Below are positions 1-64,000 of a DNA stretch of 64,000 bases, piece after piece (position 1 is the first letter of the stretch; each line of letters begins with the position of its first letter). Made by a program: the position numbers and the translations under genes. This DNA is from Sandaracinaceae bacterium (GTDB lineage: Bacteria; Myxococcota_A; Polyangia; Polyangiales; Sandaracinaceae): the NCBI GenBank assembly GCA_019694315.1, contig JAIBCE010000001.1, positions 1-64,000 of the forward strand, in the 5' to 3' direction. Under the pieces are notes generated by a model, which saw only the letters and a list, made by a program, of their open reading frames with translations, was not told the DNA's origin and did not search any database.

Positions 1-146
1 CCGAGCGTCTCGCCCTCGGGCGCGCGCGCAACGCTCGCCTCGCGCGCCGCGCCCACGTGCGGCGGCACCTCGCCCCGCTCCACGACCGTCACGACGAGCG
101 TGACGATCGCGAGGAACGAGAGCGCGACGGCGAGGACGCGGACCAT
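1..146 (-). CDS. Partial hypothetical protein with N-terminal membrane segment
   Basis: Reading leftwards from the ATG at 144-146, the frame stays open to the window edge (48 codons). The product starts MVRVLAVALSFLAIVTLVV followed by a charged, Ala/Glu-rich stretch, which is a typical signal anchor or signal peptide. It begins 9 nt after the stop of the beta-CASP gene, so the two are probably co-transcribed. Only the N-terminus is present and no family can be named. The long plus-strand frame across this region is the shadow of these minus-strand genes. Confidence 0.5.
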   Translation of the reverse strand, partial: MVRVLAVALSFLAIVTLVVTVVERGEVPPHVGAAREASVARAPEGETL

Positions 147-155
147 GGCGCTCCG

Positions 156-1559
156 TCAGAGCACGAGCTCGTCGCCCCGATCCGGGATCGTCACGTTCTC
201 TTGTCCCTGCTCGGCGAGCTTCTTCGCGAGCGTGCGCTGCGGCGCGGGCTCGCCGTGTACGAGCGCGACACGCTCGACCCCCTTCTTCCCACGGATCCCG
301 TGCACCCAGCCGAGGAGCTCGTCCTGGCCGGCGTGCGCAGAGAAGCCGTTGAGCACCGCGATCTCGGCACGCCGATCGCGCTCCACGCCGAAGATGCGCA
401 CGCGCGTGCGCTTCTCGACGAGGCGACGCCCGAGCGTGTGCGGCGCCTGGAAGCCGACGATGACGACGGTGTTCTCGCCGTGCTCGATGCACGCGCGCAG
501 GTGATGGAGCACGCGCCCCGACTCGCACATGCCGCTCCCCGCGAGGATCACCATCGGCGAGGGGTCGGCCGAGACGCGCTTGGACTCCTCGGGGCTCGAG
601 ACGTAGCGGAGCGCGTCGAAGTCGAACGGAGAGCCGTCGACCACGAGCTTGCGGCGCAGATCCTCGTCGTAGCAATCCGGGTGCATGCGGAAGACCTCGG
701 TGATCTTGATCGCGAGCGGCGAGTCCACGACGACGGGCACGTCGGGGATCGCGCCGGCCTGCTGCGAGGCCTTGAGCGAGAGGATGATCTCCTGCGCGCG
801 CTCGAGCGCGAAGGTGGGCACGATCACCTTGCCGCCGCGCTCCACGGTGCGGCGCACGATGGCGGCGAGCGACGCGTCCATCTCCTCGCGCGGCGGGTGC
901 AGGCGGTCGCCGTACGTGCTCTCGAGCAGGAGCAGATCGGCGCGCTCGGGGATCTCCGGATCTCGCAGGATCGGCATCGCGCGGCGGCCCAGATCGCCCG
1001 AGAACACCACGCGCTTGGTCGTCGCCCCGTCGCGCACGTCGAGCTCGACGATCGCGCTCCCGAGCACGTGGCCTGCATCGAGGAAGCGCGCCCGCACGCC
1101 GTGCGCGACCTCGATCCATCGGTGGTACGGCACGGCCACCATGAGCTCGAGCATGCGCACGACGTCGCTCGTCGTGTAGAGCGGCTCGACGGGCTCGCCC
1201 TCGAGGTGTCCTCGCTCGATCTGCTTGTTCAGGAAGCGCGCGTCGGCCTCCTGCACCATCGCGGCGTCCTCGAGCATCACGGCGCAGAGATCGCGCGTCG
1301 CAGGCGTGCAGTAGATCGTGCCGCCGAAGCCGTTCGCGGGGAGCATCGGCAGCACGCCCGAGTGATCGATGTGCGCGTGCGAGAGCACGACCGACTCGAG
1401 CTCTCGCGGATCGAAGGGCAGGTTGCGGTTGCGATCGAACGTCTCGCGGCGTGGGCCCTGGAAGAGGCCGCAGTCCAGCAGGACCTTGGCCCGCGGCCCC
1501 TCGACGAGGTGCATCGAGCCAGTGACGGTCTGGGCAGCGCCCAAGAAGCGGATCTTCAT
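156..1559 (-). CDS. MBL-fold / beta-CASP RNA-metabolising hydrolase
   Basis: 467 aa, the usual length for stand-alone bacterial beta-CASP proteins. The metallo-beta-lactamase signature HAHIDH lies at residues 61-66, directly after a short N-terminal 'TVTGSMHL' strand typical of the YsaA/TTHA0252 group. Further along are ESTYGD, the beta-CASP motif region SGMCESGRVLHHL and the C-terminal FSAHAGQDELL, which together supply the two-zinc site and the RNA-binding pocket. Family members are endo/exoribonucleases related to CPSF-73; the substrate here is unknown. The ATG at 1559 follows a GTGAGG-like Shine-Dalgarno. It is divergent from the lipoprotein gene starting at 1651 and upstream of a partial membrane protein gene 9 nt away. 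Cytoplasmic; no signal peptide. Confidence 0.9.
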   Translation of the reverse strand: MKIRFLGAAQTVTGSMHLVEGPRAKVLLDCGLFQGPRRETFDRNRNLPFDPRELESVVLSHAHIDHSGVLPMLPANGFGGTIYCTPATRDLCAVMLEDAAMVQEADARFLNKQIERGHLEGEPVEPLYTTSDVVRMLELMVAVPYHRWIEVAHGVRARFLDAGHVLGSAIVELDVRDGATTKRVVFSGDLGRRAMPILRDPEIPERADLLLLESTYGDRLHPPREEMDASLAAIVRRTVERGGKVIVPTFALERAQEIILSLKASQQAGAIPDVPVVVDSPLAIKITEVFRMHPDCYDEDLRRKLVVDGSPFDFDALRYVSSPEESKRVSADPSPMVILAGSGMCESGRVLHHLRACIEHGENTVVIVGFQAPHTLGRRLVEKRTRVRIFGVERDRRAEIAVLNGFSAHAGQDELLGWVHGIRGKKGVERVALVHGEPAPQRTLAKKLAEQGQENVTIPDRGDELVL

Positions 1560-1650
1560 GACCTCACCCTACCAGCGACGGAGGCACTTCGTTTCGGGGA
1601 AACCCCGAGCCCGCGGTCGCGTTTTTCTGTACCCTCGTCGCAGAGGCACC

Positions 1651-4596
1651 ATGCGCAGCTCGTTCGTCCGCAGCTCCCTCCTCTCTTTCTCTTTCTTCAC
1701 GCTGGCCGTCGCGGGTTGCGACTGCGCGGCCACGCCCGCCGAGCGCTGCGAGACGAGCGCGGACTGTCCCGACGGTCAGAGCTGCGTCGACCATGCCTGC
1801 GTCGCACGCGCAGACGCGGGCCGCGGCGACGGCGGTGGAGGCTCCGACGGGGGGCCCATGTGTGTCGACGTCGATCACGATGGCCACTACGCGATCGACC
1901 CGTCGTGCCCCGCCGGCGACGACTGTGACGATCTGAGCCCGACCGTGCACGGCGGTCAGCCCGAGCTCTGCGGCGACGGAATCGACAACGACTGCAACGA
2001 GGGCATCGACGAGCCGAGCTGCGGCTGCGACATCGGTCAGACCGTCACCTGCTACTCCGGCACGGTGGGCACGAGCGGCGTCGGCCGCTGCCGCCCGGGC
2101 ATCGCGGTCTGCACCGGAGTCGGGATGCCCGGAGAGTGTCGCGGCGAGAGGATCCCGAGCGCCGAGGACGCGCCGGAGGACTGCAATTACGAGGACGACG
2201 ACTGCGACGGACAGACCGACGAGGGGCTGCGCAACGCATGCGGCGTGTGCTCGACCGACCCGCTCACCGAGCTCTGCGGCGACGACATCGACAACGACTG
2301 CAACGGCCAGACGGACGAGGGCTGCGACTGCGACTACCGCTGTCTCTGCGATCCCATGACCTCGTGCACGTGCACGCCGCCCACCGATCAGCCCTGCTAC
2401 GAGGGTCCGTTCGGCACCGAGGGTCAGGGCGCGTGTCGGGGCGGCATCCGCGACTGCGTGCTCGCGGGTGACACGGCCACGTGGCAGGCCTGCGAGGGCC
2501 AGGTGCTGCCCGCCACCGAGTGCGCCGGCGGCGCGACCAACGGCATCGACGACGACTGCGATGGCCTCGTCGACGACGGCTGCCGCGACGACGATCACGA
2601 CGGCACTGCGTGGCCGCTCGACTGCGACGACAGCGACGCCGCCGTGCACCCCGGCGCGTCCGAGATCTGCAACGGGCGAGACGACAACTGCAACGGCGTC
2701 TCCGACGAGGGCGTGACGAACCGCTGCGGCGCGTGCGGCGCGGTCCCCGACGAGATCTGCGACAACGGGCGCGACGACGACTGCGACGGAGCGCCCGACG
2801 ACGGCTGCACGTGCAGTGCAGGCGCGATGCAGGACTGCTTCCTCGGGCCCGTCGGCACCGAGGGCGTGGGTCGCTGCGTCGCGGGACGTCAGACCTGCGA
2901 AGGCCCGAGCGAATTCGCGGCGTGGGGCGCGTGCGTGGGCGGCGTCGGTCCGATCCCCGAGATCTGCAACGGCGAGGACGACGACTGCGACGGTGAGACC
3001 GACGAGCGCTGGTCGGCAGGCGCCAACGCGTGCGGCTTCTGTAACCCCACCGAGGTCTGCGACGGCGAGGACAACGACTGCGACGCGCTCGTCGACGAGC
3101 ACGTGGCCAACCGCTGCGGCGAGTGTGGCCCCGAGCCGGTCGAGGTCTGCGACGGCGACGACGACGACTGCGACGGCACGATCGACGAGGGCACGACGAA
3201 TTCCTGCGGCACGTGCCCTCCGACGCCCTGCTACACCGAGACTTGGGATCGCCCCGCGGACTGCATGGATCCGGGCCGCACCTGCGATGGCGTCGTCGAG
3301 GATCCCGATCACCCCGGCGCGATCACGCTGGGCGAGGGCACGCTCACGTTCGACTACATCTACATCGCCGTGACGAACATGGGCCTCGTCGCGCAGCTCG
3401 ACACCACGACGGGGGCCGTGAACTGGACCCGCTCGAGCTACGGCCAGAACCCGTCGCGCACCTCGGTCGCGTTCGACGGCAGCGTGTGGGTGGGCAACCG
3501 CGGCTTCGCCGACCCGTCGAACATCAACATCTCGAACATGGTCCACCTCGCGACCGACGGCTCGCTCATCTGCCGCGCCGAGGGCGTGACCGGTCTCATC
3601 CGCGGCGTCGCGATCGACGCCGAAGGCAACGTCTGGGCGGGCGCCTACAACGGTCGACGCGTCTACCGCGTGAGCGGCACCGACGTGGACACGACCACCT
3701 CTCCGCCGACCTGTCGCCTCATGGCCGCCTACGACGTGCCCGTGAACGTGTACGGCCTCGCGGTCGACCCCGACGGCTACGTGTGGACGGCCTCGACGCC
3801 GACGATCCGCATCCGCATCGCCGACGGCTCGCAGACGAGCATCGCGCACTCGAGCTACTACGGCGTCGCGCCCGACGGCGCGGGCCGGATGTGGTTCGGG
3901 AGCTGGAGCACGAGCGGCCGCATGCACTCGGTCGATCGGGCGACCCTCACCGAGACCTCGACCCCGATCACCAACCCGATCACCGGCATCACGGTACACC
4001 CCGACGGGTCGGTGTGGGGCACGGCGTACGGCGTCGACCGCATCGAGGCCTACGATCCCGCCACGGGCGCGGCCCGGTGTGGCGTGCACATCCCCGTGGT
4101 GTCTGGCGACTCGAACCCGCACGGCATCGCGGTCGATCGCACGGGCCGCATCTGGGCACCGAACCGCTTCGGCGGCTACGTCAACGTCTACGACTCGACG
4201 ACGTGCGCCCACATCGCGCGCTACCCCGTCTCGCCGGGCCAGGAGCTCTATTCGTACTCCGACATGACCGGCCACCTCCTGCGCACCTTCACGGCGCCCG
4301 AGGGTCACTGGTATCAGGTGTTCGACTCGGGCTACGCGGCCGCCTACTGGACCGAGGCGTCGTGGCTCGCGGACGTGCCGCCCGACTCGTCGGTCGAGGT
4401 GCGGGTGCGCGCCTCCGACGATCCGGCCGACTTCACGGGCTCGGTGGTCTGCGGTCCGTTCACCTCGACGCCAGTGGATCTCACGGCCTGCGGCCTCGGC
4501 CGCCACCGCTACCTCCAGATCGATGTCGTGCTGCGCTCGATGCGCTCGGGCGCTCGCCCGATCGTCTATCGCGTCGACGCGCGCTGGGCGTATTGA
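1651..4596 (+). CDS. MopE-type metal-binding-repeat lipoprotein with C-terminal beta-propeller
   Basis: 981 aa from the ATG at 1651; the frame is open further upstream but this ATG gives a perfect lipoprotein signal peptide (MRSSFVRSSLLS..., lipobox AVAGC about residue 24). Residues about 70-520 carry roughly ten copies of the Cys/Asp motif C-N/D-G-x-D-D-D/N-C-D/N-G-x-x-D-E, known from the copper-binding protein MopE and called 'putative metal-binding motif' in myxobacteria, interspersed with Cys-rich linkers. From about residue 560 at least five blades of the form 'GIAVDxxGxxWxxxxxG' follow, as in NHL/Vgb-like propellers. Predicted outer-membrane-anchored, metal- or ligand-binding surface protein; the ligand is unknown. 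Next gene starts 103 nt downstream. Confidence 0.85.
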   Translation: MRSSFVRSSLLSFSFFTLAVAGCDCAATPAERCETSADCPDGQSCVDHACVARADAGRGDGGGGSDGGPMCVDVDHDGHYAIDPSCPAGDDCDDLSPTVHGGQPELCGDGIDNDCNEGIDEPSCGCDIGQTVTCYSGTVGTSGVGRCRPGIAVCTGVGMPGECRGERIPSAEDAPEDCNYEDDDCDGQTDEGLRNACGVCSTDPLTELCGDDIDNDCNGQTDEGCDCDYRCLCDPMTSCTCTPPTDQPCYEGPFGTEGQGACRGGIRDCVLAGDTATWQACEGQVLPATECAGGATNGIDDDCDGLVDDGCRDDDHDGTAWPLDCDDSDAAVHPGASEICNGRDDNCNGVSDEGVTNRCGACGAVPDEICDNGRDDDCDGAPDDGCTCSAGAMQDCFLGPVGTEGVGRCVAGRQTCEGPSEFAAWGACVGGVGPIPEICNGEDDDCDGETDERWSAGANACGFCNPTEVCDGEDNDCDALVDEHVANRCGECGPEPVEVCDGDDDDCDGTIDEGTTNSCGTCPPTPCYTETWDRPADCMDPGRTCDGVVEDPDHPGAITLGEGTLTFDYIYIAVTNMGLVAQLDTTTGAVNWTRSSYGQNPSRTSVAFDGSVWVGNRGFADPSNINISNMVHLATDGSLICRAEGVTGLIRGVAIDAEGNVWAGAYNGRRVYRVSGTDVDTTTSPPTCRLMAAYDVPVNVYGLAVDPDGYVWTASTPTIRIRIADGSQTSIAHSSYYGVAPDGAGRMWFGSWSTSGRMHSVDRATLTETSTPITNPITGITVHPDGSVWGTAYGVDRIEAYDPATGAARCGVHIPVVSGDSNPHGIAVDRTGRIWAPNRFGGYVNVYDSTTCAHIARYPVSPGQELYSYSDMTGHLLRTFTAPEGHWYQVFDSGYAAAYWTEASWLADVPPDSSVEVRVRASDDPADFTGSVVCGPFTSTPVDLTACGLGRHRYLQIDVVLRSMRSGARPIVYRVDARWAY

Positions 4597-4699
4597 GGAG
4601 CGCCGCTCCCGGGATCGAGCGCCTGCTCGGTCCCCCGCTCACGCGTCGTCCCAGGCGAAATCGCGGTTCGTTCCGCGGATCCTGTCTAAGCTCCGCATC

Positions 4700-5347
4700 A
4701 TGCGTCTCTCCTTCGTCGCTGGGCTGCACGCGGTGCTCGCGCTCGCTTGCTCCGCTTGCGATCGCGAGGCCCCGTCGCTCCGCCCCGCAGCGCCACCGTG
4801 CGACGAGCGCATGGTGCACATCGACGAGTTCTGCATCGACCGTCACGAGGCCCTGATCCGCGACGGGCACGCGCTGCCAGCCACCGGCGACGCGCTGCCC
4901 GCCTCCGGCGTCGACTACCTCGACGCGGATCGCGCCGCCCGCGCCGCCGGCTATCGACTGTGCGACGAAGCGGAGTGGAGCCGCGCATGCGAGGGCACCG
5001 AGCCCGTGCGCCGACTGCCCTACGGCGACACGTGGGAGCCGCATCGCTGCAACAGCGCCGACTGGAACGATCCCCTCGATCTGCCGCTCCGGCCGAGCGG
5101 CGCGCTCCCTGGCTGCGTGAGCCCCGAAGGCGTCTTCGATCTCTCGGGCAACGTGTGGGAGTGGACGAGCGGCCTCGATCCGTCCGAGACGCTGCACGAG
5201 CTCCGCGGCGGCGGCGCGCACAACGGCGAGAGCCAGTCGGTGTGTCGACCCAACGACCGCTTCTACCTTGCGCCCGAGCTCGACGAGGGCCTGCTCGGCT
5301 TCCGGTGCTGCGCTCGGGCCCGTCGCAACGCACGCACGCCGGAGTGA
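4700..5347 (+). CDS. SUMF1/formylglycine-generating-fold lipoprotein
   Basis: 215 aa from the ATG at 4700, chosen because it opens a lipoprotein signal peptide (MRLSFVAGLHAVLALACSAC). The mature part is a compact SUMF1/FGE-sulfatase fold: RMVHIDEFCIDRHE at its start, YRLCDEAEWSRACEG, 'YGD', FDLSGNVWEWTSG, LRGGGAHN and the terminal LGFRCCAR. The C-terminal Cys pair that binds copper in true formylglycine-generating enzymes is not in the expected place after GGG, so catalytic sulfatase maturation is unlikely; a binding or structural role at the cell surface is more plausible. A second protein with the same fold is encoded at 24088-25605. It follows the MopE-type lipoprotein gene and may share its transcript. 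Confidence 0.82.
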   Translation: MRLSFVAGLHAVLALACSACDREAPSLRPAAPPCDERMVHIDEFCIDRHEALIRDGHALPATGDALPASGVDYLDADRAARAAGYRLCDEAEWSRACEGTEPVRRLPYGDTWEPHRCNSADWNDPLDLPLRPSGALPGCVSPEGVFDLSGNVWEWTSGLDPSETLHELRGGGAHNGESQSVCRPNDRFYLAPELDEGLLGFRCCARARRNARTPE

Positions 5348-5399
5348 GCACCCCCGCGCCGCCTGAGAACAATCCGACCAGAGCGACGAACTTTTCTGT

Positions 5400-5428
5400 T
5401 TGACTCTCGTCAGCACCCACGCTACGTA
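5400..5428 (+). promoter_or_regulatory. Candidate promoter with good -35
   Basis: A TTGACT hexamer at 5400-5405 sits in an unusually AT-rich patch (AACTTTTCTGTTTGACT). 17 bp later the -10 position holds only TACGTA, a poor match. It lies 51 nt ahead of the candidate small ORF starting at 5479. Weak support. Confidence 0.25.
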
Positions 5429-5478
5429 CGCTGAGCCGGGGCGTGCACCGCGTCCGGCTCTTGGAGGAGTCCCTTCCG

Positions 5479-5781
5479 ATGCGCCCGTCGCTCCATCCCC
5501 ACGTGCTGCTCGCGCCGAGCACGTTGCCCACGCTGGGCACGTTGCCCGTCGTCGGGGGCACGTTGCCCGTTGTCGGGGGCACGTTGCTCACTGGCGAAGC
5601 GTACGCCGCCTCGGAGCTGGGCTCGAGCGCATCCTGGCAAGGCCTGCGCTCGAGCGCAGCGGGCACGGTTCCCGAGTGTCGGAGCTCCAAGCGACCGTCG
5701 AATCGCACCTCCGTCACGCGCCCGCGCTTCGCGGGATGCATGCCGCAGATCGGCCTCGATCCGGAGGTCTTCGCCGCCTAG
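5479..5781 (+). CDS. Candidate small repeat-bearing protein
   Basis: Possible 100-aa product starting MRPSLHPHVLLAPSTLP. The ATG at 5479 has a strong GGAGGAG Shine-Dalgarno about 10 nt upstream, better than most genes in the window. The N-terminal third is a hydrophobic tandem repeat (units GTLPVVG), ending in GEAYAA, which could act as a signal peptide; the remainder is Ser/Arg-rich with two Cys and no recognised domain. Codon composition of the C-terminal half is not clearly that of a gene, and the opposite strand is also open. Recorded as a candidate because of the RBS, the 21-bp repeat and its likeness to the N-terminus of the lipoprotein at 11910. Confidence 0.3.
   Translation: MRPSLHPHVLLAPSTLPTLGTLPVVGGTLPVVGGTLLTGEAYAASELGSSASWQGLRSSAAGTVPECRSSKRPSNRTSVTRPRFAGCMPQIGLDPEVFAA
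5517..5596 (+). repeat. 21-bp tandem repeat (GGCACGTTGCCCGTCGTCGGG)
   Basis: Two nearly identical 21-bp units start at 5536 and 5557 and a decaying third at 5578; an imperfect, shorter unit precedes them. The period is a multiple of three and the repeat lies in frame inside the candidate ORF, giving GTLPVVG units. The unit start (GGCACGTTGCC) resembles the GGCACGCTGCC unit at 11955. Confidence 0.8.
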
Positions 5782-6120
5782 GTTGTTCACACGGTCTCTC
5801 CATCGTGTACGGCCACCTGGGCACCCCGCCCCGGTGGCCGTCGTCGTTTCTGGCCATCTGTCGTTCCGTCTCGTCTCCGCCACGGTCGCCCGCGACGTCC
5901 TCTGTCTCGCCTGACCCTCACCGGCTCACTCGTCGCTCCGCCTCGTCACAACCCGGCCCGTGAGCCTCACGTGAGGCGCTGGCCCCCGCGACCCGACCCC
6001 GCGTCGCGATCTCCGCCCTGCTCGAGGGCCCTGCCGACCCCGCTCACGCCGCCTGGACGCCGCCCATGCGCGGCGGGCGTCGGCGTGTATTCAAACGCGA
6101 TTGTTTCGCGATTCAAACGC
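5782..6120. other. Stretch without recognisable gene
   Basis: About 340 bp between the candidate small ORF and the HNH gene. It is pyrimidine-rich on the plus strand and no frame with a plausible start shows a protein-like composition. It holds a perfect 14-bp palindrome GCCTCACGTGAGGC at 5964-5977 and, at its right end, the direct repeat described separately. Confidence 0.5.
6089..6120 (+). promoter_or_regulatory. Direct repeat ATTCAAACGC abutting the HNH start codon
   Basis: ATTCAAACGC occurs at 6089-6098 and again at 6111-6120, 22 bp apart (two helical turns), ending exactly at the ATG at 6121. The intervening bases, CGATTGTTTCGCG, make this the most AT-rich stretch of the neighbourhood. 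No Shine-Dalgarno precedes the ATG. It may be an operator and/or promoter; it could also be partly coding if a GTG at 6085 were used. Confidence 0.4.
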
Positions 6121-6669
6121 ATGACTTTTCCGATGGAGCTCCCCGTGGACACGCTCGTTCTCTCGCAGGGCTACGCGCCCTTACACGTCGTCTCCTGGCA
6201 GAAGGCGGTGACGATGTTCTTCGACGGCAAGGTCGAGGTCGTCTCCGAGTACGACGAGGACATCCGCTCGGTCTCGATCACGATCAAGATGCCGGCGGTC
6301 GTGCGCCTCGTGAGCGCGCATCGGTTCGTACACCGCGGACCGCGCTTCACGCGGAGCAACGTCCTTCTGCGCGACGAGATGACCTGTCAGTACTGCGGCG
6401 TCGCGCCGCGATCGCCTCGGCAGCTCTCGTTCGACCACGTCGTGCCCCGCGCCCGCGGCGGCAAGACGTGCTGGGAGAACATCGTGGCCGCGTGCCACGC
6501 GTGCAACACCAAGAAGGGCTGCAAGACGCCCCTCGAGGCGGGCATGAAGCTCCGTCGCGCGCCCTCGCGGCCGCGCTCGCTGCCCTTCTTCCACGCGAGG
6601 ATGAGCCTCGGCGGGGGCGTCCCCGACGCGTGGAAGAGCTGGGTCTACTGGAACGGGACGATCCGCTGA
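6121..6669 (+). CDS. HNH endonuclease family protein
   Basis: 182 aa from the ATG at 6121. The N-terminus, VDTLVLSQGYAPLHVVSW followed by FFDGKVEVV, matches the conserved opening of a widespread bacterial HNH protein family ('LNxxYEPLxVVSWxRAxxLxxxGKAEV'). The HNH/zinc core is C-x2-C (CQYC), FDHVVPRARGG with the catalytic His, ENIVAACHACN and a second Cys pair. These proteins are usually single chromosomal genes of unknown role rather than homing enzymes. There is no methylase or restriction partner nearby. The ATG lacks a Shine-Dalgarno; the alternative Met at 6133 is equally close to the conserved N-terminus. Confidence 0.82.
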   Translation: MTFPMELPVDTLVLSQGYAPLHVVSWQKAVTMFFDGKVEVVSEYDEDIRSVSITIKMPAVVRLVSAHRFVHRGPRFTRSNVLLRDEMTCQYCGVAPRSPRQLSFDHVVPRARGGKTCWENIVAACHACNTKKGCKTPLEAGMKLRRAPSRPRSLPFFHARMSLGGGVPDAWKSWVYWNGTIR

Positions 6670-6765
6670 TCGGCCCTTCTCGACAGGATTTCGTTCGCAC
6701 TCCGGCCCCGCGCGGCGACCCGTACCGCGCGGGGGTCGTTCTATTCGGCGCTCCGTACCGTTCCC

Positions 6766-6789
6766 CAGAAGACTGTGACCAGTCTTCTG
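6766..6789. terminator. Perfect 10-bp hairpin after the HNH gene
   Basis: CAGAAGACTG (6766-6775), loop TGAC, CAGTCTTCTG (6780-6789). Placed between the convergent HNH and pyrD genes, so it can serve as a terminator of the plus-strand transcript; it lacks a T-tract. Confidence 0.5.
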
Positions 6790-6815
6790 CGGACGGCACT
6801 TCGCCGTTTCTAGCC

Positions 6816-6836
6816 GAGGGTCTGTCCCAGACCCTC
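6816..6836. terminator. Perfect 9-bp hairpin downstream of pyrD
   Basis: GAGGGTCTG (6816-6824), loop TCC, CAGACCCTC (6828-6836). About 90 nt past the pyrD stop on the minus strand; a second candidate terminator in the 259-bp convergent gap 6670-6928, which otherwise holds no gene. Confidence 0.45.
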
Positions 6837-6928
6837 CCCCGCCGGAGTGAATCCGTCGGGGCCCCCTCCCAATCGAGTCCTGCGCCCCGCCAGCTCGGAC
6901 CTGGTCACGAACTTGCGGGGCGCCGTAG

Positions 6929-7984
6929 TCAGCGCGATGCGAGCCCACGGGCGAGCGTCACCGGTGTGCGCGGTCCGCCGTAGATGAAGCCCGTGTAGAG
7001 CTGGAGGAGCGTCGCGCCGCTCGCCATGCGCTCGCGCGCGTGCTCGACGGTCTCGATCCCGCCGACGCTGATGATCGCGATCTCCCTCGAGAGCTTCTTG
7101 CGGAGCCGCTGGAGCACCTCGAGCGAGCGCGCGCGCACCGGAGCGCCCGACACGCCGCCTGCGCCGAGCGAGGCCACGTACGCCGCGTCGCTCACGAGGC
7201 CGTCGCGTCGGATCGTGGTGTTCGTCGCCACGACGCCCCCCAGGCGGAGCGCGATCACGAGCTCCGCGCACGCATCCACGTCATCGTCGGCGAGATCGGG
7301 TGCGATCTTCACGAGCAGGGCGGGCGCACGCGATCGTCCCGCCGCGTCGCAGGCCGCCTCGCTCGCACGCGCGACGGCGCGGAGGATCGGCTCGAGCTTC
7401 TCGACCGCCTGGAGGTTGCGCAGGCCGGGCGTGTTGGGGCTCGAGACGTTCACCACGAGGTAGTCGGCGTGCGGCGCCACGCGCGTCGCGCTCGTGGCGT
7501 AGTCCTCGGCGGCGTCCTCTTCGGCGGTGATCTTGCTCTTGCCGATGTTCACGCCGATCACGCCGAGCCGCGGATCCCGACGCGAGAGGCGCGGCACCGC
7601 CGCCGCGGAGCCGCCGTTGTTGAAGCCGAGCCGGTTGAGGAGCGCGCGATCGGCAGGGAGGCGGAACATGCGCGGCTTGGGGTTGCCGGGCTGCGGGTGC
7701 GCGGTGAGCGTGCCGACCTCGACGAAGCCGAAGCCGAGCGCGAGCAGCGCATGCATCGCCACCGCGTCCTTGTCGAAGCCCGCCGCGAGGCCGATCGGCG
7801 TCGGGAACCGGAGGCCCAGCGCCTCGACCTCGAGCGCCGGATCGCGGACCGAGAGGATCGCGTGCGCGAGCCGCGCGGCCCCAGGCAACGCCTCGATCAC
7901 GCGGAGCCCACCGAAGGCGACGTGGTGCGCGGTCTCGGCAGGCAGCGTGAAGAGCAGCGGGCGAAGGAGCGTGCGGTAGAGCAT
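6929..7984 (-). CDS. pyrD: Dihydroorotate dehydrogenase (quinone), class 2
   Basis: 351 aa, normal for class 2 enzymes, which oxidise dihydroorotate to orotate in pyrimidine synthesis and pass electrons to the quinone pool at the inner membrane. The class 2 N-terminal hydrophobic membrane-docking extension (MLYRTLLRPLLFTLPAETAHH) is present. The core shows GLAAGFDKDA, EVGTLTAHPQPGNPKPRMFR, LLNRLGFNN, the catalytic serine in VNVSSPNTPGLR and the FMN phosphate loop IISVGGI with a downstream TGFIYGGP. Start taken at the ATG (7984) because the open frame upstream has no domain. It lies 32 nt downstream of the HAD phosphatase gene on the same strand, so co-transcription is likely. Confidence 0.95.
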   Translation of the reverse strand: MLYRTLLRPLLFTLPAETAHHVAFGGLRVIEALPGAARLAHAILSVRDPALEVEALGLRFPTPIGLAAGFDKDAVAMHALLALGFGFVEVGTLTAHPQPGNPKPRMFRLPADRALLNRLGFNNGGSAAAVPRLSRRDPRLGVIGVNIGKSKITAEEDAAEDYATSATRVAPHADYLVVNVSSPNTPGLRNLQAVEKLEPILRAVARASEAACDAAGRSRAPALLVKIAPDLADDDVDACAELVIALRLGGVVATNTTIRRDGLVSDAAYVASLGAGGVSGAPVRARSLEVLQRLRKKLSREIAIISVGGIETVEHARERMASGATLLQLYTGFIYGGPRTPVTLARGLASR

Positions 7985-8016
7985 CGGCGCGATCGGGGCG
8001 TGGGGTCGGCCGACGC

Positions 8017-8760
8017 TCAGCCGATGCGGAAGTCGGCCACGACCTCGATCTCCTCGGCGAGCGGCGGCGCATACGGCACGCGCTGCGTCTCGAGCAGCAC
8101 CACCGTCGCCTGGGGGAACATCGCCTTCGCGAGGTTCGTGTTCGCGGGCTCGTTGTCGAAGAACGCCGCGATCTCCCCGAGCCGATCGAGCGTCGGCAGC
8201 GCGCCGCGCTTGAACGCCTCGTCGGGCAGGTTCGCGTCGGGCTTGAGCACCAGCTCGGTACCCGCCACGCCGATCGGGAAGCCGCAGTCCCGGAGCGAGC
8301 TGACCGTGCCCATCAACATGCCCGGCAGATCGCGGCCCGTGAGGTAGACGACGATCGCGCCGGCCTCGTAGCAGCCGCGCACGTAGTCTGGCGCGCCCTC
8401 GATCGGGGCATCGTGCTGGCAGTACTCGTCCGTGAAGAAGCGCTCGTGCCAGAAGCGCGTGACGTCGGCCACCACGTCGGCGCGTGTGATCCCGCAGCCC
8501 CGCAGCGTGTCCGAGAGCAGGTAGTCGATGCGCTCCGAGGTGAGGGTCGCGAGGGCCTCGGCCACCTCGGGCCGCGTCTCGAGGACCTGCTCGCGGTACT
8601 CCATGAGGATCTCGAGCGTGCGCGGGCGGTTGTCGTAGAGGGTCGCGTCGAGATCGAAGACGACGAGGGGCGTACGGCCACCCTCCTCGACCGCGCTCGT
8701 GATGCGCGCGAGCACGCCACGGAGGAGGTTGGTCTGGTGAGGAAGAGGCGGGGGCCGCAT
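8017..8760 (-). CDS. HAD-superfamily phosphatase
   Basis: 247 aa from the ATG at 8760; the frame continues upstream to 8892 but that part would overlap the divergent VanZ-like gene and its promoter. HAD motif I is VVFDLDATLYDN (nucleophile Asp and DxD), motif II VVYLTGRD with the phosphate-binding Thr, and motif IV AAFFDNEPANT. A helical cap sits between motifs I and II. Substrate unknown; proteins of this kind are usually small-molecule phosphatases in the cytoplasm. Located upstream of pyrD on the same strand. Confidence 0.8.
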   Translation of the reverse strand: MRPPPLPHQTNLLRGVLARITSAVEEGGRTPLVVFDLDATLYDNRPRTLEILMEYREQVLETRPEVAEALATLTSERIDYLLSDTLRGCGITRADVVADVTRFWHERFFTDEYCQHDAPIEGAPDYVRGCYEAGAIVVYLTGRDLPGMLMGTVSSLRDCGFPIGVAGTELVLKPDANLPDEAFKRGALPTLDRLGEIAAFFDNEPANTNLAKAMFPQATVVLLETQRVPYAPPLAEEIEVVADFRIG

Positions 8761-8890
8761 GGGGTCGCGGGGACGATAGCCGACCGCGCCCGATGCGAGC
8801 AACGGCGAGGTCCGACCATTGACCTCCCGGAGCCGACCGCTCGCGAGGACGGGCACGCCGTACCCGCGCGGGCCCGCCATCTTGAGGGCC

Positions 8891-9289
8891 ATGCGACGAC
8901 TCGCCGCCCTCTACGTGACCACCCTGCTCGTGATCGTGATGCTCGCCGACCTCGGGGTGCTCGGCGGCCTCGTGCGCTGGATCCACGAGATCCCCTACGC
9001 CGACAAGGTCGCGCACTTCGGCTTCGCCGTGGGCCTGGGCGCGGTGCTCGAGGCCGCGCTCGGTCGGGGTGGACGCGCTCTGCTCGTCGCCGCTCCCCTC
9101 GTCTTGCTCGAGGAGCTCTCTCAGCTCGTCGTGCCAGGGCGCACCTTCGATCTCGGGGATCTCGCCGCCGACTTCGTGGGCCTCGCGATCGGCACGTGGG
9201 CGGTCCTCGCGCACACGCGACATGCATGCGCTCGTGAGGAATCCAGGTGCTCCGAGCGCGAGCCCTGTGGTACCTCCTTGAGCCCGTGA
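8891..9289 (+). CDS. VanZ-like membrane protein
   Basis: 132 aa from the ATG at 8891. About three hydrophobic segments are visible (LAALYVTTLLVIVMLADLGVLGG; a Phe/Gly-rich segment; LLVAAPLVLL) with the VanZ signature DKVAHFGFAVGLG near residue 42 and EELSQLVVPGRTFDLGDLAADFVG near the C-terminus. VanZ gives low-level teicoplanin resistance in enterococci, but most family members are uncharacterised envelope proteins. It is the first gene of a probable operon: its TGA (9287-9289) overlaps the GTG start of the TonB-receptor fusion. Divergent from the HAD phosphatase with about 130 bp between starts. Confidence 0.75.
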   Translation: MRRLAALYVTTLLVIVMLADLGVLGGLVRWIHEIPYADKVAHFGFAVGLGAVLEAALGRGGRALLVAAPLVLLEELSQLVVPGRTFDLGDLAADFVGLAIGTWAVLAHTRHACAREESRCSEREPCGTSLSP

Positions 9290-11913
9290 GGACCCCGCGT
9301 GCGAGTCGATGGCTCCTCGGCGTGACGATCGCGCTCGCCACGCTCGTGGGGCTCGCTTCGTCGCCGAGCGCGCTCGCCCAAGACGCGGACGCCGGTGTCG
9401 ATGCTGGCGTACCGGACGCAGGACCGAGCGGCGACGCGGGGCCCGCCGAGACGCCCCCCGCCGCGCCCGTCATGGTTCCGCCGCGCGTGCTCGAGGCCCC
9501 CGAGGTGACGCTGCCTGAGGGCGCCGAGCCGCTGCCGGATGGAACCTCCGTCGAGCTGCTCCTCACCATCGGCTCCGACGGCGCGGTGCGCGATGCGGCG
9601 CTCGTCGCGCCGGTGCGACAAGACGTCGACGGGCTCGTCCTCGAGGCCGCGCGCGGCATGCGCTTCTCCCCCGCGACGCGCGACGGAACGCCGGTCGCCG
9701 CCCGCGTGCGCTTTCGCTACGCGATCACCGTCGCGCCCGTGGTCGAGACGGGCACGGAGACCGGGACCGAGTCCGGGGCCGGCACCGAGTCGGGCGCTGG
9801 CACCGAGTCGGGCGCTGGCACCGAGTCGGGCGCTGGCACCGAGTCTGGCACCGAGTCGGGCGCTGGCACCGAGTCGGGTGCTGGCACCGAGTCGGGCGCT
9901 GGCACCGAGTCGGGCGCTGGCACCGAATCAGGAACCGAATCCGCCACGGAAGAGGTGGATCCCGACACGCTGCGCGACGACGAGCTCGTGTCGTTCGGCG
10001 CGAGCGCCGACGTCGATCGCCCCGAGCCGGGCGCCGCGTCGCGTATCACGCTGAGCGGGGCCGAGCTGAGCACGGTGCCGGGCACCTTCGGTGAGCCGCT
10101 GCGCGTCGTGGCGACGCTGCCTGGTGTCGTCCGCTCTCCCTTTGGCCTCGGCTTCTTCCTCGTCCGCGGCGCGAATTTCCAGAACACGGGCTTCTTCGTC
10201 GACGGCTTCCCGGTCCCCATCCTCTATCACTTCGGCGCAGGCCCCGCGGTGATCTCGAGTCGCCTGGTCAATCGCCTGCGCTTCTATCCGGGTGGCTATC
10301 CCACCACGCTCGGGCGCTACTCGGCCGGTGTCGTCGCGCTCGAGACCGGCATTCCGGAGGACGTGCGTACGTTCCGGTTCGAGGCCGAGGTCGACCTCCT
10401 CCGTGCGAGCGTCCTCGCGGTCATCCCGTTCGACCGCGGCAACGTCTCCATCGCCTTCCGCCGCAGCTACTACGAGCTGCTCCTTCCTCTCTTCGTCCCC
10501 GGCCTCCAGGTCGCGTACACCGACTACCAGCTGCGGGGCGAGTACCGGATCGACGATCACCTCTCGGTCTCGCTCTTCGGCTTCGGCTCCGACGATCTGC
10601 TCGATCAGTCGGGCGCCCTCATGGGTGGCGCCACGAGCGATGGCTCCAATACCCGCGTCAACTACAACTTCCAGCGCCTCATCGGTCGCATCGACTGGCG
10701 CCTCGGGCCCGACTCCTACATCCGCCTCTCGGGCGCCATCGGACGCAACGGCACCTCCTTCGGCTCGCGCGCCGCGGGACAGGCCCAGCAGCAATTCGAT
10801 CTCGACTCGGTGGAGCTCGGCCTCCGCCTCGATGCGTCGTTCCCCGTCACGCAGTGGCTCCGCGCCAACGTCGGTATCGACGCCGCCGCGAACGCGTTCG
10901 GCATCAACATCACGGCCCCCGCGCCCACGGGCCTGGGCGAGTACCCACGGCCGATCTTCGACCCGTATCTCATCCAGCTCAACGCGCGCGTCGCACGCTC
11001 CACGCCGGCGATCTACGCCGAGGCGATCCTCCAGCTCGCGCCCGTCGAGATCTCGCTCGGTACGCGGCTCGAGCTCCTGCGCTGGGGCACGCTCACCGAC
11101 GTCGCGCCCGATCCGCGCGCCGTCGTTCGCTGGGAGATCATCCCAGAGGTCACGGTCAAGGCGGCCTCGGGCCTCTTCACCCAGCCACCCGTCGCCTTCC
11201 AGACCATCTCGCAGGGCGGTAACCCCAACCTCGGCCCGCAGCGCGCCTGGCAGAATTCGATCGGCGTCGAGGCCGATCTGCCCTTCGACATCGACGTCGA
11301 GGTCAATGGCTTCTACAGCTACATGTACGATATCGGGCGCTTCTCGCAGCAGATCGTGATGGGCCCCGACGGCCAGCCCCGCCGCGAGTTCTTCCGCGCC
11401 GACCAGGAAGGCCGCGCCTACGGCCTCGAGGTGCTCGTCCGCCGCCCGGTCGAAGAGGGCTTCTACGGCTGGATCTCCTACACGCTCTCCCGCTCCGAGC
11501 GCATCAACCCCGGCGGCGACTGGCACCCATTCACCTACGACCAGACGCACGTCCTGAACCTCGCCGCGAGCTACGCCATCGATGGCTGGCGCTTCGGCGC
11601 CACGTTCCAGCTCGCCACCGGTCGCCCCACCCTCTCGCCCACCGGCGCCGTCTACGACGCCGACGCCAACGAGTACGACGCGACCTTCGTCGACACCGGT
11701 CAGCGACTGCCAATCTACCACCAGCTCAACGTCCGCATCGATCGAGACTTCGATCTCGACTTCGTCACGGGCACCGTCTACCTCGACGTCCTCAACGTCT
11801 ACTACGGCCAGAACTCGGAAGGGCTCATCTACCAGTACGACTACGCGAGGAGCACGCCCATCCCCGGCCTCCCCATCCTCGGAACCCTCGGCATCCGGGC
11901 GATCTTCGAATGA
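9286..11913 (+). CDS. TonB-dependent receptor with fused N-terminal TonB C-terminal domain
   Basis: 875 aa if translation starts at the GTG overlapping the VanZ stop (GTGA coupling), which gives a clean signal peptide (RTPRASRWLLGV... ending SALAQ). A GTG at 9247 with an AGGA Shine-Dalgarno is the alternative, 13 residues longer. Domain order: signal peptide; Asp/Ala linker; TonB-CTD-like fold about residues 70-155 (VELLLTIGSDGAVRDAALV, FSPATRDGTPVAARVRFRYAI); an 18-bp-repeat linker of (GTESGA) units; receptor plug (SEPLRVVATLPGVVRSPFG-like, LVRGANFQNTGFFVDGFPV); and a beta-barrel ending in LGIRAIFE. The same chain thus carries the periplasmic energy-transducer module and the outer-membrane channel. 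The substrate is unknown. The next gene overlaps its stop (ATGA). Confidence 0.85.
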   Translation: MRTPRASRWLLGVTIALATLVGLASSPSALAQDADAGVDAGVPDAGPSGDAGPAETPPAAPVMVPPRVLEAPEVTLPEGAEPLPDGTSVELLLTIGSDGAVRDAALVAPVRQDVDGLVLEAARGMRFSPATRDGTPVAARVRFRYAITVAPVVETGTETGTESGAGTESGAGTESGAGTESGAGTESGTESGAGTESGAGTESGAGTESGAGTESGTESATEEVDPDTLRDDELVSFGASADVDRPEPGAASRITLSGAELSTVPGTFGEPLRVVATLPGVVRSPFGLGFFLVRGANFQNTGFFVDGFPVPILYHFGAGPAVISSRLVNRLRFYPGGYPTTLGRYSAGVVALETGIPEDVRTFRFEAEVDLLRASVLAVIPFDRGNVSIAFRRSYYELLLPLFVPGLQVAYTDYQLRGEYRIDDHLSVSLFGFGSDDLLDQSGALMGGATSDGSNTRVNYNFQRLIGRIDWRLGPDSYIRLSGAIGRNGTSFGSRAAGQAQQQFDLDSVELGLRLDASFPVTQWLRANVGIDAAANAFGINITAPAPTGLGEYPRPIFDPYLIQLNARVARSTPAIYAEAILQLAPVEISLGTRLELLRWGTLTDVAPDPRAVVRWEIIPEVTVKAASGLFTQPPVAFQTISQGGNPNLGPQRAWQNSIGVEADLPFDIDVEVNGFYSYMYDIGRFSQQIVMGPDGQPRREFFRADQEGRAYGLEVLVRRPVEEGFYGWISYTLSRSERINPGGDWHPFTYDQTHVLNLAASYAIDGWRFGATFQLATGRPTLSPTGAVYDADANEYDATFVDTGQRLPIYHQLNVRIDRDFDLDFVTGTVYLDVLNVYYGQNSEGLIYQYDYARSTPIPGLPILGTLGIRAIFE
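9751..9942 (+). repeat. 18-bp tandem repeat coding the GTESGA linker
   Basis: Seven 18-bp units GGCACCGAGTCGGGCGCT (starts 9781, 9799, 9817, 9847, 9865, 9883, 9901), interrupted by a 12-bp short unit at 9835 and flanked by degenerate units. All periods are multiples of three, so copy-number change would alter the linker length without a frameshift. Confidence 0.9.
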
Positions 11914-13052
11914 CCTCCCCCTCCCAGACTGACATGCTCCCCGACGCGCCGATTGGCACGCTGCCGACTGGCACGCTGCCGACTGGCATGCTCCCGACTG
12001 GCATGCTCCCGACGGGCATGCTCCCGACGGGCATGCTCCCGACTGGCATGCTCCCGACGGGCATGCTCCCAGGGAGGGGCGTCCTCCATGGGCTCGTGGG
12101 CTGCCTCGTGGGAGGCGCCGCCCTCGTCGTCGCCCTGGCGAGCTTCGGCTGCACGGGGCAGCTCGACCCACCGACGCTCGTCAAGACGCCGCGCATCCTG
12201 TCGATCATCGCCGATCAGCCCGAGTCGGTGCCCGGCAACGACATCGAGATGGGCGTCATCGCTTTCGTGCCGAGCGCGCCGGACGGGACCGGCATCTCCT
12301 ACCACTGGCGCGTCTGCGACAGCCTCCCGCGCGTGCTCGAGGCCGCGCAGATCCCCGCCGACCTCCCGCTGCCCGACACGTGTCGTCCGCTCGAGAGCAC
12401 CGGGCCCACCGCCATCGTTCCGGGGGAGCGCACCGCCGCGCTGGCCGCGCTCATCACGAGCCTCCCCAGCAGCGGGAGCTTCGACGCCAGCTTCCTCACG
12501 CGCATCCTCGAGACCGCTGGCATTCCCTTCCAGGTCGAGGTCGACGTCGTCGACGCGAGCGGCACGGTGCTCGTCACCGGCATCAAGACCCTCGCCATCA
12601 CGACGCGGGCAGAGCCGCTGCCGCCGCCCACGACGAACCCGCCCCCGGTCATGTTCAGCCTCGGCGACGGCATGGACACCACCCACGACGTGGACGTCGC
12701 GTTCCCCGAAGATCTCTTCGACTTCCGCTGCGTCCCCACGATGGGCGAGGTCTCGTTGCCCGCGCGGATGGAGGCCGTGATCACCCCCGTCCCGGGCACG
12801 GAGTGGACCGAGGAATTCCCGATCTTCGACTACTCCGGCGAGATCCGGATCGGTCGGGAGAACGAGTACTACTCGTTCTATGCGACCGGTGGCTCGATCG
12901 ACACCGAGACCACGAACCCGCCGAACCGCGAGACGCACTGGACCACTCCCGAGGACCCTGGCACCGTCAGGCTCTGGGTGATCGTGCGCGACGGGCACCT
13001 CGGCGCGCGCGGCTGCTGGCTCGACGTGACCATCACAGCCCCTAGTTCGTGA
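11910..13052 (+). CDS. Lipoprotein with N-terminal GMLPT pentapeptide repeats
   Basis: Up to 380 aa from the ATG at 11910, whose ATGA overlaps the TGA of the receptor gene. The first 55 residues are hydrophilic then seven in-frame pentapeptides (GTLPT/GMLPT), and only after these comes a lipoprotein signal sequence (VLHGLVGCLVGGAALVVALASFGC). Each GMLPT unit provides an in-frame ATG, the last at 12063, from which a normal-looking 329-residue lipoprotein would be made; the true start is therefore open. The mature part is Pro-rich, all-beta-looking, with paired Cys (CDSLPRV, DTCRPL, DFRCVP, RGCWLDV) and no recognised family. Its place between a TonB receptor and a CAP lipoprotein suggests a surface accessory to the receptor. 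Confidence 0.7.
   Translation: MTSPSQTDMLPDAPIGTLPTGTLPTGMLPTGMLPTGMLPTGMLPTGMLPTGMLPGRGVLHGLVGCLVGGAALVVALASFGCTGQLDPPTLVKTPRILSIIADQPESVPGNDIEMGVIAFVPSAPDGTGISYHWRVCDSLPRVLEAAQIPADLPLPDTCRPLESTGPTAIVPGERTAALAALITSLPSSGSFDASFLTRILETAGIPFQVEVDVVDASGTVLVTGIKTLAITTRAEPLPPPTTNPPPVMFSLGDGMDTTHDVDVAFPEDLFDFRCVPTMGEVSLPARMEAVITPVPGTEWTEEFPIFDYSGEIRIGRENEYYSFYATGGSIDTETTNPPNRETHWTTPEDPGTVRLWVIVRDGHLGARGCWLDVTITAPSS
11955..12070 (+). repeat. 15-bp tandem repeat with an ATG in most units
   Basis: Seven complete units (starts 11955, 11970, 11985, 12000, 12015, 12030, 12045) and an 11-bp partial one. Consensus GGCATGCTCCCGAC[T/G]; the first two units read GGCACGCTGCCGACT. ATG codons in the reading frame occur at 11988, 12003, 12018, 12033, 12048 and 12063. 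Confidence 0.92.
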
Positions 13053-13061
13053 GGCGAGACG

Positions 13062-13733
13062 ATGCTGTACCGATCCGCGCTCCGTCGCTCCATGGTCTCC
13101 TCGTGTGTCCTGGCGCTCGCGTCCCTGCCGGCGCTGGGCTGCGACTCTGGCCCTCCGGCGGGCGACCCCGACGCCGGCATGACCACGCCGGAGACCGACG
13201 CGTACGTGTCTCCCGCCGACGACGCCTTCGTCGTGCCGCCCGACGCGTTCAACGCGGGCGCGGGCGAGACCGGGCGCATGGTGGGGATGACCGAGGCGCA
13301 CAACCACTTCCGCCGGATGGTGGACACGACGACGCCGCTGCCTGCGCTCGTCTGGGACACCGAGCTCGCCGCCGTCGCGCAGGCCTACTCGGAGCAGCTC
13401 GCCACGACGGGCTGCGGCCTCACGCACTCGGGCGGTCCGTATGGCGAGAACCTCTATTGGCAGAGCGGTCTCTCGGTCAGCGCGCTCGACGTGGTGACGA
13501 GCTGGCACGACGAGGTGGCTTGTTACACCTACGGCCCTTTCATGCGCGGCGACGACTGCAACATGTCGTGCACGGATGCCATGAATTCGAGCGGGTGCGG
13601 GCACTACACACAGGTCGTCTGGCGTGACTCCGCCCGCCTCGGGTGCGGTGTCGCCACGTGCTCGAGCGGCGCCGAGATCTGGACCTGCAACTACGATCCT
13701 CCCGGCAACTACCTCGGTCAGCCCCCGTATTGA
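13062..13733 (+). CDS. CAP-domain (SCP/PR-1 family) lipoprotein
   Basis: 223 aa. Signal peptide with lipobox LPALGC near residue 27, an Asp/Pro/Thr-rich linker to about residue 70, then a complete CAP domain: MTEAHNHFRRMVD, LVWDTELAAVAQAYSEQLA, THSGGPYGENLYW (with the conserved His and Glu of the cleft), CGHYTQVVWRDS (second His) and the terminal WTCNYDPPGNYLGQPPY. CAP proteins are secreted and bind lipids, metal or peptides in a cleft; enzymatic activity is usually not established. It starts 9 nt after the preceding lipoprotein gene, making it the last gene of the VanZ/receptor unit. A strong hairpin follows the stop. Confidence 0.9.
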   Translation: MLYRSALRRSMVSSCVLALASLPALGCDSGPPAGDPDAGMTTPETDAYVSPADDAFVVPPDAFNAGAGETGRMVGMTEAHNHFRRMVDTTTPLPALVWDTELAAVAQAYSEQLATTGCGLTHSGGPYGENLYWQSGLSVSALDVVTSWHDEVACYTYGPFMRGDDCNMSCTDAMNSSGCGHYTQVVWRDSARLGCGVATCSSGAEIWTCNYDPPGNYLGQPPY

Positions 13734-13788
13734 GCGTTCGTCTCGGGCGCCCGTGACTCCGGGCCACCGCGCACCACGATCTGACGGC

Positions 13789-13840
13789 AGAGACACGACG
13801 GCCGCGCACGAAGCTCCTCGCGCGCGGCCGTCTCGTCTCT
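13789..13840. terminator. Long bidirectional hairpin between convergent genes
   Basis: Left arm 13789-13807 and right arm 13822-13840 pair over 17 of 19 positions (core GACGGCCGCGC/GCGCGGCCGTC), with a 14-nt loop. It sits between the CAP gene and the convergent acyl-CoA dehydrogenase. Confidence 0.7.
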
Positions 13841-13859
13841 CGTCGCGTGAAGCGAGCCG

Positions 13860-15023
<1,164 letters not shown>

Positions 15024-15227
15024 ACCGACCTGCCTGGTGAGCGACGACGTTTGCTCGGAGCGCCGAGCGGGGGTTGGGGCCCCGGCTCGGAACGCGAAGC
15101 GGGGTGAGTGAGGAGCGGAGCGACGAGCGAATCCCCGAGGGAGTGGGGCCCACGCTCGCGCCGCGCGAGCGTGGGAGAGGGGCGAGCAGCCCCTCTCAGC
15201 GGGCCGAACGCAGTGAGGTCCGATGCC
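15024..15227. other. Hairpin-rich spacer between the two dehydrogenase genes
   Basis: Contains two perfect hairpins side by side: CCCACGCTCGCG (15149-15160) with CGCGAGCGTGGG (15164-15175), and GAGAGGGGC (15175-15183) with GCCCCTCTC (15189-15197). The rest is built of short GAGCGA/GAGTGA words. No gene seen. The structure could cause partial termination or stabilise the transcript of the upstream gene. Confidence 0.55.
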
Positions 15228-16409
<1,182 letters not shown>

Positions 16410-16493
16410 CGGCTCTCCCTCACTCCACGGGTGTCGTGTGAGTGTCAGTTGCGGTCAGGATGATGGGGCGGCTCGCCACGGGGGCGGCACCGC

Positions 16494-16513
16494 CGCGTGA
16501 GCGCGCTCACGCG
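16494..16513. promoter_or_regulatory. Perfect 20-bp palindrome (terminator or operator)
   Basis: CGCGTGAGCGCGCTCACGCG at 16494-16513, just past the stop of the sigma54 activator gene (16520) and about 85 bp upstream of the dehydrogenase start at 16409. With no loop or T-tract it could be an operator for the dehydrogenase pair (e.g. a TetR/FadR-type dimer site) as well as a terminator. Confidence 0.4.
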
Positions 16514-16519
16514 TGAGGT

Positions 16520-17938
16520 CTATTCGTCGCCCGGGATGTCCCGGACGCCGTACTTCTTCGCGAGCTCGCGGAGGTGATAGCGGGTGAGGCCCGCAGCCTG
16601 CGCGCTGCGGGTGACGTTGCCCTCGTGCTTGTCGAGGAGGGCCTTGAGGTAGGCCGCCTCGAACACGTCGAGGAGGCGCTGCTTGGCCTCCTTGAAGGGC
16701 AGCGCCTCTTCCACGAATTGGCTCGCCCACTGCGAGGGATGCTGACCGCCCGACACGATCACCGGCGGCGCCTTCTGCGCGGCACCGGGGAGCACGTCGG
16801 CCACGCCGATCTCCATCTCGTCGGCGAGCGCCGCGGCGCGCTCGATCGTGTTCTTGAGCTCGCGGATGTTGCCGGGCCACGGGTGGCTCGTGAGGCGCGC
16901 CATCGCCTCGGCCGTCACCGTGAACCTGCGATTCTCGCCGGGGAAGCGGCGCTCCGCGACGTCGTCGAGGAAGTGCTGCACGAGGATCGGGATGTCCTCG
17001 GGACGCTGCCGCAAGGGCGGCAGCTCGATCGACACGACGCTGAGCCGGTAGAAAAGATCCTCGCGGAATTGCCCCTCGTTCACCCGCGCGCGCAGATCGC
17101 GGTTCGTCGCCGCCACCACGCGGACGTTCACGGGGATCTGTCGATCGCCGCCCACGCGCTTGATCTCGCGGTTCTCGAGGACACGCAGGAGCTTGGGCTG
17201 GAGCGAGAGATCGAGCTCACCGAGCTCGTCGAGGAAGATCGTGCCGCCGTCGGCCTGCTCGAAGCTGCCGCGGTGACGATCGGTCGCGCCAGTGAAGGCG
17301 CCGCGCTCGTGGCCGAAGAGCGTGGACTCGATGAGATCCTTCGGGATCGCGGAGCAGTCCTGCACCACCATCGAGGCGTCCTTGCGTCGCGAGGCGCGGT
17401 GGATCGCGCGGGCCACGAGCTCTTTGCCCGTGCCCGTCTCGCCGCGGATCAGCACCGTGAGCTCCGTGGGCGCCACCTTCTCGAGCGTCGCGAAGATCTC
17501 GCGCATGCGCACCGAGCGCCCGACGATCTCGAAGAAGCGCTCGCTCTTCGAGATCTCGATGTCGACCGAGCCCGACACCGGCTCGAAGCGCACCTGCGAC
17601 TGCCCGAGCTTCACCACCGTGCCGGGCTTGACCCACACCTCCTGGATGCGGAGCTCGCCCACGAAGGTGCCGTTCGTCGAGCCGAGATCTCGCAGGAGAA
17701 AGCCCTTCTCCTTGGCCACGAGCTCCACGTGCGTGGTGGAGACGGCCTTGTCCGAGAGCACGAGGTCGCAGATCACGCTGCGCCCGATCGTCGTGCGCTC
17801 CTTGTCGATGACGACGTCTCTGCCCTTGTCGGGGCCGTCCACCACGAGCACGCGCGCCTTCTTGAGGCGTCGCTTGGCGGCGTTGTCGACGAAGATCGTC
17901 GTCAGCGCGGGATCGTTGCCGTTCGGATCGTGGCTCAA
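16520..17938 (-). CDS. FHA-domain sigma54-dependent transcriptional activator
   Basis: 472 aa. FHA domain about residues 28-115 ([15 protein letters not shown], Sxx[10 protein letters not shown]) replaces the usual receiver, so activity is probably set by binding phosphothreonine from a Ser/Thr kinase. The AAA+ domain spans about 140-370 with Walker A GETGTGKE, the sigma54-contacting GAFTGA loop, and Walker [14 protein letters not shown]; the C-terminus is a Fis-type helix-turn-helix ([22 protein letters not shown]). This architecture is abundant in myxobacteria. The start is unusual: the only workable codon ahead of the FHA domain is TTG at 17938, overlapping the rpe stop (TTGA), implying translational coupling to rpe. 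A Hanks-type kinase gene lies close by at 18933. Confidence 0.93.
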
Positions 17939-18639
17939 GCGTGCGCCCCCGTTCGTGCGCCCGCGCCCGCGGCGTCCTCGCGGATCGCGGTGATCGCGCG
18001 CGCGTAGTCCGCCCCAGCCGCGAACACCGCGTTGCCCGCGACGAGCGCGTCGGCGCCCGCCTCGCAGACCTTCTGCGCCGTACCCACCTTGATGCCTCCG
18101 TCGACCTCGAGGTCGATCTCGCGGCCCTCGAGGTCGATCATCTGCCGCAGGCGGGCGATCTTCGGGAGCACCTCGGCAAGGAACGACTGTCCGCCGAAGC
18201 CGGGGTTCACGCTCATCACGAGGACGAGGTCGACGAGCGGCATCACGTAGCGGAGCGCGTCCTCGCTCGTCGCAGGGTTGAGCGACACGCCGGCCCTCTT
18301 GCCGCGCGCACGGATCGCCTCGAGCGTGCGGTGGAGGTGCGTCGTGGCCTCGGCGTGCACCGTGATGATGTCGGCGCCCGCGTCGGCGAACGCGTCGACG
18401 TAGCGCTCGGGCTCGACGATCATGAGGTGCACGTCGAGGGTGCGGGCCGTCACCTTGCGGAGCGCCGCGACCACGGGCGGACCGATCGTCAGGTTCGGGA
18501 CGAAGCGGCCGTCCATGACGTCCACGTGGATCCAGTCGGCGCCGCCCGCCTCGACCGCCCGGACCTCGTCTCCGAGGCGCGCGAAGTCGGCCGAGAGGAT
18601 CGACGGGGCGAGGCGGACCGGACGGGGGGAACGAGGCAC
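17935..18639 (-). CDS. rpe: Ribulose-phosphate 3-epimerase
   Basis: 234 aa, standard length. Interconverts ribulose 5-phosphate and xylulose 5-phosphate in the pentose phosphate pathway or Calvin cycle. Hallmarks: [17 protein letters not shown], the metal-binding [38 protein letters not shown] and EVDGGI, ending with the phosphate site VAGNAVF. Start assigned to the GTG at 18639, which places about eight residues before LAPSIL as in orthologues; upstream sequence in the frame is Arg-rich filler. Its stop overlaps the TTG start of the FHA activator gene. Confidence 0.95.
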
Positions 18640-18826
18640 GTCGGCATCACGCCACGCCGCGCGCGGGATCGTCAAGCGTGGGCGCGCTGGCGGGCACCCC
18701 CCAGCGAGGACGCGACGACGTAGGGCCGTCGACGCGGCGCGCATCGGCCGACCACCCCTCGGATCGCCCTCCGAACAGGGCGATCCGCGCATCGGTCGGG
18801 TGCGCCCGACGTCACACGCGCGTTTG

Positions 18827-18855
18827 TTGCTGGAATGCCTCCGAATTCCTAGAAT
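18827..18855 (+). promoter_or_regulatory. Candidate sigma70-type promoter of the kinase gene
   Basis: TTGCTG (18827-18832), 17-bp spacer, TAGAAT (18850-18855), about 75 bp ahead of the kinase ATG. The spacing and the local AT-richness in the 293-bp divergent gap (18640-18932) support it; the rest of the gap shows no gene. Confidence 0.45.
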
Positions 18856-18932
18856 CCCTCGACCCAGAGCCCCGCGCGTGCCCCCGCCGAGCGCGCGCCC
18901 CTTGCCACTCCCGGCGGAAGCGAAACCCACGA

Positions 18933-20426
18933 ATGGCCGTCGAACAGCGATACCGTGTCACCGAGCGTCTCGAAGCAGGCGGCATGGCCGAGGTGTTCAA
19001 GGGCGAAGCCATGTCCGTGCAGGGCTTCAAGAAGCAGGTCGCGATCAAGCGCGTCCTTCCGCACCTCGCGCAGAACAAGAACTTCATCTCGATGTTCCTC
19101 GACGAGGCGCGCCTCGGGGCCCGCCTCTCGCACGCGAACATCGTGACGGTCTTCGACATCGGCGCCGCGGACAACACGTTCTTCATCGTGATGGAGTTCA
19201 TCGACGGCTGTAACCTCAAGGCCGTCATCGAGGAGCACCGGCAGCAGGGCCGCCGGATCCCCGTGAAGGAAGCCGTCTACATCGCGATCGAGGCGTGCAA
19301 GGGCCTGTCGTTCGCGCACGAGGTGCAGGACGACGACGGCGTCGATCTGCACATCGTCCACCGCGACATCTCGCCGCCGAACATCCTCATCTCCAAGCGC
19401 GGCGAGGTGAAGGTCACCGACTTCGGCCTCGCCAAGGCCACCACGCAGCTCGAGAAGACCGACCCCGGCGTGGTGAAGGGCAAGTTCAGCTACCTCTCGC
19501 CCGAGGCCGCGCTCGGCGAGCCCGTCGACATGAAGACGGACGTCTACGCCACGGGCATCGTGCTCTGGGAGATGCTCGCGGGGCGGCGCCTCTACCTCGG
19601 CGAGACCGACTACCAGACGGTCAAGCTCGTCCAGCAGTCGAACATCCCGAGCCTCTCGCGCATCAACCCGGAGGTCGACGCCGAGCTCGAGCGCGTGATC
19701 GGCAAGGCGCTCGAGAAGGACACCACCAAGCGCTTCCAGAACGCGCGCGACTTCGGCGACGCCCTCGCGCACTACCTCTTCTCGAGGCAGCTGAAGGTCA
19801 CCTCGTTCGACGTCGCGAACCTCGTGAAGTGGGTGATCGACTCGAAGAAGGCGACGAAGTCGGGCCAGAAGCCCGAGCAGTCGATCATCGACCGCCTGAT
19901 CCAGGAGGAGCTGCTCCGCTTCACCTCGCTCGACGACGTCGAGAAGGCGGTGACGATCGGGCAGGACAGCGGCGACAAGGACGGCGCGGCACCGCTCGAC
20001 GCGGGGCTCTTCGAGAACCCGGCCGATTGGTTCGCAGACGACAACGACGTGCAGAACGCGGTCGAGACGCGTGCCCGCGATCAGAACCACGGCCCGCGCT
20101 GGGCCGAGACGGGCGTCGAGGAGCCGAGTGATCTCTCGGACATCCTCGAGGACAAGTCCGAGCCGCCACCACCGCGCGCGAGCATGCCCGACAAGCCGCC
20201 CGTCACGAGCGCGCCCGAGGTGGCGCCGCGCGTGTCGAGCCCGCCTGCGGCGCCCGCCGCGCCGGTTGCCACCGCCGAGCCTGCCAAGCTCAAGACCAGC
20301 GCCGAGGACGCGAGAGATCGGCCTGCCGAGGCGCCCAAGTCGAACGCCATGCTCTACGTGGCGATCGCGATCGTCGTGATCGCGGGCGCGGGCGCGGCGG
20401 CCTACTTCGGCGGCTTCCTGGGCTGA
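18933..20426 (+). CDS. Hanks-type serine/threonine protein kinase with C-terminal TM anchor
   Basis: 497 aa from the ATG at 18933. Kinase domain residues about 7-285: Gly loop [15 protein letters not shown]-binding Lys39 in VAIKRV, catalytic loop [21 protein letters not shown], the activation-segment YLSPEA, and [19 protein letters not shown]. An Ala/Pro-rich linker (about 380-465) precedes one TM helix ([19 protein letters not shown]) near the C-terminus, so the kinase is cytoplasmic and tethered to the inner membrane with almost nothing outside. Myxobacteria have dozens of such kinases. The neighbouring FHA-sigma54 activator is a natural candidate reader of its phosphorylation, though the genes are divergent and this is inference. 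Confidence 0.93.
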
Positions 20427-20557
20427 CGCGCACGCGATCGGCGTCGCGCGCCGAGGAGGTGTGCGAAACGACGAGGTGAGCGAAGGGAGAGGTGAGCGGA
20501 GCGGGGATCTCTCGATTGCGAGGCGCCTCGGGCCTGGCATCCTGGGCTCGAGGTCTC

Positions 20558-23500
20558 ATGACATCGACGTGCTCCCGCTGGCTCGCGCTCGTGCTCCTCG
20601 TCGCCAGCGCCCTCGTGGCCGGCGCCCTCGTGCCCGCGACTCTCGCCGCGCAGGATCTCGTGGTCGACGGAATGGCGGCCGACCCTGCCATGCGCTCGAT
20701 CACGCTCGGAGGCGTGCGGCGATACGACAGCGTGCAGGTGATCCGCGGGGGCACGATCCTCGTGCCCCCGTACAACGGCACCGATCGCACGACCACGGGC
20801 AACCTGGTGCTCATCGCCGACTCGATCCTCGTCGACGGCACGAGCACCATCACCGCGCGCGGCGCGGGCTACTCCACGGTGCAGTGCGGCAACGGCGTGG
20901 GCCCTGCCACACACCCGAGCTCGGGTGGCCGTGGCGGCTGCTCGGTGCGCGACTCCGGAGGCGGTGGTGCGCACTTCGGTCGCGGCGGACGAGGCACGAT
21001 CGATGCGCCCACCGTGTTCCCGCGCGACTTCGAGGAAGACTGCGGCAACACGCTCTCGGCGGGCATGTGCACCGATCGCACCGACTGCCGCACACGCGAC
21101 GATGGCCTGCCGTCGGTCGCAGGCGTGGGTTGGTTCCACTCGATCTACGACATCGAATTCGGCGCGTCCGGCGGAGACAAGGGATGTCGTGACGGCGATG
21201 GATTCGGCGGTCAGCCGATGGTCGGCGGGCCTGGTGGCGGTCGCATCGTGCTCGTCGCGCTCACTCCAGGGGCGACCGGAACCGTGCAGATCGACGGCCT
21301 CGTGACCGCGAATGGACGTCGCGGCTGCGGCACCGGCAACGACTCGGGCGGCGGCGGTGCCGGCGGCTCGATCTTCATCGTCGGTGATCAGGTGACGGTG
21401 GGCGCGAGCGGCCGAGTCACCGCCGCAGGCGGCATCGGCGGAGACACGTTCTCAGCCGCGGTCGGACAGCCCGACTACCTCGATTGTCCGATGGGCGCAC
21501 AGACCGGTGGCACCTGTGACGACTGCGGCGGTGGCGGTGGCGGTGGCATCGTCGCGGTGCAGTCTCGCGTCGCGAATTTCGCGGACGGCGCGACCTTCGA
21601 CGTGGGCGGCGCGACGGGAGGCGTGTGCCCGATCTGTCGTGGTGAGGCCGGCGGTGGCGCCGGTGAGCTCCAGCTCGATGGTCTCTACGTGGGCGAGATC
21701 TGCGACGGCTACGACAACGACTTCGACGGCATGACCGACGAAGAGCTCGGCACGGCGAGCTGCGGCCTCGGCGCCTGCATGATGACGCAGCCGGCCTGCG
21801 ACACCGCGCGCGGCGTACCCACGGCCTGCGCACCGACGACCTCCGACGCGAGCTGCTTCGCCGCCCGCGACGCGGCCCGGCCGCGCATCGCGGTGATCCT
21901 CGACACCTCGGCCTCGATGCTCCTCGACCTCTCGGGCTATCCCACCTTCGGCGATGGCTCGATCGAGCACCCCGGCCTCGACACCGATGGTGATGGTCTG
22001 CCCAACGACTCGCGGCTCGCGCTCGCCCGCGAGTCGCTCGCGAGCGTGATCAGCGCCTATCCGGAGATCGACTTCGCCCTCGCGCGCTATGCCCAGGACA
22101 TGGCGGAGAATCGCTTCTGCCAGAACGCGGCGTGGTTCGAGTGCGCCGGCATCGTGGGCACCTACGACGATCCCCGCGACAACACGGGGGCCGTGGCATG
22201 CAACGTGTCGATCAACGCCACGACGACAGTGCCCGTGCGTCGCGTCTCGATGGGCGACGAGTGCATCAACTACGCAGGTGGCTGCGGTGGTCCTCGCCGA
22301 GGCGCCGACGTCCTCAGCGGCTTCGGCACACGCACGCGTGATCTCGTGCGCTGGCTCGACGGCCAGGAGACGCGCTTCATCGACGACGAGACCACGGGCG
22401 ACGTCTGCCAGCACTCGCGCGGCGGCGACTGCGAGCTTCGAGGCGCAGGCCCCACGCCGCTCGCTGGCTCGCTCCAGGCGATCGAGGACTACATCACTCC
22501 GATACGCGCCACCGACGCGCAGCGCAGCTGCCGCACCTACTCGGTCATCCTCGTGACCGATGGCGCCGAGAGCTGCGACGGCGACCCGGCCGCGGCGGCG
22601 CGCGAGCTCCACGACGTCTACGGCATCGAGGTCTACGTGATCGCGGTGAGCGTCCTGCCGTCGGAGGAGGCCTCGCTCAACGCCATCGCGAGCGCGGGCT
22701 CGGGCGGTGCCACCACGACCGCCACGTTCGTGCGGCGCCCGGAGGATCTCGTCCCCGCGCTCACCTCGATCATCGAGGACTCGCTCCGCACCGAGCGATG
22801 CAACGGCGTCGACGACAACTGCAACGGTGTCGTCGACGAGGGCTTCGCGGGCCTCGGCACCCCGTGCGACGACGGCGCGCGCGGCGTGTGTCGCGGCACG
22901 GGACACTACGTCTGCACGGCCGACGAGCTCGGCACCGAGTGTCGCATCGAGATGACCGGCCTCCTGCCCGGCGTCGAGACCTGCAACGCGATGGACGATG
23001 ACTGCGACGAGGGCATCGACGAGGGGCTCACCTGCACGGGCGGCTGCACGCCCACGGGCCCCGAGACCTGCAACGGCGTGGACGACAACTGCAATGGCAC
23101 CATCGACGAAGCCGATCCCATGCTCGGTGCACCCTGCCTCGATGGTGGGCTGTGCGAGCCGGGGGAGATCCGCTGTGTCGTGGGCATGCTCCGCTGTGTG
23201 GGCGGCACGCCCTCTCGAGACGAGGTGTGCAATGGCCTCGACGACGACTGCGACGGTGTCGCCGACGATCTCGCCCCCTGCCCCGCCACGACGGCCTGCA
23301 TCGAAGGTGCTTGTCGGCGCGAGTGCGATCCGGTGATGGAATTCCCCTGTCCTCCCGGCTTCCTCTGCGAGATGCCGGAGGGCGCCACGGAGTCGTACTG
23401 TCTGCCGACCCCGTGCGCGTCGTGCCTGCCCGGCGAGACGTGCGTGATGGACACGTGCGTCGACCCCTGTGACATGGTCACGTGCGACGAGGGCCTGACC

Positions 23501-24091
23501 TGCGTGGGCGGCCGCTGCGTGGACTGCCACGTGTCCGGCTGTGCACCGGGACAGCTCTGCGTGGCCTCGATGTGTCAGCCCGATCGCTGCCTCGGTCGCG
23601 ACTGCGGCACGCTCGCTTGCATCGACGGGGTGTGCGGTGCGCTCTGCGGTCCCGAGGACTGCAGCGAGGGCGAGCGCTGCGCGGCCGATGGGAGCTGCGA
23701 GGCCGATCCGTGCGCAGGCGTGATGTGCGAGAGCGGCCGCTTCTGCGACGAGGGCACGTGTCGCCCCGACCTCTGCGCGATGGGCATGACCTGCCCCGCA
23801 GGCGACGTCTGTACTCCGTCGCGTGGCTGCATCCACGACCCGTGCGCGACCGTGGTGTGCCCCGGTGGCGAGCGCTGCGTGGTCGACACGCGCGGGCTGG
23901 CCGGGTGCACGGACGGCGGCGGCCCGATGCCCGGAATGGACGCCGGCATGGGTCAGGGACGCGTCTTCGCGACGGGAGGCGGCATGTGCACGATCGATCC
24001 GAGACGGCGCGATCAGCCGCTGACGTGGGTCCTCTTCGGTCTCGCCGCAGCGCTGCTCGCGCGGCGTGTCCGTCGCGGAGGTGGCCGATGA
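20558..24091 (+). CDS. Large surface protein: Gly-rich, vWA and MopE-repeat domains with MYXO-CTERM-like tail
   Basis: 1177 aa from the ATG at 20558, which opens a signal peptide (TCSRWLALVLLVASALVAGALV...LAAQ). Order: a beta/Gly-rich module about 40-380 (GGRGG, GGGGAHFGRGGRG, GGGGAGGSIFIVG); a degenerate MopE repeat; a von Willebrand A domain about 450-750 with MIDAS motif DTSASM and VTDGAESCDGD; four MopE-type CNGxDDNCNG repeats; and many Cys-rich EGF-like short repeats. The C-terminus (GGGMC, then LTWVLFGLAAALLARRVRR) has the Cys, hydrophobic and Arg-cluster order of MYXO-CTERM sorting tails. Likely metal-binding adhesin or scaffold exposed at the surface. Its stop overlaps the next start (ATGA). 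Confidence 0.85.
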   Translation: MTSTCSRWLALVLLVASALVAGALVPATLAAQDLVVDGMAADPAMRSITLGGVRRYDSVQVIRGGTILVPPYNGTDRTTTGNLVLIADSILVDGTSTITARGAGYSTVQCGNGVGPATHPSSGGRGGCSVRDSGGGGAHFGRGGRGTIDAPTVFPRDFEEDCGNTLSAGMCTDRTDCRTRDDGLPSVAGVGWFHSIYDIEFGASGGDKGCRDGDGFGGQPMVGGPGGGRIVLVALTPGATGTVQIDGLVTANGRRGCGTGNDSGGGGAGGSIFIVGDQVTVGASGRVTAAGGIGGDTFSAAVGQPDYLDCPMGAQTGGTCDDCGGGGGGGIVAVQSRVANFADGATFDVGGATGGVCPICRGEAGGGAGELQLDGLYVGEICDGYDNDFDGMTDEELGTASCGLGACMMTQPACDTARGVPTACAPTTSDASCFAARDAARPRIAVILDTSASMLLDLSGYPTFGDGSIEHPGLDTDGDGLPNDSRLALARESLASVISAYPEIDFALARYAQDMAENRFCQNAAWFECAGIVGTYDDPRDNTGAVACNVSINATTTVPVRRVSMGDECINYAGGCGGPRRGADVLSGFGTRTRDLVRWLDGQETRFIDDETTGDVCQHSRGGDCELRGAGPTPLAGSLQAIEDYITPIRATDAQRSCRTYSVILVTDGAESCDGDPAAAARELHDVYGIEVYVIAVSVLPSEEASLNAIASAGSGGATTTATFVRRPEDLVPALTSIIEDSLRTERCNGVDDNCNGVVDEGFAGLGTPCDDGARGVCRGTGHYVCTADELGTECRIEMTGLLPGVETCNAMDDDCDEGIDEGLTCTGGCTPTGPETCNGVDDNCNGTIDEADPMLGAPCLDGGLCEPGEIRCVVGMLRCVGGTPSRDEVCNGLDDDCDGVADDLAPCPATTACIEGACRRECDPVMEFPCPPGFLCEMPEGATESYCLPTPCASCLPGETCVMDTCVDPCDMVTCDEGLTCVGGRCVDCHVSGCAPGQLCVASMCQPDRCLGRDCGTLACIDGVCGALCGPEDCSEGERCAADGSCEADPCAGVMCESGRFCDEGTCRPDLCAMGMTCPAGDVCTPSRGCIHDPCATVVCPGGERCVVDTRGLAGCTDGGGPMPGMDAGMGQGRVFATGGGMCTIDPRRRDQPLTWVLFGLAAALLARRVRRGGGR

Positions 24092-25605
24092 GCCGCGGAC
24101 TCGTCGCGCTCCTCTCGCCGTCGATCGTCCTCGCACTGGCGATCACCTCGTCGGCGTGTGACGTCCATCCCTATTGCCTCGAGTGTCCCGACCCGTCCCT
24201 CGACGCCGGGCCCCCGTCGTCGACGGACGCCAACGCCGACGCGAGGGACATCGGCCCGATCGACGCGCCCTTCGTGCCCATCGACACGGCCACGTGCATC
24301 CCGTCGGGCGAAGAGGTGTGCAACGACAACGACGACGACTGCGATGGTCACATCGACGAGGGCTTCGATCTCACCTCGAACCCCGAGCACTGCGGCGGAT
24401 GTGGGCGCGCGTGCCGCTTTCCCAACGTCGACGTGTCGTGTGTCGACTCGATGTGCGTGCTCGGCGACTGCCTGCCTGGCTTCGTCGACCTCGACACCGA
24501 CCCTGGCTGTGAGTATCGCTGTCCGGTCTTTCCGACCACGACCGAGCAGTGCAACGGGCTCGACGACGACTGCGACGGGATGGTCGACGAGCCGACCGAT
24601 CTGCCAGCGCCACCAGCCGATCTCTGCCGGACGACGCCCGGCACGCCGTGCGCCGGAACGACCGCTGTCTGCGCGACGCGCGAGGGCGTGACGACCTGGT
24701 ATTGCGACTACCCCCGAGGGGTCGAGTTCGACCCCATCGTGCCCAATGGCATCGCCCTCGACGAGACGCGCTGCGATGGGCTCGACGGCGACTGCGACGG
24801 CCTTCGCGACGAGGTCTTCACGGAGCTCGGTGCGAGCTGCGACAACGGGGGCCGCGGCGCCTGCCGCGACGCGGGCCGGATCGTCTGCGATCCCACCGAC
24901 GACACGCTCACGACCTGCGATCTGAGCGTGCTCCCCGACCCCGTGTCGGGCGCGCCGAGCGCGGAGCTCTGCAACGGTGTCGACGACGACTGCGACGGGG
25001 TGGTCGACAACTCCGATCCCTCGGATCCGGCCAGAATTCGCGACGATCTCGTGCACGTGACGCACGGCGGACGCGACTTCTGGATCTACCGTCACGAGGC
25101 CTCGCGCCCCGACGCCACGGCCGCGAGCGGCGGCCTGAGCAGCGCGCGGTCCTGCTCGCGCGCAGGCGTCGTGCCGTGGACCCGCGTGGCCTACGCGGAT
25201 GCGCAAGCCGCCTGTGCGGCCGGCGGATTCCGCCTCTGCACCGGCGCCGAGTGGCAGGCCGCCTGCGAAGGAGCCCCGGCTACGGCCTATCCCTATGGCG
25301 CCTCCTACGCGCCGATGAGCTGCAATGGTGCCGATCTCGCGCCCACACCCGCGATGTCCACGACCGGCGCGATCCCCCTGTGCGTCACCGCCGAGGGCGC
25401 GCTCGACCTGAGCGGCAACGTGAAGGAGTGGACGAGCGACGCGCGCGGCACGACGGCCTCGGGCAATCCGATCTACGTGGTTCGCGGAGGCTCCTACGAC
25501 TCTCCCCGACTCGGCCTCACCTGCCAGACCGACCTCTCGCGCGCGACCGACGACACGCTCCTCGACACGCTCGGCTTCCGCTGCTGCTCGAGCACCGCGC
25601 CCTGA
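24088..25605 (+). CDS. MopE-repeat / SUMF1-fold fusion lipoprotein
   Basis: 505 aa. Lipoprotein signal (LVALLSPSIVLALAITSSAC). The N-terminal half has an Asp/Ala linker and four to five MopE-type repeats (CNDNDDDCDGHIDEG, CNGLDDDCDG, CDGLDGDCDG, CNGVDDDCDG). From about residue 320 a SUMF1/FGE fold follows: FWIYRHEASRPD, ACAAGGFRLCTGAEWQAACEG, LDLSGNVKEWTSD, VVRGGSYDS and the end LGFRCCS. As in the protein at 4700, the C-terminal Cys pair of genuine formylglycine-generating enzymes is absent after GGSY. Start ATG overlaps the stop of the vWA protein gene, so the two are translationally coupled and probably work together at the surface. Confidence 0.85.
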   Translation: MSRGLVALLSPSIVLALAITSSACDVHPYCLECPDPSLDAGPPSSTDANADARDIGPIDAPFVPIDTATCIPSGEEVCNDNDDDCDGHIDEGFDLTSNPEHCGGCGRACRFPNVDVSCVDSMCVLGDCLPGFVDLDTDPGCEYRCPVFPTTTEQCNGLDDDCDGMVDEPTDLPAPPADLCRTTPGTPCAGTTAVCATREGVTTWYCDYPRGVEFDPIVPNGIALDETRCDGLDGDCDGLRDEVFTELGASCDNGGRGACRDAGRIVCDPTDDTLTTCDLSVLPDPVSGAPSAELCNGVDDDCDGVVDNSDPSDPARIRDDLVHVTHGGRDFWIYRHEASRPDATAASGGLSSARSCSRAGVVPWTRVAYADAQAACAAGGFRLCTGAEWQAACEGAPATAYPYGASYAPMSCNGADLAPTPAMSTTGAIPLCVTAEGALDLSGNVKEWTSDARGTTASGNPIYVVRGGSYDSPRLGLTCQTDLSRATDDTLLDTLGFRCCSSTAP

Positions 25606-25693
25606 CCTTCCCGGCCCACTCCCGAGCTCCGACACGCTCCCCGTCAGCGGCCGCCAGAACCGGCAGAACCCGCCAGAACGCTGGAACGCTCCG

Positions 25694-27088
25694 TCAGAAC
25701 CACGCCGTGGCGCCGAGCGTCAGGGTGTCCTGCGACGTCCGATTCATGATCGCCTGTCCGGTCATCGCGTCGGTCGACACGGCGCCTCCGAAGAAGATCT
25801 CGCTCGCGGCGTGATCGTGGCGGTACTCGAGGCGGAAGAGGATGTGATCCACCGGCCTCACCTCGAACGTGAGTGTGCCCGACGACACCCACTGATCACC
25901 GCCGCTGGCGCGCGCGGGCCAGAAGATCGTGCTCGCGGCGCCCGACGCGTTGCGTGCTGCGCTCTCGAGGAAGACGTCGCCGCGCGCGGCCACGAAGAGC
26001 TCGGGGAGGATCCGGAATCGGGCATAGAGCGCCCCTGCGCCCCAGCTGCTCGTACCGAAGGCGTTGGGCTCGAAGCCCGCGTCCACGTGGAGGGCGAGTG
26101 AGAGCCACTCCGTGGCGGTCCAATTCGCATAAGCGTCGAACAGATGGCGCCAGGCCCGCCCCTCCGGCGCACCGGTCGGCCGCTCGACACCCGTGAAGTA
26201 GAGCGCGCTCACGGACAACGATGGATCGGTGTAGGTCACTCGCGCCACGAGCGACTTCTCGTCGTTGTTGTCGACGACGGTGTTCCAGCCGTTGAAGCCC
26301 GAGAGGCTCACGGTCCAGTGCTCGTCGAGCGGATACGAGAGGACGATCCCCGTGTGATAGAACGGACACCCGAAGAAGAGGTTCGAGCGCGACCAATTCC
26401 AATTGTCCCTCACCGCCATCGCCTCGATGCCGATGGGCGAGAGGAAGAGCCCCGCGGAGACGGTCAGTCCGTTACCGACGTCGATGCGGTATCCGACGTT
26501 CGCCTGCTGGACGAATTGCCACAGAGACCCGCTCGTCGCGCTCGCGCCGAGGGCGCCGACGAGCGAGGTCTCGGCCAGGTAGTAGGTCGCGCCGGTGTGA
26601 CCCACCTGGAGCGTGACGTTGCCGACCACGTTCTCCCAGTCCCACGTGACGCCGAGGGCGACGTTCTGGATGGTGAAGGTGTTGTGGCGGTTGTCGAAGC
26701 CGCGAAAGTTCGTGATGCCGTTCGACGGCTCGTTGACGTTGAAGGAGTAGTCCGTCTCGGCGTAGCCGAAGAAGGTATAGGGAGCTCTCTCCGCGGTCGG
26801 CTCCTCCGTGGTCGGCTCGTCCGAGACCGGCTCCCCCGTGGTCGGCTCCTCCGTGGTCGGCTCCCCCGTGGTCGGCTCCTCCGTGGTCGGCTCCCTCGTG
26901 GTCGGCTCCTCCGTGGTCGGCTCCCCCGTGGTCGGCTCCCCCGTGGTCGGCTCCCCCGTGGTCGGCTCCTCCGTGGGTGCCTGCTGCGAGTCCGCGCTCA
27001 CATCCGACTGTGCGCTCACGAGCGACGTGGGCGCCGCGCAGAGCAGCACCGTCCAGATTGCGAGCTTCGCTTGTTCGACCTTCGACAC
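25694..27088 (-). CDS. Outer-membrane beta-barrel (porin-like) with Glu-Pro-Thr repeat linker
   Basis: 464 aa from the GTG at 27088, selected because GGAGG lies 6 nt upstream; a TTG at 27103 is the alternative. Signal peptide (KLAIWTVLLCAAPTSLVSAQ), then a periplasmic linker of about 12 EPTTG/E pentapeptides coded by a 15-bp repeat, then a barrel from about residue 95: alternating strands such as YTFFGYAETDYSFN, LGVTWDWENVVGNVTLQVGH, VSAGLFLSPIGIEAM, ending in the aromatic terminal strand DTLTLGATAWF expected by the BAM complex. It resembles porin-like OmpL/BBP2-type barrels. It lies directly downstream of kdpE on the same strand with 129 nt between, and CTTGAYG repeats in the gap suggest KdpE control. 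Confidence 0.8.
   Translation of the reverse strand: MSKVEQAKLAIWTVLLCAAPTSLVSAQSDVSADSQQAPTEEPTTGEPTTGEPTTGEPTTEEPTTREPTTEEPTTGEPTTEEPTTGEPVSDEPTTEEPTAERAPYTFFGYAETDYSFNVNEPSNGITNFRGFDNRHNTFTIQNVALGVTWDWENVVGNVTLQVGHTGATYYLAETSLVGALGASATSGSLWQFVQQANVGYRIDVGNGLTVSAGLFLSPIGIEAMAVRDNWNWSRSNLFFGCPFYHTGIVLSYPLDEHWTVSLSGFNGWNTVVDNNDEKSLVARVTYTDPSLSVSALYFTGVERPTGAPEGRAWRHLFDAYANWTATEWLSLALHVDAGFEPNAFGTSSWGAGALYARFRILPELFVAARGDVFLESAARNASGAASTIFWPARASGGDQWVSSGTLTFEVRPVDHILFRLEYRHDHAASEIFFGGAVSTDAMTGQAIMNRTSQDTLTLGATAWF
26791..26977 (-). repeat. 15-bp tandem repeat coding the EPTTG/EPTTE linker
   Basis: About twelve 15-bp units, plus-strand consensus CTCC[T/C]CCGTGGTCGG, in frame in the barrel gene. 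Units differ mainly at one base, switching Gly and Glu codons, a sign of recent expansion. Confidence 0.9.
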
Positions 27089-27140
27089 GCCGGCCTCCTG
27101 CAATCCAGCTCTATCCCTCGTCGGCGTCGCGCGCCCCGAT

Positions 27141-27181
27141 CCTTGACGGCTTCTTGATGTCCCGACACCGGACCTTGACGG
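27141..27181. promoter_or_regulatory. CTTGAYG direct repeats upstream of the barrel gene (candidate KdpE site)
   Basis: On the plus strand CTTGACG (27142-27148), CTTGATG (27153-27159) and CTTGACG (27174-27180) are spaced 11 and 21 bp, on the same face of the helix. OmpR/PhoB-family regulators such as KdpE bind 11-bp direct repeats. The same core stands upstream of the kdp operon at 35690-35711. They lie 50-90 bp ahead of the barrel start. Confidence 0.45.
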
Positions 27182-27217
27182 CCCTCACGCCTCGCACCGC
27201 TCGGCTCGCGGAGCCCC

Positions 27218-27913
27218 TCACGCCTCGCGGAGCCGATAGCCCACGCCCGGCTCGGTGACGATCAGCTTCGGGCGCGAAGGATCGACCTCGATCTTCTTGC
27301 GCAGCTCCGCCATGTGCACGCGCACGTAGTGCGACTGCGATGCGTACGTGGGCCCCCAGACCTCCTTGAGGATGTGGCGGTGCGTGAGGACCTTGCCTGC
27401 GTGCTCCGCGAGCAAGACGAGCAGTCGATACTCGATGGGTGTGAGATGGAGCTCCTGCCCACCTCGTGCGACGAGGCGCTTGGTCCGATCGATCGAGACG
27501 TCCCCGAACGTGAGGACCTTCTCTTCGCCGCCGACCGCATCGCTCGCACGATGCCGCAAGGCAACGCGCATGCGCGCCAAGAGCTCGTTCGTGCCGAAGG
27601 GCTTGGTGAGGTAGTCGTCCGCGCCCGCATCGAGCGCGAGCACCTTGTCGTCCTCGCGCCCGCGGGCCGAGAGGACGATCACGGGGACGCGGCTCCACTC
27701 TCGCAGCATCGCGAGCAGCTCGAGCCCGTCGCCGTCGGGCAGGCCGAGATCGAGCAAGACGATCTCCGGATTGTGCGAGGTCGCCAGCATCTTGGCCTCG
27801 GCGACGCTCGAGGCCTCGATCATCCGGTAGCCGTGCGCGGTCAGCGCGGCGCGCACGAAGCGCCGCAGCTCCTTCTCGTCCTCGACGACGAGCACCAGCG
27901 CCCCCTCGCTCAC
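27218..27913 (-). CDS. kdpE: KdpE response regulator
   Basis: 231 aa. Receiver domain 1-120 with acidic pocket VVEDE, phospho-acceptor Asp55 in VLLDLGLPDGDG, and the Lys in LTKPFG; winged-helix OmpR/PhoB DNA-binding domain 130-228 (LTPIEYRLLVLLAEHAGKVLTH, VGYRLRE). Activates kdp transcription when phosphorylated by KdpD under K+ limitation or osmotic stress. Start is the GTG at 27913 overlapping the kdpD stop (GTGA), the typical kdpDE arrangement; the longer upstream frame is kdpD in another frame. Confidence 0.95.
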   Translation of the reverse strand: MSEGALVLVVEDEKELRRFVRAALTAHGYRMIEASSVAEAKMLATSHNPEIVLLDLGLPDGDGLELLAMLREWSRVPVIVLSARGREDDKVLALDAGADDYLTKPFGTNELLARMRVALRHRASDAVGGEEKVLTFGDVSIDRTKRLVARGGQELHLTPIEYRLLVLLAEHAGKVLTHRHILKEVWGPTYASQSHYVRVHMAELRKKIEVDPSRPKLIVTEPGVGYRLREA

Positions 27914-30594
27914 GAGGCCTCGGGCGCGGGAGGAGGCAAGCTCGGCGGCGTGCCCACGAGTGGGAGCGTGATGGTGAAGATCGCGCCGCCGCCATCGCGC
28001 GACGAGGCCCGGATGGATCCCCCGTGTGCCTCGCAGATGGCCCGGCAGATCGGCAGACCCAGCCCCACACCCGCCGCGTGGACCTGCCTGCCGCGGAAGA
28101 AGCGCTCGAAGATCCGCTCCTCGCTCCCCGATGCAACACCCGGCCCCCGATCTGCGACGGTCACGATCATCGCTCCCGACTCCATGCGCGCCTCGACGTC
28201 GATCGCGCTCTCCCCAGCGTACTTCACGGCGTTCTCGAGCAGGTTGACGAAGAGCTGCTCCACCAGCACGGGATCGACGGAGATCAGCGGGAGCTCGGGC
28301 CCGAGCGAGAGTCTCACCTCCCGCTTGCCGAGTCGGGGCTCGATCTGTGTGATCGCAGCGACGACCACTTCCTCGAGCGGCACCCACTCTCGCTTGAGCG
28401 CCACGGACCCGGACTCGAGCCTCGTCATGTCGAGCAAGTTCGACACGAGGCGCTCGAGGCGCTGCGCCTCGCTGCAGATGGACGACACGAGCTCGGCCCG
28501 CGTGGCCTGCGGCAACGACTCGTCGTCACGGATCGTGGTCGCGGCTCCCGTGATCACGGCCAGCGGGGTCCTCAGGTCGTGCGACACGGCGGACAGGAGC
28601 GAGCTCCGCAGCTCCTCCGATTTCACACGCACGGCGGCTGTCCGCGCCTCCTCCGCGAGCCGGAGTCGCTCGAGCGCGAACGCCGCCTGCCGCGCGAACG
28701 CGTCGAGCCACTCTCGTGGTTCCTGATCGAGCCCTCGCCCAGAGCGTGGCTCGATCGCGATCACGCCGACCACGTCGCTGCCCACCGCGAGCGGTGCGCA
28801 CACGGTCCGCGAGCCCGGCAGGGTGTCGGTGCCTAGGCCCGCGACGCGAGCGTGCTCGAACGCCCATCGCGCGACGCCAAGCTCCTTGGTGTCGAGCTCC
28901 GAGCCTGCCGGCTTGGACGCGATGGAGACGAGCGTTCCTGCGACATCCGGAGCGTAGACGAAGGTCCGCGCGTCGAAGAGCTCGGCCGCGTGCGCAGCCA
29001 CCGCGGCGGCCGAGGCCGCGCGGTCCGTCGCTGCGCCGAGGTCGCGACTCAGCGCGTAGAGCGCAGCGGTGCGCTTCTCTCGTCGGATCGCGCCTCGCTC
29101 TTGCCGACGGATGCGCGCGGTGAGCTCGCTGACGATGAGCCCGACTCCGAACATCATCAGGAACGTGAGGACGTAGCGAGTGTCCTCGACCGCGAAGGTG
29201 TAGTGCGGCGGCACGAAGAAGAAGTCGTAGGACGCGACGCCCAGCCCCGCGGCCAAGATGGACGGGCCGCGGCCGAAGCGGATCGCCGCGACGAGGACCG
29301 CCACCAAGAAGAGCACCTCCAGATCGGGCACATCGAAGACGGCGTGCAGCCCGAGCGCGAGGAGGGTCGTGACCGCCACGATGAGCGCGGCGCTCGCATA
29401 GTGAACGGGCGGCGCCCGATGCGCCTCGGAGGATGGAGCGATGGCGGGCGCGCTCGTCGGCGTGGTGCTGCCGATGACCTGCACGTCGACGTCCGCGCTG
29501 CCTCGCACCACCTCGTCCAGGAGAGAGCCGCGCAGTCGATCGAGCCAGCGCGAGTGCGTGGGCTTGCCGATGAGGAGACGCGTGACGTTGTGCTGCCGCG
29601 CATAGGAGAGAACGGCCTCGGCGACGCGCAGCCCCTCGAGTCGAACGACGCTCGCACCGAGCGACTCGGCGAGGCGGAGGTGTCCCTCGAGGCGCTCGCG
29701 ATCCGAGGGGCGCTCCACGCTCTCCACATAGGCCGCGACCCACGGTGCGCGCAGTCCGGCCGCGAGGCGGCATCCCGCGCGGATCACCCGATCGGATCCG
29801 GGTGAGGGCCCGACGCAGACGAGGATGCGCTCGCTCGCCGGCCAGGTCTCCTCGACGCCGTGCTCGGCGCGGTACTCGCGAACGTCCTCGTCGACGTGCT
29901 GCGCCGTGCGTCGCAGCGCGAGCTCGCGCAGCGCGAGGAGATTCCCCTTGCGAAAGAAGTGCGCGCGCGCGCGCTCGGCCTGCTCCGCGAGATAGACCTT
30001 GCCCTCGGCGAGCCGTGAGAGCAGCTCCTCCGGCGCGATGTCGACGACCTCGATCTCGTCAGCGCGCTCGAAGACAGAGTCCGGCACCGTCTCGCGAACC
30101 TGCACGTGCGTGATCTGCGCGACCACGTCGTTGAGGCTCTCGACGTGCTGCACGTTGACCGTGGTGAACACGTCGATGCCGGCCTCGAGGAGCTCGAGGA
30201 CGTCCTGCCATCGCTTGGGGTGGCGGGAGCCCGGCGCGTTGGTGTGCGCGAGCTCGTCCACGAGCAACACCTTCGGCTTGCGAGCGAGCGCCGCGTCGAG
30301 ATCGAGCTCCTCGAGGGCCCGACCACGGTGGTTGGTCTGGCGACGCAAGAGGAGCGGCAGTCCCTCGGTCAACGACTCGGTCTCTGCGCGCTTGTGCGTC
30401 TCGACGATCCCGACGACGACGTCGACGCCCTCCTCGCGAAGATCGTGCGCCGACTGCAGCATCCGGTACGTCTTGCCAACACCGGGCGCGAAACCGAAGA
30501 AGATCTTGAGACGCGCGCGCTTCTCTCGCTGCTCCTCCGCGTTCACCCGGCGCAGGAGCTGATCAGGGTCCGGTCTCGTGTGGTCTTCGGTCAC
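27910..30594 (-). CDS. kdpD: KdpD K+-sensing histidine kinase
   Basis: 894 aa from the GTG at 30594. N-terminal KdpD domain with Walker A GFAPGVGKTY and Walker-B-like VLLVDELAHTNAPGSRH (about 30-240); USP-like domain about 245-370; four closely spaced TM helices about 400-500 (DUF4118); GAF domain; HisKA box AVSHDLRTPLAVI near residue 660; HATPase with N-box NLLENAVKYAGE and G-box DRGPGV. All modules of a functional sensor are present. It is a cytoplasmic-facing inner-membrane protein that controls the KdpE phosphorylation state. Seven nt separate it from kdpC, and it overlaps kdpE by 4 nt. Confidence 0.96.
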   Translation of the reverse strand: MTEDHTRPDPDQLLRRVNAEEQREKRARLKIFFGFAPGVGKTYRMLQSAHDLREEGVDVVVGIVETHKRAETESLTEGLPLLLRRQTNHRGRALEELDLDAALARKPKVLLVDELAHTNAPGSRHPKRWQDVLELLEAGIDVFTTVNVQHVESLNDVVAQITHVQVRETVPDSVFERADEIEVVDIAPEELLSRLAEGKVYLAEQAERARAHFFRKGNLLALRELALRRTAQHVDEDVREYRAEHGVEETWPASERILVCVGPSPGSDRVIRAGCRLAAGLRAPWVAAYVESVERPSDRERLEGHLRLAESLGASVVRLEGLRVAEAVLSYARQHNVTRLLIGKPTHSRWLDRLRGSLLDEVVRGSADVDVQVIGSTTPTSAPAIAPSSEAHRAPPVHYASAALIVAVTTLLALGLHAVFDVPDLEVLFLVAVLVAAIRFGRGPSILAAGLGVASYDFFFVPPHYTFAVEDTRYVLTFLMMFGVGLIVSELTARIRRQERGAIRREKRTAALYALSRDLGAATDRAASAAAVAAHAAELFDARTFVYAPDVAGTLVSIASKPAGSELDTKELGVARWAFEHARVAGLGTDTLPGSRTVCAPLAVGSDVVGVIAIEPRSGRGLDQEPREWLDAFARQAAFALERLRLAEEARTAAVRVKSEELRSSLLSAVSHDLRTPLAVITGAATTIRDDESLPQATRAELVSSICSEAQRLERLVSNLLDMTRLESGSVALKREWVPLEEVVVAAITQIEPRLGKREVRLSLGPELPLISVDPVLVEQLFVNLLENAVKYAGESAIDVEARMESGAMIVTVADRGPGVASGSEERIFERFFRGRQVHAAGVGLGLPICRAICEAHGGSIRASSRDGGGAIFTITLPLVGTPPSLPPPAPEAS

Positions 30595-30601
30595 GTCGCG
30601 C

Positions 30602-31207
30602 TCACCGCCCCGGAGTGTCCCCCGCGGCTCCGCCGGGCGCACCCAGCGCGTCGTCGAGCGCGAGGTTGACCCGCAAGACGTTCACACGCGGCGCACCGAG
30701 GAGACCGAGCGTCCGACCTTCCACGTGCTCCTCGACGATCGCTCGCACACGCGCCTCGTCGACCGCGCGCGCACGCGCGATCCGCGGCACCTGGAGCAGC
30801 GCCGCCGCCGGGGATACGTGGGGATCGAGCCCGCTGCCGGACGCCGTGACGAGATCCACGGGGATGTCTCCCTCGACACCCGACGCACGGAGCGCCTCCA
30901 CGCGAGCCGCGATTGCCTCGCGCAGCGCGGGGTTCAGCGGCCCCTGATTGGAGCCCGTCGAGGCCGATGCGTCGTACGCGAACGCGCCGGTCGCCGACGG
31001 TCGACCCCAGAGATACTCGGGGCGCTCGAAGGACTGCCCGATCAGCGCGCTGCCGACGGTCTGCCCGTCGCGTGTGATCAAGCTGCCATTGGCCTGCGAC
31101 GGAAACACCCCTTGAGCGATTCCCGTCACGAGCAGGGGATATGCGACACCCGTCAGCAGCGTCAGACAGGCCAAGAGAACAAGTGCGGGACGAACGAGGG
31201 TGAGCAT
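30602..31207 (-). CDS. kdpC: KdpC subunit of the K+-transporting ATPase
   Basis: 201 aa. One N-terminal TM helix (RPALVLLACLTLLTGVAYPLLVTGIAQ), then the typical periplasmic domain: FPSQANGSLI, SALIGQSFERPEYLWGRPSAT, SGSGLDPHVSPAAALLQVPRIA and NVLRVNLALDDA. KdpC clamps the KdpA/KdpB complex. Between kdpB (15 nt) and kdpD (7 nt). Confidence 0.96.
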   Translation of the reverse strand: MLTLVRPALVLLACLTLLTGVAYPLLVTGIAQGVFPSQANGSLITRDGQTVGSALIGQSFERPEYLWGRPSATGAFAYDASASTGSNQGPLNPALREAIAARVEALRASGVEGDIPVDLVTASGSGLDPHVSPAAALLQVPRIARARAVDEARVRAIVEEHVEGRTLGLLGAPRVNVLRVNLALDDALGAPGGAAGDTPGR

Positions 31208-31222
31208 GGGTCCTCCTGCTCC

Positions 31223-33295
31223 TCAGCCGACGCCGAGCGCGGTGAGGAGGAGATCGATCGCCTTGATGCACGGAAATGGGAGGACCACGCCGCCCAGGCC
31301 GTACACGAGGAGGTTTCGCGAGAGCAGCGTGGCCGCCGGAGCGGGTCGATAGGGCAGTCCGCGGAGCGCGAGCGGAATCAACGCAACGATGATGAGCGCG
31401 TTGAAGATCACGGCCGACATGACGGCTGTCGTGGGAGAGTGCAGGCCCATCACGTCGAGCGCGCCCAGGGCCGGATACGTGGCGGCGAAGGCCGCGGGGA
31501 TGATCGCGAAGTACTTCGCCACGTCGTTCGCGATGGAGAACGTCGTGAGCGAGCCCCGCGTCATCAACATCTGCTTTCCGATCTCGACGATCGACAGAAG
31601 CTTCGTCGGGTTCGAGTCGAGGTCGACCATGTTCCCGGCTTCCTTGGCCGCCTGCGTCCCTGAGTTCATGGCGACGGCGACGTCGGCCTGCGCCAGCGCC
31701 GGGGCGTCGTTGGTGCCGTCCCCGGTCATCGCGACGAGGTGGCCCTTTCCCTGGTAGTCGCGGATCATCTTCAGCTTCGCCTCGGGCGTGGCCTCGGCGA
31801 GGAAGTCGTCGACACCCGCCTCGGCGGCGATCGCCGCAGCCGTCAGGGGATTGTCGCCCGTGATCATCACGGTCTTGATGCCGATACGCCTGAGCTCCGC
31901 GAACTTCTCCTGGATGCCACCCTTCACGATGTCCTTGAGCTTCACGACGCCGAGCACCTTCTTGCCGTCTGCGACGACGAGCGGCGTGGCGCCGCCCTTG
32001 GCGACGTCCTCGACGATGCGCTTCACCTCGGGCGGGAACGTTCCGCCCTCGGCCGAGACGAAGCGCTGAATGGCATCGGATGCGCCCTTTCGAATCCGCT
32101 TTCCGTCCAGATCGACGCCGCTCATGCGGGTCTGTGCCGTGAAGGGGACGAACGTCGCTCCGAGCTCGCGCACCTCGCGCGCGCGAATCTCGAACTTCTC
32201 CTTCGCCAGCACGACGATGCTCCTGCCCTCGGGCGTCTCGTCCGCGAGGGAGCTGAGCTGCGCCGCGTCGGCGAGCTCTCGCTCGGAGACCTGCGTCGCA
32301 GGCAAGAACGCGGTCGCTTGTCGGTTGCCGAGCGTGATCGTTCCCGTCTTGTCGAGGAGGAGCACGTCCACGTCGCCCGCTGCCTCGACGGCGCGACCGG
32401 AGGTCGCGAGCACGTTCGCCTGGATCATGCGGTCCATGCCCGCAATTCCGATCGCCGAGAGCAGGCCGCCGATCGTCGTCGGGATGAGACACACGAGCAG
32501 GGCGACGAGCACCGTGAGGCTCACCGGTGCGCCGGCGCCCGCGCTCTCGACCGCGTACTCCGAGAACGGTCGCAGCGTGACGGTGGCCAGCAGGAACACG
32601 ATCGTCAGCGCCGCGAGGAGGATGTCGAGGGCGATCTCGTTGGGGGTCTTGGTGCGCTTGGCGCCCTCGACCATGGAGATCATCCGATCGAGGAAGGTCT
32701 CGCCGGGATTGCTCGTGATGCGGATCACGAGCCAGTCCGAGAGCACGCGTGTGCCACCGGTGACGGCGCTCCGGTCGCCGCCGCTCTCCCGGATGACGGG
32801 CGCGCTCTCGCCAGTGATGGCGCTCTCGTCGACGGACGCCACGCCCTCGACGATCTCACCGTCACTGGGGATCAGCTGTCCCGCCTCCACGAGCACGAGG
32901 TCGTCCTTGCGGAGCTGCGACGAGGGGATCCGCTCGCTGGTCGCGTCGCGTCTCGGCTCGAGCAGGCGCACAGCAGCGACGTCCTTGCGCGCCTTGCGCA
33001 GCGTGTCGGCCTGCGCCTTGCCGCGGCCCTCGGCCATCGCCTCCGCGAAGTTCGCGAAGAGGACCGTGAACCACAGCCAGAGCGACACCGAGAGCACGAA
33101 CCACGGCGAGGCGTCACCCTCGCCGGTCACGAGCGCATGGACGAACAGCAGCGTCGTGAACGCGCTGCCGATCTCGACCACGAACATGACCGGGTTGCGG
33201 ACCATGCGTCGCGGATCGAGCTTGACGAACGAGTCGACGATCGCGGCGCGGACGATCGCGCTCTCGAACAACGGACGTGTCTGACTGGTGCTCAT
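31223..33295 (-). CDS. kdpB: KdpB, catalytic P-type ATPase subunit
   Basis: 690 aa. P-type ATPase of class IA. TGES actuator loop ([10 protein letters not shown]), phosphorylation motif [11 protein letters not shown], nucleotide-binding region with KGASDA, and hinge [33 protein letters not shown] helices pair with KdpA to couple ATP hydrolysis to K+ uptake. Starts 4 nt after the kdpA stop. Confidence 0.97.
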
Positions 33296-33299
33296 GGCC

Positions 33300-35054
33300 T
33301 CACCGCGAGACGAGGTGCGACAGCTCGAGGTGCTCGACGACGGGGCCGAGCGCGAGCGCGGGGATGAACGTGAGCGCGCCGACGAGCACGACCGTGCCCA
33401 CGAGCAGCGTCACGAACAGGGGCGTGTGCGTGGGCAAGGTGCCCGCGCTGACGGGGATGATCTTCTTCTTCGCGAGCGAGCCCGCGATCGCGACGACGGG
33501 CACGATCACCCACCAGCGCCCGATCCACATGCAGACGCCGATCGCGGTCGCGTAGAACGTGCCGCTCACGGTGATGCCTCCGAACGCCGAGCCGTTGTTG
33601 TTCGCGCCCGACGAGAACGCGTAGAGGATCTCGGAGAAGCCGTGGATACTCGGGTTTCCGAGCGTCGACGTGCCAGCGTCGGTGGCGCAGGCGATCGCCG
33701 TCCCGAGCAGCACGGCGGCCGAAGGAAGCAAGATGACCAGTGAGGCCATCTTCATCTCGTAGGCCTCGATCTTCTTGCCGAGGTACTCGGGCGTACGCCC
33801 AACCATGAGACCGGCGATGAAGACTGCGATGATCGCGTACATCAACATGCCATAGAGCCCCGAGCCGACTCCCCCGAAGACGATCTCGCCGAGCTGCATC
33901 AGCCACATCGGCGCGAGGCCGCCGAGGGGCATGAACGAGTCGTGCATGGCGTTGACGGAGCCGTTGGAGGCGGCCGTGGTCGCCACTGCCCAGATGGCGC
34001 TCTCGGTGGGCCCGAATCGCACCTCCTTGCCCTCCATGTTCCCGCCCGCCGAGAGCAGCGTGGCAGTCTGGTCGACACCGATCCCGTCGAGCATCGGATT
34101 GCCACCCTGCTCGACGGCGATGGTGAGGACCGCGAGAGGCACGAAGATCGCGAGCATCGCGGCGAGGATCGCCACGCCCTGACGTCGGTCCTTCACGATC
34201 TCGCCGAAGGTGAAGCAGAGGGCCGCTGGAATCAGGAGGATCGCGACGCACTCGAGGAAGTTCGAGAGCGGGGTCGCGTTCTCGAACGGGTGAGCCGAGT
34301 TCACGTTGAAGAAGCCGCCACCGTTGGTGCCCAGTTGCTTGATCGCGATCTGCGAGGCCGCGGGGCCGAGCGCGAGAACCTGATCGGTGACGGACGAGCC
34401 ATCGGCGCTTGCCGTCGTCGCCTCGACGAGGTGCACGGTGGCGTAGGCCCCGAAGGTCTGCACGACACCTTGCGACACGAGCAGGACCGCGAGCACGAGC
34501 GAGAGCGGCAGGAGCACGTAGAGGGTGCCTCGGACGAGATCCATCCAGAAGCTCCCGAGCCCCGGCGCGTTCTTGCGGGTGAAGCCGCGAAGGAGCGCCA
34601 CGAGCACGGCCATGCCCGTCGCGGCCGACACGAAGTTCTGGACGGTCAGCGCCAGCATCTGCGTGAGGTACGAGAGCGTCGTCTCCCCTCCGTATGCCTG
34701 CCAGTTCGTGTTCGACGCGAAGCTCACTGCCGTGTTGAAGGACACCTCGGGGCTCACGGCCCCGAGGCCAGCCGGGTTGAGCGGGAGCACCCCCTGCACG
34801 CGCTGGAGGAGATAGACGCACAGGAGACCGGCGACATTGAAGACGATCACGGCCATCGCATAGCGAGGCCACGGCATCTCCTCGTCCTCGCGCACACCGG
34901 CCATGCGGTAGAGGAGGCGCTCGAAGGGCGCGAGCCAGCGCAGAACGGGGCTCGTGCCGTCATACACACGCGCCATGTAGAGACCGAGCGGATAGCCCAG
35001 TCCCACGATGACGACGAGGTAGAGGGCGAGCAGCAACACCGAGGACAAGGTCAT
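33300..35054 (-). CDS. kdpA: KdpA, K+-binding/translocating subunit
   Basis: 584 aa, slightly longer than the 557-aa E. coli protein, with about ten TM segments. K+ selectivity-filter regions are visible as [37 protein letters not shown], and the later [13 protein letters not shown] and [10 protein letters not shown] segments. Together with KdpB, KdpC and KdpF it forms the high-affinity K+ pump. Its ATG overlaps the kdpF stop (ATGA). Confidence 0.97.
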
Positions 35055-35143
35055 TGCAGCTTCTCCGGAGAGAGGAGCGCGAAGAACAGATAGCCGAGCA
35101 GCAAGACAGTCAGTGCTCCGGCAGACACGAGCAGCGCGCTCAT
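35051..35143 (-). CDS. kdpF: KdpF small membrane subunit
   Basis: 30 aa: a single TM helix starting MSALLVSAGALTV and ending LLGYLFFALLSPEKL. The C-terminal FxALLxPExL pattern is diagnostic of KdpF, a lipid-like stabiliser of the Kdp complex. ATG at 35143; its stop overlaps the kdpA start by 4 nt. Confidence 0.92.
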   Translation of the reverse strand: MSALLVSAGALTVLLLGYLFFALLSPEKLQ

Positions 35144-35147
35144 GGCC

Positions 35148-35228
35148 TCACACCCTCTCGGCGAGGCGCACGAAGCCCCACGTCGCGAGCGACAAGAGTC
35201 CGACGAGCGCCAAGAACATCAGGTCCAT
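35148..35228 (-). CDS. Small single-helix membrane ORF at the head of kdp
   Basis: 26 aa: MDLMFLALVGLLSLATWGFV then RLAERV. A GAGG Shine-Dalgarno precedes the ATG at 35228, the gene starts 4 nt after the preceding 115-aa gene and ends 4 nt before kdpF. From recall, similar MDxxFLAL...W...R peptides precede kdpF in other bacteria, usually unannotated. Likely an extra small subunit or assembly factor of the Kdp complex. Confidence 0.7.
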   Translation of the reverse strand: MDLMFLALVGLLSLATWGFVRLAERV

Positions 35229-35232
35229 CACC

Positions 35233-35580
35233 TCACCCCTCCTCGTCCCAGGCATCGGCCTGCGCGCTCGGACCGGCGGCGATGCGATAGCCCACGCGCT
35301 CACGCTCCAGCGCGTCGTGGAACCGACCCGGACGCAGCGTGAGAGCCAGGGCGCGCGCCGCCGCGACCGCGACGACCGCCCCGAGCCCCATCTCGATCCC
35401 CGAGCCCGTACCGAACACGGCGAAACACGCGACGGGCCCGAGCCCGACCGCCATCAGCGCGACGAGCTCCGCGACGTCACATCGCCCGTCGGACGTGAGC
35501 CCCTCCGAGGCGCCCTCGTCGGACGCCCGGTCTCGGAACGACCACGTCTCGGACGAGGCCTCTGCTTCGACCACGCGCAT
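35233..35580 (-). CDS. Hypothetical membrane protein, first gene of the kdp operon
   Basis: 115 aa. A hydrophilic acidic N-terminal 35 residues is followed by two hydrophobic segments (VAELVALMAVGLGPVACFAVF and a second one, GLGAVVAVAAARALALTL) and a charged tail (RFHDALERERVGYRI). No named family recognised. It is 4 nt upstream of the 26-aa ORF and therefore in the kdp transcript. A role in Kdp assembly or K+ sensing is inferred from position only. The next 240 bp upstream hold the presumed kdp promoter. Confidence 0.6.
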   Translation of the reverse strand: MRVVEAEASSETWSFRDRASDEGASEGLTSDGRCDVAELVALMAVGLGPVACFAVFGTGSGIEMGLGAVVAVAAARALALTLRPGRFHDALERERVGYRIAAGPSAQADAWDEEG

Positions 35581-35671
35581 GGTGCACCTCGCGATGCGGA
35601 CGCCCGCGGCTCGACCATCGAGCCAGAGCGCCCGCCTTCACGAAGTGGTACCCGCGGCGCGGTCAGCCCGA

Positions 35672-35711
35672 CGTCAACAGGTGTGTCCGCCGTATCAAGA
35701 ACCCATCAAGA
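35672..35711 (-). promoter_or_regulatory. Candidate KdpE operator and -35 of the kdp operon
   Basis: Read on the minus strand, two abutting 11-bp units TCTTGATGGGT (35711-35701) and TCTTGATACGG (35700-35690) form a PhoB-box-like direct repeat; 12 bp downstream is a TTGACG -35-like hexamer (35677-35672). No convincing -10 follows. This is 90-130 bp ahead of the first gene (start 35580). Confidence 0.5.
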
Positions 35712-35761
35712 CGCCCGCCACCGAGACGGCGACGACCAACGAGACTGCGACGACCGACGAC

Positions 35762-35802
35762 GAAACGAGCCCCGCGAACGCCGGAGCGTCCGCGAGGCTC
35801 GT
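35762..35802 (-). terminator. nrdJ terminator
   Basis: On the minus strand ACGAGCC...GGCTCGT closes a stem (35802-35796 with 35771-35765) enclosing a nested 9-bp stem, followed by TTT. It begins about 20 nt past the nrdJ stop and separates nrdJ from the kdp promoter. Confidence 0.7.
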
Positions 35803-35822
35803 GTCGGAACGTCCGAGTCCGC

Positions 35823-38800
35823 TCAGCTACAGCCGAGCGACGCCCCGCAATTCAGGCACTTGTAGCAGGCGCCGTTGCGCACCGTGATGTGTCCGCAGCC
35901 GTCGCACATGGGGGCATCACCCATCATGTTCTCGAGCTGCTGATCCAGCGCGCTCTTGACCTTGGTCGCCGCAGGCTCCTCGCGCCCCGCGAACGCGAGC
36001 TCCACCTGCGCAGGCGCGACGTAGTCGTCGGGCGGGAGCGACGGCGTCGACTGACCGGGAAGTCGCGCCACGGCCATCGCGTCCGTCGGGCTCGTAAGCT
36101 CCGCCTGCTCTTCCTCCGGCGGCACCTGCGCGAAGTCGTAGCGCTTGAGGTACTCGACCCCGAGCACGCGGAAGATGTAGTCGACGAGCGACGTGGCGAA
36201 CTTGATGTTCGGGTGTCCCTCGACGATCCCGCTCGGCTCGAACCGCGTGAACGTGAACTGCTCGACGTACGCCGCCAGCGGCACGCCGTGCTGGAGCCCC
36301 ATCGAGACCGCGATCGCGAAGCAATTCATGAGGCTCCGGAACGCAGCGCCCTCCTTGTGCATGTCGACGAAGATCTCGCCCAGCGAGCCATCCTCGTAGT
36401 CGCCCGTGCGGAGGAAGACCTTGTGTCCCCCGATGCGCGCCTCCTGCGTGAAGCCGCGGCGTCGCTTGGGCAGACGGTGGCGAACGGTGGTCGGCGGCGT
36501 GAGCCCGTCGACCTGCTTCTTGCCACCCATCCGATGAGCCAGAGGCGCCTCGACGATGGGCGCCATCTCCGCGCCTGCCTTGCTCGACTTCTCGATGACC
36601 GCCTCGGCCTTCTTGGCCTCGGTCTTGACCTCTTCCTCGTCGGTGCTCGAGGTGTTGAGCGGCTGGCTGGCCTTGCAGCCGTCGCGGTAGAGCGCGATCG
36701 CCTTGAGGCCGAGCTTCCAACCCTCGTGGTAGATCTCCGCGACGTCGTCGACGTTGGCCTCGTTGGGGAGGTTCACCGTCTTGGAGATCGCGCCCGAGAG
36801 GAAGGGCTGCGCGGCCGCCATCATCCGCACGTGCGAGATGGGCTTGAGATAGCGCTTGCCGTGCTTGCCACAGCGATTGGCGCAGTCGAACACCGGATAG
36901 TGCTCGGCCTTGAGGTGCGGCGCGCCCTCGATCGTCATGCGACCGATGACCACGTCGTTGAGCTCCTCGCACTGCTTCTGCGTGAGGCCGAAGTGCTTGA
37001 GCAGGTTGAAGCCCGGCTTGTTGTACTGCTCGGGCTTGAGGCCGAGGCGCTCGAACGCGTGGCTGCCGATCACCCACGGAGACAAGGCCTGGCTCGCGTC
37101 GAACACCCCCGGCAGGGCCTTCTCCGCCTTGCTGAGCTCGCTCTCGGTGAGCCCCTTCTCGATGAGCATCGCGCGGGTGAGATACGGCGCGCCCGTGAAC
37201 GTGTTGGTGCCGCTCACGTACGCGACGATGTCGGCCACCTGCGCGGGGTTGTAGCCGAGGTGCGCGAGCGCCTCCGGCACCGACTGGTTCACGATCTTGA
37301 AGTAGCCGCCGCCCGCGAGCTTCTTGAACTTCACGAGCGCGAAGTCGGGCTCGATGCCCGTCGTGTCGCAGTCCATGAGGAGGCCGATCGTGCCCGTGGG
37401 CGCGAGCACCGTCGCCTGCGCGTTGCGGTAGCCGTACTGCTCGCCGAGCTTCACTGCGAGATCCCAGTCCTCGCGCGCCGCCGAGAGCACGTCGGTGGGG
37501 ACGCCCGAGTCGCCCTTGCCCACCGTCCCCGGGAATCCGGGGCGATCGATGGAGTACGCCGCGTCACGGTGCTTGGTCATCACGCGCAACATCGGCTGTC
37601 GGTTGCGCATGTAGCCGGGGAAAGGTCCCTTGCTGGCCGCCATCTCCGCCGACACGCGGTACGCGTGGCCCGTGAGGATCGCCGTGAGCGCACCGCACCA
37701 CGCGCGACCTGCGTCGGAGTCGTAGGGGATGCCAAGCCGCATGAGGAGCGTGCCGAGGTTCGCGTAGCCGAGGCCGAGCGGCCGGTAGTCGTGGCTGTTC
37801 TTCGCGATCTTCTTCGTCGGATAGCTCGAGAGATCGACGAGGACCTCCTGCGCGAGGAACATCACGCGGATCGCGTGGCGGTAGCCCTCGAGATCGAAGT
37901 TGCCCGACTCGTCGAGGAACTTCACGAGGTTGATCGACGACAGATTGCAGGCCGTGTCGTCGAGGAACATGTACTCGCTGCAGGGATTGCTGGCGTTGAT
38001 GCGCGCGGTGTTCGCGCACGTGTGCCACGCGTTGATCGTGGAGTCGTACTGCACGCCCGGGTCGGCGCATGCCCACGCGGCCTCGGCGATCTTCTTCCAG
38101 AGATCGCGCGCGCGGTGCGTGTCGACGACGTGCTCCTTGTTGGTGCGCATCGTCGTCTGCCACTCACCATCTTGCTCGACTGCGCGCATGAACTCGTCGG
38201 AGATGCGCACCGAGTTGTTCGAGTTCTGGCCGCTGACGGTGTGATAGGCCTCGCCGTTGAAGTCGCTCGCGTAGCCCGCCGAGATCAGCGCGCGCGCCTT
38301 CTTCTCCTCACGGACCTTCCACTCGATGAAGTCGACGATCTCGGGGTGGTCCATGTCGAGACAGACCATCTTCGCCGCGCGCCGCGTCGTGCCGCCCGAC
38401 TTGGTCGCGCCGGCGGCGCGATCGAAGACCTCGAGGAAGCTCATGAGGCCGGAGCTCGTGCCGCCACCCGCGAGCTTCTCCTGACGCCCGCGGAGCATCG
38501 AGAAGTTCGTGCCCGTGCCCGAGCCGTACTTGAAGAGGCGCGCCTCGGTCTTGACGAGATCGTAGATGCTCATCAGGTCGTCTTCGACCGACTGGATGAA
38601 GCACGCGGAGCACTGCGGCCGCTCGTAGGCGTTGGCCGTCTCCATGCACTCTTCGATCTTCGCGTCCCAGGCCCAGCTGCCACCCTGGCCCTCGATGCCG
38701 TAGCGGTGCCAGAGGCCGAGGTTGAACCACACCGGCGAGTTGAACGCGGCGCGCTGCGTCACGAGGAGGTACGCGAGCTCGGCCTCGAACGCGTCGGCGT

Positions 38801-39185
38801 CGTCCCTCGACGCGAAGTAACCGCCCTGCTGGTCGGCCGCCTCGCGGATGGTGCGCGCCACGCGGTGCACCATCTGGCGCACGCTCGTCTCGCTCTTCTT
38901 CGCGTCACCCTTCACCCCCGCCTTGCGGAAGTACTTCGACACCGCGATGTCGGTCGCGAGCTGCGACCACGACTCCGGGATCTCCGCGCCCCGCATCTCG
39001 AACACGATCGAGCCGTCGGGGTTCGTGATGACGCTGTCGCGCAGCTCGTACGTGATCTCGTCGAGCGGATCCGTGCCCGGCTGCGAGAAGCGACGCTCGA
39101 AGCGCACACCCCCCGTCGGGTCGGATCCCTTGGTCTGGCTCGGGGCCGCAGGGGCCACTTTTCGGAAATCAACGGACACAGCCAT
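35823..39185 (-). CDS. nrdJ: Adenosylcobalamin-dependent (class II) ribonucleotide reductase
   Basis: 1120 aa, a long class II enzyme. Reduces ribonucleotides to deoxyribonucleotides using adenosylcobalamin. Visible are the substrate-site region [22 protein letters not shown] with the first redox Cys, the loop [11 protein letters not shown], the active-site [20 protein letters not shown] and [22 protein letters not shown]-terminal extension ends in a four-Cys zinc ribbon (CDGCGH...CYKCLNCG) with redox Cys. No NrdR-like repressor or second RNR gene is near. The ATG at 39185 follows a GGGAGGA Shine-Dalgarno. Upstream lies about 1 kb without a convincing gene. It would let the cell make dNTPs with or without oxygen. 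Confidence 0.95.
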
Positions 39186-40209
39186 CCTCCCGGAACGACG
39201 CCAGCGGCGCCGCTCCTGCCCGAGCGGGGCCTACCAACGCGTGGACCAACGAGCTCATCGTCCGCCCTCCGCCCGGCATGGGCGGAGACGATGAGGAGAT
39301 TCGCAAGCAAGAGAGAACGTCGAACGATTCAGAGCATTTGAGCTGAGATTCTCGGTTTCCCAGCGGACGACGAGACACCCGCGCCTCCCACGGAACGTCC
39401 GCAGGCTCGCCCCCGGCCCCCGACTCGGTCGAGACCGATCGGGACCGGTCGGTCCGCGCACGGCGGACCCGAACTGCCCCCAGGGCCTCCGGTACCGGGA
39501 GGCCACCAACACCTTTGCGCCACAGAAGCTCAACCAACGAGCCTCGGCCGACCGCTCGCGAAACCACCCCCGGACCAGGGGGTGTGGAGGGTCGGGCGAG
39601 GAGCCCCAACGGGTGGGGGAGATGCCGGTGGTAAAGAAAGGCGCGGACGGAATCAAGGGGCGAGGTTGGCGCATGCTCACGTCGGCCGAGAGGGCTCGGA
39701 AACCCTCTTTCAATTCGTCCGCCTACCGGTGCGGAGCAGCCGCTCCTACATCGGCACCCGCATGGCGCAGCGCGTCGTGTCATGGCCAGGCAAGTCACGT
39801 CATGAACAGTACGATGGGTAGGGCAGGTGCCTCAAAAAACCCGCAACCGATGGGGGTCGGTCGTAGACCGTCCGGGTGTGCCCCCGCGGCTGGGCCGGCA
39901 CGGACGTCCGACGGATCCGTCGCGTGAGCCGATCTTCGATTCCACGAACAAGTTCCCGATTCGACTGGAATTCTACGGCGGCTCTCCGCACGGCGAGCGC
40001 CGCGTGCCGAGGCCCCGCTGCTGGTGGCGGAGCGCTTTGACCTGCTTTGAGGTGCGAGGCGACCGAGCGTCGGGCAGCCTTCCCCCCGTTGCGAGCACCC
40101 GCCCGCTCGGGGTAGAAGGCGGCGCCTTCGGAGCCGTTGTCACGCGCGATCCGGGGTGAGCGACGAGTACGGCCGGCCGGTCCGGCCCCCCAACCTGAGG
40201 AGACGAGAG
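39186..40209. other. About 1 kb without a convincing protein gene; long nrdJ leader and a possible RNA
   Basis: The nearest genes are divergent (nrdJ minus, AIM24 genes plus). Short open frames exist on both strands but lack a good RBS, signal peptide or recognisable domain. The stretch is rich in perfect hairpins: GGCCTCC/GGAGGCC around GGTACCG at 39484-39504; GGTCCGC/GCGGACC near 39448; AGAGGG/CCCTCT near 39690; and a terminator-like element at 39834-39863. A cobalamin riboswitch was looked for ahead of nrdJ and its conserved boxes were not found by eye. Confidence 0.6.
39834..39863 (-). terminator. Intrinsic terminator on the minus strand inside the gene-free stretch
   Basis: On the minus strand CGACCGA (39863-39857), loop CCCCCA, TCGGTTG (39850-39844), then CGGG and TTTTTT (39839-39834). 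It is one of the few T6 tracts in the window, and no protein gene precedes it on this strand, so an untranslated transcript starting within about 39870-40150 may end here. Confidence 0.5.
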
Positions 40210-40977
40210 ATGCAACAGCAGATGGGACAGATGCCCTATGCGCAGACGGCCGGCGCGGTCGGCGGCGGCGCGGCGGGGATCCCACACGAGATCACGCACG
40301 GCCCCTCGTTCGCGATGTTGCGCGTCGATCTCGCGCCTGGCCAGACGCTGGTGACCGAGGCGGGCTCGATGGTCGCGCGCAGCTCGCACCTCACGATGGA
40401 CGTGAAGATGAACGCAGGGAAGAAGGCGGGCTTCTTCTCGATGCTCTTCAACATCTTCATCGCCTTCGTCCGCAAGTTCATCGGCGGCGAGACGTTCTTC
40501 GTCAATCACTTCCACGGCACGCAGCCGGGCAGCGTCTGGATCGCGCCGGGCATGGCGGGTGAGGTGACCTATCGCCGCATCAACCCGGGCGACAAGCTCA
40601 TCCTCTCGAGCGGCGCCTACCTCGCGTCGGTCGGCGACATCGACGTGAAGATGAAGTTCGGCGGCCTCAAGTCGATGCTGGCGAAGGAAGGCGCCTTCAT
40701 GCTCGAGGTCTCGGGCAACGGCGACCTCTGGTTCAACAGCTACGGCGGCACGACCGCGATCCCGATCAACGGGCCCTTCATGATCGACAATGGCCACCTC
40801 GTTGGATACGAGGGCCAGCTCACGATGAACATCCGCAGTGCGGGCGGCGGCGCGCTCGGCTTCCTGGCCGGCGGCGAGGGCCTCGTCTGCGAGTTCAACG
40901 GACAGGGCACCGTCTACATCCAGTCCCGCAACGTCAACTCGCTGGTCAGCTGGCTGACCCCCCAGCTGCCCGCCTGA
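40210..40977 (+). CDS. AIM24/TIGR00266-family protein (copy 1)
   Basis: 255 aa from the ATG at 40210, which has a GAGGAG Shine-Dalgarno; a GTG at 40156 would add 18 residues. After a Gln/Gly-rich N-terminus comes the all-beta AIM24 fold: GPSFAMLRVDLAPGQTLVTEAGSMVARS, GGETFFVNHF, VGDIDVKMKFGGLKS, and the C-terminal GEGLVCEFNGQGTVYIQSRN. Yeast AIM24 is a mitochondrial inner-membrane protein affecting respiratory complexes; bacterial roles are unknown. It contains an extra hydrophobic segment (KAGFFSMLFNIFIAFVRKFI) not seen in copies 3 and 4. First of four tandem paralogues. Confidence 0.9.
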   Translation: MQQQMGQMPYAQTAGAVGGGAAGIPHEITHGPSFAMLRVDLAPGQTLVTEAGSMVARSSHLTMDVKMNAGKKAGFFSMLFNIFIAFVRKFIGGETFFVNHFHGTQPGSVWIAPGMAGEVTYRRINPGDKLILSSGAYLASVGDIDVKMKFGGLKSMLAKEGAFMLEVSGNGDLWFNSYGGTTAIPINGPFMIDNGHLVGYEGQLTMNIRSAGGGALGFLAGGEGLVCEFNGQGTVYIQSRNVNSLVSWLTPQLPA

Positions 40978-41008
40978 GCGCGCGCACGAATCGACGGAGA
41001 CAAGCACC

Positions 41009-41707
41009 ATGCAGATCGACATCGGATACCGTCCCGCGCACTCGATGGCGCGTGTCCAGCTCCAGCACGGAGAAGCCATCCTCGCCGAGAGCGGCGCCAT
41101 GGTCGGCATGAGCACGAACGTGCAGATGCAGACTGGCATGCAGAACAAGGGCGGCGGCCTCCTCGGCGGCCTCCTCGGCGGTCTCAAGCGCGCCCTCGCG
41201 GGTGAGAGCTGGTTCCGCAACACGTTCACGGCCCAGAACGGCCCGGGAGAGGTCCTGCTCGCGCACGCGCTCTGCGGCGACATGCAGGTCCTCGACATGA
41301 CCCCGCAGGGCTACTACCTGACGAGCGGCAGCTTCATCGCGTCGAGCCCCACGGTGGACATCAACACCAAGCTCGGCGGAATGAAGAGCTTCTTCTCTGG
41401 CGAGGGCATGTTCGTCATGCACGCGACCTCGCAGCAGCCGGGGCAGCTCATCATCGGCGCCTTCGGCGGCGTGCAGCAGCTCAACTGCGACGGCAACCTC
41501 GTGATCGACACGGGTCACCTCGTCGCGTGGGACGCCTCGCTCACCTACAAGGTCGGCAAGAGCGGCGGCGGCTGGATCGCCTCGTTCCTCTCCGGCGAAG
41601 GCCTCGTCTGCCACTTCCAGGGCCAGGGCCGCATCTGGATCCAGACCCGCAATCCGGTGGAGTACGGCCGCACCGTCGGCGCCCTCCTCCCGCCCCGTCA
41701 GGGCTGA
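41009..41707 (+). CDS. AIM24/TIGR00266-family protein (copy 2)
   Basis: 232 aa, 31 nt after copy 1. Family signature: MQIDIGYRPAHSMARVQL, ILAESGAMVGMS, a Gly-rich segment GGLLGGLLGGLKRALAGES, YYLTSGSFIASSPTVDINTK, GEGLVCHFQGQGRIWIQTRNP. Predicted cytoplasmic or membrane-associated beta-sandwich; no catalytic motif is known for the family. It is the most divergent from copies 3 and 4 after copy 1, implying old duplications. Confidence 0.9.
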   Translation: MQIDIGYRPAHSMARVQLQHGEAILAESGAMVGMSTNVQMQTGMQNKGGGLLGGLLGGLKRALAGESWFRNTFTAQNGPGEVLLAHALCGDMQVLDMTPQGYYLTSGSFIASSPTVDINTKLGGMKSFFSGEGMFVMHATSQQPGQLIIGAFGGVQQLNCDGNLVIDTGHLVAWDASLTYKVGKSGGGWIASFLSGEGLVCHFQGQGRIWIQTRNPVEYGRTVGALLPPRQG

Positions 41708-41734
41708 TTCCTCGAGAGAGAAGGAGACACGAAC

Positions 41735-42418
41735 ATGCAATACCAACTCCTCGAGAAGCCCGACTTCACGATGGTCCAGATCGGGTTCGATGCGCAGGGC
41801 GAGCAGATGATCTGCGAGTCCGGCGCGATGGTCGCCCGCGACAGCTCCATCGACATGAAGACCTCGCTCCAGGGCGGCTTCCTTGCGGCGATGAAGCGCA
41901 AGGCGCTCGGTGGCGAGAGCCTCTTCCAGAACACGTTCACGGCGACGCAGCCCGGCCAGCGCCTCTACTTCGCGCCGGGCCCCGAGGGCGACGTCGAGGT
42001 CGTGAACATGGACGGCTACACGCCGATCTTCCTCAACTCGGGTGCGTACCTCGGTGCGCCGCCGAGCGTGAACCTCGACACGAAGTGGGGCGGCACCAAG
42101 GGCTTCTTCTCCGGAGCAGGCATGTTCCTGCTCAAGTGCACCGGCACGGGCCCCCTCTTCTTCTGCACGTACGGCGGCATCCACGCGGTGGACGTGGGCC
42201 CCGGCGGCTACATCTGCGACACGGGCCACGTCGTCGCGTTCACGGGCGGCCTCAACTACAACGTGACGCGCCTCGGCGGTCTCGGTGGCTTGCTCTTCTC
42301 GGGTGAAGGCCTCGTCTGCAACTTCCAGGGACAGGGCCGACTCTGGATCTCGACGCGCAACGCGCGTTCGCTCGTCAGCTTCGTCAATCCCTATCGCCGC
42401 ATCCAGCCGCGGGGATGA
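41735..42418 (+). CDS. AIM24/TIGR00266-family protein (copy 3)
   Basis: 227 aa, with an AAGGAG Shine-Dalgarno ahead of the ATG. Key segments MQYQLLEKPDFTMVQIGFDA, ESGAMVARDSSIDMKTSLQGG, GGESLFQNTFTAT, GFFSGAGMFLLK, GEGLVCNFQGQGRLWISTRN. By eye about four of five residues match copy 4, so these two arose by a recent duplication. Part of the four-gene array. Confidence 0.92.
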   Translation: MQYQLLEKPDFTMVQIGFDAQGEQMICESGAMVARDSSIDMKTSLQGGFLAAMKRKALGGESLFQNTFTATQPGQRLYFAPGPEGDVEVVNMDGYTPIFLNSGAYLGAPPSVNLDTKWGGTKGFFSGAGMFLLKCTGTGPLFFCTYGGIHAVDVGPGGYICDTGHVVAFTGGLNYNVTRLGGLGGLLFSGEGLVCNFQGQGRLWISTRNARSLVSFVNPYRRIQPRG

Positions 42419-42526
42419 GGGCCGTCCCAGGATCGAGCGAGTGAGCTCGGAGAACGCCCTCGCCGTCGCAAGACGCGCGGGGGCGTGCTCGTTTCAGCGC
42501 GACCTACGCAGAAGGAGAATCCGACC

Positions 42527-43216
42527 ATGCAGCACCAGATCCTCGAGAAGCCCGACTTCTCCATGGTGCAGATCCAGTTCGATGCGCCTGGCGAGCAGAT
42601 GATCTGCGAGTCGCAGGCGATGGTCGCGCGCGACAGCGCGATCCAGATGAAGACCAGCCTCCAGGGCGGGATGATGTCCGCGCTCAAGCGCGCGGCTCTC
42701 GGCGGAGAGAGCCTGTTCCAGAACACGTTCACGGCGAGCGCTCCCGGACAGCGGCTCTACATCGCGCCTGCGCCCGAGGGCGACCTCGAGGTGGTGAACA
42801 TGGATGGCTACACGCCCATCATGCTCTCGAGCGGCGCCTACCTCGGCGCACCTCCGAGCGTGACGCTCGACACCAAGTGGGGCGGTGCGAAGGGCTTCTT
42901 CTCGGGAGCGGGCATGTTCCTGCTCAAGGCCACGGGCACGGGACCGCTCTTCTTCAGCACCTACGGCGGCATCCACGCGGTCGATGTCGGGGCCGCGGGC
43001 TACATCTGCGACACGAGCACGATCGTCGCGTTCACCGGCGGCCTCAACTACACCGTGACCAAGCTCGGCGGCCTGGGCGGACTGCTGTTCTCGGGCGAAG
43101 GCCTCGTCTGCCGCTTCCAGGGGCAAGGACGCCTGTGGATCTCCACCCGCAGCGCGCGGAGCCTCGTGAGCTTCGTGAACCCGTATCGCCCCATCAAGCC
43201 GAGGAACAACGGCTGA
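42527..43216 (+). CDS. AIM24/TIGR00266-family protein (copy 4)
   Basis: 229 aa from the ATG at 42527 (AAGGAG Shine-Dalgarno; aligns with copy 3), not the open frame from 42485. Near-duplicate of copy 3: MQHQILEKPDFSMVQIQFDA, MVARDSAIQMKTSLQGG, GFFSGAGMFLLKATG, GEGLVCRFQGQGRLWISTRS. A 108-nt gap separates it from copy 3, and the nucleotidase-barrel gene starts 7 nt after its stop, linking the array to that gene. Confidence 0.92.
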   Translation: MQHQILEKPDFSMVQIQFDAPGEQMICESQAMVARDSAIQMKTSLQGGMMSALKRAALGGESLFQNTFTASAPGQRLYIAPAPEGDLEVVNMDGYTPIMLSSGAYLGAPPSVTLDTKWGGAKGFFSGAGMFLLKATGTGPLFFSTYGGIHAVDVGAAGYICDTSTIVAFTGGLNYTVTKLGGLGGLLFSGEGLVCRFQGQGRLWISTRSARSLVSFVNPYRPIKPRNNG

Positions 43217-43223
43217 TCGGCCC

Positions 43224-45587
43224 ATGGAGGGGCGGCTCGTCGTCACGCTCGCGACGCTCGCGACGCTCGCGCTCGGCGTGCAGAACGCCCACGCGCAGCG
43301 CGACGTGCGCATGCGCGTGATCGCGACGTCCGACGTGGACGGCCACCTCGGCATCCCGGTCTGCGACGACACACGCGACGTCGTCCCCCACCCGCGCGGC
43401 CTCTACACGTATGCGCTCGTGCGCCAGGCCTCGGCGCCCGATCGGCCGCTCGTCGTGGACGCGGGCGGCCTCCTCGGACAGGGCGGCGTGGTGCGCTTCG
43501 CCGCGGAGCACGACGTGAACGGGCTCGCCGAGCTGGTGCTCTCCCTCGGCTACGACGGTCTGGCCTTCGGCGCGAGCGAGATCGCCACGCCGCGCACGCG
43601 GATGATCCCGCTCGCCGAGGCGCTCGGCAGCCGCGGCGTGCCGTTCATCTCGTCGAACCTGCGCTGCCGCGGCCCTCGCACGAGACCGCTGTGCGACGCG
43701 ATCGTCGACGCGTCCGATCCGCCGACGATCGTGCATGCGGGAGAGCTCGACGTGGCGCTGCTCGCGATGACGGAGCCCGAGGCCCTCGCGCACCTCGAGC
43801 CCGAGCTGACGACGGGACTCTCGCTCGAGCCCATCGACGAGCGTCTCGCTGCGATCGTGCGAGACGTTCGCGATCGTGTGGGGCTCGTCGTGCTGCTGCT
43901 CGACGCGGATCAGGACGACGCCCTCGATCTGCTCGAGTCGATCGCGCCCGAGGCTCGGCCCGATCTCGTGATCCTCTCGGATCCGCAAGCGCGTCTGCTC
44001 TTCTCGCGACCCACCGGGGTCACGCCAGCGATCGTGACGCCGCCCCCCTCGGACGCGGTGGAGGTCGTGATCCGCGAGGATCGCGAGGTGCGCGTGGGCA
44101 TCTACCAGATGATCGCGCAGCCCCTCGCGCAGCGTGGGCTGAGCGTGGGCGAGCCCGTGCTGCGATTCCTCGAGCGCATCGGTCCTTCGTACTGCGACGT
44201 GTGGGGCCAGAGCCTTCCCGGAGGTCGCCTCGAGCGCGCGATCGATCGCGCAGGGCTGACGGAGCTGGTCGCGGAGCTCTTGCGCGAGTCGGTGGAGGCC
44301 GACGTCGCGGTGCTCAATCCCTCGCTCTTCGACGCGACGTTCCAGCCTGCGCACGAGGACGAGCTCACGGCGAGCGATCTCTACGTGGCGCTCGAGCACG
44401 ACGAGCTCCTCTATCGAGCCGATGTGCCGCGCGAGTGGCTCGTCGAGCTGGCAGGCCATCGAGCCACGCGTTCGCTCGCGACTCCAGGGCTCACGGGCAC
44501 CGGCGGCGAGACGCGGGTGCGATCGCGAGCGCTCGTGTCGCGCGCGAGCTATCGCGTGGTGACGACTCGGTATCTCGCGCGAGGAGGTCAGTCGGCGCTG
44601 CCCGAGCTGCCGAGCGGCCTCGAGTGGTCGCCCGTGCGGCTCTCGGAGCTGCGTCGGTGGCGCACGAGCGATGACGACGGGCTCGATCTCGATCCGACGC
44701 TGAGCGTGCGCGAGATCGCCCTGCGAGCGCTCTCCGTGCGCGATGGCCATGATCCGCGCGACGCTCGGCCCTCTCCGAGCGAGGCCCCCGAGTGGGTGAT
44801 CCAGGGCTTCGTCGATGGCTCGTTCTCGGGCTCGAGCGTCGACAATCCCGCGGGATACCAGGCCGCGCAGCTCAATCGCTCCTCGACGATCGCGCTCGGC
44901 ACCGAGGTGAACCTGCGCGCCGACGCGACGGCGCCGTCATGGACCTGGGAGAACCTGGGGATCTTCCGCTATCGCACGCAGTGGACGGAGGGCGGGACGA
45001 CGATGGGTGTGCGCGCGCCCGGCGCGTTCACCGAGGCCGTCGATCAGATCCAGCTGCGCTCGACGGGGAGCTATCGCGGCTTGCGCGCACAGCCGAGCGC
45101 GAGCGAGCCGTACCTGCCCGATCCGTACGCCGAGATCTTCGTCGAGACCGAGCTCACCCAGCCCGCGTCACGCATGTTCCACTGGCTGCTCTTCCGCCCG
45201 ACGCTCGGCGCGCGATTCCCGCTCACGACCGACCTCGAGCTCAAGCTGCAGACCGGTCTCGAGGCGCAGCTGCTCCAGTCGAACAACGAGGCTGTCGTCG
45301 GCGTCGGCGCGGTGCTCACGCTGCGCCCATGGGATCTCCTTCGGATGGGCGAGCGTCACGTGCAGATCCAGGGGCTCGTCGACTTCTTCTATTCGGACCC
45401 CGGAGACACGAATCGGTGGCAGCTCCGCGGCAGCTTCGACGCGTCGCTCGATCTCGCGGGTCCGCTCGCGCTCACCTTCGGCGTGCGCGCGTTTCTCCAG
45501 CAAGAGCACGGCGGCGATCTGGGCTTCGCGCTCGACGCGACAGCAGGGTTTCGCATCGGCACTCTCACACGCGTCGTGGGGCCGTGA
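43224..45587 (+). CDS. Degenerate 5'-nucleotidase-like protein fused to a C-terminal beta-barrel
   Basis: 787 aa. Signal peptide (MEGRLVVTLATLATLALGVQNAHAQ). Residues about 25-270 resemble the metallophosphoesterase domain of UshA/SoxB-type 5'-nucleotidases (RMRVIATSDVDGHLG; VVDAGGLLGQG; LGYDGLAFGASE), but the usual GNHE/GNHD motif is replaced by GASE and no late GHxH motif is seen. Residues about 290-480 resemble the nucleotidase C-terminal substrate domain (SDLYVALEHDELLYRADVP, YRVVTTRYLARGG). From about residue 540 amphipathic strands (VIQGFVDGSFSGSS..., GDLGFALDATAGFRIGTLTRV) suggest a 10-12-stranded outer-membrane barrel. Probably non-catalytic, surface-anchored. Starts 7 nt after AIM24 copy 4. 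Confidence 0.65.
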   Translation: MEGRLVVTLATLATLALGVQNAHAQRDVRMRVIATSDVDGHLGIPVCDDTRDVVPHPRGLYTYALVRQASAPDRPLVVDAGGLLGQGGVVRFAAEHDVNGLAELVLSLGYDGLAFGASEIATPRTRMIPLAEALGSRGVPFISSNLRCRGPRTRPLCDAIVDASDPPTIVHAGELDVALLAMTEPEALAHLEPELTTGLSLEPIDERLAAIVRDVRDRVGLVVLLLDADQDDALDLLESIAPEARPDLVILSDPQARLLFSRPTGVTPAIVTPPPSDAVEVVIREDREVRVGIYQMIAQPLAQRGLSVGEPVLRFLERIGPSYCDVWGQSLPGGRLERAIDRAGLTELVAELLRESVEADVAVLNPSLFDATFQPAHEDELTASDLYVALEHDELLYRADVPREWLVELAGHRATRSLATPGLTGTGGETRVRSRALVSRASYRVVTTRYLARGGQSALPELPSGLEWSPVRLSELRRWRTSDDDGLDLDPTLSVREIALRALSVRDGHDPRDARPSPSEAPEWVIQGFVDGSFSGSSVDNPAGYQAAQLNRSSTIALGTEVNLRADATAPSWTWENLGIFRYRTQWTEGGTTMGVRAPGAFTEAVDQIQLRSTGSYRGLRAQPSASEPYLPDPYAEIFVETELTQPASRMFHWLLFRPTLGARFPLTTDLELKLQTGLEAQLLQSNNEAVVGVGAVLTLRPWDLLRMGERHVQIQGLVDFFYSDPGDTNRWQLRGSFDASLDLAGPLALTFGVRAFLQQEHGGDLGFALDATAGFRIGTLTRVVGP

Positions 45588-45591
45588 GCGG

Positions 45592-45607
45592 CCTCTCGCG
45601 TGAGAGG
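45592..45607. terminator. Small hairpin after the AIM24/nucleotidase unit
   Basis: CCTCTC (45592-45597), loop GCGT, GAGAGG (45602-45607), 4 nt past the stop at 45587. No T-tract. Confidence 0.4.
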
Positions 45608-45669
45608 GAATGCGGCGAGAAAGCGCACAGGCATCGTCTCCATGCCGTGGGACCGTGGATCGAGGCCCC

Positions 45670-47349
45670 ATGCACGACCTTCACACCGTGTTCTCGGCGG
45701 AGGTGATCGAGGGCACGACGCTGACGCGCAGGACGCTCGGGAGGATCCGCACCGCAGGCGCGATCGCGGCCTACGATCCACTGACCACCGACGAGGCGTT
45801 GCCGTTCGTGACGCGCGTTCCACCGGGCTGCTGGCCCGTGGAGGTCCTCCTCGGTCAGACGCGCGGGGACACGCGTGTGCAGCTCGCGCGCATCGTCTTC
45901 GAAGACACCGTGCCCGTGCGCTTCGAGCTCGCGCTCGTCGAGGGCCAGGACGTTCGGACGCTCGGGCCCGGAGAGACGTTCGGGTACGGCGTGGACACGG
46001 GCGTGGGCTGCTTCGCCGGCCCCGGCCTCCAGGGTGTGGACGCAGAGTGGGTGTTGAGAGCGCTCCGCGAGCACGAGGAGGCCTCGTGGACGTATGCGGT
46101 GAGCGACGCCCTCGTGGCGTTCTCGTCGGGCTACGGCGATGGCGTCTACAGCTCCTATGTCGGCTACGACGCGGAGGGACGTGTGGTCTCACTGACCACC
46201 GACTTCTCCATCTTCGCGCTGGCGCTCCCCACGCTGACGCCCGACATGGCCTATCGGGAGGCCCGCGCGGCCGAGCTCTTCGACGCGATGATGAAGGGGC
46301 TCGCTCGGCTGGGTGGACCGGCCCACGGGCAGGCATGGACCGAGGCGATGGAGCTGGCGACACTGCGCGACGCCGCGGCGCACCTCGTGCCGCGCTTCGT
46401 CGACGCGATCACGCAGCGGGCGCCCGACTGTGATCCGGACGATCCGTCGTCGCTCCCGAGCCTGGCGGTCGATCTGCTGATCGCGACACTCGGGAAGATC
46501 CTCGGACGCGCCGAGGCGGACCATCGCTTCGCCGCCGAGAGCGCGCGGCTCGACGAGGACACGCTCGTGCGCGTCCTCTCGAAGCGCCATCGACCCTCGA
46601 CGCGAGAGGATCCGCGTGGTCGCGAGGCGCTCGTCGAGGCCGTGCTCGCGCGCGTCGACGAGGCGAGCCCCGCCCTGCTCGGCCACGCGCTCCGACTGCT
46701 CGACAGCGAGGGAGCGGCGCTCCACCCGGCGCTGCCGACGCTCGCCACGCGCGCGCTCCGCGTGGCGATCGCCGATCCTTCCGAGCTCATGGCCGACGCG
46801 CTCGTGCGCGCCGCGCTCGAGCCCTTCACGAGGGAGCGCTGGAACGGCGAGGAGGCGCTCGTGCACGAGGCGCCGGAGGCCCTCGTCGCCCTCGCGGAGG
46901 AGAGCCTCGCGATCTTCGAGGAGGACGACGTCCAGCAATGTCTCGCCGGCATGCTGATCGAGCAGGGCAGAGGCGACAGGGTGGCCCTGCACGCCGAGCG
47001 CACGGGCCGCCTCGGCCCGCTCCTGCGCCTCGCGAGCGACCCGGTGCACGGAGCGATGGCACGCGCCTGTCTCCACGCGATCGCCTGTGATCCAGGGCGA
47101 TCTCACGACACACGGTTCCAGGCGATCACGCGACTCGAGGCGCCGAAGGAGCAGTGTGTGCTCCTTCGTTCCCTCGGCCTCGACGGCTTCGAGTCGGCCG
47201 CGATCCAGCTCGGCTACCTCGACGCGACGGCGCACGCCGAGGTGCTCGAGGCGCTCGACGAGCTCGCGAAGAGAGCCCCGACCAAGTCGCTCCGGCGGAG
47301 TGCGGTCGACACGGCGCGGCGGATCCGACGCCACGCGGCAGTTGCGTGA
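45670..47349 (+). CDS. DUF4241-domain protein with alpha-helical C-terminal region
   Basis: 559 aa from the ATG at 45670. Residues about 10-200 match the DUF4241 pattern: PVEVLLGQTRGDTRVQLARIVF, FGYGVDTGVGCFAG, FSSGYGDGVYSSYVGYDAEGR and SLTTDF. The rest (200-559) is helical, rich in Ala/Leu/Glu, with HEAT-like spacing (EALVEAVLARVDEASPALLGHALRLLD, QAITRLEAPKEQCVLL). No signal peptide, so probably cytoplasmic. Family function is unknown. The long fused helical part is unusual for DUF4241. Possibly the start of a unit with the DUF1877 gene 72 nt downstream. Confidence 0.75.
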   Translation: MHDLHTVFSAEVIEGTTLTRRTLGRIRTAGAIAAYDPLTTDEALPFVTRVPPGCWPVEVLLGQTRGDTRVQLARIVFEDTVPVRFELALVEGQDVRTLGPGETFGYGVDTGVGCFAGPGLQGVDAEWVLRALREHEEASWTYAVSDALVAFSSGYGDGVYSSYVGYDAEGRVVSLTTDFSIFALALPTLTPDMAYREARAAELFDAMMKGLARLGGPAHGQAWTEAMELATLRDAAAHLVPRFVDAITQRAPDCDPDDPSSLPSLAVDLLIATLGKILGRAEADHRFAAESARLDEDTLVRVLSKRHRPSTREDPRGREALVEAVLARVDEASPALLGHALRLLDSEGAALHPALPTLATRALRVAIADPSELMADALVRAALEPFTRERWNGEEALVHEAPEALVALAEESLAIFEEDDVQQCLAGMLIEQGRGDRVALHAERTGRLGPLLRLASDPVHGAMARACLHAIACDPGRSHDTRFQAITRLEAPKEQCVLLRSLGLDGFESAAIQLGYLDATAHAEVLEALDELAKRAPTKSLRRSAVDTARRIRRHAAVA

Positions 47350-47421
47350 GATCACGCCACGGACATGGTCACGATTGTCGTCGAGCACCCGCAAAGGCAC
47401 ATTGGACCGCGAGGTGATGTC

Positions 47422-47883
47422 ATGGGTGTGGTCGCAAGCCTGATCGAGCTGTCTCCTGCGGAGATCGAGGCGTGCCGCAGCGACCCTGCAGCGCTGCAGC
47501 GTTTCCTGAGCGACGCGGCGCGGCCGCGCTGCGATCTCGACAAGGCCTGGGCTGGCCTGCACTTCCTCTTCGTCCACGGCGACTACGAATTCGAAGCGGC
47601 GATGCTCGACGACGAGCGCGCCAGGAAGATGGGCGGCTACGACGTGCTCTTCGTCTCGCCGCGCGACATGCCGATCCTGGCAGACAACTTCGAGTGGGAA
47701 GGCCGCGCTGCGGACCTCGCCAAGTACTACGACCCCGCGAGGATGGCGGGCATCTACCCCGACATCTGGGCTCGCGAGGGAGACAAGGCCCTCGAGTACC
47801 TGCTGTCGTTCGTCCCTGCGCTGCGACGGTTCACCGATGGAGCCGCCAGTCGAGGCCACGGGGCGGTCGTGGTCATCGGGTGA
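47422..47883 (+). CDS. DUF1877 (YfbM-like) family protein
   Basis: 153 aa from the ATG at 47422, which aligns with the start of E. coli YfbM-like proteins (MGVVASLIELSPAEIEAC); the upstream frame adds only filler. Conserved features: LDKAWAGLHFLF, VLFVSPRDMPILADNF, LAKYYDPARMAGIYPDIW and LEYLLSFVPALRRF. Function unknown in the family; small cytoplasmic protein. Follows the DUF4241 gene on the same strand and converges with the MFS gene. Confidence 0.85.
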   Translation: MGVVASLIELSPAEIEACRSDPAALQRFLSDAARPRCDLDKAWAGLHFLFVHGDYEFEAAMLDDERARKMGGYDVLFVSPRDMPILADNFEWEGRAADLAKYYDPARMAGIYPDIWAREGDKALEYLLSFVPALRRFTDGAASRGHGAVVVIG

Positions 47884-47965
47884 GGCCAGGGCTCGCCACA
47901 TCGGTCACCGATGTTGACAGTGTCCACATGCGAGCGTGGCTCCCTCTCGCCAGGGGCGTCCTCGC

Positions 47966-49306
47966 TCATGCGTGCGAGCGCGAGGCCTCGCTCACCATGG
48001 CGCTGGGCTCGTTCGCGCTGCTGGGCTCGTTCAGCTTGAGCGCCCAGAACGCGCAGCTGGCGCGGGCCAGGCCCGAGAAGACGAAGAGCACACGATAGGG
48101 GCCGAGGCCGAGCACATCGGCGGGGAGCGTGCGGACGAGGGCGCCGGCCACGAGCGACGAGCCCGCCCATGCGAGGCCCAAGGCCAGCGCCGACCACGCG
48201 AGCACGAAGGGCCGATCCTCGCTCTTGCCGATGGAGAGCGGGTGGGCGCTCACCGCGATCTGCTGACCGCCCCAGAGCACGCCGCTCAGGATCGCGTCGA
48301 TGGCGAGCGGCCACCACGTGTGCTCGTCGCAGAGCGTCCAGAGCAGGGGCATGAGCCCGATGCCGAGCGAGCAGAGCGCGAGCTCGCGGCTCGCACCGAA
48401 GCGATCCACGCGCGCGCCCCAGATCTTGGCGGTGAGCACGCGCGCGATCACGACGACGATGCCGTGTGCAGCGATGAGGCGATAGCCACCGTGCATCGTC
48501 GTGAGCACGTGCATGGTGAAGAACGCAGCGCCAGGTGCGACCGCGATCCCCCAGAGGATCTGGTAGCGGAGGAGCCGTCGGAGCGCGGGATCGCCGAGGA
48601 GCGTGCGCGCACGGCGCATCGAGACCGCGACGGGCTCCGCCTCTCGGGCCGTGCCGTGCTCGTGCGCCGGGGCGAGCAACGCGCCCGAGACCGTGCCGAG
48701 CAGGACCACGAGCACGCCGACGATGCCGAGGATCGGGAGCGCCACGCGGCCATCGGCGCTCGAGGCAGCGTCGCCTCGGTCGAGGAGCGTCGCGATGAGG
48801 AGCGCCGCGACGGAGCCGCCGAGCGCGGCCACCCACGTGCGGGTGCCGAAGAAGCGGCCACGCACGGCCGACGGGATCGCGTCGCCCATCCACGCGCCGT
48901 GTGCGTTCTGCGAGAACATGGAGAGCACGGCCGAGAGGGCGGCGGTGACGAGCAGGAGCGAGCGCCCGAGCGAGCCGGGCGACGTCGTGAACGCGAGGAT
49001 CGCGAGCGGCAGCCACACGAGGCGCGCGGCGACGAGCGCGGTGATCGCGATGCGCTTGCGGGAGATCCGCGCGCTCGCGAGCGCCGCAGGGACGTGCACG
49101 GCCTGCGCCGCGGTGGCGATCGACTGCACGCTCGAGACGGTGCCGGCGTCGCCGCCGAGCGCGAGGGACCACGCCGTGAGCACCGAGCCGCTCGTGAGCC
49201 AGAGGACACACTCGGAGGCAGCGCTCTCGAGCGCGAAGCGCGTGAGGGTCCGACGCGCCTCCGGATCCTTCACCTCCGGCAGGAGCTCCGGAGGCCGAGC
49301 GAGCAT
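47966..49306 (-). CDS. MFS transporter
   Basis: 446 aa from the ATG at 49306 (a GTG 18 nt upstream is possible). About eleven to twelve hydrophobic segments, with the loop motif GAWMGDAIPSAVRGRFFGTRTWVAAL between TM 4 and 5 and WGARVDRFGASREL between TM 8 and 9, as in major facilitator proteins of the drug/sugar-exporter type. Substrate cannot be inferred. The start is divergent from the acyl-CoA synthetase gene with about 230 bp between. The much longer frame extending to 51127 is a shadow of that gene. Confidence 0.82.
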   Translation of the reverse strand: MLARPPELLPEVKDPEARRTLTRFALESAASECVLWLTSGSVLTAWSLALGGDAGTVSSVQSIATAAQAVHVPAALASARISRKRIAITALVAARLVWLPLAILAFTTSPGSLGRSLLLVTAALSAVLSMFSQNAHGAWMGDAIPSAVRGRFFGTRTWVAALGGSVAALLIATLLDRGDAASSADGRVALPILGIVGVLVVLLGTVSGALLAPAHEHGTAREAEPVAVSMRRARTLLGDPALRRLLRYQILWGIAVAPGAAFFTMHVLTTMHGGYRLIAAHGIVVVIARVLTAKIWGARVDRFGASRELALCSLGIGLMPLLWTLCDEHTWWPLAIDAILSGVLWGGQQIAVSAHPLSIGKSEDRPFVLAWSALALGLAWAGSSLVAGALVRTLPADVLGLGPYRVLFVFSGLARASCAFWALKLNEPSSANEPSAMVSEASRSHA

Positions 49307-49537
49307 GCGAGGTGGTGTTGGCACGATGAGGTCCGTGCTACGGGGAAAGGAGCACGCCGGCAAGAAACCAACGGCGCGTCGGACGGTGTTCCACGCTCGC
49401 TCGCGATCGGCGCCACACGGCGACCGGCTCTCGGCGTGATCGTCGGCCCCTCGCGCGTGCGCGCCCGATGCGACCTGCGCGTCCGACGGCTTCCGTCGCC
49501 CCGATTCCGTTATAGTCGCCGCCCTCCGGAGGCAACC

Positions 49538-51337
49538 GTGACCGAGTCGATCCCCGCCCGCCTCTTCCGCGCCGCCAAGACCTACCCCGACCGTCCTGCG
49601 TACTTCGTGAAGCGGGGCGGCGCCTGGCGGTCCACCTCGTACACGCAGTACGCCGACGAGGTGATGCTCGCCGCGCGCGCGCTCGTGTCGCTCGGCTTCG
49701 AGCCGGGACAGCGCATCTGCATCCTGGGCTTCAACCGCCCCGAGTGGACGATCCTCGACCTCGCCACGATGGCCGCGGGCGGTGCACCGGCAGGCATCTA
49801 CACCACGTGCTCGGCCGACGAGGTGCACTACATCCTCGAGCACTCCGAGGCGCCGCTCGTCCTCGTCGAGGACGAGGGCCAGCTCCGCAAGGTGGAGTCG
49901 CGTCGGAGCAAGCTGCCCAACCTCAAGCACATCGTCGTGATGCGTGGCACGCGCGCGGAGGGAGGCGGGGCAGGCGTCATGACGTGGGAGGACTTCCTCG
50001 CGCGCGGCGACGCGACCAACGAGAAGGAGATCCGCGAGCGCATCGAGGCGCTCACGCCCGAGGGTGTGGCGACGCTCATCTACACGTCGGGCACCACGGG
50101 CCCGCCGAAGGCCGTGATGCTCAGCCACGAGAACCTCGTGTGGACGGCCGACGCGCTCAAGACGGTGGCGTTCTCCGAGGCGCCGCCCGAGGGCATGCGC
50201 TCGCTCAGCTACCTCCCGCTCTCGCACATCGCCGAGCAGATGGTGTCGATCCACTGCGCGGTCACGCTCGGCAACACGATCTACTTCGCAGAGTCGATCG
50301 ACAAGATCGCCGACAACCTCAAGGACTGTCGGCCGGGGCTGTTCTTCGGCGTGCCTCGGATCTGGGAGAAATTCCACGCGGCCATCCAGGCCAAGCTCGC
50401 GCAGGCGACCGGCGCCAAGGCGCAGATCGCGAAGTGGGCTCGTGGAGTGGGCAGGCAGGCGAGCGCAGCGCGCAACAAGGGCCAAGAGCCCTCGGGCCTG
50501 CTCGGCCTCCAGTACAACCTCGCGACGCGCGCGGTCTTCGCGCCGACCAAGCAGGCCATCGGCCTCGATCAAGCGCAGGTGCTCGTGTCGGGCGCGGCGC
50601 CGATCGCCAAGGAAGTGCTCGAGTTCTTCGCGAGCCTCGACATCACGGTGCAGGAGATCTACGGCCAGAGCGAGGGCTCGGGGCCCACGTCGTTCAACCT
50701 CGCCAAGCGCACGAAGCTCGGCTCCGTGGGCATTCCACTGCCGGGCGTCGACGTCCGCATCGCCGACGACGGCGAGATCATGGTGCGCGGCAAGAACGTC
50801 TTCCTCGGCTACTTCAAGGACGAGGAAGCGACGCGCGCGACGCTCACGAGCGATCGCTGGCTCCACACCGGCGACCTCGGAAAATTCGACGACGACGGCT
50901 TCCTCTGGATCACCGGCCGCAAGAAGGAGATCATCATCACCGCGGGCGGCAAGAACATCACGCCGAAGAACATCGAAGAAGGCGTGAAGACGGCCACGAC
51001 GGTGGTGGGCGAGTGTGTGGTGATCGGCGATCGCCGCAAGTACCTCTCGCTGCTCGTCTGGCTCGAGCCCGAGGCGAGCAAGCGCTTCCTCGAGGCCAAG
51101 GGCGCCCCGGCGCGAGGCGCGCTCCACGAGAGCCCCGAGCTGCGCGCCGAGGTGCAGCGCGCGGTCGACGTGTCCAACGAGTCGCTCGCGCGCGTCGAGC
51201 AGATCAAGAAGCTCACGCTCTGCGCCCGCCCGCTCTCGATCGACACGGGCGAGCTCACGCCGACGCTGAAAGTGAAGCGAAACAAGGTCGCGGCGAACTT
51301 CGCGAAGGAGATCGACGCGATGTACGAAGGGGACTAG
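49538..51337 (+). CDS. Long-chain acyl-CoA synthetase (AMP-forming)
   Basis: 599 aa from the GTG at 49538, supported by GGAGG 7 nt upstream. AMP-binding signature A3 LIYTSGTTGPPKAVMLSHENL, YLPLSHIAEQM, A5 EIYGQSEGSGPTSFN, A7 HTGDLGKFDDDGFLWITGR, A10 lysine region near the C-terminus (SIDTGELTPTLKVKR). The layout (FARxFYLD-like insertion, no N-terminal targeting) fits mycobacterial FadD15 / bubblegum-type fatty-acyl-CoA synthetases. It activates long-chain fatty acids with ATP and CoA for lipid synthesis or beta-oxidation. The acyl-CoA dehydrogenase pair at 13.9-16.4 kb may act in the same pathway but is distant. Confidence 0.93.
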   Translation: MTESIPARLFRAAKTYPDRPAYFVKRGGAWRSTSYTQYADEVMLAARALVSLGFEPGQRICILGFNRPEWTILDLATMAAGGAPAGIYTTCSADEVHYILEHSEAPLVLVEDEGQLRKVESRRSKLPNLKHIVVMRGTRAEGGGAGVMTWEDFLARGDATNEKEIRERIEALTPEGVATLIYTSGTTGPPKAVMLSHENLVWTADALKTVAFSEAPPEGMRSLSYLPLSHIAEQMVSIHCAVTLGNTIYFAESIDKIADNLKDCRPGLFFGVPRIWEKFHAAIQAKLAQATGAKAQIAKWARGVGRQASAARNKGQEPSGLLGLQYNLATRAVFAPTKQAIGLDQAQVLVSGAAPIAKEVLEFFASLDITVQEIYGQSEGSGPTSFNLAKRTKLGSVGIPLPGVDVRIADDGEIMVRGKNVFLGYFKDEEATRATLTSDRWLHTGDLGKFDDDGFLWITGRKKEIIITAGGKNITPKNIEEGVKTATTVVGECVVIGDRRKYLSLLVWLEPEASKRFLEAKGAPARGALHESPELRAEVQRAVDVSNESLARVEQIKKLTLCARPLSIDTGELTPTLKVKRNKVAANFAKEIDAMYEGD

Positions 51338-51412
51338 GCAGGAGAGAGAATCTCCGAACTCGAGTCGGGCTTCTGCGTGTGTCGGCGTCGATCGAGCGCG
51401 CGGGACGAGACG

Positions 51413-51449
51413 ACGACGGGCTCCTCGCGTGTGCGGGAGCCCGTGTCGT
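51413..51449. terminator. Bidirectional terminator between convergent genes
   Basis: Left arm 51413-51424 (ACGACGGGCTCC) pairs with right arm 51436-51449 (GGAGCCCGTGTCGT) with a 2-nt bulge; TTT follows on the plus strand. Lies between the acyl-CoA synthetase and the convergent MopE-type lipoprotein. Confidence 0.65.
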
Positions 51450-51472
51450 TTCGGGGCGACGAGGCGCTCGAA

Positions 51473-53773
51473 TCAGGGGCAGGCGAAGCGACGCGACGCG
51501 GGCCCGCTGATCGGCGCCGCGGAGGACACCGCGAACGTCAGCGCGCGCTGCGAGGCGCCCGGCGTGGCGAGGACGACGTCGGTGTACCACGCGGCGTCGA
51601 ACATCTCCGTGTAGGGCCCGCCGGTGTCGGTGCGAAGACGCCGGAAGTCGGGCTGCACGCCCACGTAGATCTCGCCGTTGCCGGCATCGACGCGAGGACC
51701 GTTGCTCGTCGTCCCGATGCTCATCACACCGCCGAGGATGCCCAGCGTCGCAGGATCGAGGAGCATCGCCGACGGGACGCCGGTGGACTGATCACGGAAC
51801 GTGATGACGACATGGCCGCTGACGCCCTCGAAGGCCGCGCGCGTGTCGATCTCGATCGCGCCACCGTTGAGGAACGAGTAGACGGACGCCGCCGTCCCCG
51901 CAGCGTCGAACGGTGTGGCCATGATGGCCGTCGAAGAGCCACTGACCTCCGAGGTCACCGCGAGGAAACGCCCCGGAATCCAGGTCGCCTGCGCATAGTC
52001 GAGCGCCGTGCGACCGCTGATCACGGCCGAGGGCACGTGCGCCCATACGCCCGCACGCCACACCCCCGCGAGCACGCGGTCGTAGCGACCGAACACGACG
52101 CCCACGTCGCCCGAGGGCGCGCGGGAGACCGCGACCGAGCTCATGCCCATGGCCTCCGTGGTGGCGGCCGAGACCGAGCCGCCATCCAGAGAGACCGTGA
52201 CGCGCCGGATCTCTCCGCCCGAGCTCGTGTGGTGCATGTAGAAGACGACCCAGCTCGAGCCGTCCCACGCGATCGCGGCGGGCACGTTCAGGCCCATCCC
52301 CGTGCTCATCTCGGAAGCGGTCTGCATGGCGAGGGTCACGTACGAGCCGGTGGGCGTGCCCATCCCGTCGAAGCGCCGGAACATGAGGGTGCGCGGCGTG
52401 GTCGCGTTCTCCCGCACGACGAGCGCGGCGCCGCCACGCGCCGCGTCGATCCACCCGGCCGCCACGAAGCGATCGATGAGCATCCCGTCCGAGAAGCCGC
52501 CGACCGGCGGCTGCAGCGTCACGACGCCTTCGTCGACCAAGCCATCGCAGTCGTCGTCCATGCCGTTGCAGCGCTCGGCGGGCGGCGTGCACGCACCGAA
52601 GTTGCAGGTGCCGTCGCAGGTGCGCGTCCCGACGAAGGTGCAGAAACCGAGGCTCATCGAGCAGCTCATCGTCGCGCCGCGCACACACGCGAATCCATCG
52701 TCGTCGGCACCGTCGCAGTCGTCGTCGGCGCCGTTGCAGACCTCGCTGGGGAAGGGGCAGATCGCTGTCCCTGTCCCTCCGCACGACACCGTCGCCGTGG
52801 CGGCCCCGGCCTCACACGAGCACGAGCCACCGACGCCCACGCCCATGTAGGCGAGGCCTTCGTCGATGTTCAGGTCGCAGTCGTCGTTCGCTCCGTTGCA
52901 GCGCTCGCTGGCGCCCGGGAACACGGCTCCGTCCGCGTCGTTGCAGTCGCCGGCCACGGTGCTGGTCCGCAGCGGCACGGTGCAGCCCATCATCGCAGCG
53001 CCCGTGCCGAAGCCGTCTCCATCGGAGTCGGTGTAGTACGTGAGGAGCATGGCCTCGCAGCCATCGGAGCTCGCGCCCATCGCGAGGTCCCCGTTGCAGT
53101 CCGAGTAGCCCGTCGCGCAGGCGTAGTGGCACGTGCCGGAGACGCAGCTCCTCGTCGTGTTCGCGAGCACGGGACACGGATCGCACGAGCCGCAGTGCGA
53201 GACGTCGCTTCCCGTCACGTCGACGCACGAGCCATCGCACTCCATGTTCGGCGGGTCGCAGCTCGCGATGCAGTTGCCGGTGGCGCCATCGCAGAGCATG
53301 CCGGTGCAGTCATGGCCACAGCGGCCGCAGTGAGCCACGGCGCTGAGGCTCTGCTCGCAGCCGTTGGAGCGCTCACGATCGCAGTCGTCGAAGCCGTCGG
53401 TGCATGCGTAGCCGCAGCCCGTCGCGTCGCAGGTCGGCGTCGAGTTGTCGAGCGTGTCGCAGACGACGCCGCAGCCGCGGCAGTTGGCGAGATCGGACGA
53501 CGTGTCGATGCACGTGCTGCCGCAGCACTCTTCGGGCGCTGTGCACGCGGGCGAGCAGCTCGAGGGACCCGCGTCGGATCCCGGGCCGGTGTCGCTCCGA
53601 GAGGCATCGACGCCAGGGCCGGAGTCGCCCGCGGGCCCCGCAGCATCGAGGCCTCCGTCCATGCCGTTTCCTGGGTGGAATTCGCCGAAATTCGTGAGCG
53701 CCGTGCACGCGGAGAGCGAGAGGCCGAGCCCGAGCCCGAGCGCGAGGGTGAAGGAAGACGAGTGGAGACGCAT
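51473..53773 (-). CDS. MopE-type repeat lipoprotein with C-terminal repeat domain
   Basis: 766 aa. Lipoprotein signal (LGLGLGLSLSAC), an Asp/Gly/Ala linker, then a Cys-rich region about 75-430 mixing short 'C-x-x-CG-x-x-C' modules (NCRGCGVVC, HCGRCGHDC, HCGSCDPC) and MopE-type repeats (CNGANDDCDLNIDEG, CNGADDDCDGADDDG, CNGMDDDCDGLVDEG). The C-terminal 330 residues are all-beta, with repeats of the type 'VAVSRAPSGDVGVVFGRYDR' and FVAAGWIDAARGGAALVVR, resembling integrin/propeller-like repeats. Predicted surface-exposed metal-binding protein. It is the second gene of an operon with the TPR gene (3-nt gap). Confidence 0.82.
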   Translation of the reverse strand: MRLHSSSFTLALGLGLGLSLSACTALTNFGEFHPGNGMDGGLDAAGPAGDSGPGVDASRSDTGPGSDAGPSSCSPACTAPEECCGSTCIDTSSDLANCRGCGVVCDTLDNSTPTCDATGCGYACTDGFDDCDRERSNGCEQSLSAVAHCGRCGHDCTGMLCDGATGNCIASCDPPNMECDGSCVDVTGSDVSHCGSCDPCPVLANTTRSCVSGTCHYACATGYSDCNGDLAMGASSDGCEAMLLTYYTDSDGDGFGTGAAMMGCTVPLRTSTVAGDCNDADGAVFPGASERCNGANDDCDLNIDEGLAYMGVGVGGSCSCEAGAATATVSCGGTGTAICPFPSEVCNGADDDCDGADDDGFACVRGATMSCSMSLGFCTFVGTRTCDGTCNFGACTPPAERCNGMDDDCDGLVDEGVVTLQPPVGGFSDGMLIDRFVAAGWIDAARGGAALVVRENATTPRTLMFRRFDGMGTPTGSYVTLAMQTASEMSTGMGLNVPAAIAWDGSSWVVFYMHHTSSGGEIRRVTVSLDGGSVSAATTEAMGMSSVAVSRAPSGDVGVVFGRYDRVLAGVWRAGVWAHVPSAVISGRTALDYAQATWIPGRFLAVTSEVSGSSTAIMATPFDAAGTAASVYSFLNGGAIEIDTRAAFEGVSGHVVITFRDQSTGVPSAMLLDPATLGILGGVMSIGTTSNGPRVDAGNGEIYVGVQPDFRRLRTDTGGPYTEMFDAAWYTDVVLATPGASQRALTFAVSSAAPISGPASRRFACP

Positions 53774-53776
53774 CTC

Positions 53777-54661
53777 TCAGAACCTCCCCTGCACGGAAGC
53801 AAGACAGCCGTCGATGGTGCACGCACCACCGACGCTGGCGTGGTCGGCCGAGCTCGCGCCCGACGTGAGGTCGACGATGGCGAGGACGGCCCCCGTCCCA
53901 GCAGCGAGCACACCGGTGATCCACAGCACGTCAGTCGTGATCGCGAGCGTCTGCCCGTTCGACTGCGTGCTCTCGAAGCCCGGAGGACAGCTTCGATCGG
54001 CACCGCACATGCGCTCGAGCGACGAGCGTGCATCGAGCGCCATCACGCCCGTGATCACGCTCGCCACGATGAGCGCGCCGCCCACGCCCACGATCACCCA
54101 CGGAACGACACCGAGCCCGCCGCCCGACGAAGGCGCATGATCTTCGACCGCGCCCGTCGACCCCTGCCCGCCCACGTCCCCTTCGGTGCTGCCGGTCCCG
54201 GGCTCACTGCCCGTCCCCGGCTCGTCGCCCGTCCCCGCCTCGCTGGTGCCGCCCTGCGCGAGGCGCTGCTCGAGCACGCGAAGGCGCGCTTCGAGCTGCG
54301 TGCGTCGCTCACCCGCCTCGAGCGAGGGGATGTACGCGCGCAGCGTCTCCGCGGCGTGCACGTCGTCGCCCGAGTCTCGATACGCGAGGAAGAGGTTGTA
54401 GAGGAGCTCGGCGCGGCCGCTCAGGCGGTGCGCCTCGGCGAACTCGCGCGCCGCGTCCTCGAAGCGACCCGTGTCGTAGTAGCGGCGACCGAGCTCGAAG
54501 CGCATGCGCGCTTCTTCGTCGCCCGAGAGGCCAGCGGCCACTTGATCGCTCGTCGCTCCTCCATCACTCGTCTGCGCGAGGAGTCGCGCCGGCACGAACA
54601 AGAGCTCACAGAGCACGATGACGCCCGCAACGTACAGCGCGGGCCCACGACCCAAGTTCAT
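53777..54661 (-). CDS. TPR-repeat envelope protein with C-terminal TM segments
   Basis: 294 aa from the ATG at 54661; GGAGG lies 6 nt upstream, so the longer frame from 54733 is not used. Signal-like N-terminus (ALYVAGVIVLCELLFVPARLLAQ), TPR units about 45-130 (RMRFELGRRYYDTGRFEDAAREFAEAH, ELLYNLFLAYRDSGDDVHAAETLRAY), a Glu/Gly/Thr-rich linker, then two TM helices (VPWVIVGVGGALIVASVITGVM; WITGVLAAGTGAVLAIVDL) flanking a Cys loop (MCGADRSCPPGF). This layout is common in myxobacterial operons with MopE-type lipoproteins; the TPR part probably faces the periplasm as scaffold. Confidence 0.8.
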   Translation of the reverse strand: MNLGRGPALYVAGVIVLCELLFVPARLLAQTSDGGATSDQVAAGLSGDEEARMRFELGRRYYDTGRFEDAAREFAEAHRLSGRAELLYNLFLAYRDSGDDVHAAETLRAYIPSLEAGERRTQLEARLRVLEQRLAQGGTSEAGTGDEPGTGSEPGTGSTEGDVGGQGSTGAVEDHAPSSGGGLGVVPWVIVGVGGALIVASVITGVMALDARSSLERMCGADRSCPPGFESTQSNGQTLAITTDVLWITGVLAAGTGAVLAIVDLTSGASSADHASVGGACTIDGCLASVQGRF

Positions 54662-54772
54662 CGATCCCTCCAACGTCGCGCCATGATAGCCGCAACCCAC
54701 CGACGCCGCCGGTTCCTGGCCAAGGAAGCTCACAAATTTGACCGGATCTCGACACCTCGATAAGCGAGGCCC

Positions 54773-55861
54773 ATGGCGGATCCGGCCACGCGACCCGACG
54801 AGACCCCGGCGATCGAGCCCGTCCGTGCGCCCGCAGCGGGACGAGCAAACGCCCCGCGCCGCGGGTGGCTTCTCGCGCTCAAGGTGATCGTGACGCTGGG
54901 CCTCCTCGGCTGGCTCTTGCGCCAGATGGTGCTGCGCGATGGCGTCGACGTCCTGCTCGATCGGGCCTCGAACCTCTCACCCACGTGGGTGGCGCTCGCG
55001 ATCGTGCTCCACTTCGGCGCAGTCACCACGGGGGTCCTGCGCTGGCGCGTGTTGCTCGCCACGCGCGGTGTGAACGAGCCGCTGACCGTGCTCTTCCGCT
55101 CCTTCCTCGTCGGCCGCTTCATCGGCGCGTTCACGCCTTCGACGACGGGCCTCGATGGCTATCGGCTCTGGGACATCGGGCGGCGCACGGGCGACTACGC
55201 GACGAGCGGCGCGGTCATTCTCGTCGAGAAGCTCGTCGGTCTCGTCGGCATGGCGACGGTGTGCCTCGTGCTCCTGCCGTTCGGCCTGCTCGAGCGCCTG
55301 GGCCTCTTCGGAGTGCTCGTCGCCCTCGGCATGGCAGGCGTCGCGCTGCTCGGCCTCTTCGTGCTCTCGAGCCCCGCGCGCGCCGCCTCGCTGGCGGGCC
55401 TGGCCCCTGGCCCGCTTCGCCCGCGCGCCAAGAAGATCGCAGAGGCCATGGCCGGGGGCCTCGCGCTCTCGAGCCTCGCGCCCGCGCTGGGCCTCGGCAT
55501 CCTGTCGCACGCGTTCCTGTCGGCGACCTTCGCCGCGAGCGGCCTCGCGGTGGGCATCGAGCTGTCGCCGCTGACGCTGCTGGCGGTGGGCAACGCGATC
55601 GTGATCTCGGTGCTCTTGCCGATCTCGATCGGCGGTGTGGGCGTGCGCGAGGGTGTGGCGGTCGCGCTCCTCGTCGCGGCAGGAGACGGAATCGTCACGA
55701 CGACCGACGCGATGCTCCTCGCGCTCGTGGGCTACCTCACAGGACAGGCCCCCGCGCTGGTCGGTGGCCTCTGGATGCTGGCCAGAGGGGATCGAGCCCG
55801 GCCCGAGACCCCCGCATTAGCCCGCCCCCCGATCGGCACGAGTGCGATAGCCTCCGCGTAG
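54773..55861 (+). CDS. Lysylphosphatidylglycerol-synthase-TM / UPF0104-type integral membrane protein
   Basis: 362 aa with a Pro/Ala-rich cytoplasmic N-terminus and about seven to eight TM helices from residue 35. Family marks are LRWRVLLATRG, FLVGRFIGAFTPSTTGLDGYRL, GAVILVEKLVGL and SIGGVGVREGVAVALL. Members are flippase-like domains of MprF, glycosyltransferase partners, or uncharacterised lipid transporters. No soluble aminoacyl-transferase domain is attached. The GNAT gene begins 2 nt after its stop. Confidence 0.82.
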   Translation: MADPATRPDETPAIEPVRAPAAGRANAPRRGWLLALKVIVTLGLLGWLLRQMVLRDGVDVLLDRASNLSPTWVALAIVLHFGAVTTGVLRWRVLLATRGVNEPLTVLFRSFLVGRFIGAFTPSTTGLDGYRLWDIGRRTGDYATSGAVILVEKLVGLVGMATVCLVLLPFGLLERLGLFGVLVALGMAGVALLGLFVLSSPARAASLAGLAPGPLRPRAKKIAEAMAGGLALSSLAPALGLGILSHAFLSATFAASGLAVGIELSPLTLLAVGNAIVISVLLPISIGGVGVREGVAVALLVAAGDGIVTTTDAMLLALVGYLTGQAPALVGGLWMLARGDRARPETPALARPPIGTSAIASA

Positions 55862-55863
55862 TC

Positions 55864-56562
55864 ATGGCGACCCCGAGACGACGGTCGAAGACGACCGAGG
55901 CGAGCGCGGCGAGCCCCGCCGAGGAGCGCGCAGAGCGACCCAAGAAGAAGGCGCGCTCACGCCGCACGCCCGACGCGTTCGACACGAAGATCGCGTCGAA
56001 GAAGACCGCCGAGCTCACGGTGCGACGCATGCACCGACGCGACATCAACCGCGTCTGGGAATTCCTCAAGCTCTCGTTCCGCGACGTGAACCGCGAGACG
56101 GTCGAGTACCAGCGTCCCCGGAGCAAGGAGCGCTTCGAAGAGACCTACGACGACGAGGGCGTCGAGCAGCTCGTGTTCGAGGTGGGCGACGACGTCGTGG
56201 GGTATGCCGAGTGCGCCTACGAGGTCACGGGGTCCGACAACTGGATCAACCCGCGGTACTTCGAGTCGCGCGACATGCGGCCGCTCTTCGTCGAAGAGCT
56301 CGCGACGCACCCCGAGTACCAAGGCCGAGGCGTCGGCGGCTTCATGATGGAGCAGCTCGAGCACCTCGCGCGCATGCACGGCTGCACGCACCTCGTGCTC
56401 GAGGTCGCGGAGAACAACGAGAACGCCCTCGCGTTCTACCGACGGCGCAGCTTCACGAAGCTCGATGCCGCGATCTTCATGGCCAAGAAGCTCGAGCGGC
56501 AGCCCGATCTCCTTCCGCCACGCAAGCTCAAGCCCGCACGACCGACCGAATCGAGCGGCTGA
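55864..56562 (+). CDS. GNAT-family N-acetyltransferase
   Basis: 232 aa from the ATG at 55864. A Lys/Arg-rich N-terminal tail of about 55 residues precedes the GNAT domain: ELTVRRMHRRDINRVWEFL, acetyl-CoA loop EYQGRGVGGFMMEQLE, LVLEVAENNENALAFYRRRSF. Substrate unknown. It is translationally close to the membrane protein gene before it, and 69 nt ahead of the phosphofructokinase gene. Confidence 0.88.
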   Translation: MATPRRRSKTTEASAASPAEERAERPKKKARSRRTPDAFDTKIASKKTAELTVRRMHRRDINRVWEFLKLSFRDVNRETVEYQRPRSKERFEETYDDEGVEQLVFEVGDDVVGYAECAYEVTGSDNWINPRYFESRDMRPLFVEELATHPEYQGRGVGGFMMEQLEHLARMHGCTHLVLEVAENNENALAFYRRRSFTKLDAAIFMAKKLERQPDLLPPRKLKPARPTESSG

Positions 56563-56630
56563 AGCGCCGAGGCCGCGACGGGCCGCGACGAGGGCGTGGT
56601 GGACGCGCGCGGCGCGCGTAGGATGGCGGC

Positions 56631-57731
56631 ATGGCGCGAAAGATCGGCATTCTCACGGGTGGTGGTGACTGCCCGGGCCTCAACGCAGTGATCCGAGCCG
56701 CCGTGAAGGTCGGCGTCGAGCAGCACGGCTTCGAGATGTTCGGCATCGAGGACGCGCTGAGCGGCCTCGTCGATCTCGACTACCGAGGGCCCAACGGCAA
56801 CCGCTGGCTCCAGCCGCGCGACGTGAACCAGATCCTCACGCGAGGCGGCACCATCCTCGGCACCTCGAACCGCAGCGACCCCTTCCGCTTCGTGGTGAAG
56901 GACGCCGCAGGCGCCGTCCACGAGACGGACGTGTCCGATCGGGTGGTCGAGAACGCCAAGAAGGTGGGCCTCGAGGGCGTGATCTCGATCGGCGGCGACG
57001 GCTCGATGCGCATCGCGCAGCGCTTCATCGACAAGGGCTTGCCGATGATCGGCGTGCCCAAGACCATCGACAACGACCTCGGCTCGACCGACCAGACGTT
57101 CGGCTTCGACACGGCCGTGGGCATCGCGATGGAGGCGATCGATCGTCTGCGCGACACGGCCGAGAGCCACGACCGCGTGATGCTCGTCGAGGTGATGGGA
57201 CGCGACGCGGGCTGGATCGCCCTGCATGCGGGCACCGCGAGCGGCGCCGACGCGATCCTCGTCCCCGAGATCCCCTATCGCCTCGAGCCCGTCGCGAAGA
57301 TGATCGAGAAGCGCCGCGCCGAAGGTCAGAAGTACTCGATCATCGTGGTGAGCGAGGGCGCCAAGCCAGCCGGTGGCGAGGCGAGCGTGGTCGAGCACAA
57401 GGCCGGCGCGATGCCGCGGCTCCAGGGCGCGGCGCAGCGCGTGGCCGACGGCCTCTCGAAGCTCATCGACGCCGACATGCGTGTGACGGTGCTCGGTCAC
57501 GTGCAGCGCGGCGGAAGCCCGTCGTCGTTCGATCGCATCCTCGCCACGCGCTTCGGTCACGCGGCGGCCGAGCTCGCGGCGCGCGGCGAGTGGGGCAAGA
57601 TGGTGTCGCTGCGGGGCGAGAACATCGTCTCGTTCCCGATCGCCGAGGCGATCCGCAAGCCCAAGCTCGTCGACCCACGCGGACAGATGTGCGAGATGGC
57701 CCGCGCGCTCGGTGTCTCGCTCGGCGACTGA
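56631..57731 (+). CDS. pfkA: 6-phosphofructokinase, group III type
   Basis: 366 aa, ATG at 56631. Phosphorylates fructose 6-phosphate in glycolysis. Motifs: ILTGGGDCPGLNAVIRA; GGDGS at residues 121-125; PKTIDNDL at 143-150; MEVMGRDAGWIAL-like VEVMGRDAGWIALHAG; GHVQRGGSPSSFDR. In this family Gly in GGDGS (the position that is Asp in pyrophosphate-dependent enzymes) predicts ATP as donor, whereas the Lys of PKTIDND is the state found in PPi and mixed group III enzymes. ATP use is therefore favoured but not certain. Confidence 0.93.
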   Translation: MARKIGILTGGGDCPGLNAVIRAAVKVGVEQHGFEMFGIEDALSGLVDLDYRGPNGNRWLQPRDVNQILTRGGTILGTSNRSDPFRFVVKDAAGAVHETDVSDRVVENAKKVGLEGVISIGGDGSMRIAQRFIDKGLPMIGVPKTIDNDLGSTDQTFGFDTAVGIAMEAIDRLRDTAESHDRVMLVEVMGRDAGWIALHAGTASGADAILVPEIPYRLEPVAKMIEKRRAEGQKYSIIVVSEGAKPAGGEASVVEHKAGAMPRLQGAAQRVADGLSKLIDADMRVTVLGHVQRGGSPSSFDRILATRFGHAAAELAARGEWGKMVSLRGENIVSFPIAEAIRKPKLVDPRGQMCEMARALGVSLGD

Positions 57732-57743
57732 GATTGCCGGAGG

Positions 57744-58008
57744 GGGCATGCGCCCCCTCCCCCGCGAAGCGGGGCCCCCTCCCGCTCCACTCGCTGACGC
57801 TCGTGACTCCGCGCGGGGCCCCAGCCCCGCTTGGGCGCCTCGCGCTACGCTCGGCGCGATCTCGGTTCCTTCTCGGTCCCTGAGATGGGCATGCGCCCCC
57901 TCCCCCGCGAGGCGGGGCCCCCTCCCGCTCCACTCGCTGACGTTCGTGACTCCGCGCGGGGCCCCAGCCCCGCTTGGGCGCCTCGCGCTGCGCTCGGCGG
58001 GATCTCGG
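57744..58008. repeat. Tandemly duplicated 122-bp hairpin-rich element
   Basis: 57744-57865 recurs as 57887-58008 with four mismatches, offset 143 bp. Each copy holds GGGCATGCGCCCC and the hairpin-forming CCCCGCGAAGCGGGG or CCCCGCGAGGCGGGG, then GCGGGGCCCCAGCCCCGC. It fills the 326-bp gap between the phosphofructokinase stop and the metallophosphoesterase start; no gene seen. It may be a REP/BIME-like element or a terminator array. Confidence 0.85.
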
Positions 58009-58057
58009 ATCTGACACACCGGCGACACGAACGTGACACGCAGGTACGATCGCGCGC

Positions 58058-59827
58058 ATGACGTTGCGCCGTGCGTCCGTGTTGCTCCCGTTCCTGCCGC
58101 TGCCGTTTGCGCTGAGCGCGTGCCCCGGCCCTGACCCGATGCCCGATGCGGGCGCGACCGACGCGGCCGATCTCGCGGATGCGCCGGAGCCGCGCGACGC
58201 GCCCGCGATCGACGCCGAGATGCACATGGGCCTGCGCCTGCCGCGCTGTGAGGACACCGATCCCATGCCCACCACGGCGCTGCCGCACTTCGCGAGCACG
58301 CTCGAGGGCACCTACCTGCCTCACGTCGCGCGCCTCCCGATGAGCGGGCCGCTCAACCCCGCCGAGGAGGAGGGCGAGCTGATGTACCGCGCGCTCGACT
58401 ACGCGCGAACCGATCCGGGGCCCGGCCTCTCGCACGTGCATCGCAACGATCTCGGCGCCGACTCCACGACCACCACCGGCCGACACTCGATCGCGTGGCT
58501 CGCGCAGCTGTCGGACTTCCAGCTGGTGGACGACGAGTCACCCTCGCGCCTGTCAGCGCTCGACAATCCCGACATCCCGTCGGGCCTGCGCGCGCAGGAG
58601 GCCTATCTGCCGCGCGCGGTCTCCGCGATGAGCCGCACCTTCCAGCGCATCACCGCGGGGGGCCGATCGCTCGACTTCGGCATCATCACGGGCGACTGCG
58701 CCGACAGCGCGCAGGGCAACGAGCTCGACTGGGTCATCCAGCTGATGAACGGCGAGCCCGGCCTGCACACGGACTCGGGCGACGACGACGATCCGGTCCC
58801 GGGCCCCGACAACGATCCGAAGGATCCCTTCGATCCCGTGGCCTTCCCCGCGCCGTGGCTCTACGTGCCGGGCAACCACGACGTGGAGATCGTGGGCATC
58901 AACGCGCCGAGCGATCGCAGCCGCATGCAGGCCATCGGCACGAGCCCGCTCGGCGGAACGCGCGACTACCGCAACTGGTACGGCGCGGTGGGGCGCCGCG
59001 CGATCACGGCGGATCCTGCGCGTCACATCGTCGATCGCGACGAGATCGTCGCGGCCGTGCGCGCAGCGACCGCCGACGGACCGATGGGCCCGTCGGGACA
59101 CGGCTACCCGGCGAGCGGCGACGTGGACACGACGCTCGGCGCCAACTGGACGCTCGACGTGGTGCCCGGCGTGCTGCGCATCGTCGCGATCGACACGAGC
59201 GATCGCAGCGGCGGCTCCGAGGGCCTGCTCACGCAGGACTTCATCGACGGCTGGCTCGAGCCAGAGCTCGATCGCGCCGTCACCGACGGCGTCCTCGTGA
59301 TGCTCGCGTCGCACCACAACACGCGCTCGATCGACGTCTACGAAGGCCAGGGCACCGACGGCCCCATGGTTCCCGGCGCGCTGAGCGGCCCGGAGATCGA
59401 GGCGATCGTGGCCTCGCATCCGGAGGTGATCGCATGGCTCGTGGGCCACGTGCACGACAACCAGATCCGCGCCGTGCACGGCGCCGACGCAGCGCACCCC
59501 GGCTACTGGGAGATCATGGCGAGCGCCATCGCCGACTTCCCCTCGCAGGCGCGCGCGATCGAGCTCGTCGACAACGGCGACGGAACGCTCTCGATCTTCG
59601 CCACGCTCGTCGACTACGACACCGACGACTGCTTCGAGCGCCGCTTCCGCGCGCTGACGCAGATGGAATTCGTGTCGGCGTGGGCCGGCAACGTCACCAC
59701 CGATCCGGCACAGCTCGACGTGGAGCTCGTGCGTGCCATCCCCGACAGCGCGGCCGACGCCGTGCACGCGGCGAGCGCGACCGCGCCCAGCCGCATCGAG
59801 AGCCTCACCACGCTCCTCGGCGAGTGA
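58058..59827 (+). CDS. Calcineurin-like metallophosphoesterase lipoprotein
   Basis: 589 aa. Lipoprotein signal (VLLPFLPLPFALSAC), Asp/Ala linker, then a phosphoesterase domain with all five metal-site blocks: AQLSDFQ, IITGDCAD, VPGNHD, ASHHNTRS and GHVHDN. The first Asp-x-His is DF-Q rather than D-x-H, so one metal ligand may be altered. Related to secreted phosphodiesterase/phosphatase lipoproteins of myxobacteria with unknown substrate. Convergent with the XRE-cupin gene, with a perfect hairpin between. Confidence 0.85.
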   Translation: MTLRRASVLLPFLPLPFALSACPGPDPMPDAGATDAADLADAPEPRDAPAIDAEMHMGLRLPRCEDTDPMPTTALPHFASTLEGTYLPHVARLPMSGPLNPAEEEGELMYRALDYARTDPGPGLSHVHRNDLGADSTTTTGRHSIAWLAQLSDFQLVDDESPSRLSALDNPDIPSGLRAQEAYLPRAVSAMSRTFQRITAGGRSLDFGIITGDCADSAQGNELDWVIQLMNGEPGLHTDSGDDDDPVPGPDNDPKDPFDPVAFPAPWLYVPGNHDVEIVGINAPSDRSRMQAIGTSPLGGTRDYRNWYGAVGRRAITADPARHIVDRDEIVAAVRAATADGPMGPSGHGYPASGDVDTTLGANWTLDVVPGVLRIVAIDTSDRSGGSEGLLTQDFIDGWLEPELDRAVTDGVLVMLASHHNTRSIDVYEGQGTDGPMVPGALSGPEIEAIVASHPEVIAWLVGHVHDNQIRAVHGADAAHPGYWEIMASAIADFPSQARAIELVDNGDGTLSIFATLVDYDTDDCFERRFRALTQMEFVSAWAGNVTTDPAQLDVELVRAIPDSAADAVHAASATAPSRIESLTTLLGE

Positions 59828-59835
59828 GGCAGGGC

Positions 59836-59860
59836 TCGTGATCGCCCGTGGCGATCACGA
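59836..59860. terminator. Perfect 11-bp bidirectional hairpin
   Basis: TCGTGATCGCC (59836-59846), loop CGT, GGCGATCACGA (59850-59860), between the convergent metallophosphoesterase and XRE-cupin genes. No T-tract. Confidence 0.65.
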
Positions 59861-59863
59861 CGA

Positions 59864-60442
59864 TCAGACGCCGGCCTTCGCGAGGATGACCACCGACACC
59901 CCGCGGGCCGGCTTCTTCGTGCTCGCGTTGCGGTAGCCGTGCGGGACGTTCCCGGGGAACGCGAGCACGTCGCCTGCGGCGAGCGCGTGCTCCTCGCCGG
60001 CGATCACGATCACGACCTCGCCCGCGAGCAGCGTGAAGTACTCGCGCGTGCCGGGCAGATGAGGCGTGCCGCCCATCACCGCGCCAGGCGCGAAGTCCAT
60101 GGTCGCGAGCAGCTCCTCGGGCACGGGCTCGGGCACGAGCGGCGTCATCACCACGCCGCGCCCGCGGCGCTCCGCTCCGAGCTCGTCGTGACGCCACCGA
60201 CGCACCTTCGCGCGAGGTGAAGCGAGCAGCTCGTCGATCGGTGCGCCCACGGCACGGCTCACCTTCACGAGCACCGCGAGCGACGGATTGCCGCTGCCGG
60301 ACTCCAGGTTCGCGATCGTCGAGCGTGGCACGCCGGCAGCGCGCGAGAGCTCCTCCTGCGTGAGGCCACGCGCGTGCCGCAGCCCGAGGAGGTTCCTCGC
60401 CAGGTGCGCGGCCACGCGCGTGGGATCGTCGGTCTCGGACAT
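59864..60442 (-). CDS. XRE-family regulator with C-terminal cupin domain
   Basis: 192 aa from the ATG at 60442. HTH about residues 12-66 (LRHARGLTQEELSRAAGVPRSTIANLESGSGNPS), cupin about 105-190 (REYFTLLAGEVVIVIAGEEHALAAGDVLAFPGNVPHGYRN). Such XRE-cupin proteins sense small metabolites (amines, amino acids, sugars) with the cupin and repress or activate neighbouring genes. An imperfect dyad lies 11 bp upstream of its start, in the divergent gap shared with the SDR gene. Confidence 0.92.
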   Translation of the reverse strand: MSETDDPTRVAAHLARNLLGLRHARGLTQEELSRAAGVPRSTIANLESGSGNPSLAVLVKVSRAVGAPIDELLASPRAKVRRWRHDELGAERRGRGVVMTPLVPEPVPEELLATMDFAPGAVMGGTPHLPGTREYFTLLAGEVVIVIAGEEHALAAGDVLAFPGNVPHGYRNASTKKPARGVSVVILAKAGV

Positions 60443-60452
60443 CACCTCGACG

Positions 60453-60474
60453 TTCTGCCAATCCGTTGGACGAA
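60453..60474. promoter_or_regulatory. Candidate operator for the XRE-cupin regulator
   Basis: Dyad TTC-N2-CCAA-TCCG-TTGG-N2-GAA at 60453-60474, in the 93-bp gap between the divergent XRE-cupin and SDR genes. Symmetry and position suit autoregulation and control of the SDR/QueA-like operon. Confidence 0.45.
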
Positions 60475-60535
60475 GCAAGCGACGCAAGCCGAGCACGCAT
60501 CCACGCTCCACCCATCGAAACGAGGAGATGCGGCC

Positions 60536-61282
60536 ATGACGAGCACGAATGTCGAGGAAATGGACAACGAGGCCACGGAACTTCGCGCACTCGCGGGGTT
60601 GCGCGTCGTGGTGACGGGAGGGACCTCCGGACTGGGCCTGGCCCTGGTGCGGGCGCTCCGCGCGTCGGGGGCGGAGGTCGCCTTCGTCGCACGCACGCGC
60701 GAACGAGTGATCGCGGTCGCCGAGGAGACCGGGGCGATCGGCATCGTCGCCGACGTGGCCGACAAGGACGACATCCACCGCATCGCGCTCCAGGTGGGCG
60801 CGAGCGTCGGAGCGAGCGGCGCGATCGATCTCCTCGTGAACAACGCCTCGAGCCTCGGCCCCGTCCCGCTGCGGCCTCTGGGAGACACCGACTGTGAGGA
60901 CCTCGAGGCCGCGCTCGCCGCGAACCTCCTCGGGCCCTTCCGCCTCACGAAGGCGCTGCTCGGTCCGCTCGCAGCCGCCGCGCGCGAGAGCGCACCGAGC
61001 GTGGTGCTCAACGTCTCGAGCGACGCGGCCACGAGCGCCTACGCGGAGTGGGGTGCGTACGGCGCGAGCAAGGCCGCGCTCGCGCACCTGTCCGCGATCT
61101 GGTCGCTGGAGCTCGCGGGCGAGCGTGTTCGCGTGCTCTCGCTCGATCCGGGCGACATGGACACGCCCCTCCACGAGCTCGCGCTGCCAGGCTCCGATCG
61201 CGCGAGCCTGAAGCGACCCGTCGACGCGGCACGCGCCCTCCTCCGCGCCGTGATCGCCGCACGCGGCGAGGTCCGCTCGTGA
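60536..61282 (+). CDS. Short-chain dehydrogenase/reductase
   Basis: 248 aa from the ATG at 60536. Rossmann motif VVVTGGTSGLGLALV, NNASSLGP, and catalytic Ser (NVSSDAA), with the YGASK lysine motif present (Tyr and Lys of YxxxK). NAD(P)-dependent oxidoreductase of unknown substrate. Its stop overlaps the GTG start of the QueA-like gene (GTGA), so the two are one operon, divergent from the XRE-cupin regulator. Confidence 0.9.
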   Translation: MTSTNVEEMDNEATELRALAGLRVVVTGGTSGLGLALVRALRASGAEVAFVARTRERVIAVAEETGAIGIVADVADKDDIHRIALQVGASVGASGAIDLLVNNASSLGPVPLRPLGDTDCEDLEAALAANLLGPFRLTKALLGPLAAAARESAPSVVLNVSSDAATSAYAEWGAYGASKAALAHLSAIWSLELAGERVRVLSLDPGDMDTPLHELALPGSDRASLKRPVDAARALLRAVIAARGEVRS

Positions 61283-62436
61283 GCCCCCGCGGGACGATCC
61301 ATCCCGACGCGGCGGGCGCCGCGCTCGTTGCCGCGAGCACACCAACGCAGCGTCCGCGCGACGCACGCCTGCTCGCGATGGATGGCACGGGGTCGATGTC
61401 GATCGTGCCGCGTCGCGAGTGGACCTCGCTCGTACGATCCGGCGACGTCGTCGTGGCCAACGACGCTGCGACGTTGCCTGCGAGCCTCGTGAGCCATCAC
61501 CTCCGCACGGGAGCACGCGTCGAGGTGAGACTGGCCGCACGCCGCACGCTCGAGCCCACCGATCTGGTGTTCGACGCGGTGCTCTTCGGCGAAGGCGACC
61601 ACCGCACGCGCACCGAGGAGCGGGCCGGTCCGCCGTCGATGCGCGCGGGCGACCTCCTCGCGCTCGAGGGCAGCCCGCTCGTGTTCACGGTGATCGAGAC
61701 GCTGGAACACCCACGCTTCGTGCGGATCTCGTTCGAGGGCGCGCACGGCGTGTTCTGGTCGGAGCTCGCGCGCTTGGGTCGTCCGGTGCAGTACGCGCAC
61801 GTGCCCGAGGCCCTCGCCCTCTGGGATGTGTGGACGGTGATCGCAGGCCCTGCGGTCGCGTTCGAGCCACCCTCGGCAGGCTTCGTCCTCGACTGGGCTG
61901 GTCTCGCCGCGATCCGCGCGCGAGGCGCTTCGTTCGCGACGCTCACGCACGCGGCGGGCCTCTCTTCCACGGGCGATCCCGCGCTCGACGCTCGCCTTCC
62001 GCTCGATGAGGCCTATCGCATCCCGCTCCGAACGACTCGCCTCGTCCTCGACGCGCGCGCCCGCGGCGGCCGCGTGATCGCGATCGGCACCACGGTCGTG
62101 CGCGCGCTCGAGCACGCCGCGAGCTCCCTGCGCGACGCGTCGACGAGGCGCGGAGCGCTGGCAGACGTGGCGGATCAACGGATCGGCCGGGACAGCGCGC
62201 TGCGTGTGGTGGAGGTGATCGTGTCCGGCACGCACGAGCCCGGCACGAGCCACCGCGAGCTCTTGCGCGCGTTCGCGCCGGATGCGCTCCTCGCCGAGGT
62301 CGACGCGCGCCTCGCCGAGGAGCGCTTCCGCACGCACGAATTCGGCGACTCGGTGTGGATCGAGTCCGGCGCGAGGCTCGGGAGCGGATCCGCCCGCGAC
62401 CTCGGCGACGCGAGTGTCACTCCGCGTACAGCGTGA
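61279..62436 (+). CDS. QueA-like S-adenosylmethionine:tRNA ribosyltransferase-isomerase paralogue
   Basis: 385 aa from the GTG at 61279, which overlaps the SDR stop. Conserved QueA segments: LVRSGDVVVANDAATLPASL, QYAHVPEALALWDVWTVIAG, a PSAGF stretch where orthodox QueA has PTAGLHFT, GGRVIAIGTTVVRALEHAA and GTHEPGTSHRELLRAF. QueA adds the cyclopentene ring precursor to 7-aminomethyl-7-deazaguanine tRNA in queuosine synthesis. The altered PTAGLHFT motif, the extra length and the SDR partner suggest a diverged paralogue whose substrate may not be tRNA. No other queuosine gene is near. Its last 20 nt overlap the convergent ATP-grasp gene. Confidence 0.8.
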   Translation: MSPRGTIHPDAAGAALVAASTPTQRPRDARLLAMDGTGSMSIVPRREWTSLVRSGDVVVANDAATLPASLVSHHLRTGARVEVRLAARRTLEPTDLVFDAVLFGEGDHRTRTEERAGPPSMRAGDLLALEGSPLVFTVIETLEHPRFVRISFEGAHGVFWSELARLGRPVQYAHVPEALALWDVWTVIAGPAVAFEPPSAGFVLDWAGLAAIRARGASFATLTHAAGLSSTGDPALDARLPLDEAYRIPLRTTRLVLDARARGGRVIAIGTTVVRALEHAASSLRDASTRRGALADVADQRIGRDSALRVVEVIVSGTHEPGTSHRELLRAFAPDALLAEVDARLAEERFRTHEFGDSVWIESGARLGSGSARDLGDASVTPRTA

Positions 62437-63634
62437 TGTTCTTGGCCGCGTCGAAGCACATCTCCTTCGCGGTGTCCCAGTCGGGATGACGGCACATGAG
62501 GTGACCGTCCGAGAGCAGCGTCTGCTTCCAGTCGCGGCGCGGCGTGCCCGGGCGGAGGAGCTCGTCCTCGACGATCCAGTTTCCCCAGCGCTGCTTCCAC
62601 GCGTTGAGCCCGACGATCTGCGTGATGCGACCGTGGCCCTTGGCGCGCTTGAAGATGATGCCGGCGTTGTATCGGCGCGTCGCGTCCGCATCGAACGCGT
62701 GCCAGCACGCCACGCGCGCCCACTCTCGGAAGAGATCGATGTCGCTCGTGTAGTTCATCTGGTCGACGATGCGCGCGCCGCCGGGGCGACAGCCGATCTC
62801 GCCGAACACGGCCTCACCCTTCTTCGTGTAGAACCACTCCATGTGGGTGAAGCCGTCGCCCATGCCGAGCGCGCGCAGCACGTTGCGACCGAGCTCGACG
62901 CCCTTGCGCACGAAGGGCTGCTGCATGTCCTTGATGGTGATGACCACCGGGCTGATCCACTCGTGGCTGCGCGCCTCGAGCGGCTTGGGCAGGTACTGGG
63001 TGCAGTTCTCGTAGATCGGGCGCCCACCGACGCACACCGTGTCGTAGGTGAACTCGTCGCCCTCGATGTACTCCTCGCAGCTCACCTCCACGACGTGGGC
63101 GGTGAGCGCCAGCACCTTCTCGAGGTCGACGTCCGAGTCGACGCGGTACGTGTCTGCCGAGCCGGCGCCCGCGATCGGCTTGATGATCATCGGGTAGCCG
63201 ATCTCTTCGCGCGCGGCCCACACCTCGTTCTTCGAGGTGGCACGACGCGACCTCGGCGTGCGCAGGCCCGCGGCGCGCACGCGCTCCTTCATGAGCTGCT
63301 TGTCGCGGAAGCCGCGCACGGTGTCGACGCTCATGCCCGGCACACCCCAGCGCTCGCGGATCTTGGCCGCGAGGATCACGAGGGGCTCCCAGTTCGCGAG
63401 CACCCGATCGATCTCCACGCCGCGGAGCCACTCCGTGGTGCGCTGCACGACGTCGTCCTCGTCCATGATGCGCGGCACCTGCAGGTAGCCCGAGAGGGCC
63501 TTCTTCACCATCGGGGCGAGCGAGTCGGGGTGGCTGTCGCCCACGCCGTAGACCTTCACGCCGACCTCGGCGAGGCCTCGCGTGTACTGCTGCATCTCGG
63601 GGGGATAGTTCGGCTGGAGGAAGACGACGCGCAT
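62417..63634 (-). CDS. ATP-grasp carboxylate-amine ligase-like protein
   Basis: 405 aa. Pre-ATP-grasp Rossmann region (MRVVFLQPNYPPEMQQYTRGLAEVGVKVYGVG), DKQLMKERVRAAGLRTPRSRR, ATP-binding YPMIIKPIAGAGSADTYRV, CEEYIEGDEFTYDTV, GDGFTHMEWFYTKKGEAVFGEIGCRPGG with the metal-binding acidic residues. ATP-grasp enzymes join a carboxylate to an amine or thiol through an acyl-phosphate. Substrate unknown. Its C-terminus overlaps the convergent QueA-like gene by 20 nt. The start at 63634 faces another ATP-grasp-like gene at 63723 across 88 bp. Confidence 0.88.
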   Translation of the reverse strand: MRVVFLQPNYPPEMQQYTRGLAEVGVKVYGVGDSHPDSLAPMVKKALSGYLQVPRIMDEDDVVQRTTEWLRGVEIDRVLANWEPLVILAAKIRERWGVPGMSVDTVRGFRDKQLMKERVRAAGLRTPRSRRATSKNEVWAAREEIGYPMIIKPIAGAGSADTYRVDSDVDLEKVLALTAHVVEVSCEEYIEGDEFTYDTVCVGGRPIYENCTQYLPKPLEARSHEWISPVVITIKDMQQPFVRKGVELGRNVLRALGMGDGFTHMEWFYTKKGEAVFGEIGCRPGGARIVDQMNYTSDIDLFREWARVACWHAFDADATRRYNAGIIFKRAKGHGRITQIVGLNAWKQRWGNWIVEDELLRPGTPRRDWKQTLLSDGHLMCRHPDWDTAKEMCFDAAKNITLYAE

Positions 63635-63722
63635 GGTGTGAGCACGGTACCAAGAACGGACACGTACGTTCCATCGCGATCGCGCGCCGATGGCTCACTG
63701 CGCGCGTGTATCCTCGTCGCCG

Positions 63723-64000
63723 ATGAGCCTCCGCAACGTCGTCTTCGCCGCACCCTTCCCTCTCGAGACCACCATGCGCTTCGCGCGCGCCGCAGCGCGC
63801 CTGCCCGACGTGCGCCTCCTCGGCGTGATGCAGGAGAGCCCCAAGGGCGACGACGCGCGGATGTTCTCGGACCTCGTGCGCGTCTCGGACGGTCTCTCTG
63901 CGCAAGACCTCGTCGATGCCTGTCGCGTGCTCAGCAAGCGCCACGGACCGATCCACAGGCTCACCGGCATCCTCGAGCCGCTCCAGGTGCAGCTCGCCGA
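63723..64000 (+). CDS. ATP-grasp-type protein, N-terminal part (runs off window)
   Basis: 92 codons from the ATG at 63723 to the window end: MSLRNVVFAAPFPLETTMRF, RLPDVRLLGVMQE, LSAQDLVDACRVLSKRHG and RLTGILEPLQVQLA. The opening strand-loop-helix and the 'TGILEPLQVQLAE' region resemble the pre-ATP-grasp portion of carbamoyl-phosphate-synthase-like ligases; from memory this is the standard start of a myxobacterial ATP-grasp protein. Divergent from the other ATP-grasp gene. No catalytic part is in the window, so the call rests on the N-terminus. Confidence 0.5.
   Translation, partial: MSLRNVVFAAPFPLETTMRFARAAARLPDVRLLGVMQESPKGDDARMFSDLVRVSDGLSAQDLVDACRVLSKRHGPIHRLTGILEPLQVQLA

Follow-up and report, generated by a model that had tools for sequence, protein, structure and literature searches.

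The window, by which we mean the whole stretch of 64,000 nucleotides that was analysed, contains four head-to-tail genes of the AIM24 family (PF01987/TIGR00266), and a gene for a large protein that we call NTB follows 7 nt on (Table 1). The AIM24 genes comprise one AIM24-A, one AIM24-B and two AIM24-C, all on the same strand and in the order A-B-C. The four open reading frames matched PF01987 over nearly their full length with E values from 3e-53 to 2e-58; the whole-domain scores were 181-198 bits against a curated cut-off of 25.7, and the TIGR00266 scores were 180-210 bits against a curated cut-off of 96.6. These reading frames and matches confirm the four tandem paralogues described in an earlier note on this DNA, and no AIM24 genes beyond these four were found in the source genome. 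A profile built from the trio also matched the solved structures 1pg6 (1.8e-44) and 1yox (1.9e-32).

Table 1. Genes and features of the AIM24 locus (positions in the window)
Feature	Coordinates	Strand	Basis or remark
NrdJ, class II ribonucleotide reductase (B12-dependent), divergently oriented neighbour	35823..39185	-	Pfam of L104 orthologue: PF02867, PF08471
AIM24-A, trio member 1	40210..40977	+	PF01987 E 3e-53, TIGR00266; clade A
Hydrophobic 18-residue insert AGFFSMLFNIFIAFVRKF within AIM24-A	40426..40479	+	candidate membrane-docking segment
AIM24-B, trio member 2	41009..41707	+	PF01987 E 2e-58; clade B
AIM24-C1, trio member 3, canonical copy	41735..42418	+	PF01987 E 2e-57; clade C
AIM24-C2, diverged tandem copy of C, specific to the genus	42527..43216	+	His165 to Thr at 43019-43021
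NTB, putative secreted pseudo-5'-nucleotidase / outer-membrane-barrel fusion, 787 aa	43224..45587	+	starts 7 nt past the fourth AIM24 stop
NTB nucleotidase-like domains, aa 27-515	43302..44768	+	VIA Z, motif table; catalytic motifs degenerate
NTB 12 predicted beta strands, aa 523-785	44790..45578	+	AlphaFold2 model; presumed outer-membrane barrel

AIM24-A is preceded by a strong ribosome-binding site (GAGGAG) and consists of a Gln/Pro/Ala-rich N-terminal tail followed by the AIM24 domain. Its hydrophobic insert has a GRAVY value of 1.46 (0.96-1.40 in three relatives), and the loop carrying it exceeds the equivalent loop of B and C in length. The AIM24 proteins of the locus are without signal peptides. 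Gaps within the cassette are mostly shorter than 40 nt and go down to -1. The promoter scan of the window gave no promoter-like site, and the terminator scan gave one terminator-like site on the minus strand (39844-39863) that scored no better than shuffled sequences. A search of the window against Rfam gave no match, whether to a riboswitch or to any other known RNA.

The relationship between the copies was examined with a tree of 110 AIM24 proteins in which the only labels were operon positions. Genes 1, 2 and 3 fell into three clades, with 4 label changes compared to a mean of 51.5 for shuffled labels, and each clade spans Myxococcota and Bacteroidota. A careful tree that includes solo AIM24 proteins gave the same groups with supports of 98/93 for C, 97/88 for A and 74/95 for B. 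Triads from across Myxococcota, and those of two Bacteroidota plasmids, have the fixed order A-B-C, and 15 held-out loci were all classified as A-B-C in that order with margins of 60-180 bits for the full genes. A second profile used in a scan of public genomes gave 8 loci. Among the 60 AIM24-positive genomes of the order, 49 have exactly three copies, five have four and one has two (at a contig end), while the single copy in the other five is a separate 245-bit type. One genome (G056) has A, B and C as single copies, each on a contig of its own; all three entered the tree labelled as 'first', and still they fell one per clade. From the fixed order, the single clade for each position, the three-copy rule and this dispersed full set, it follows that AIM24-A, -B and -C are ancient paralogue classes and are not interchangeable. 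The earlier division into two near-identical and two old paralogues is thus replaced by three ancient classes of which C alone has been duplicated. A search of alignment columns for class-diagnostic residues gave only two that passed, and these were too diverged for use.

The third and fourth copies had been described as nearly identical; their identity is only 84.6% at the amino acid and 81.2% at the nucleotide level. C1, C2 and the copies of the sister species (G001) form a clade of four (support 99), and the C1 and C2 of that species are 96% and 93% identical to those of the window. Judged from these sequences, the duplication of C is older than the split from the sister species. For AIM24-B the identity between the two species is 99%, with a dN of 0.011. 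C2 has lost His165, a residue kept in 85% of the other C copies, its stem branch in the 110-protein tree is longer, and its dN/dS of about 0.09 between species indicates purifying selection. The loss of this residue under purifying selection, together with the longer stem branch, suggests that C2 has diverged by diversification and not for dosage, so that of dose and diversification, both suggested earlier, the latter is favoured.

NTB carries what by eye is a Sec-type signal peptide, and its AlphaFold2 model has a mean pLDDT of 80 over the whole protein. Residues 27-515 are predicted to adopt a 5'-nucleotidase fold, with VIA Z values of 20-24 over about 420 residues; the best matches of the model were 3ivd/3ive (up to 24.1) and UshA 1ho5 (22.6), and a profile search gave a weak match to the nucleotidase C-terminal domain. 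The expected GNHE is GASE in the window protein and GASE or GxND across a 15-member family, bearing out the proposed nucleotidase-like domain without its GNHE motif. Altogether the metal and catalytic motifs (DxH, GD, GNHE, HxG, GHTH) are degenerate in the 15 relatives, and the later His motifs of 5'-nucleotidases are absent across the family. The C-terminal region is predicted to form 12 long strands. Nucleotidase matches took up the whole list when the full-length model was used in the fold search, so a lack of barrel matches in it carries no weight. From the proposal of a secreted barrel fusion, secretion is supported by the signal peptide seen by eye and the C-terminal strands by the model, and the barrel itself is presumed. 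No clear ribosome-binding site was seen at the NTB start.

NTB is linked to the trio at 16 loci in three families: eight in f1, seven in f4 and one in f8, this last bridging a contig break. At the linked loci, the gap between the trio and NTB is often between -1 and 20 nt. Nearly all flanking genes except NrdJ have been exchanged between loci while the cassette stays intact, and NrdJ is its neighbour in 13 of the loci read. Many trios, however, lack NTB, NTB without an AIM24 trio is found in families f5 and f23, and there are unlinked NTB paralogues. NTB also evolves much faster, with a dN of 0.17 compared to 0.01-0.05. The link to a presumed outer-membrane protein raised in the earlier note is thus conserved, so that the lack of co-occurrence in relatives named there as a refutation was not seen, although the link is limited to a clade, and since NTB and the trio each also occur alone it cannot serve as a general clue to AIM24 function. 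Other trios recurrently adjoin a membrane-anchored M48 peptidase. In the window, the gene directly upstream of the trio is NrdJ and not an M48 peptidase; a universal M48 partner was rejected for this lineage, the full-length subfamily being patchy and absent from the source genome at E 1e-15.

We propose, with a probability of roughly 0.55, that a single operon here encodes an obligate AIM24 complex of three subunits together with a clade-specific envelope protein. AIM24 family members are probably trimers (SCOP TRAP-like entry), and the six chains of 1yox agree with this. AIM24-A, -B and -C would assemble into one A:B:C heteromer, in its simplest form a ring in which each class fills one of the three places that a homotrimeric AIM24 ring offers; in this genus the C position could be filled by C1 or by the diverged C2. 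The hydrophobic insert of A would dock the heteromer to the inner membrane on its cytoplasmic side, and there the heteromer might act as a scaffold for the upkeep of membrane proteins, a role with which the recurrent M48 neighbours of other trios agree. NTB, probably made from the same transcript as the AIM24 genes, would be exported and would carry a dead 5'-nucleotidase fold, probably ligand-binding, on an outer-membrane barrel. Direct contact between the AIM24 proteins and NTB appears unlikely because the former are without signal peptides and the latter is exported.

Much of the same genomic pattern would be expected if A, B and C formed three separate homo-oligomers with different jobs, placed in one operon only for co-regulation. 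The deep split between the three clades fits this explanation, as do the solo AIM24 genes of many other organisms, which must work without partners. However, single classes should be lost if their functions were independent, and almost no genome loses one class yet keeps the others; with G056 retaining one of each even after dispersal, we consider separate homo-oligomers unlikely. Far less probable still is a simple dosage array of interchangeable proteins. Four head-to-tail copies and a C1/C2 identity of still 85% might suggest one, but it was rejected on the AIM24 trees, in which the classes are orthologous and keep one order in both phyla. A C2 that has diverged at a conserved His and yet is under purifying selection also weighs against it.

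For NTB, the strongest competitor is a neutral link, in which the gene originated next to the trio in an ancestor common to these families and was kept there by inertia without any shared function. Confinement to three families, the separate occurrence of trio and NTB, the unlinked paralogues, the faster evolution and the start without a clear ribosome-binding site are all consistent with this, and we would give it a little less than even odds. What weighs against it is that the cassette has stayed intact while nearly all its flanks but NrdJ were exchanged, and that the gaps between C and NTB are often below 20 nt, which fits selection for co-expression. It is improbable that NTB is instead an active surface or periplasmic nucleotidase that passes nucleosides through its barrel, as a UshA/Tsx-like fusion tied to NrdJ by nucleotide metabolism: the UshA-like fold, the weak C-terminal domain match and NrdJ next door in 13 loci are as expected, but the catalytic and metal motifs are degenerate throughout the 15-member family.

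The preferred reading, an obligate A:B:C complex, turns the ordered trio into a concrete prediction for bacterial AIM24. NTB and the M48 peptidase are two recurrent partner genes and so provide handles on AIM24 function, and the dispersed full set of G056 and the extra, diverged C2 are natural experiments on the proposed complex. No described AIM24 trio was found in the literature searched, a coverage that lay mostly outside subscription journals.

Several known systems can be compared with this locus. The solved proteins PA3696 (1yox) and SpyM3_0169 (1pg6) belong to the same family as the window proteins, and relative to the AIM24/TIGR00266 members met as solo genes the window has a three-class set in fixed order. 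UshA-type 5'-nucleotidases (1ush, 1ho5, 3ivd) have a fold like that predicted for residues 27-515 of NTB, but NTB is without the catalytic motifs and has in addition the 12-strand C-terminal region, a presumed barrel. One paper places AIM24 in ter (tellurite/stress) operons (PMC5822837, citing Anantharaman et al. 2012), and on an Aromatoleum plasmid we found AIM24 between TerD genes. These are conserved bacterial operons, as in the window, but with a single AIM24 plus TerD; a ter-type stress operon was rejected for our locus, as the source genome has no TerD (PF02342) match. Yeast mitochondrial Aim24 is a partner of MICOS and is described as a beta-rich protein of the inner membrane that belongs to a complex of about 400 kDa and has no predicted transmembrane segment (PMC3975624); it has the domain in common with the window proteins, but is one gene of a eukaryotic organelle. 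By analogy, an A:B:C ring under the inner membrane and NTB in the outer membrane might form an envelope-organising system, a counterpart of the Aim24-MICOS contact site in which the M48 peptidases found elsewhere would resemble mitochondrial Oma1, although we regard this as a long shot. Further counterparts are the AIM24 triads of Flammeovirga, of Aureibacter and of other Myxococcota, which have the A-B-C order and the clades of the window, with an M48 peptidase instead of NTB.

The earlier note placed the fusion gene and its four AIM24 neighbours exactly, and all four AIM24 proteins far exceeded the AIM24 cut-offs in profile scores; a search of the window's genome found no further AIM24 genes. 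Copies 3 and 4 had also been called nearly identical, but their identity is 84.6% in protein and 81.2% in DNA. With gene starts taken from a simple codon-usage caller, ribosome-binding sites were clear at all four AIM24 genes (GAGGAG, GGAG, AAGGAG and AAGGAG, in gene order) and absent at the start of the fusion gene, NTB, which lies 7 nt past the fourth AIM24 stop codon.

We compared the locus with 57 relatives, reading 15-19 kb around most tandem sets, and then extended the comparison to the phylum and the order, for the most part in draft assemblies; the evidence in the E-values and trees is confined to sequence. Almost all tandem sets contain three AIM24 genes. In a tree of 110 AIM24 proteins labelled by operon position alone, first, second and third genes formed three clades (4 label changes versus a shuffled mean of 51.5), which also take in trios from two Bacteroidota plasmids (Flammeovirga and Aureibacter). 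The genes of genome G056, where AIM24-B, -A and -C lie on three separate contigs (L090, L091 and L092), were all labelled 'first' by default, yet one landed in each clade. A more careful tree, which also took in six solo AIM24 proteins (archaea, Actinomycetota, Cyanobacteriota, Bacillota and Betaproteobacteria), recovered single clades for C (98/93), for A (97/88) and, with weaker support, for B (74/95), and is partly circular for the three G056 genes and C2 because these had been grouped by class beforehand. The A-B-C order recurred in fifteen loci left out of the class profiles; the G160 and G197 loci, where the gene caller had missed genes, lie beyond those fifteen. Among 60 positive genomes in the order, the copy number is exactly three in 49 and four in five; a further genome has two because its contig ends, and the other five carry one copy each, of a separate type. 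Clades, order and copy counts together identify the AIM24 genes of the window, by sequence, as A, B and two copies of C, named C1 and C2.

In the 110-protein tree, the window's C1 and C2 group in a single clade with their counterparts from the sister species G001, and C2 has the longer stem. Between the two species, C2 shows a dN of 0.05 and a dS of 0.59, which indicates purifying selection. C2 carries Thr at the position of His165, a residue kept by 85% of other C proteins, and we interpret C2 as an alternative subunit that is diverging, not a dosage copy.

An NTB homologue directly follows the trio at 16 loci in three families. Apart from NrdJ, a class II ribonucleotide reductase, the genes flanking these loci differ for the most part, and therefore the cassette persists as its surroundings change. 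Trios without NTB occur in other families, and NTB without trios in f5 and f23. In the 57-genome sample we counted trios in 22, NTB in 24 and both in 13, a small excess over a chance expectation of 9; the signal thus lies in adjacency, not in co-occurrence. In the NTB tree, linked copies are the common state and an unlinked paralogue arose within f1.

At 13 of the loci read, in four families, the trio has NrdJ upstream in divergent orientation; these include G016, where another gene intervenes, and G025, where an N-terminal fragment of it was identified by eye at the end of a contig. Beside other trios, and not at the window locus, stands a membrane-anchored M48 peptidase with its HExxH motif intact. 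Its length differs between a same-strand and a divergent arrangement, and the association may therefore have arisen more than once.

Features of the window and of the compared loci
Feature	Location	Strand
ORFs with strongly repetitive protein sequence, LPTGM- and EPTTG-type repeats	window 11910-13052; 25694-27088	+; -
Probable kdp potassium-transport operon with sensor and regulator (Pfam confirmation for KdpA alone)	window 27218-35054	-
NrdJ	window 35823-39185	-
DUF4241 and DUF1877 proteins 3' of NTB, not kept with the cassette in relatives	window 45670-47883	+
Second NTB paralogue of the window's genome, unlinked, 47% identical	contig C408, L089:9698-12043	+
Tandem NTB pair behind AIM24 trio, G159	L168:1880-7073	-
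Trio-NTB, f1	G000-G004, G006-G008	
Trio-NTB, f4	G025, G043, G053, G149, G150, G153, G159	
Trio-NTB, f8	G016, spanning contig break	
M48 upstream of trio, same strand (Flammeovirga, Aureibacter, G017, G099, G111)	L079, L145, L149, L157, L158	same as trio
M48 upstream of trio, divergent (G160, G163, G188, G199, G203)	L163, L165, L173, L174, L176	opposite to trio
Solo AIM24 flanked by TerD genes, Aromatoleum aromaticum plasmid (known ter-operon setting)	L181:2956-3660	+

An AlphaFold2 model of NTB from nine sequences (mean pLDDT 80) places a nucleotidase-like part at aa 27-515, followed by 12 C-terminal strands at aa 523-785. The predicted nucleotidase-like part matched 5'-nucleotidases with a VIA Z of up to 24.1. 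Aligned with UshA, GNHEF is replaced by G-x-x-[DE]-[LI], and the remaining metal-binding motifs are degenerate in almost all of the 15 relatives, a few of which retain an isolated element (DTHG in G025, for example). Four cysteines are conserved. From sequence and model, we call NTB a putative pseudo-nucleotidase.

Members of the AIM24 family are described in SCOP as trimeric rings with TRAP-like domains. Most likely A, B and C would assemble together into one mixed complex, a genetic argument based on their fixed stoichiometry and order, on the deep split between them and on the retention of the full set after dispersal. As a candidate membrane anchor, A has a hydrophobic insert (GRAVY 0.96 to 1.46 across four relatives). 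Since NTB is predicted to be exported and the AIM24 proteins are not, their link, if functional, would lie in being co-expressed for envelope upkeep and not in simple contact.

The most likely role of the trio would be that of a membrane-upkeep scaffold, by analogy, because AIM24 relatives elsewhere are located on membranes and stabilise membrane complexes. Yeast Aim24, termed TRAP-like, is reported in an inner-membrane complex of about 400 kDa and works with MICOS (eLife, PMC3975624), the plant relative PAWH acts with Hrd1 (PMC6677890), and the fungal relative EOP-1 is recruited to the plasma membrane (PMC13075794).
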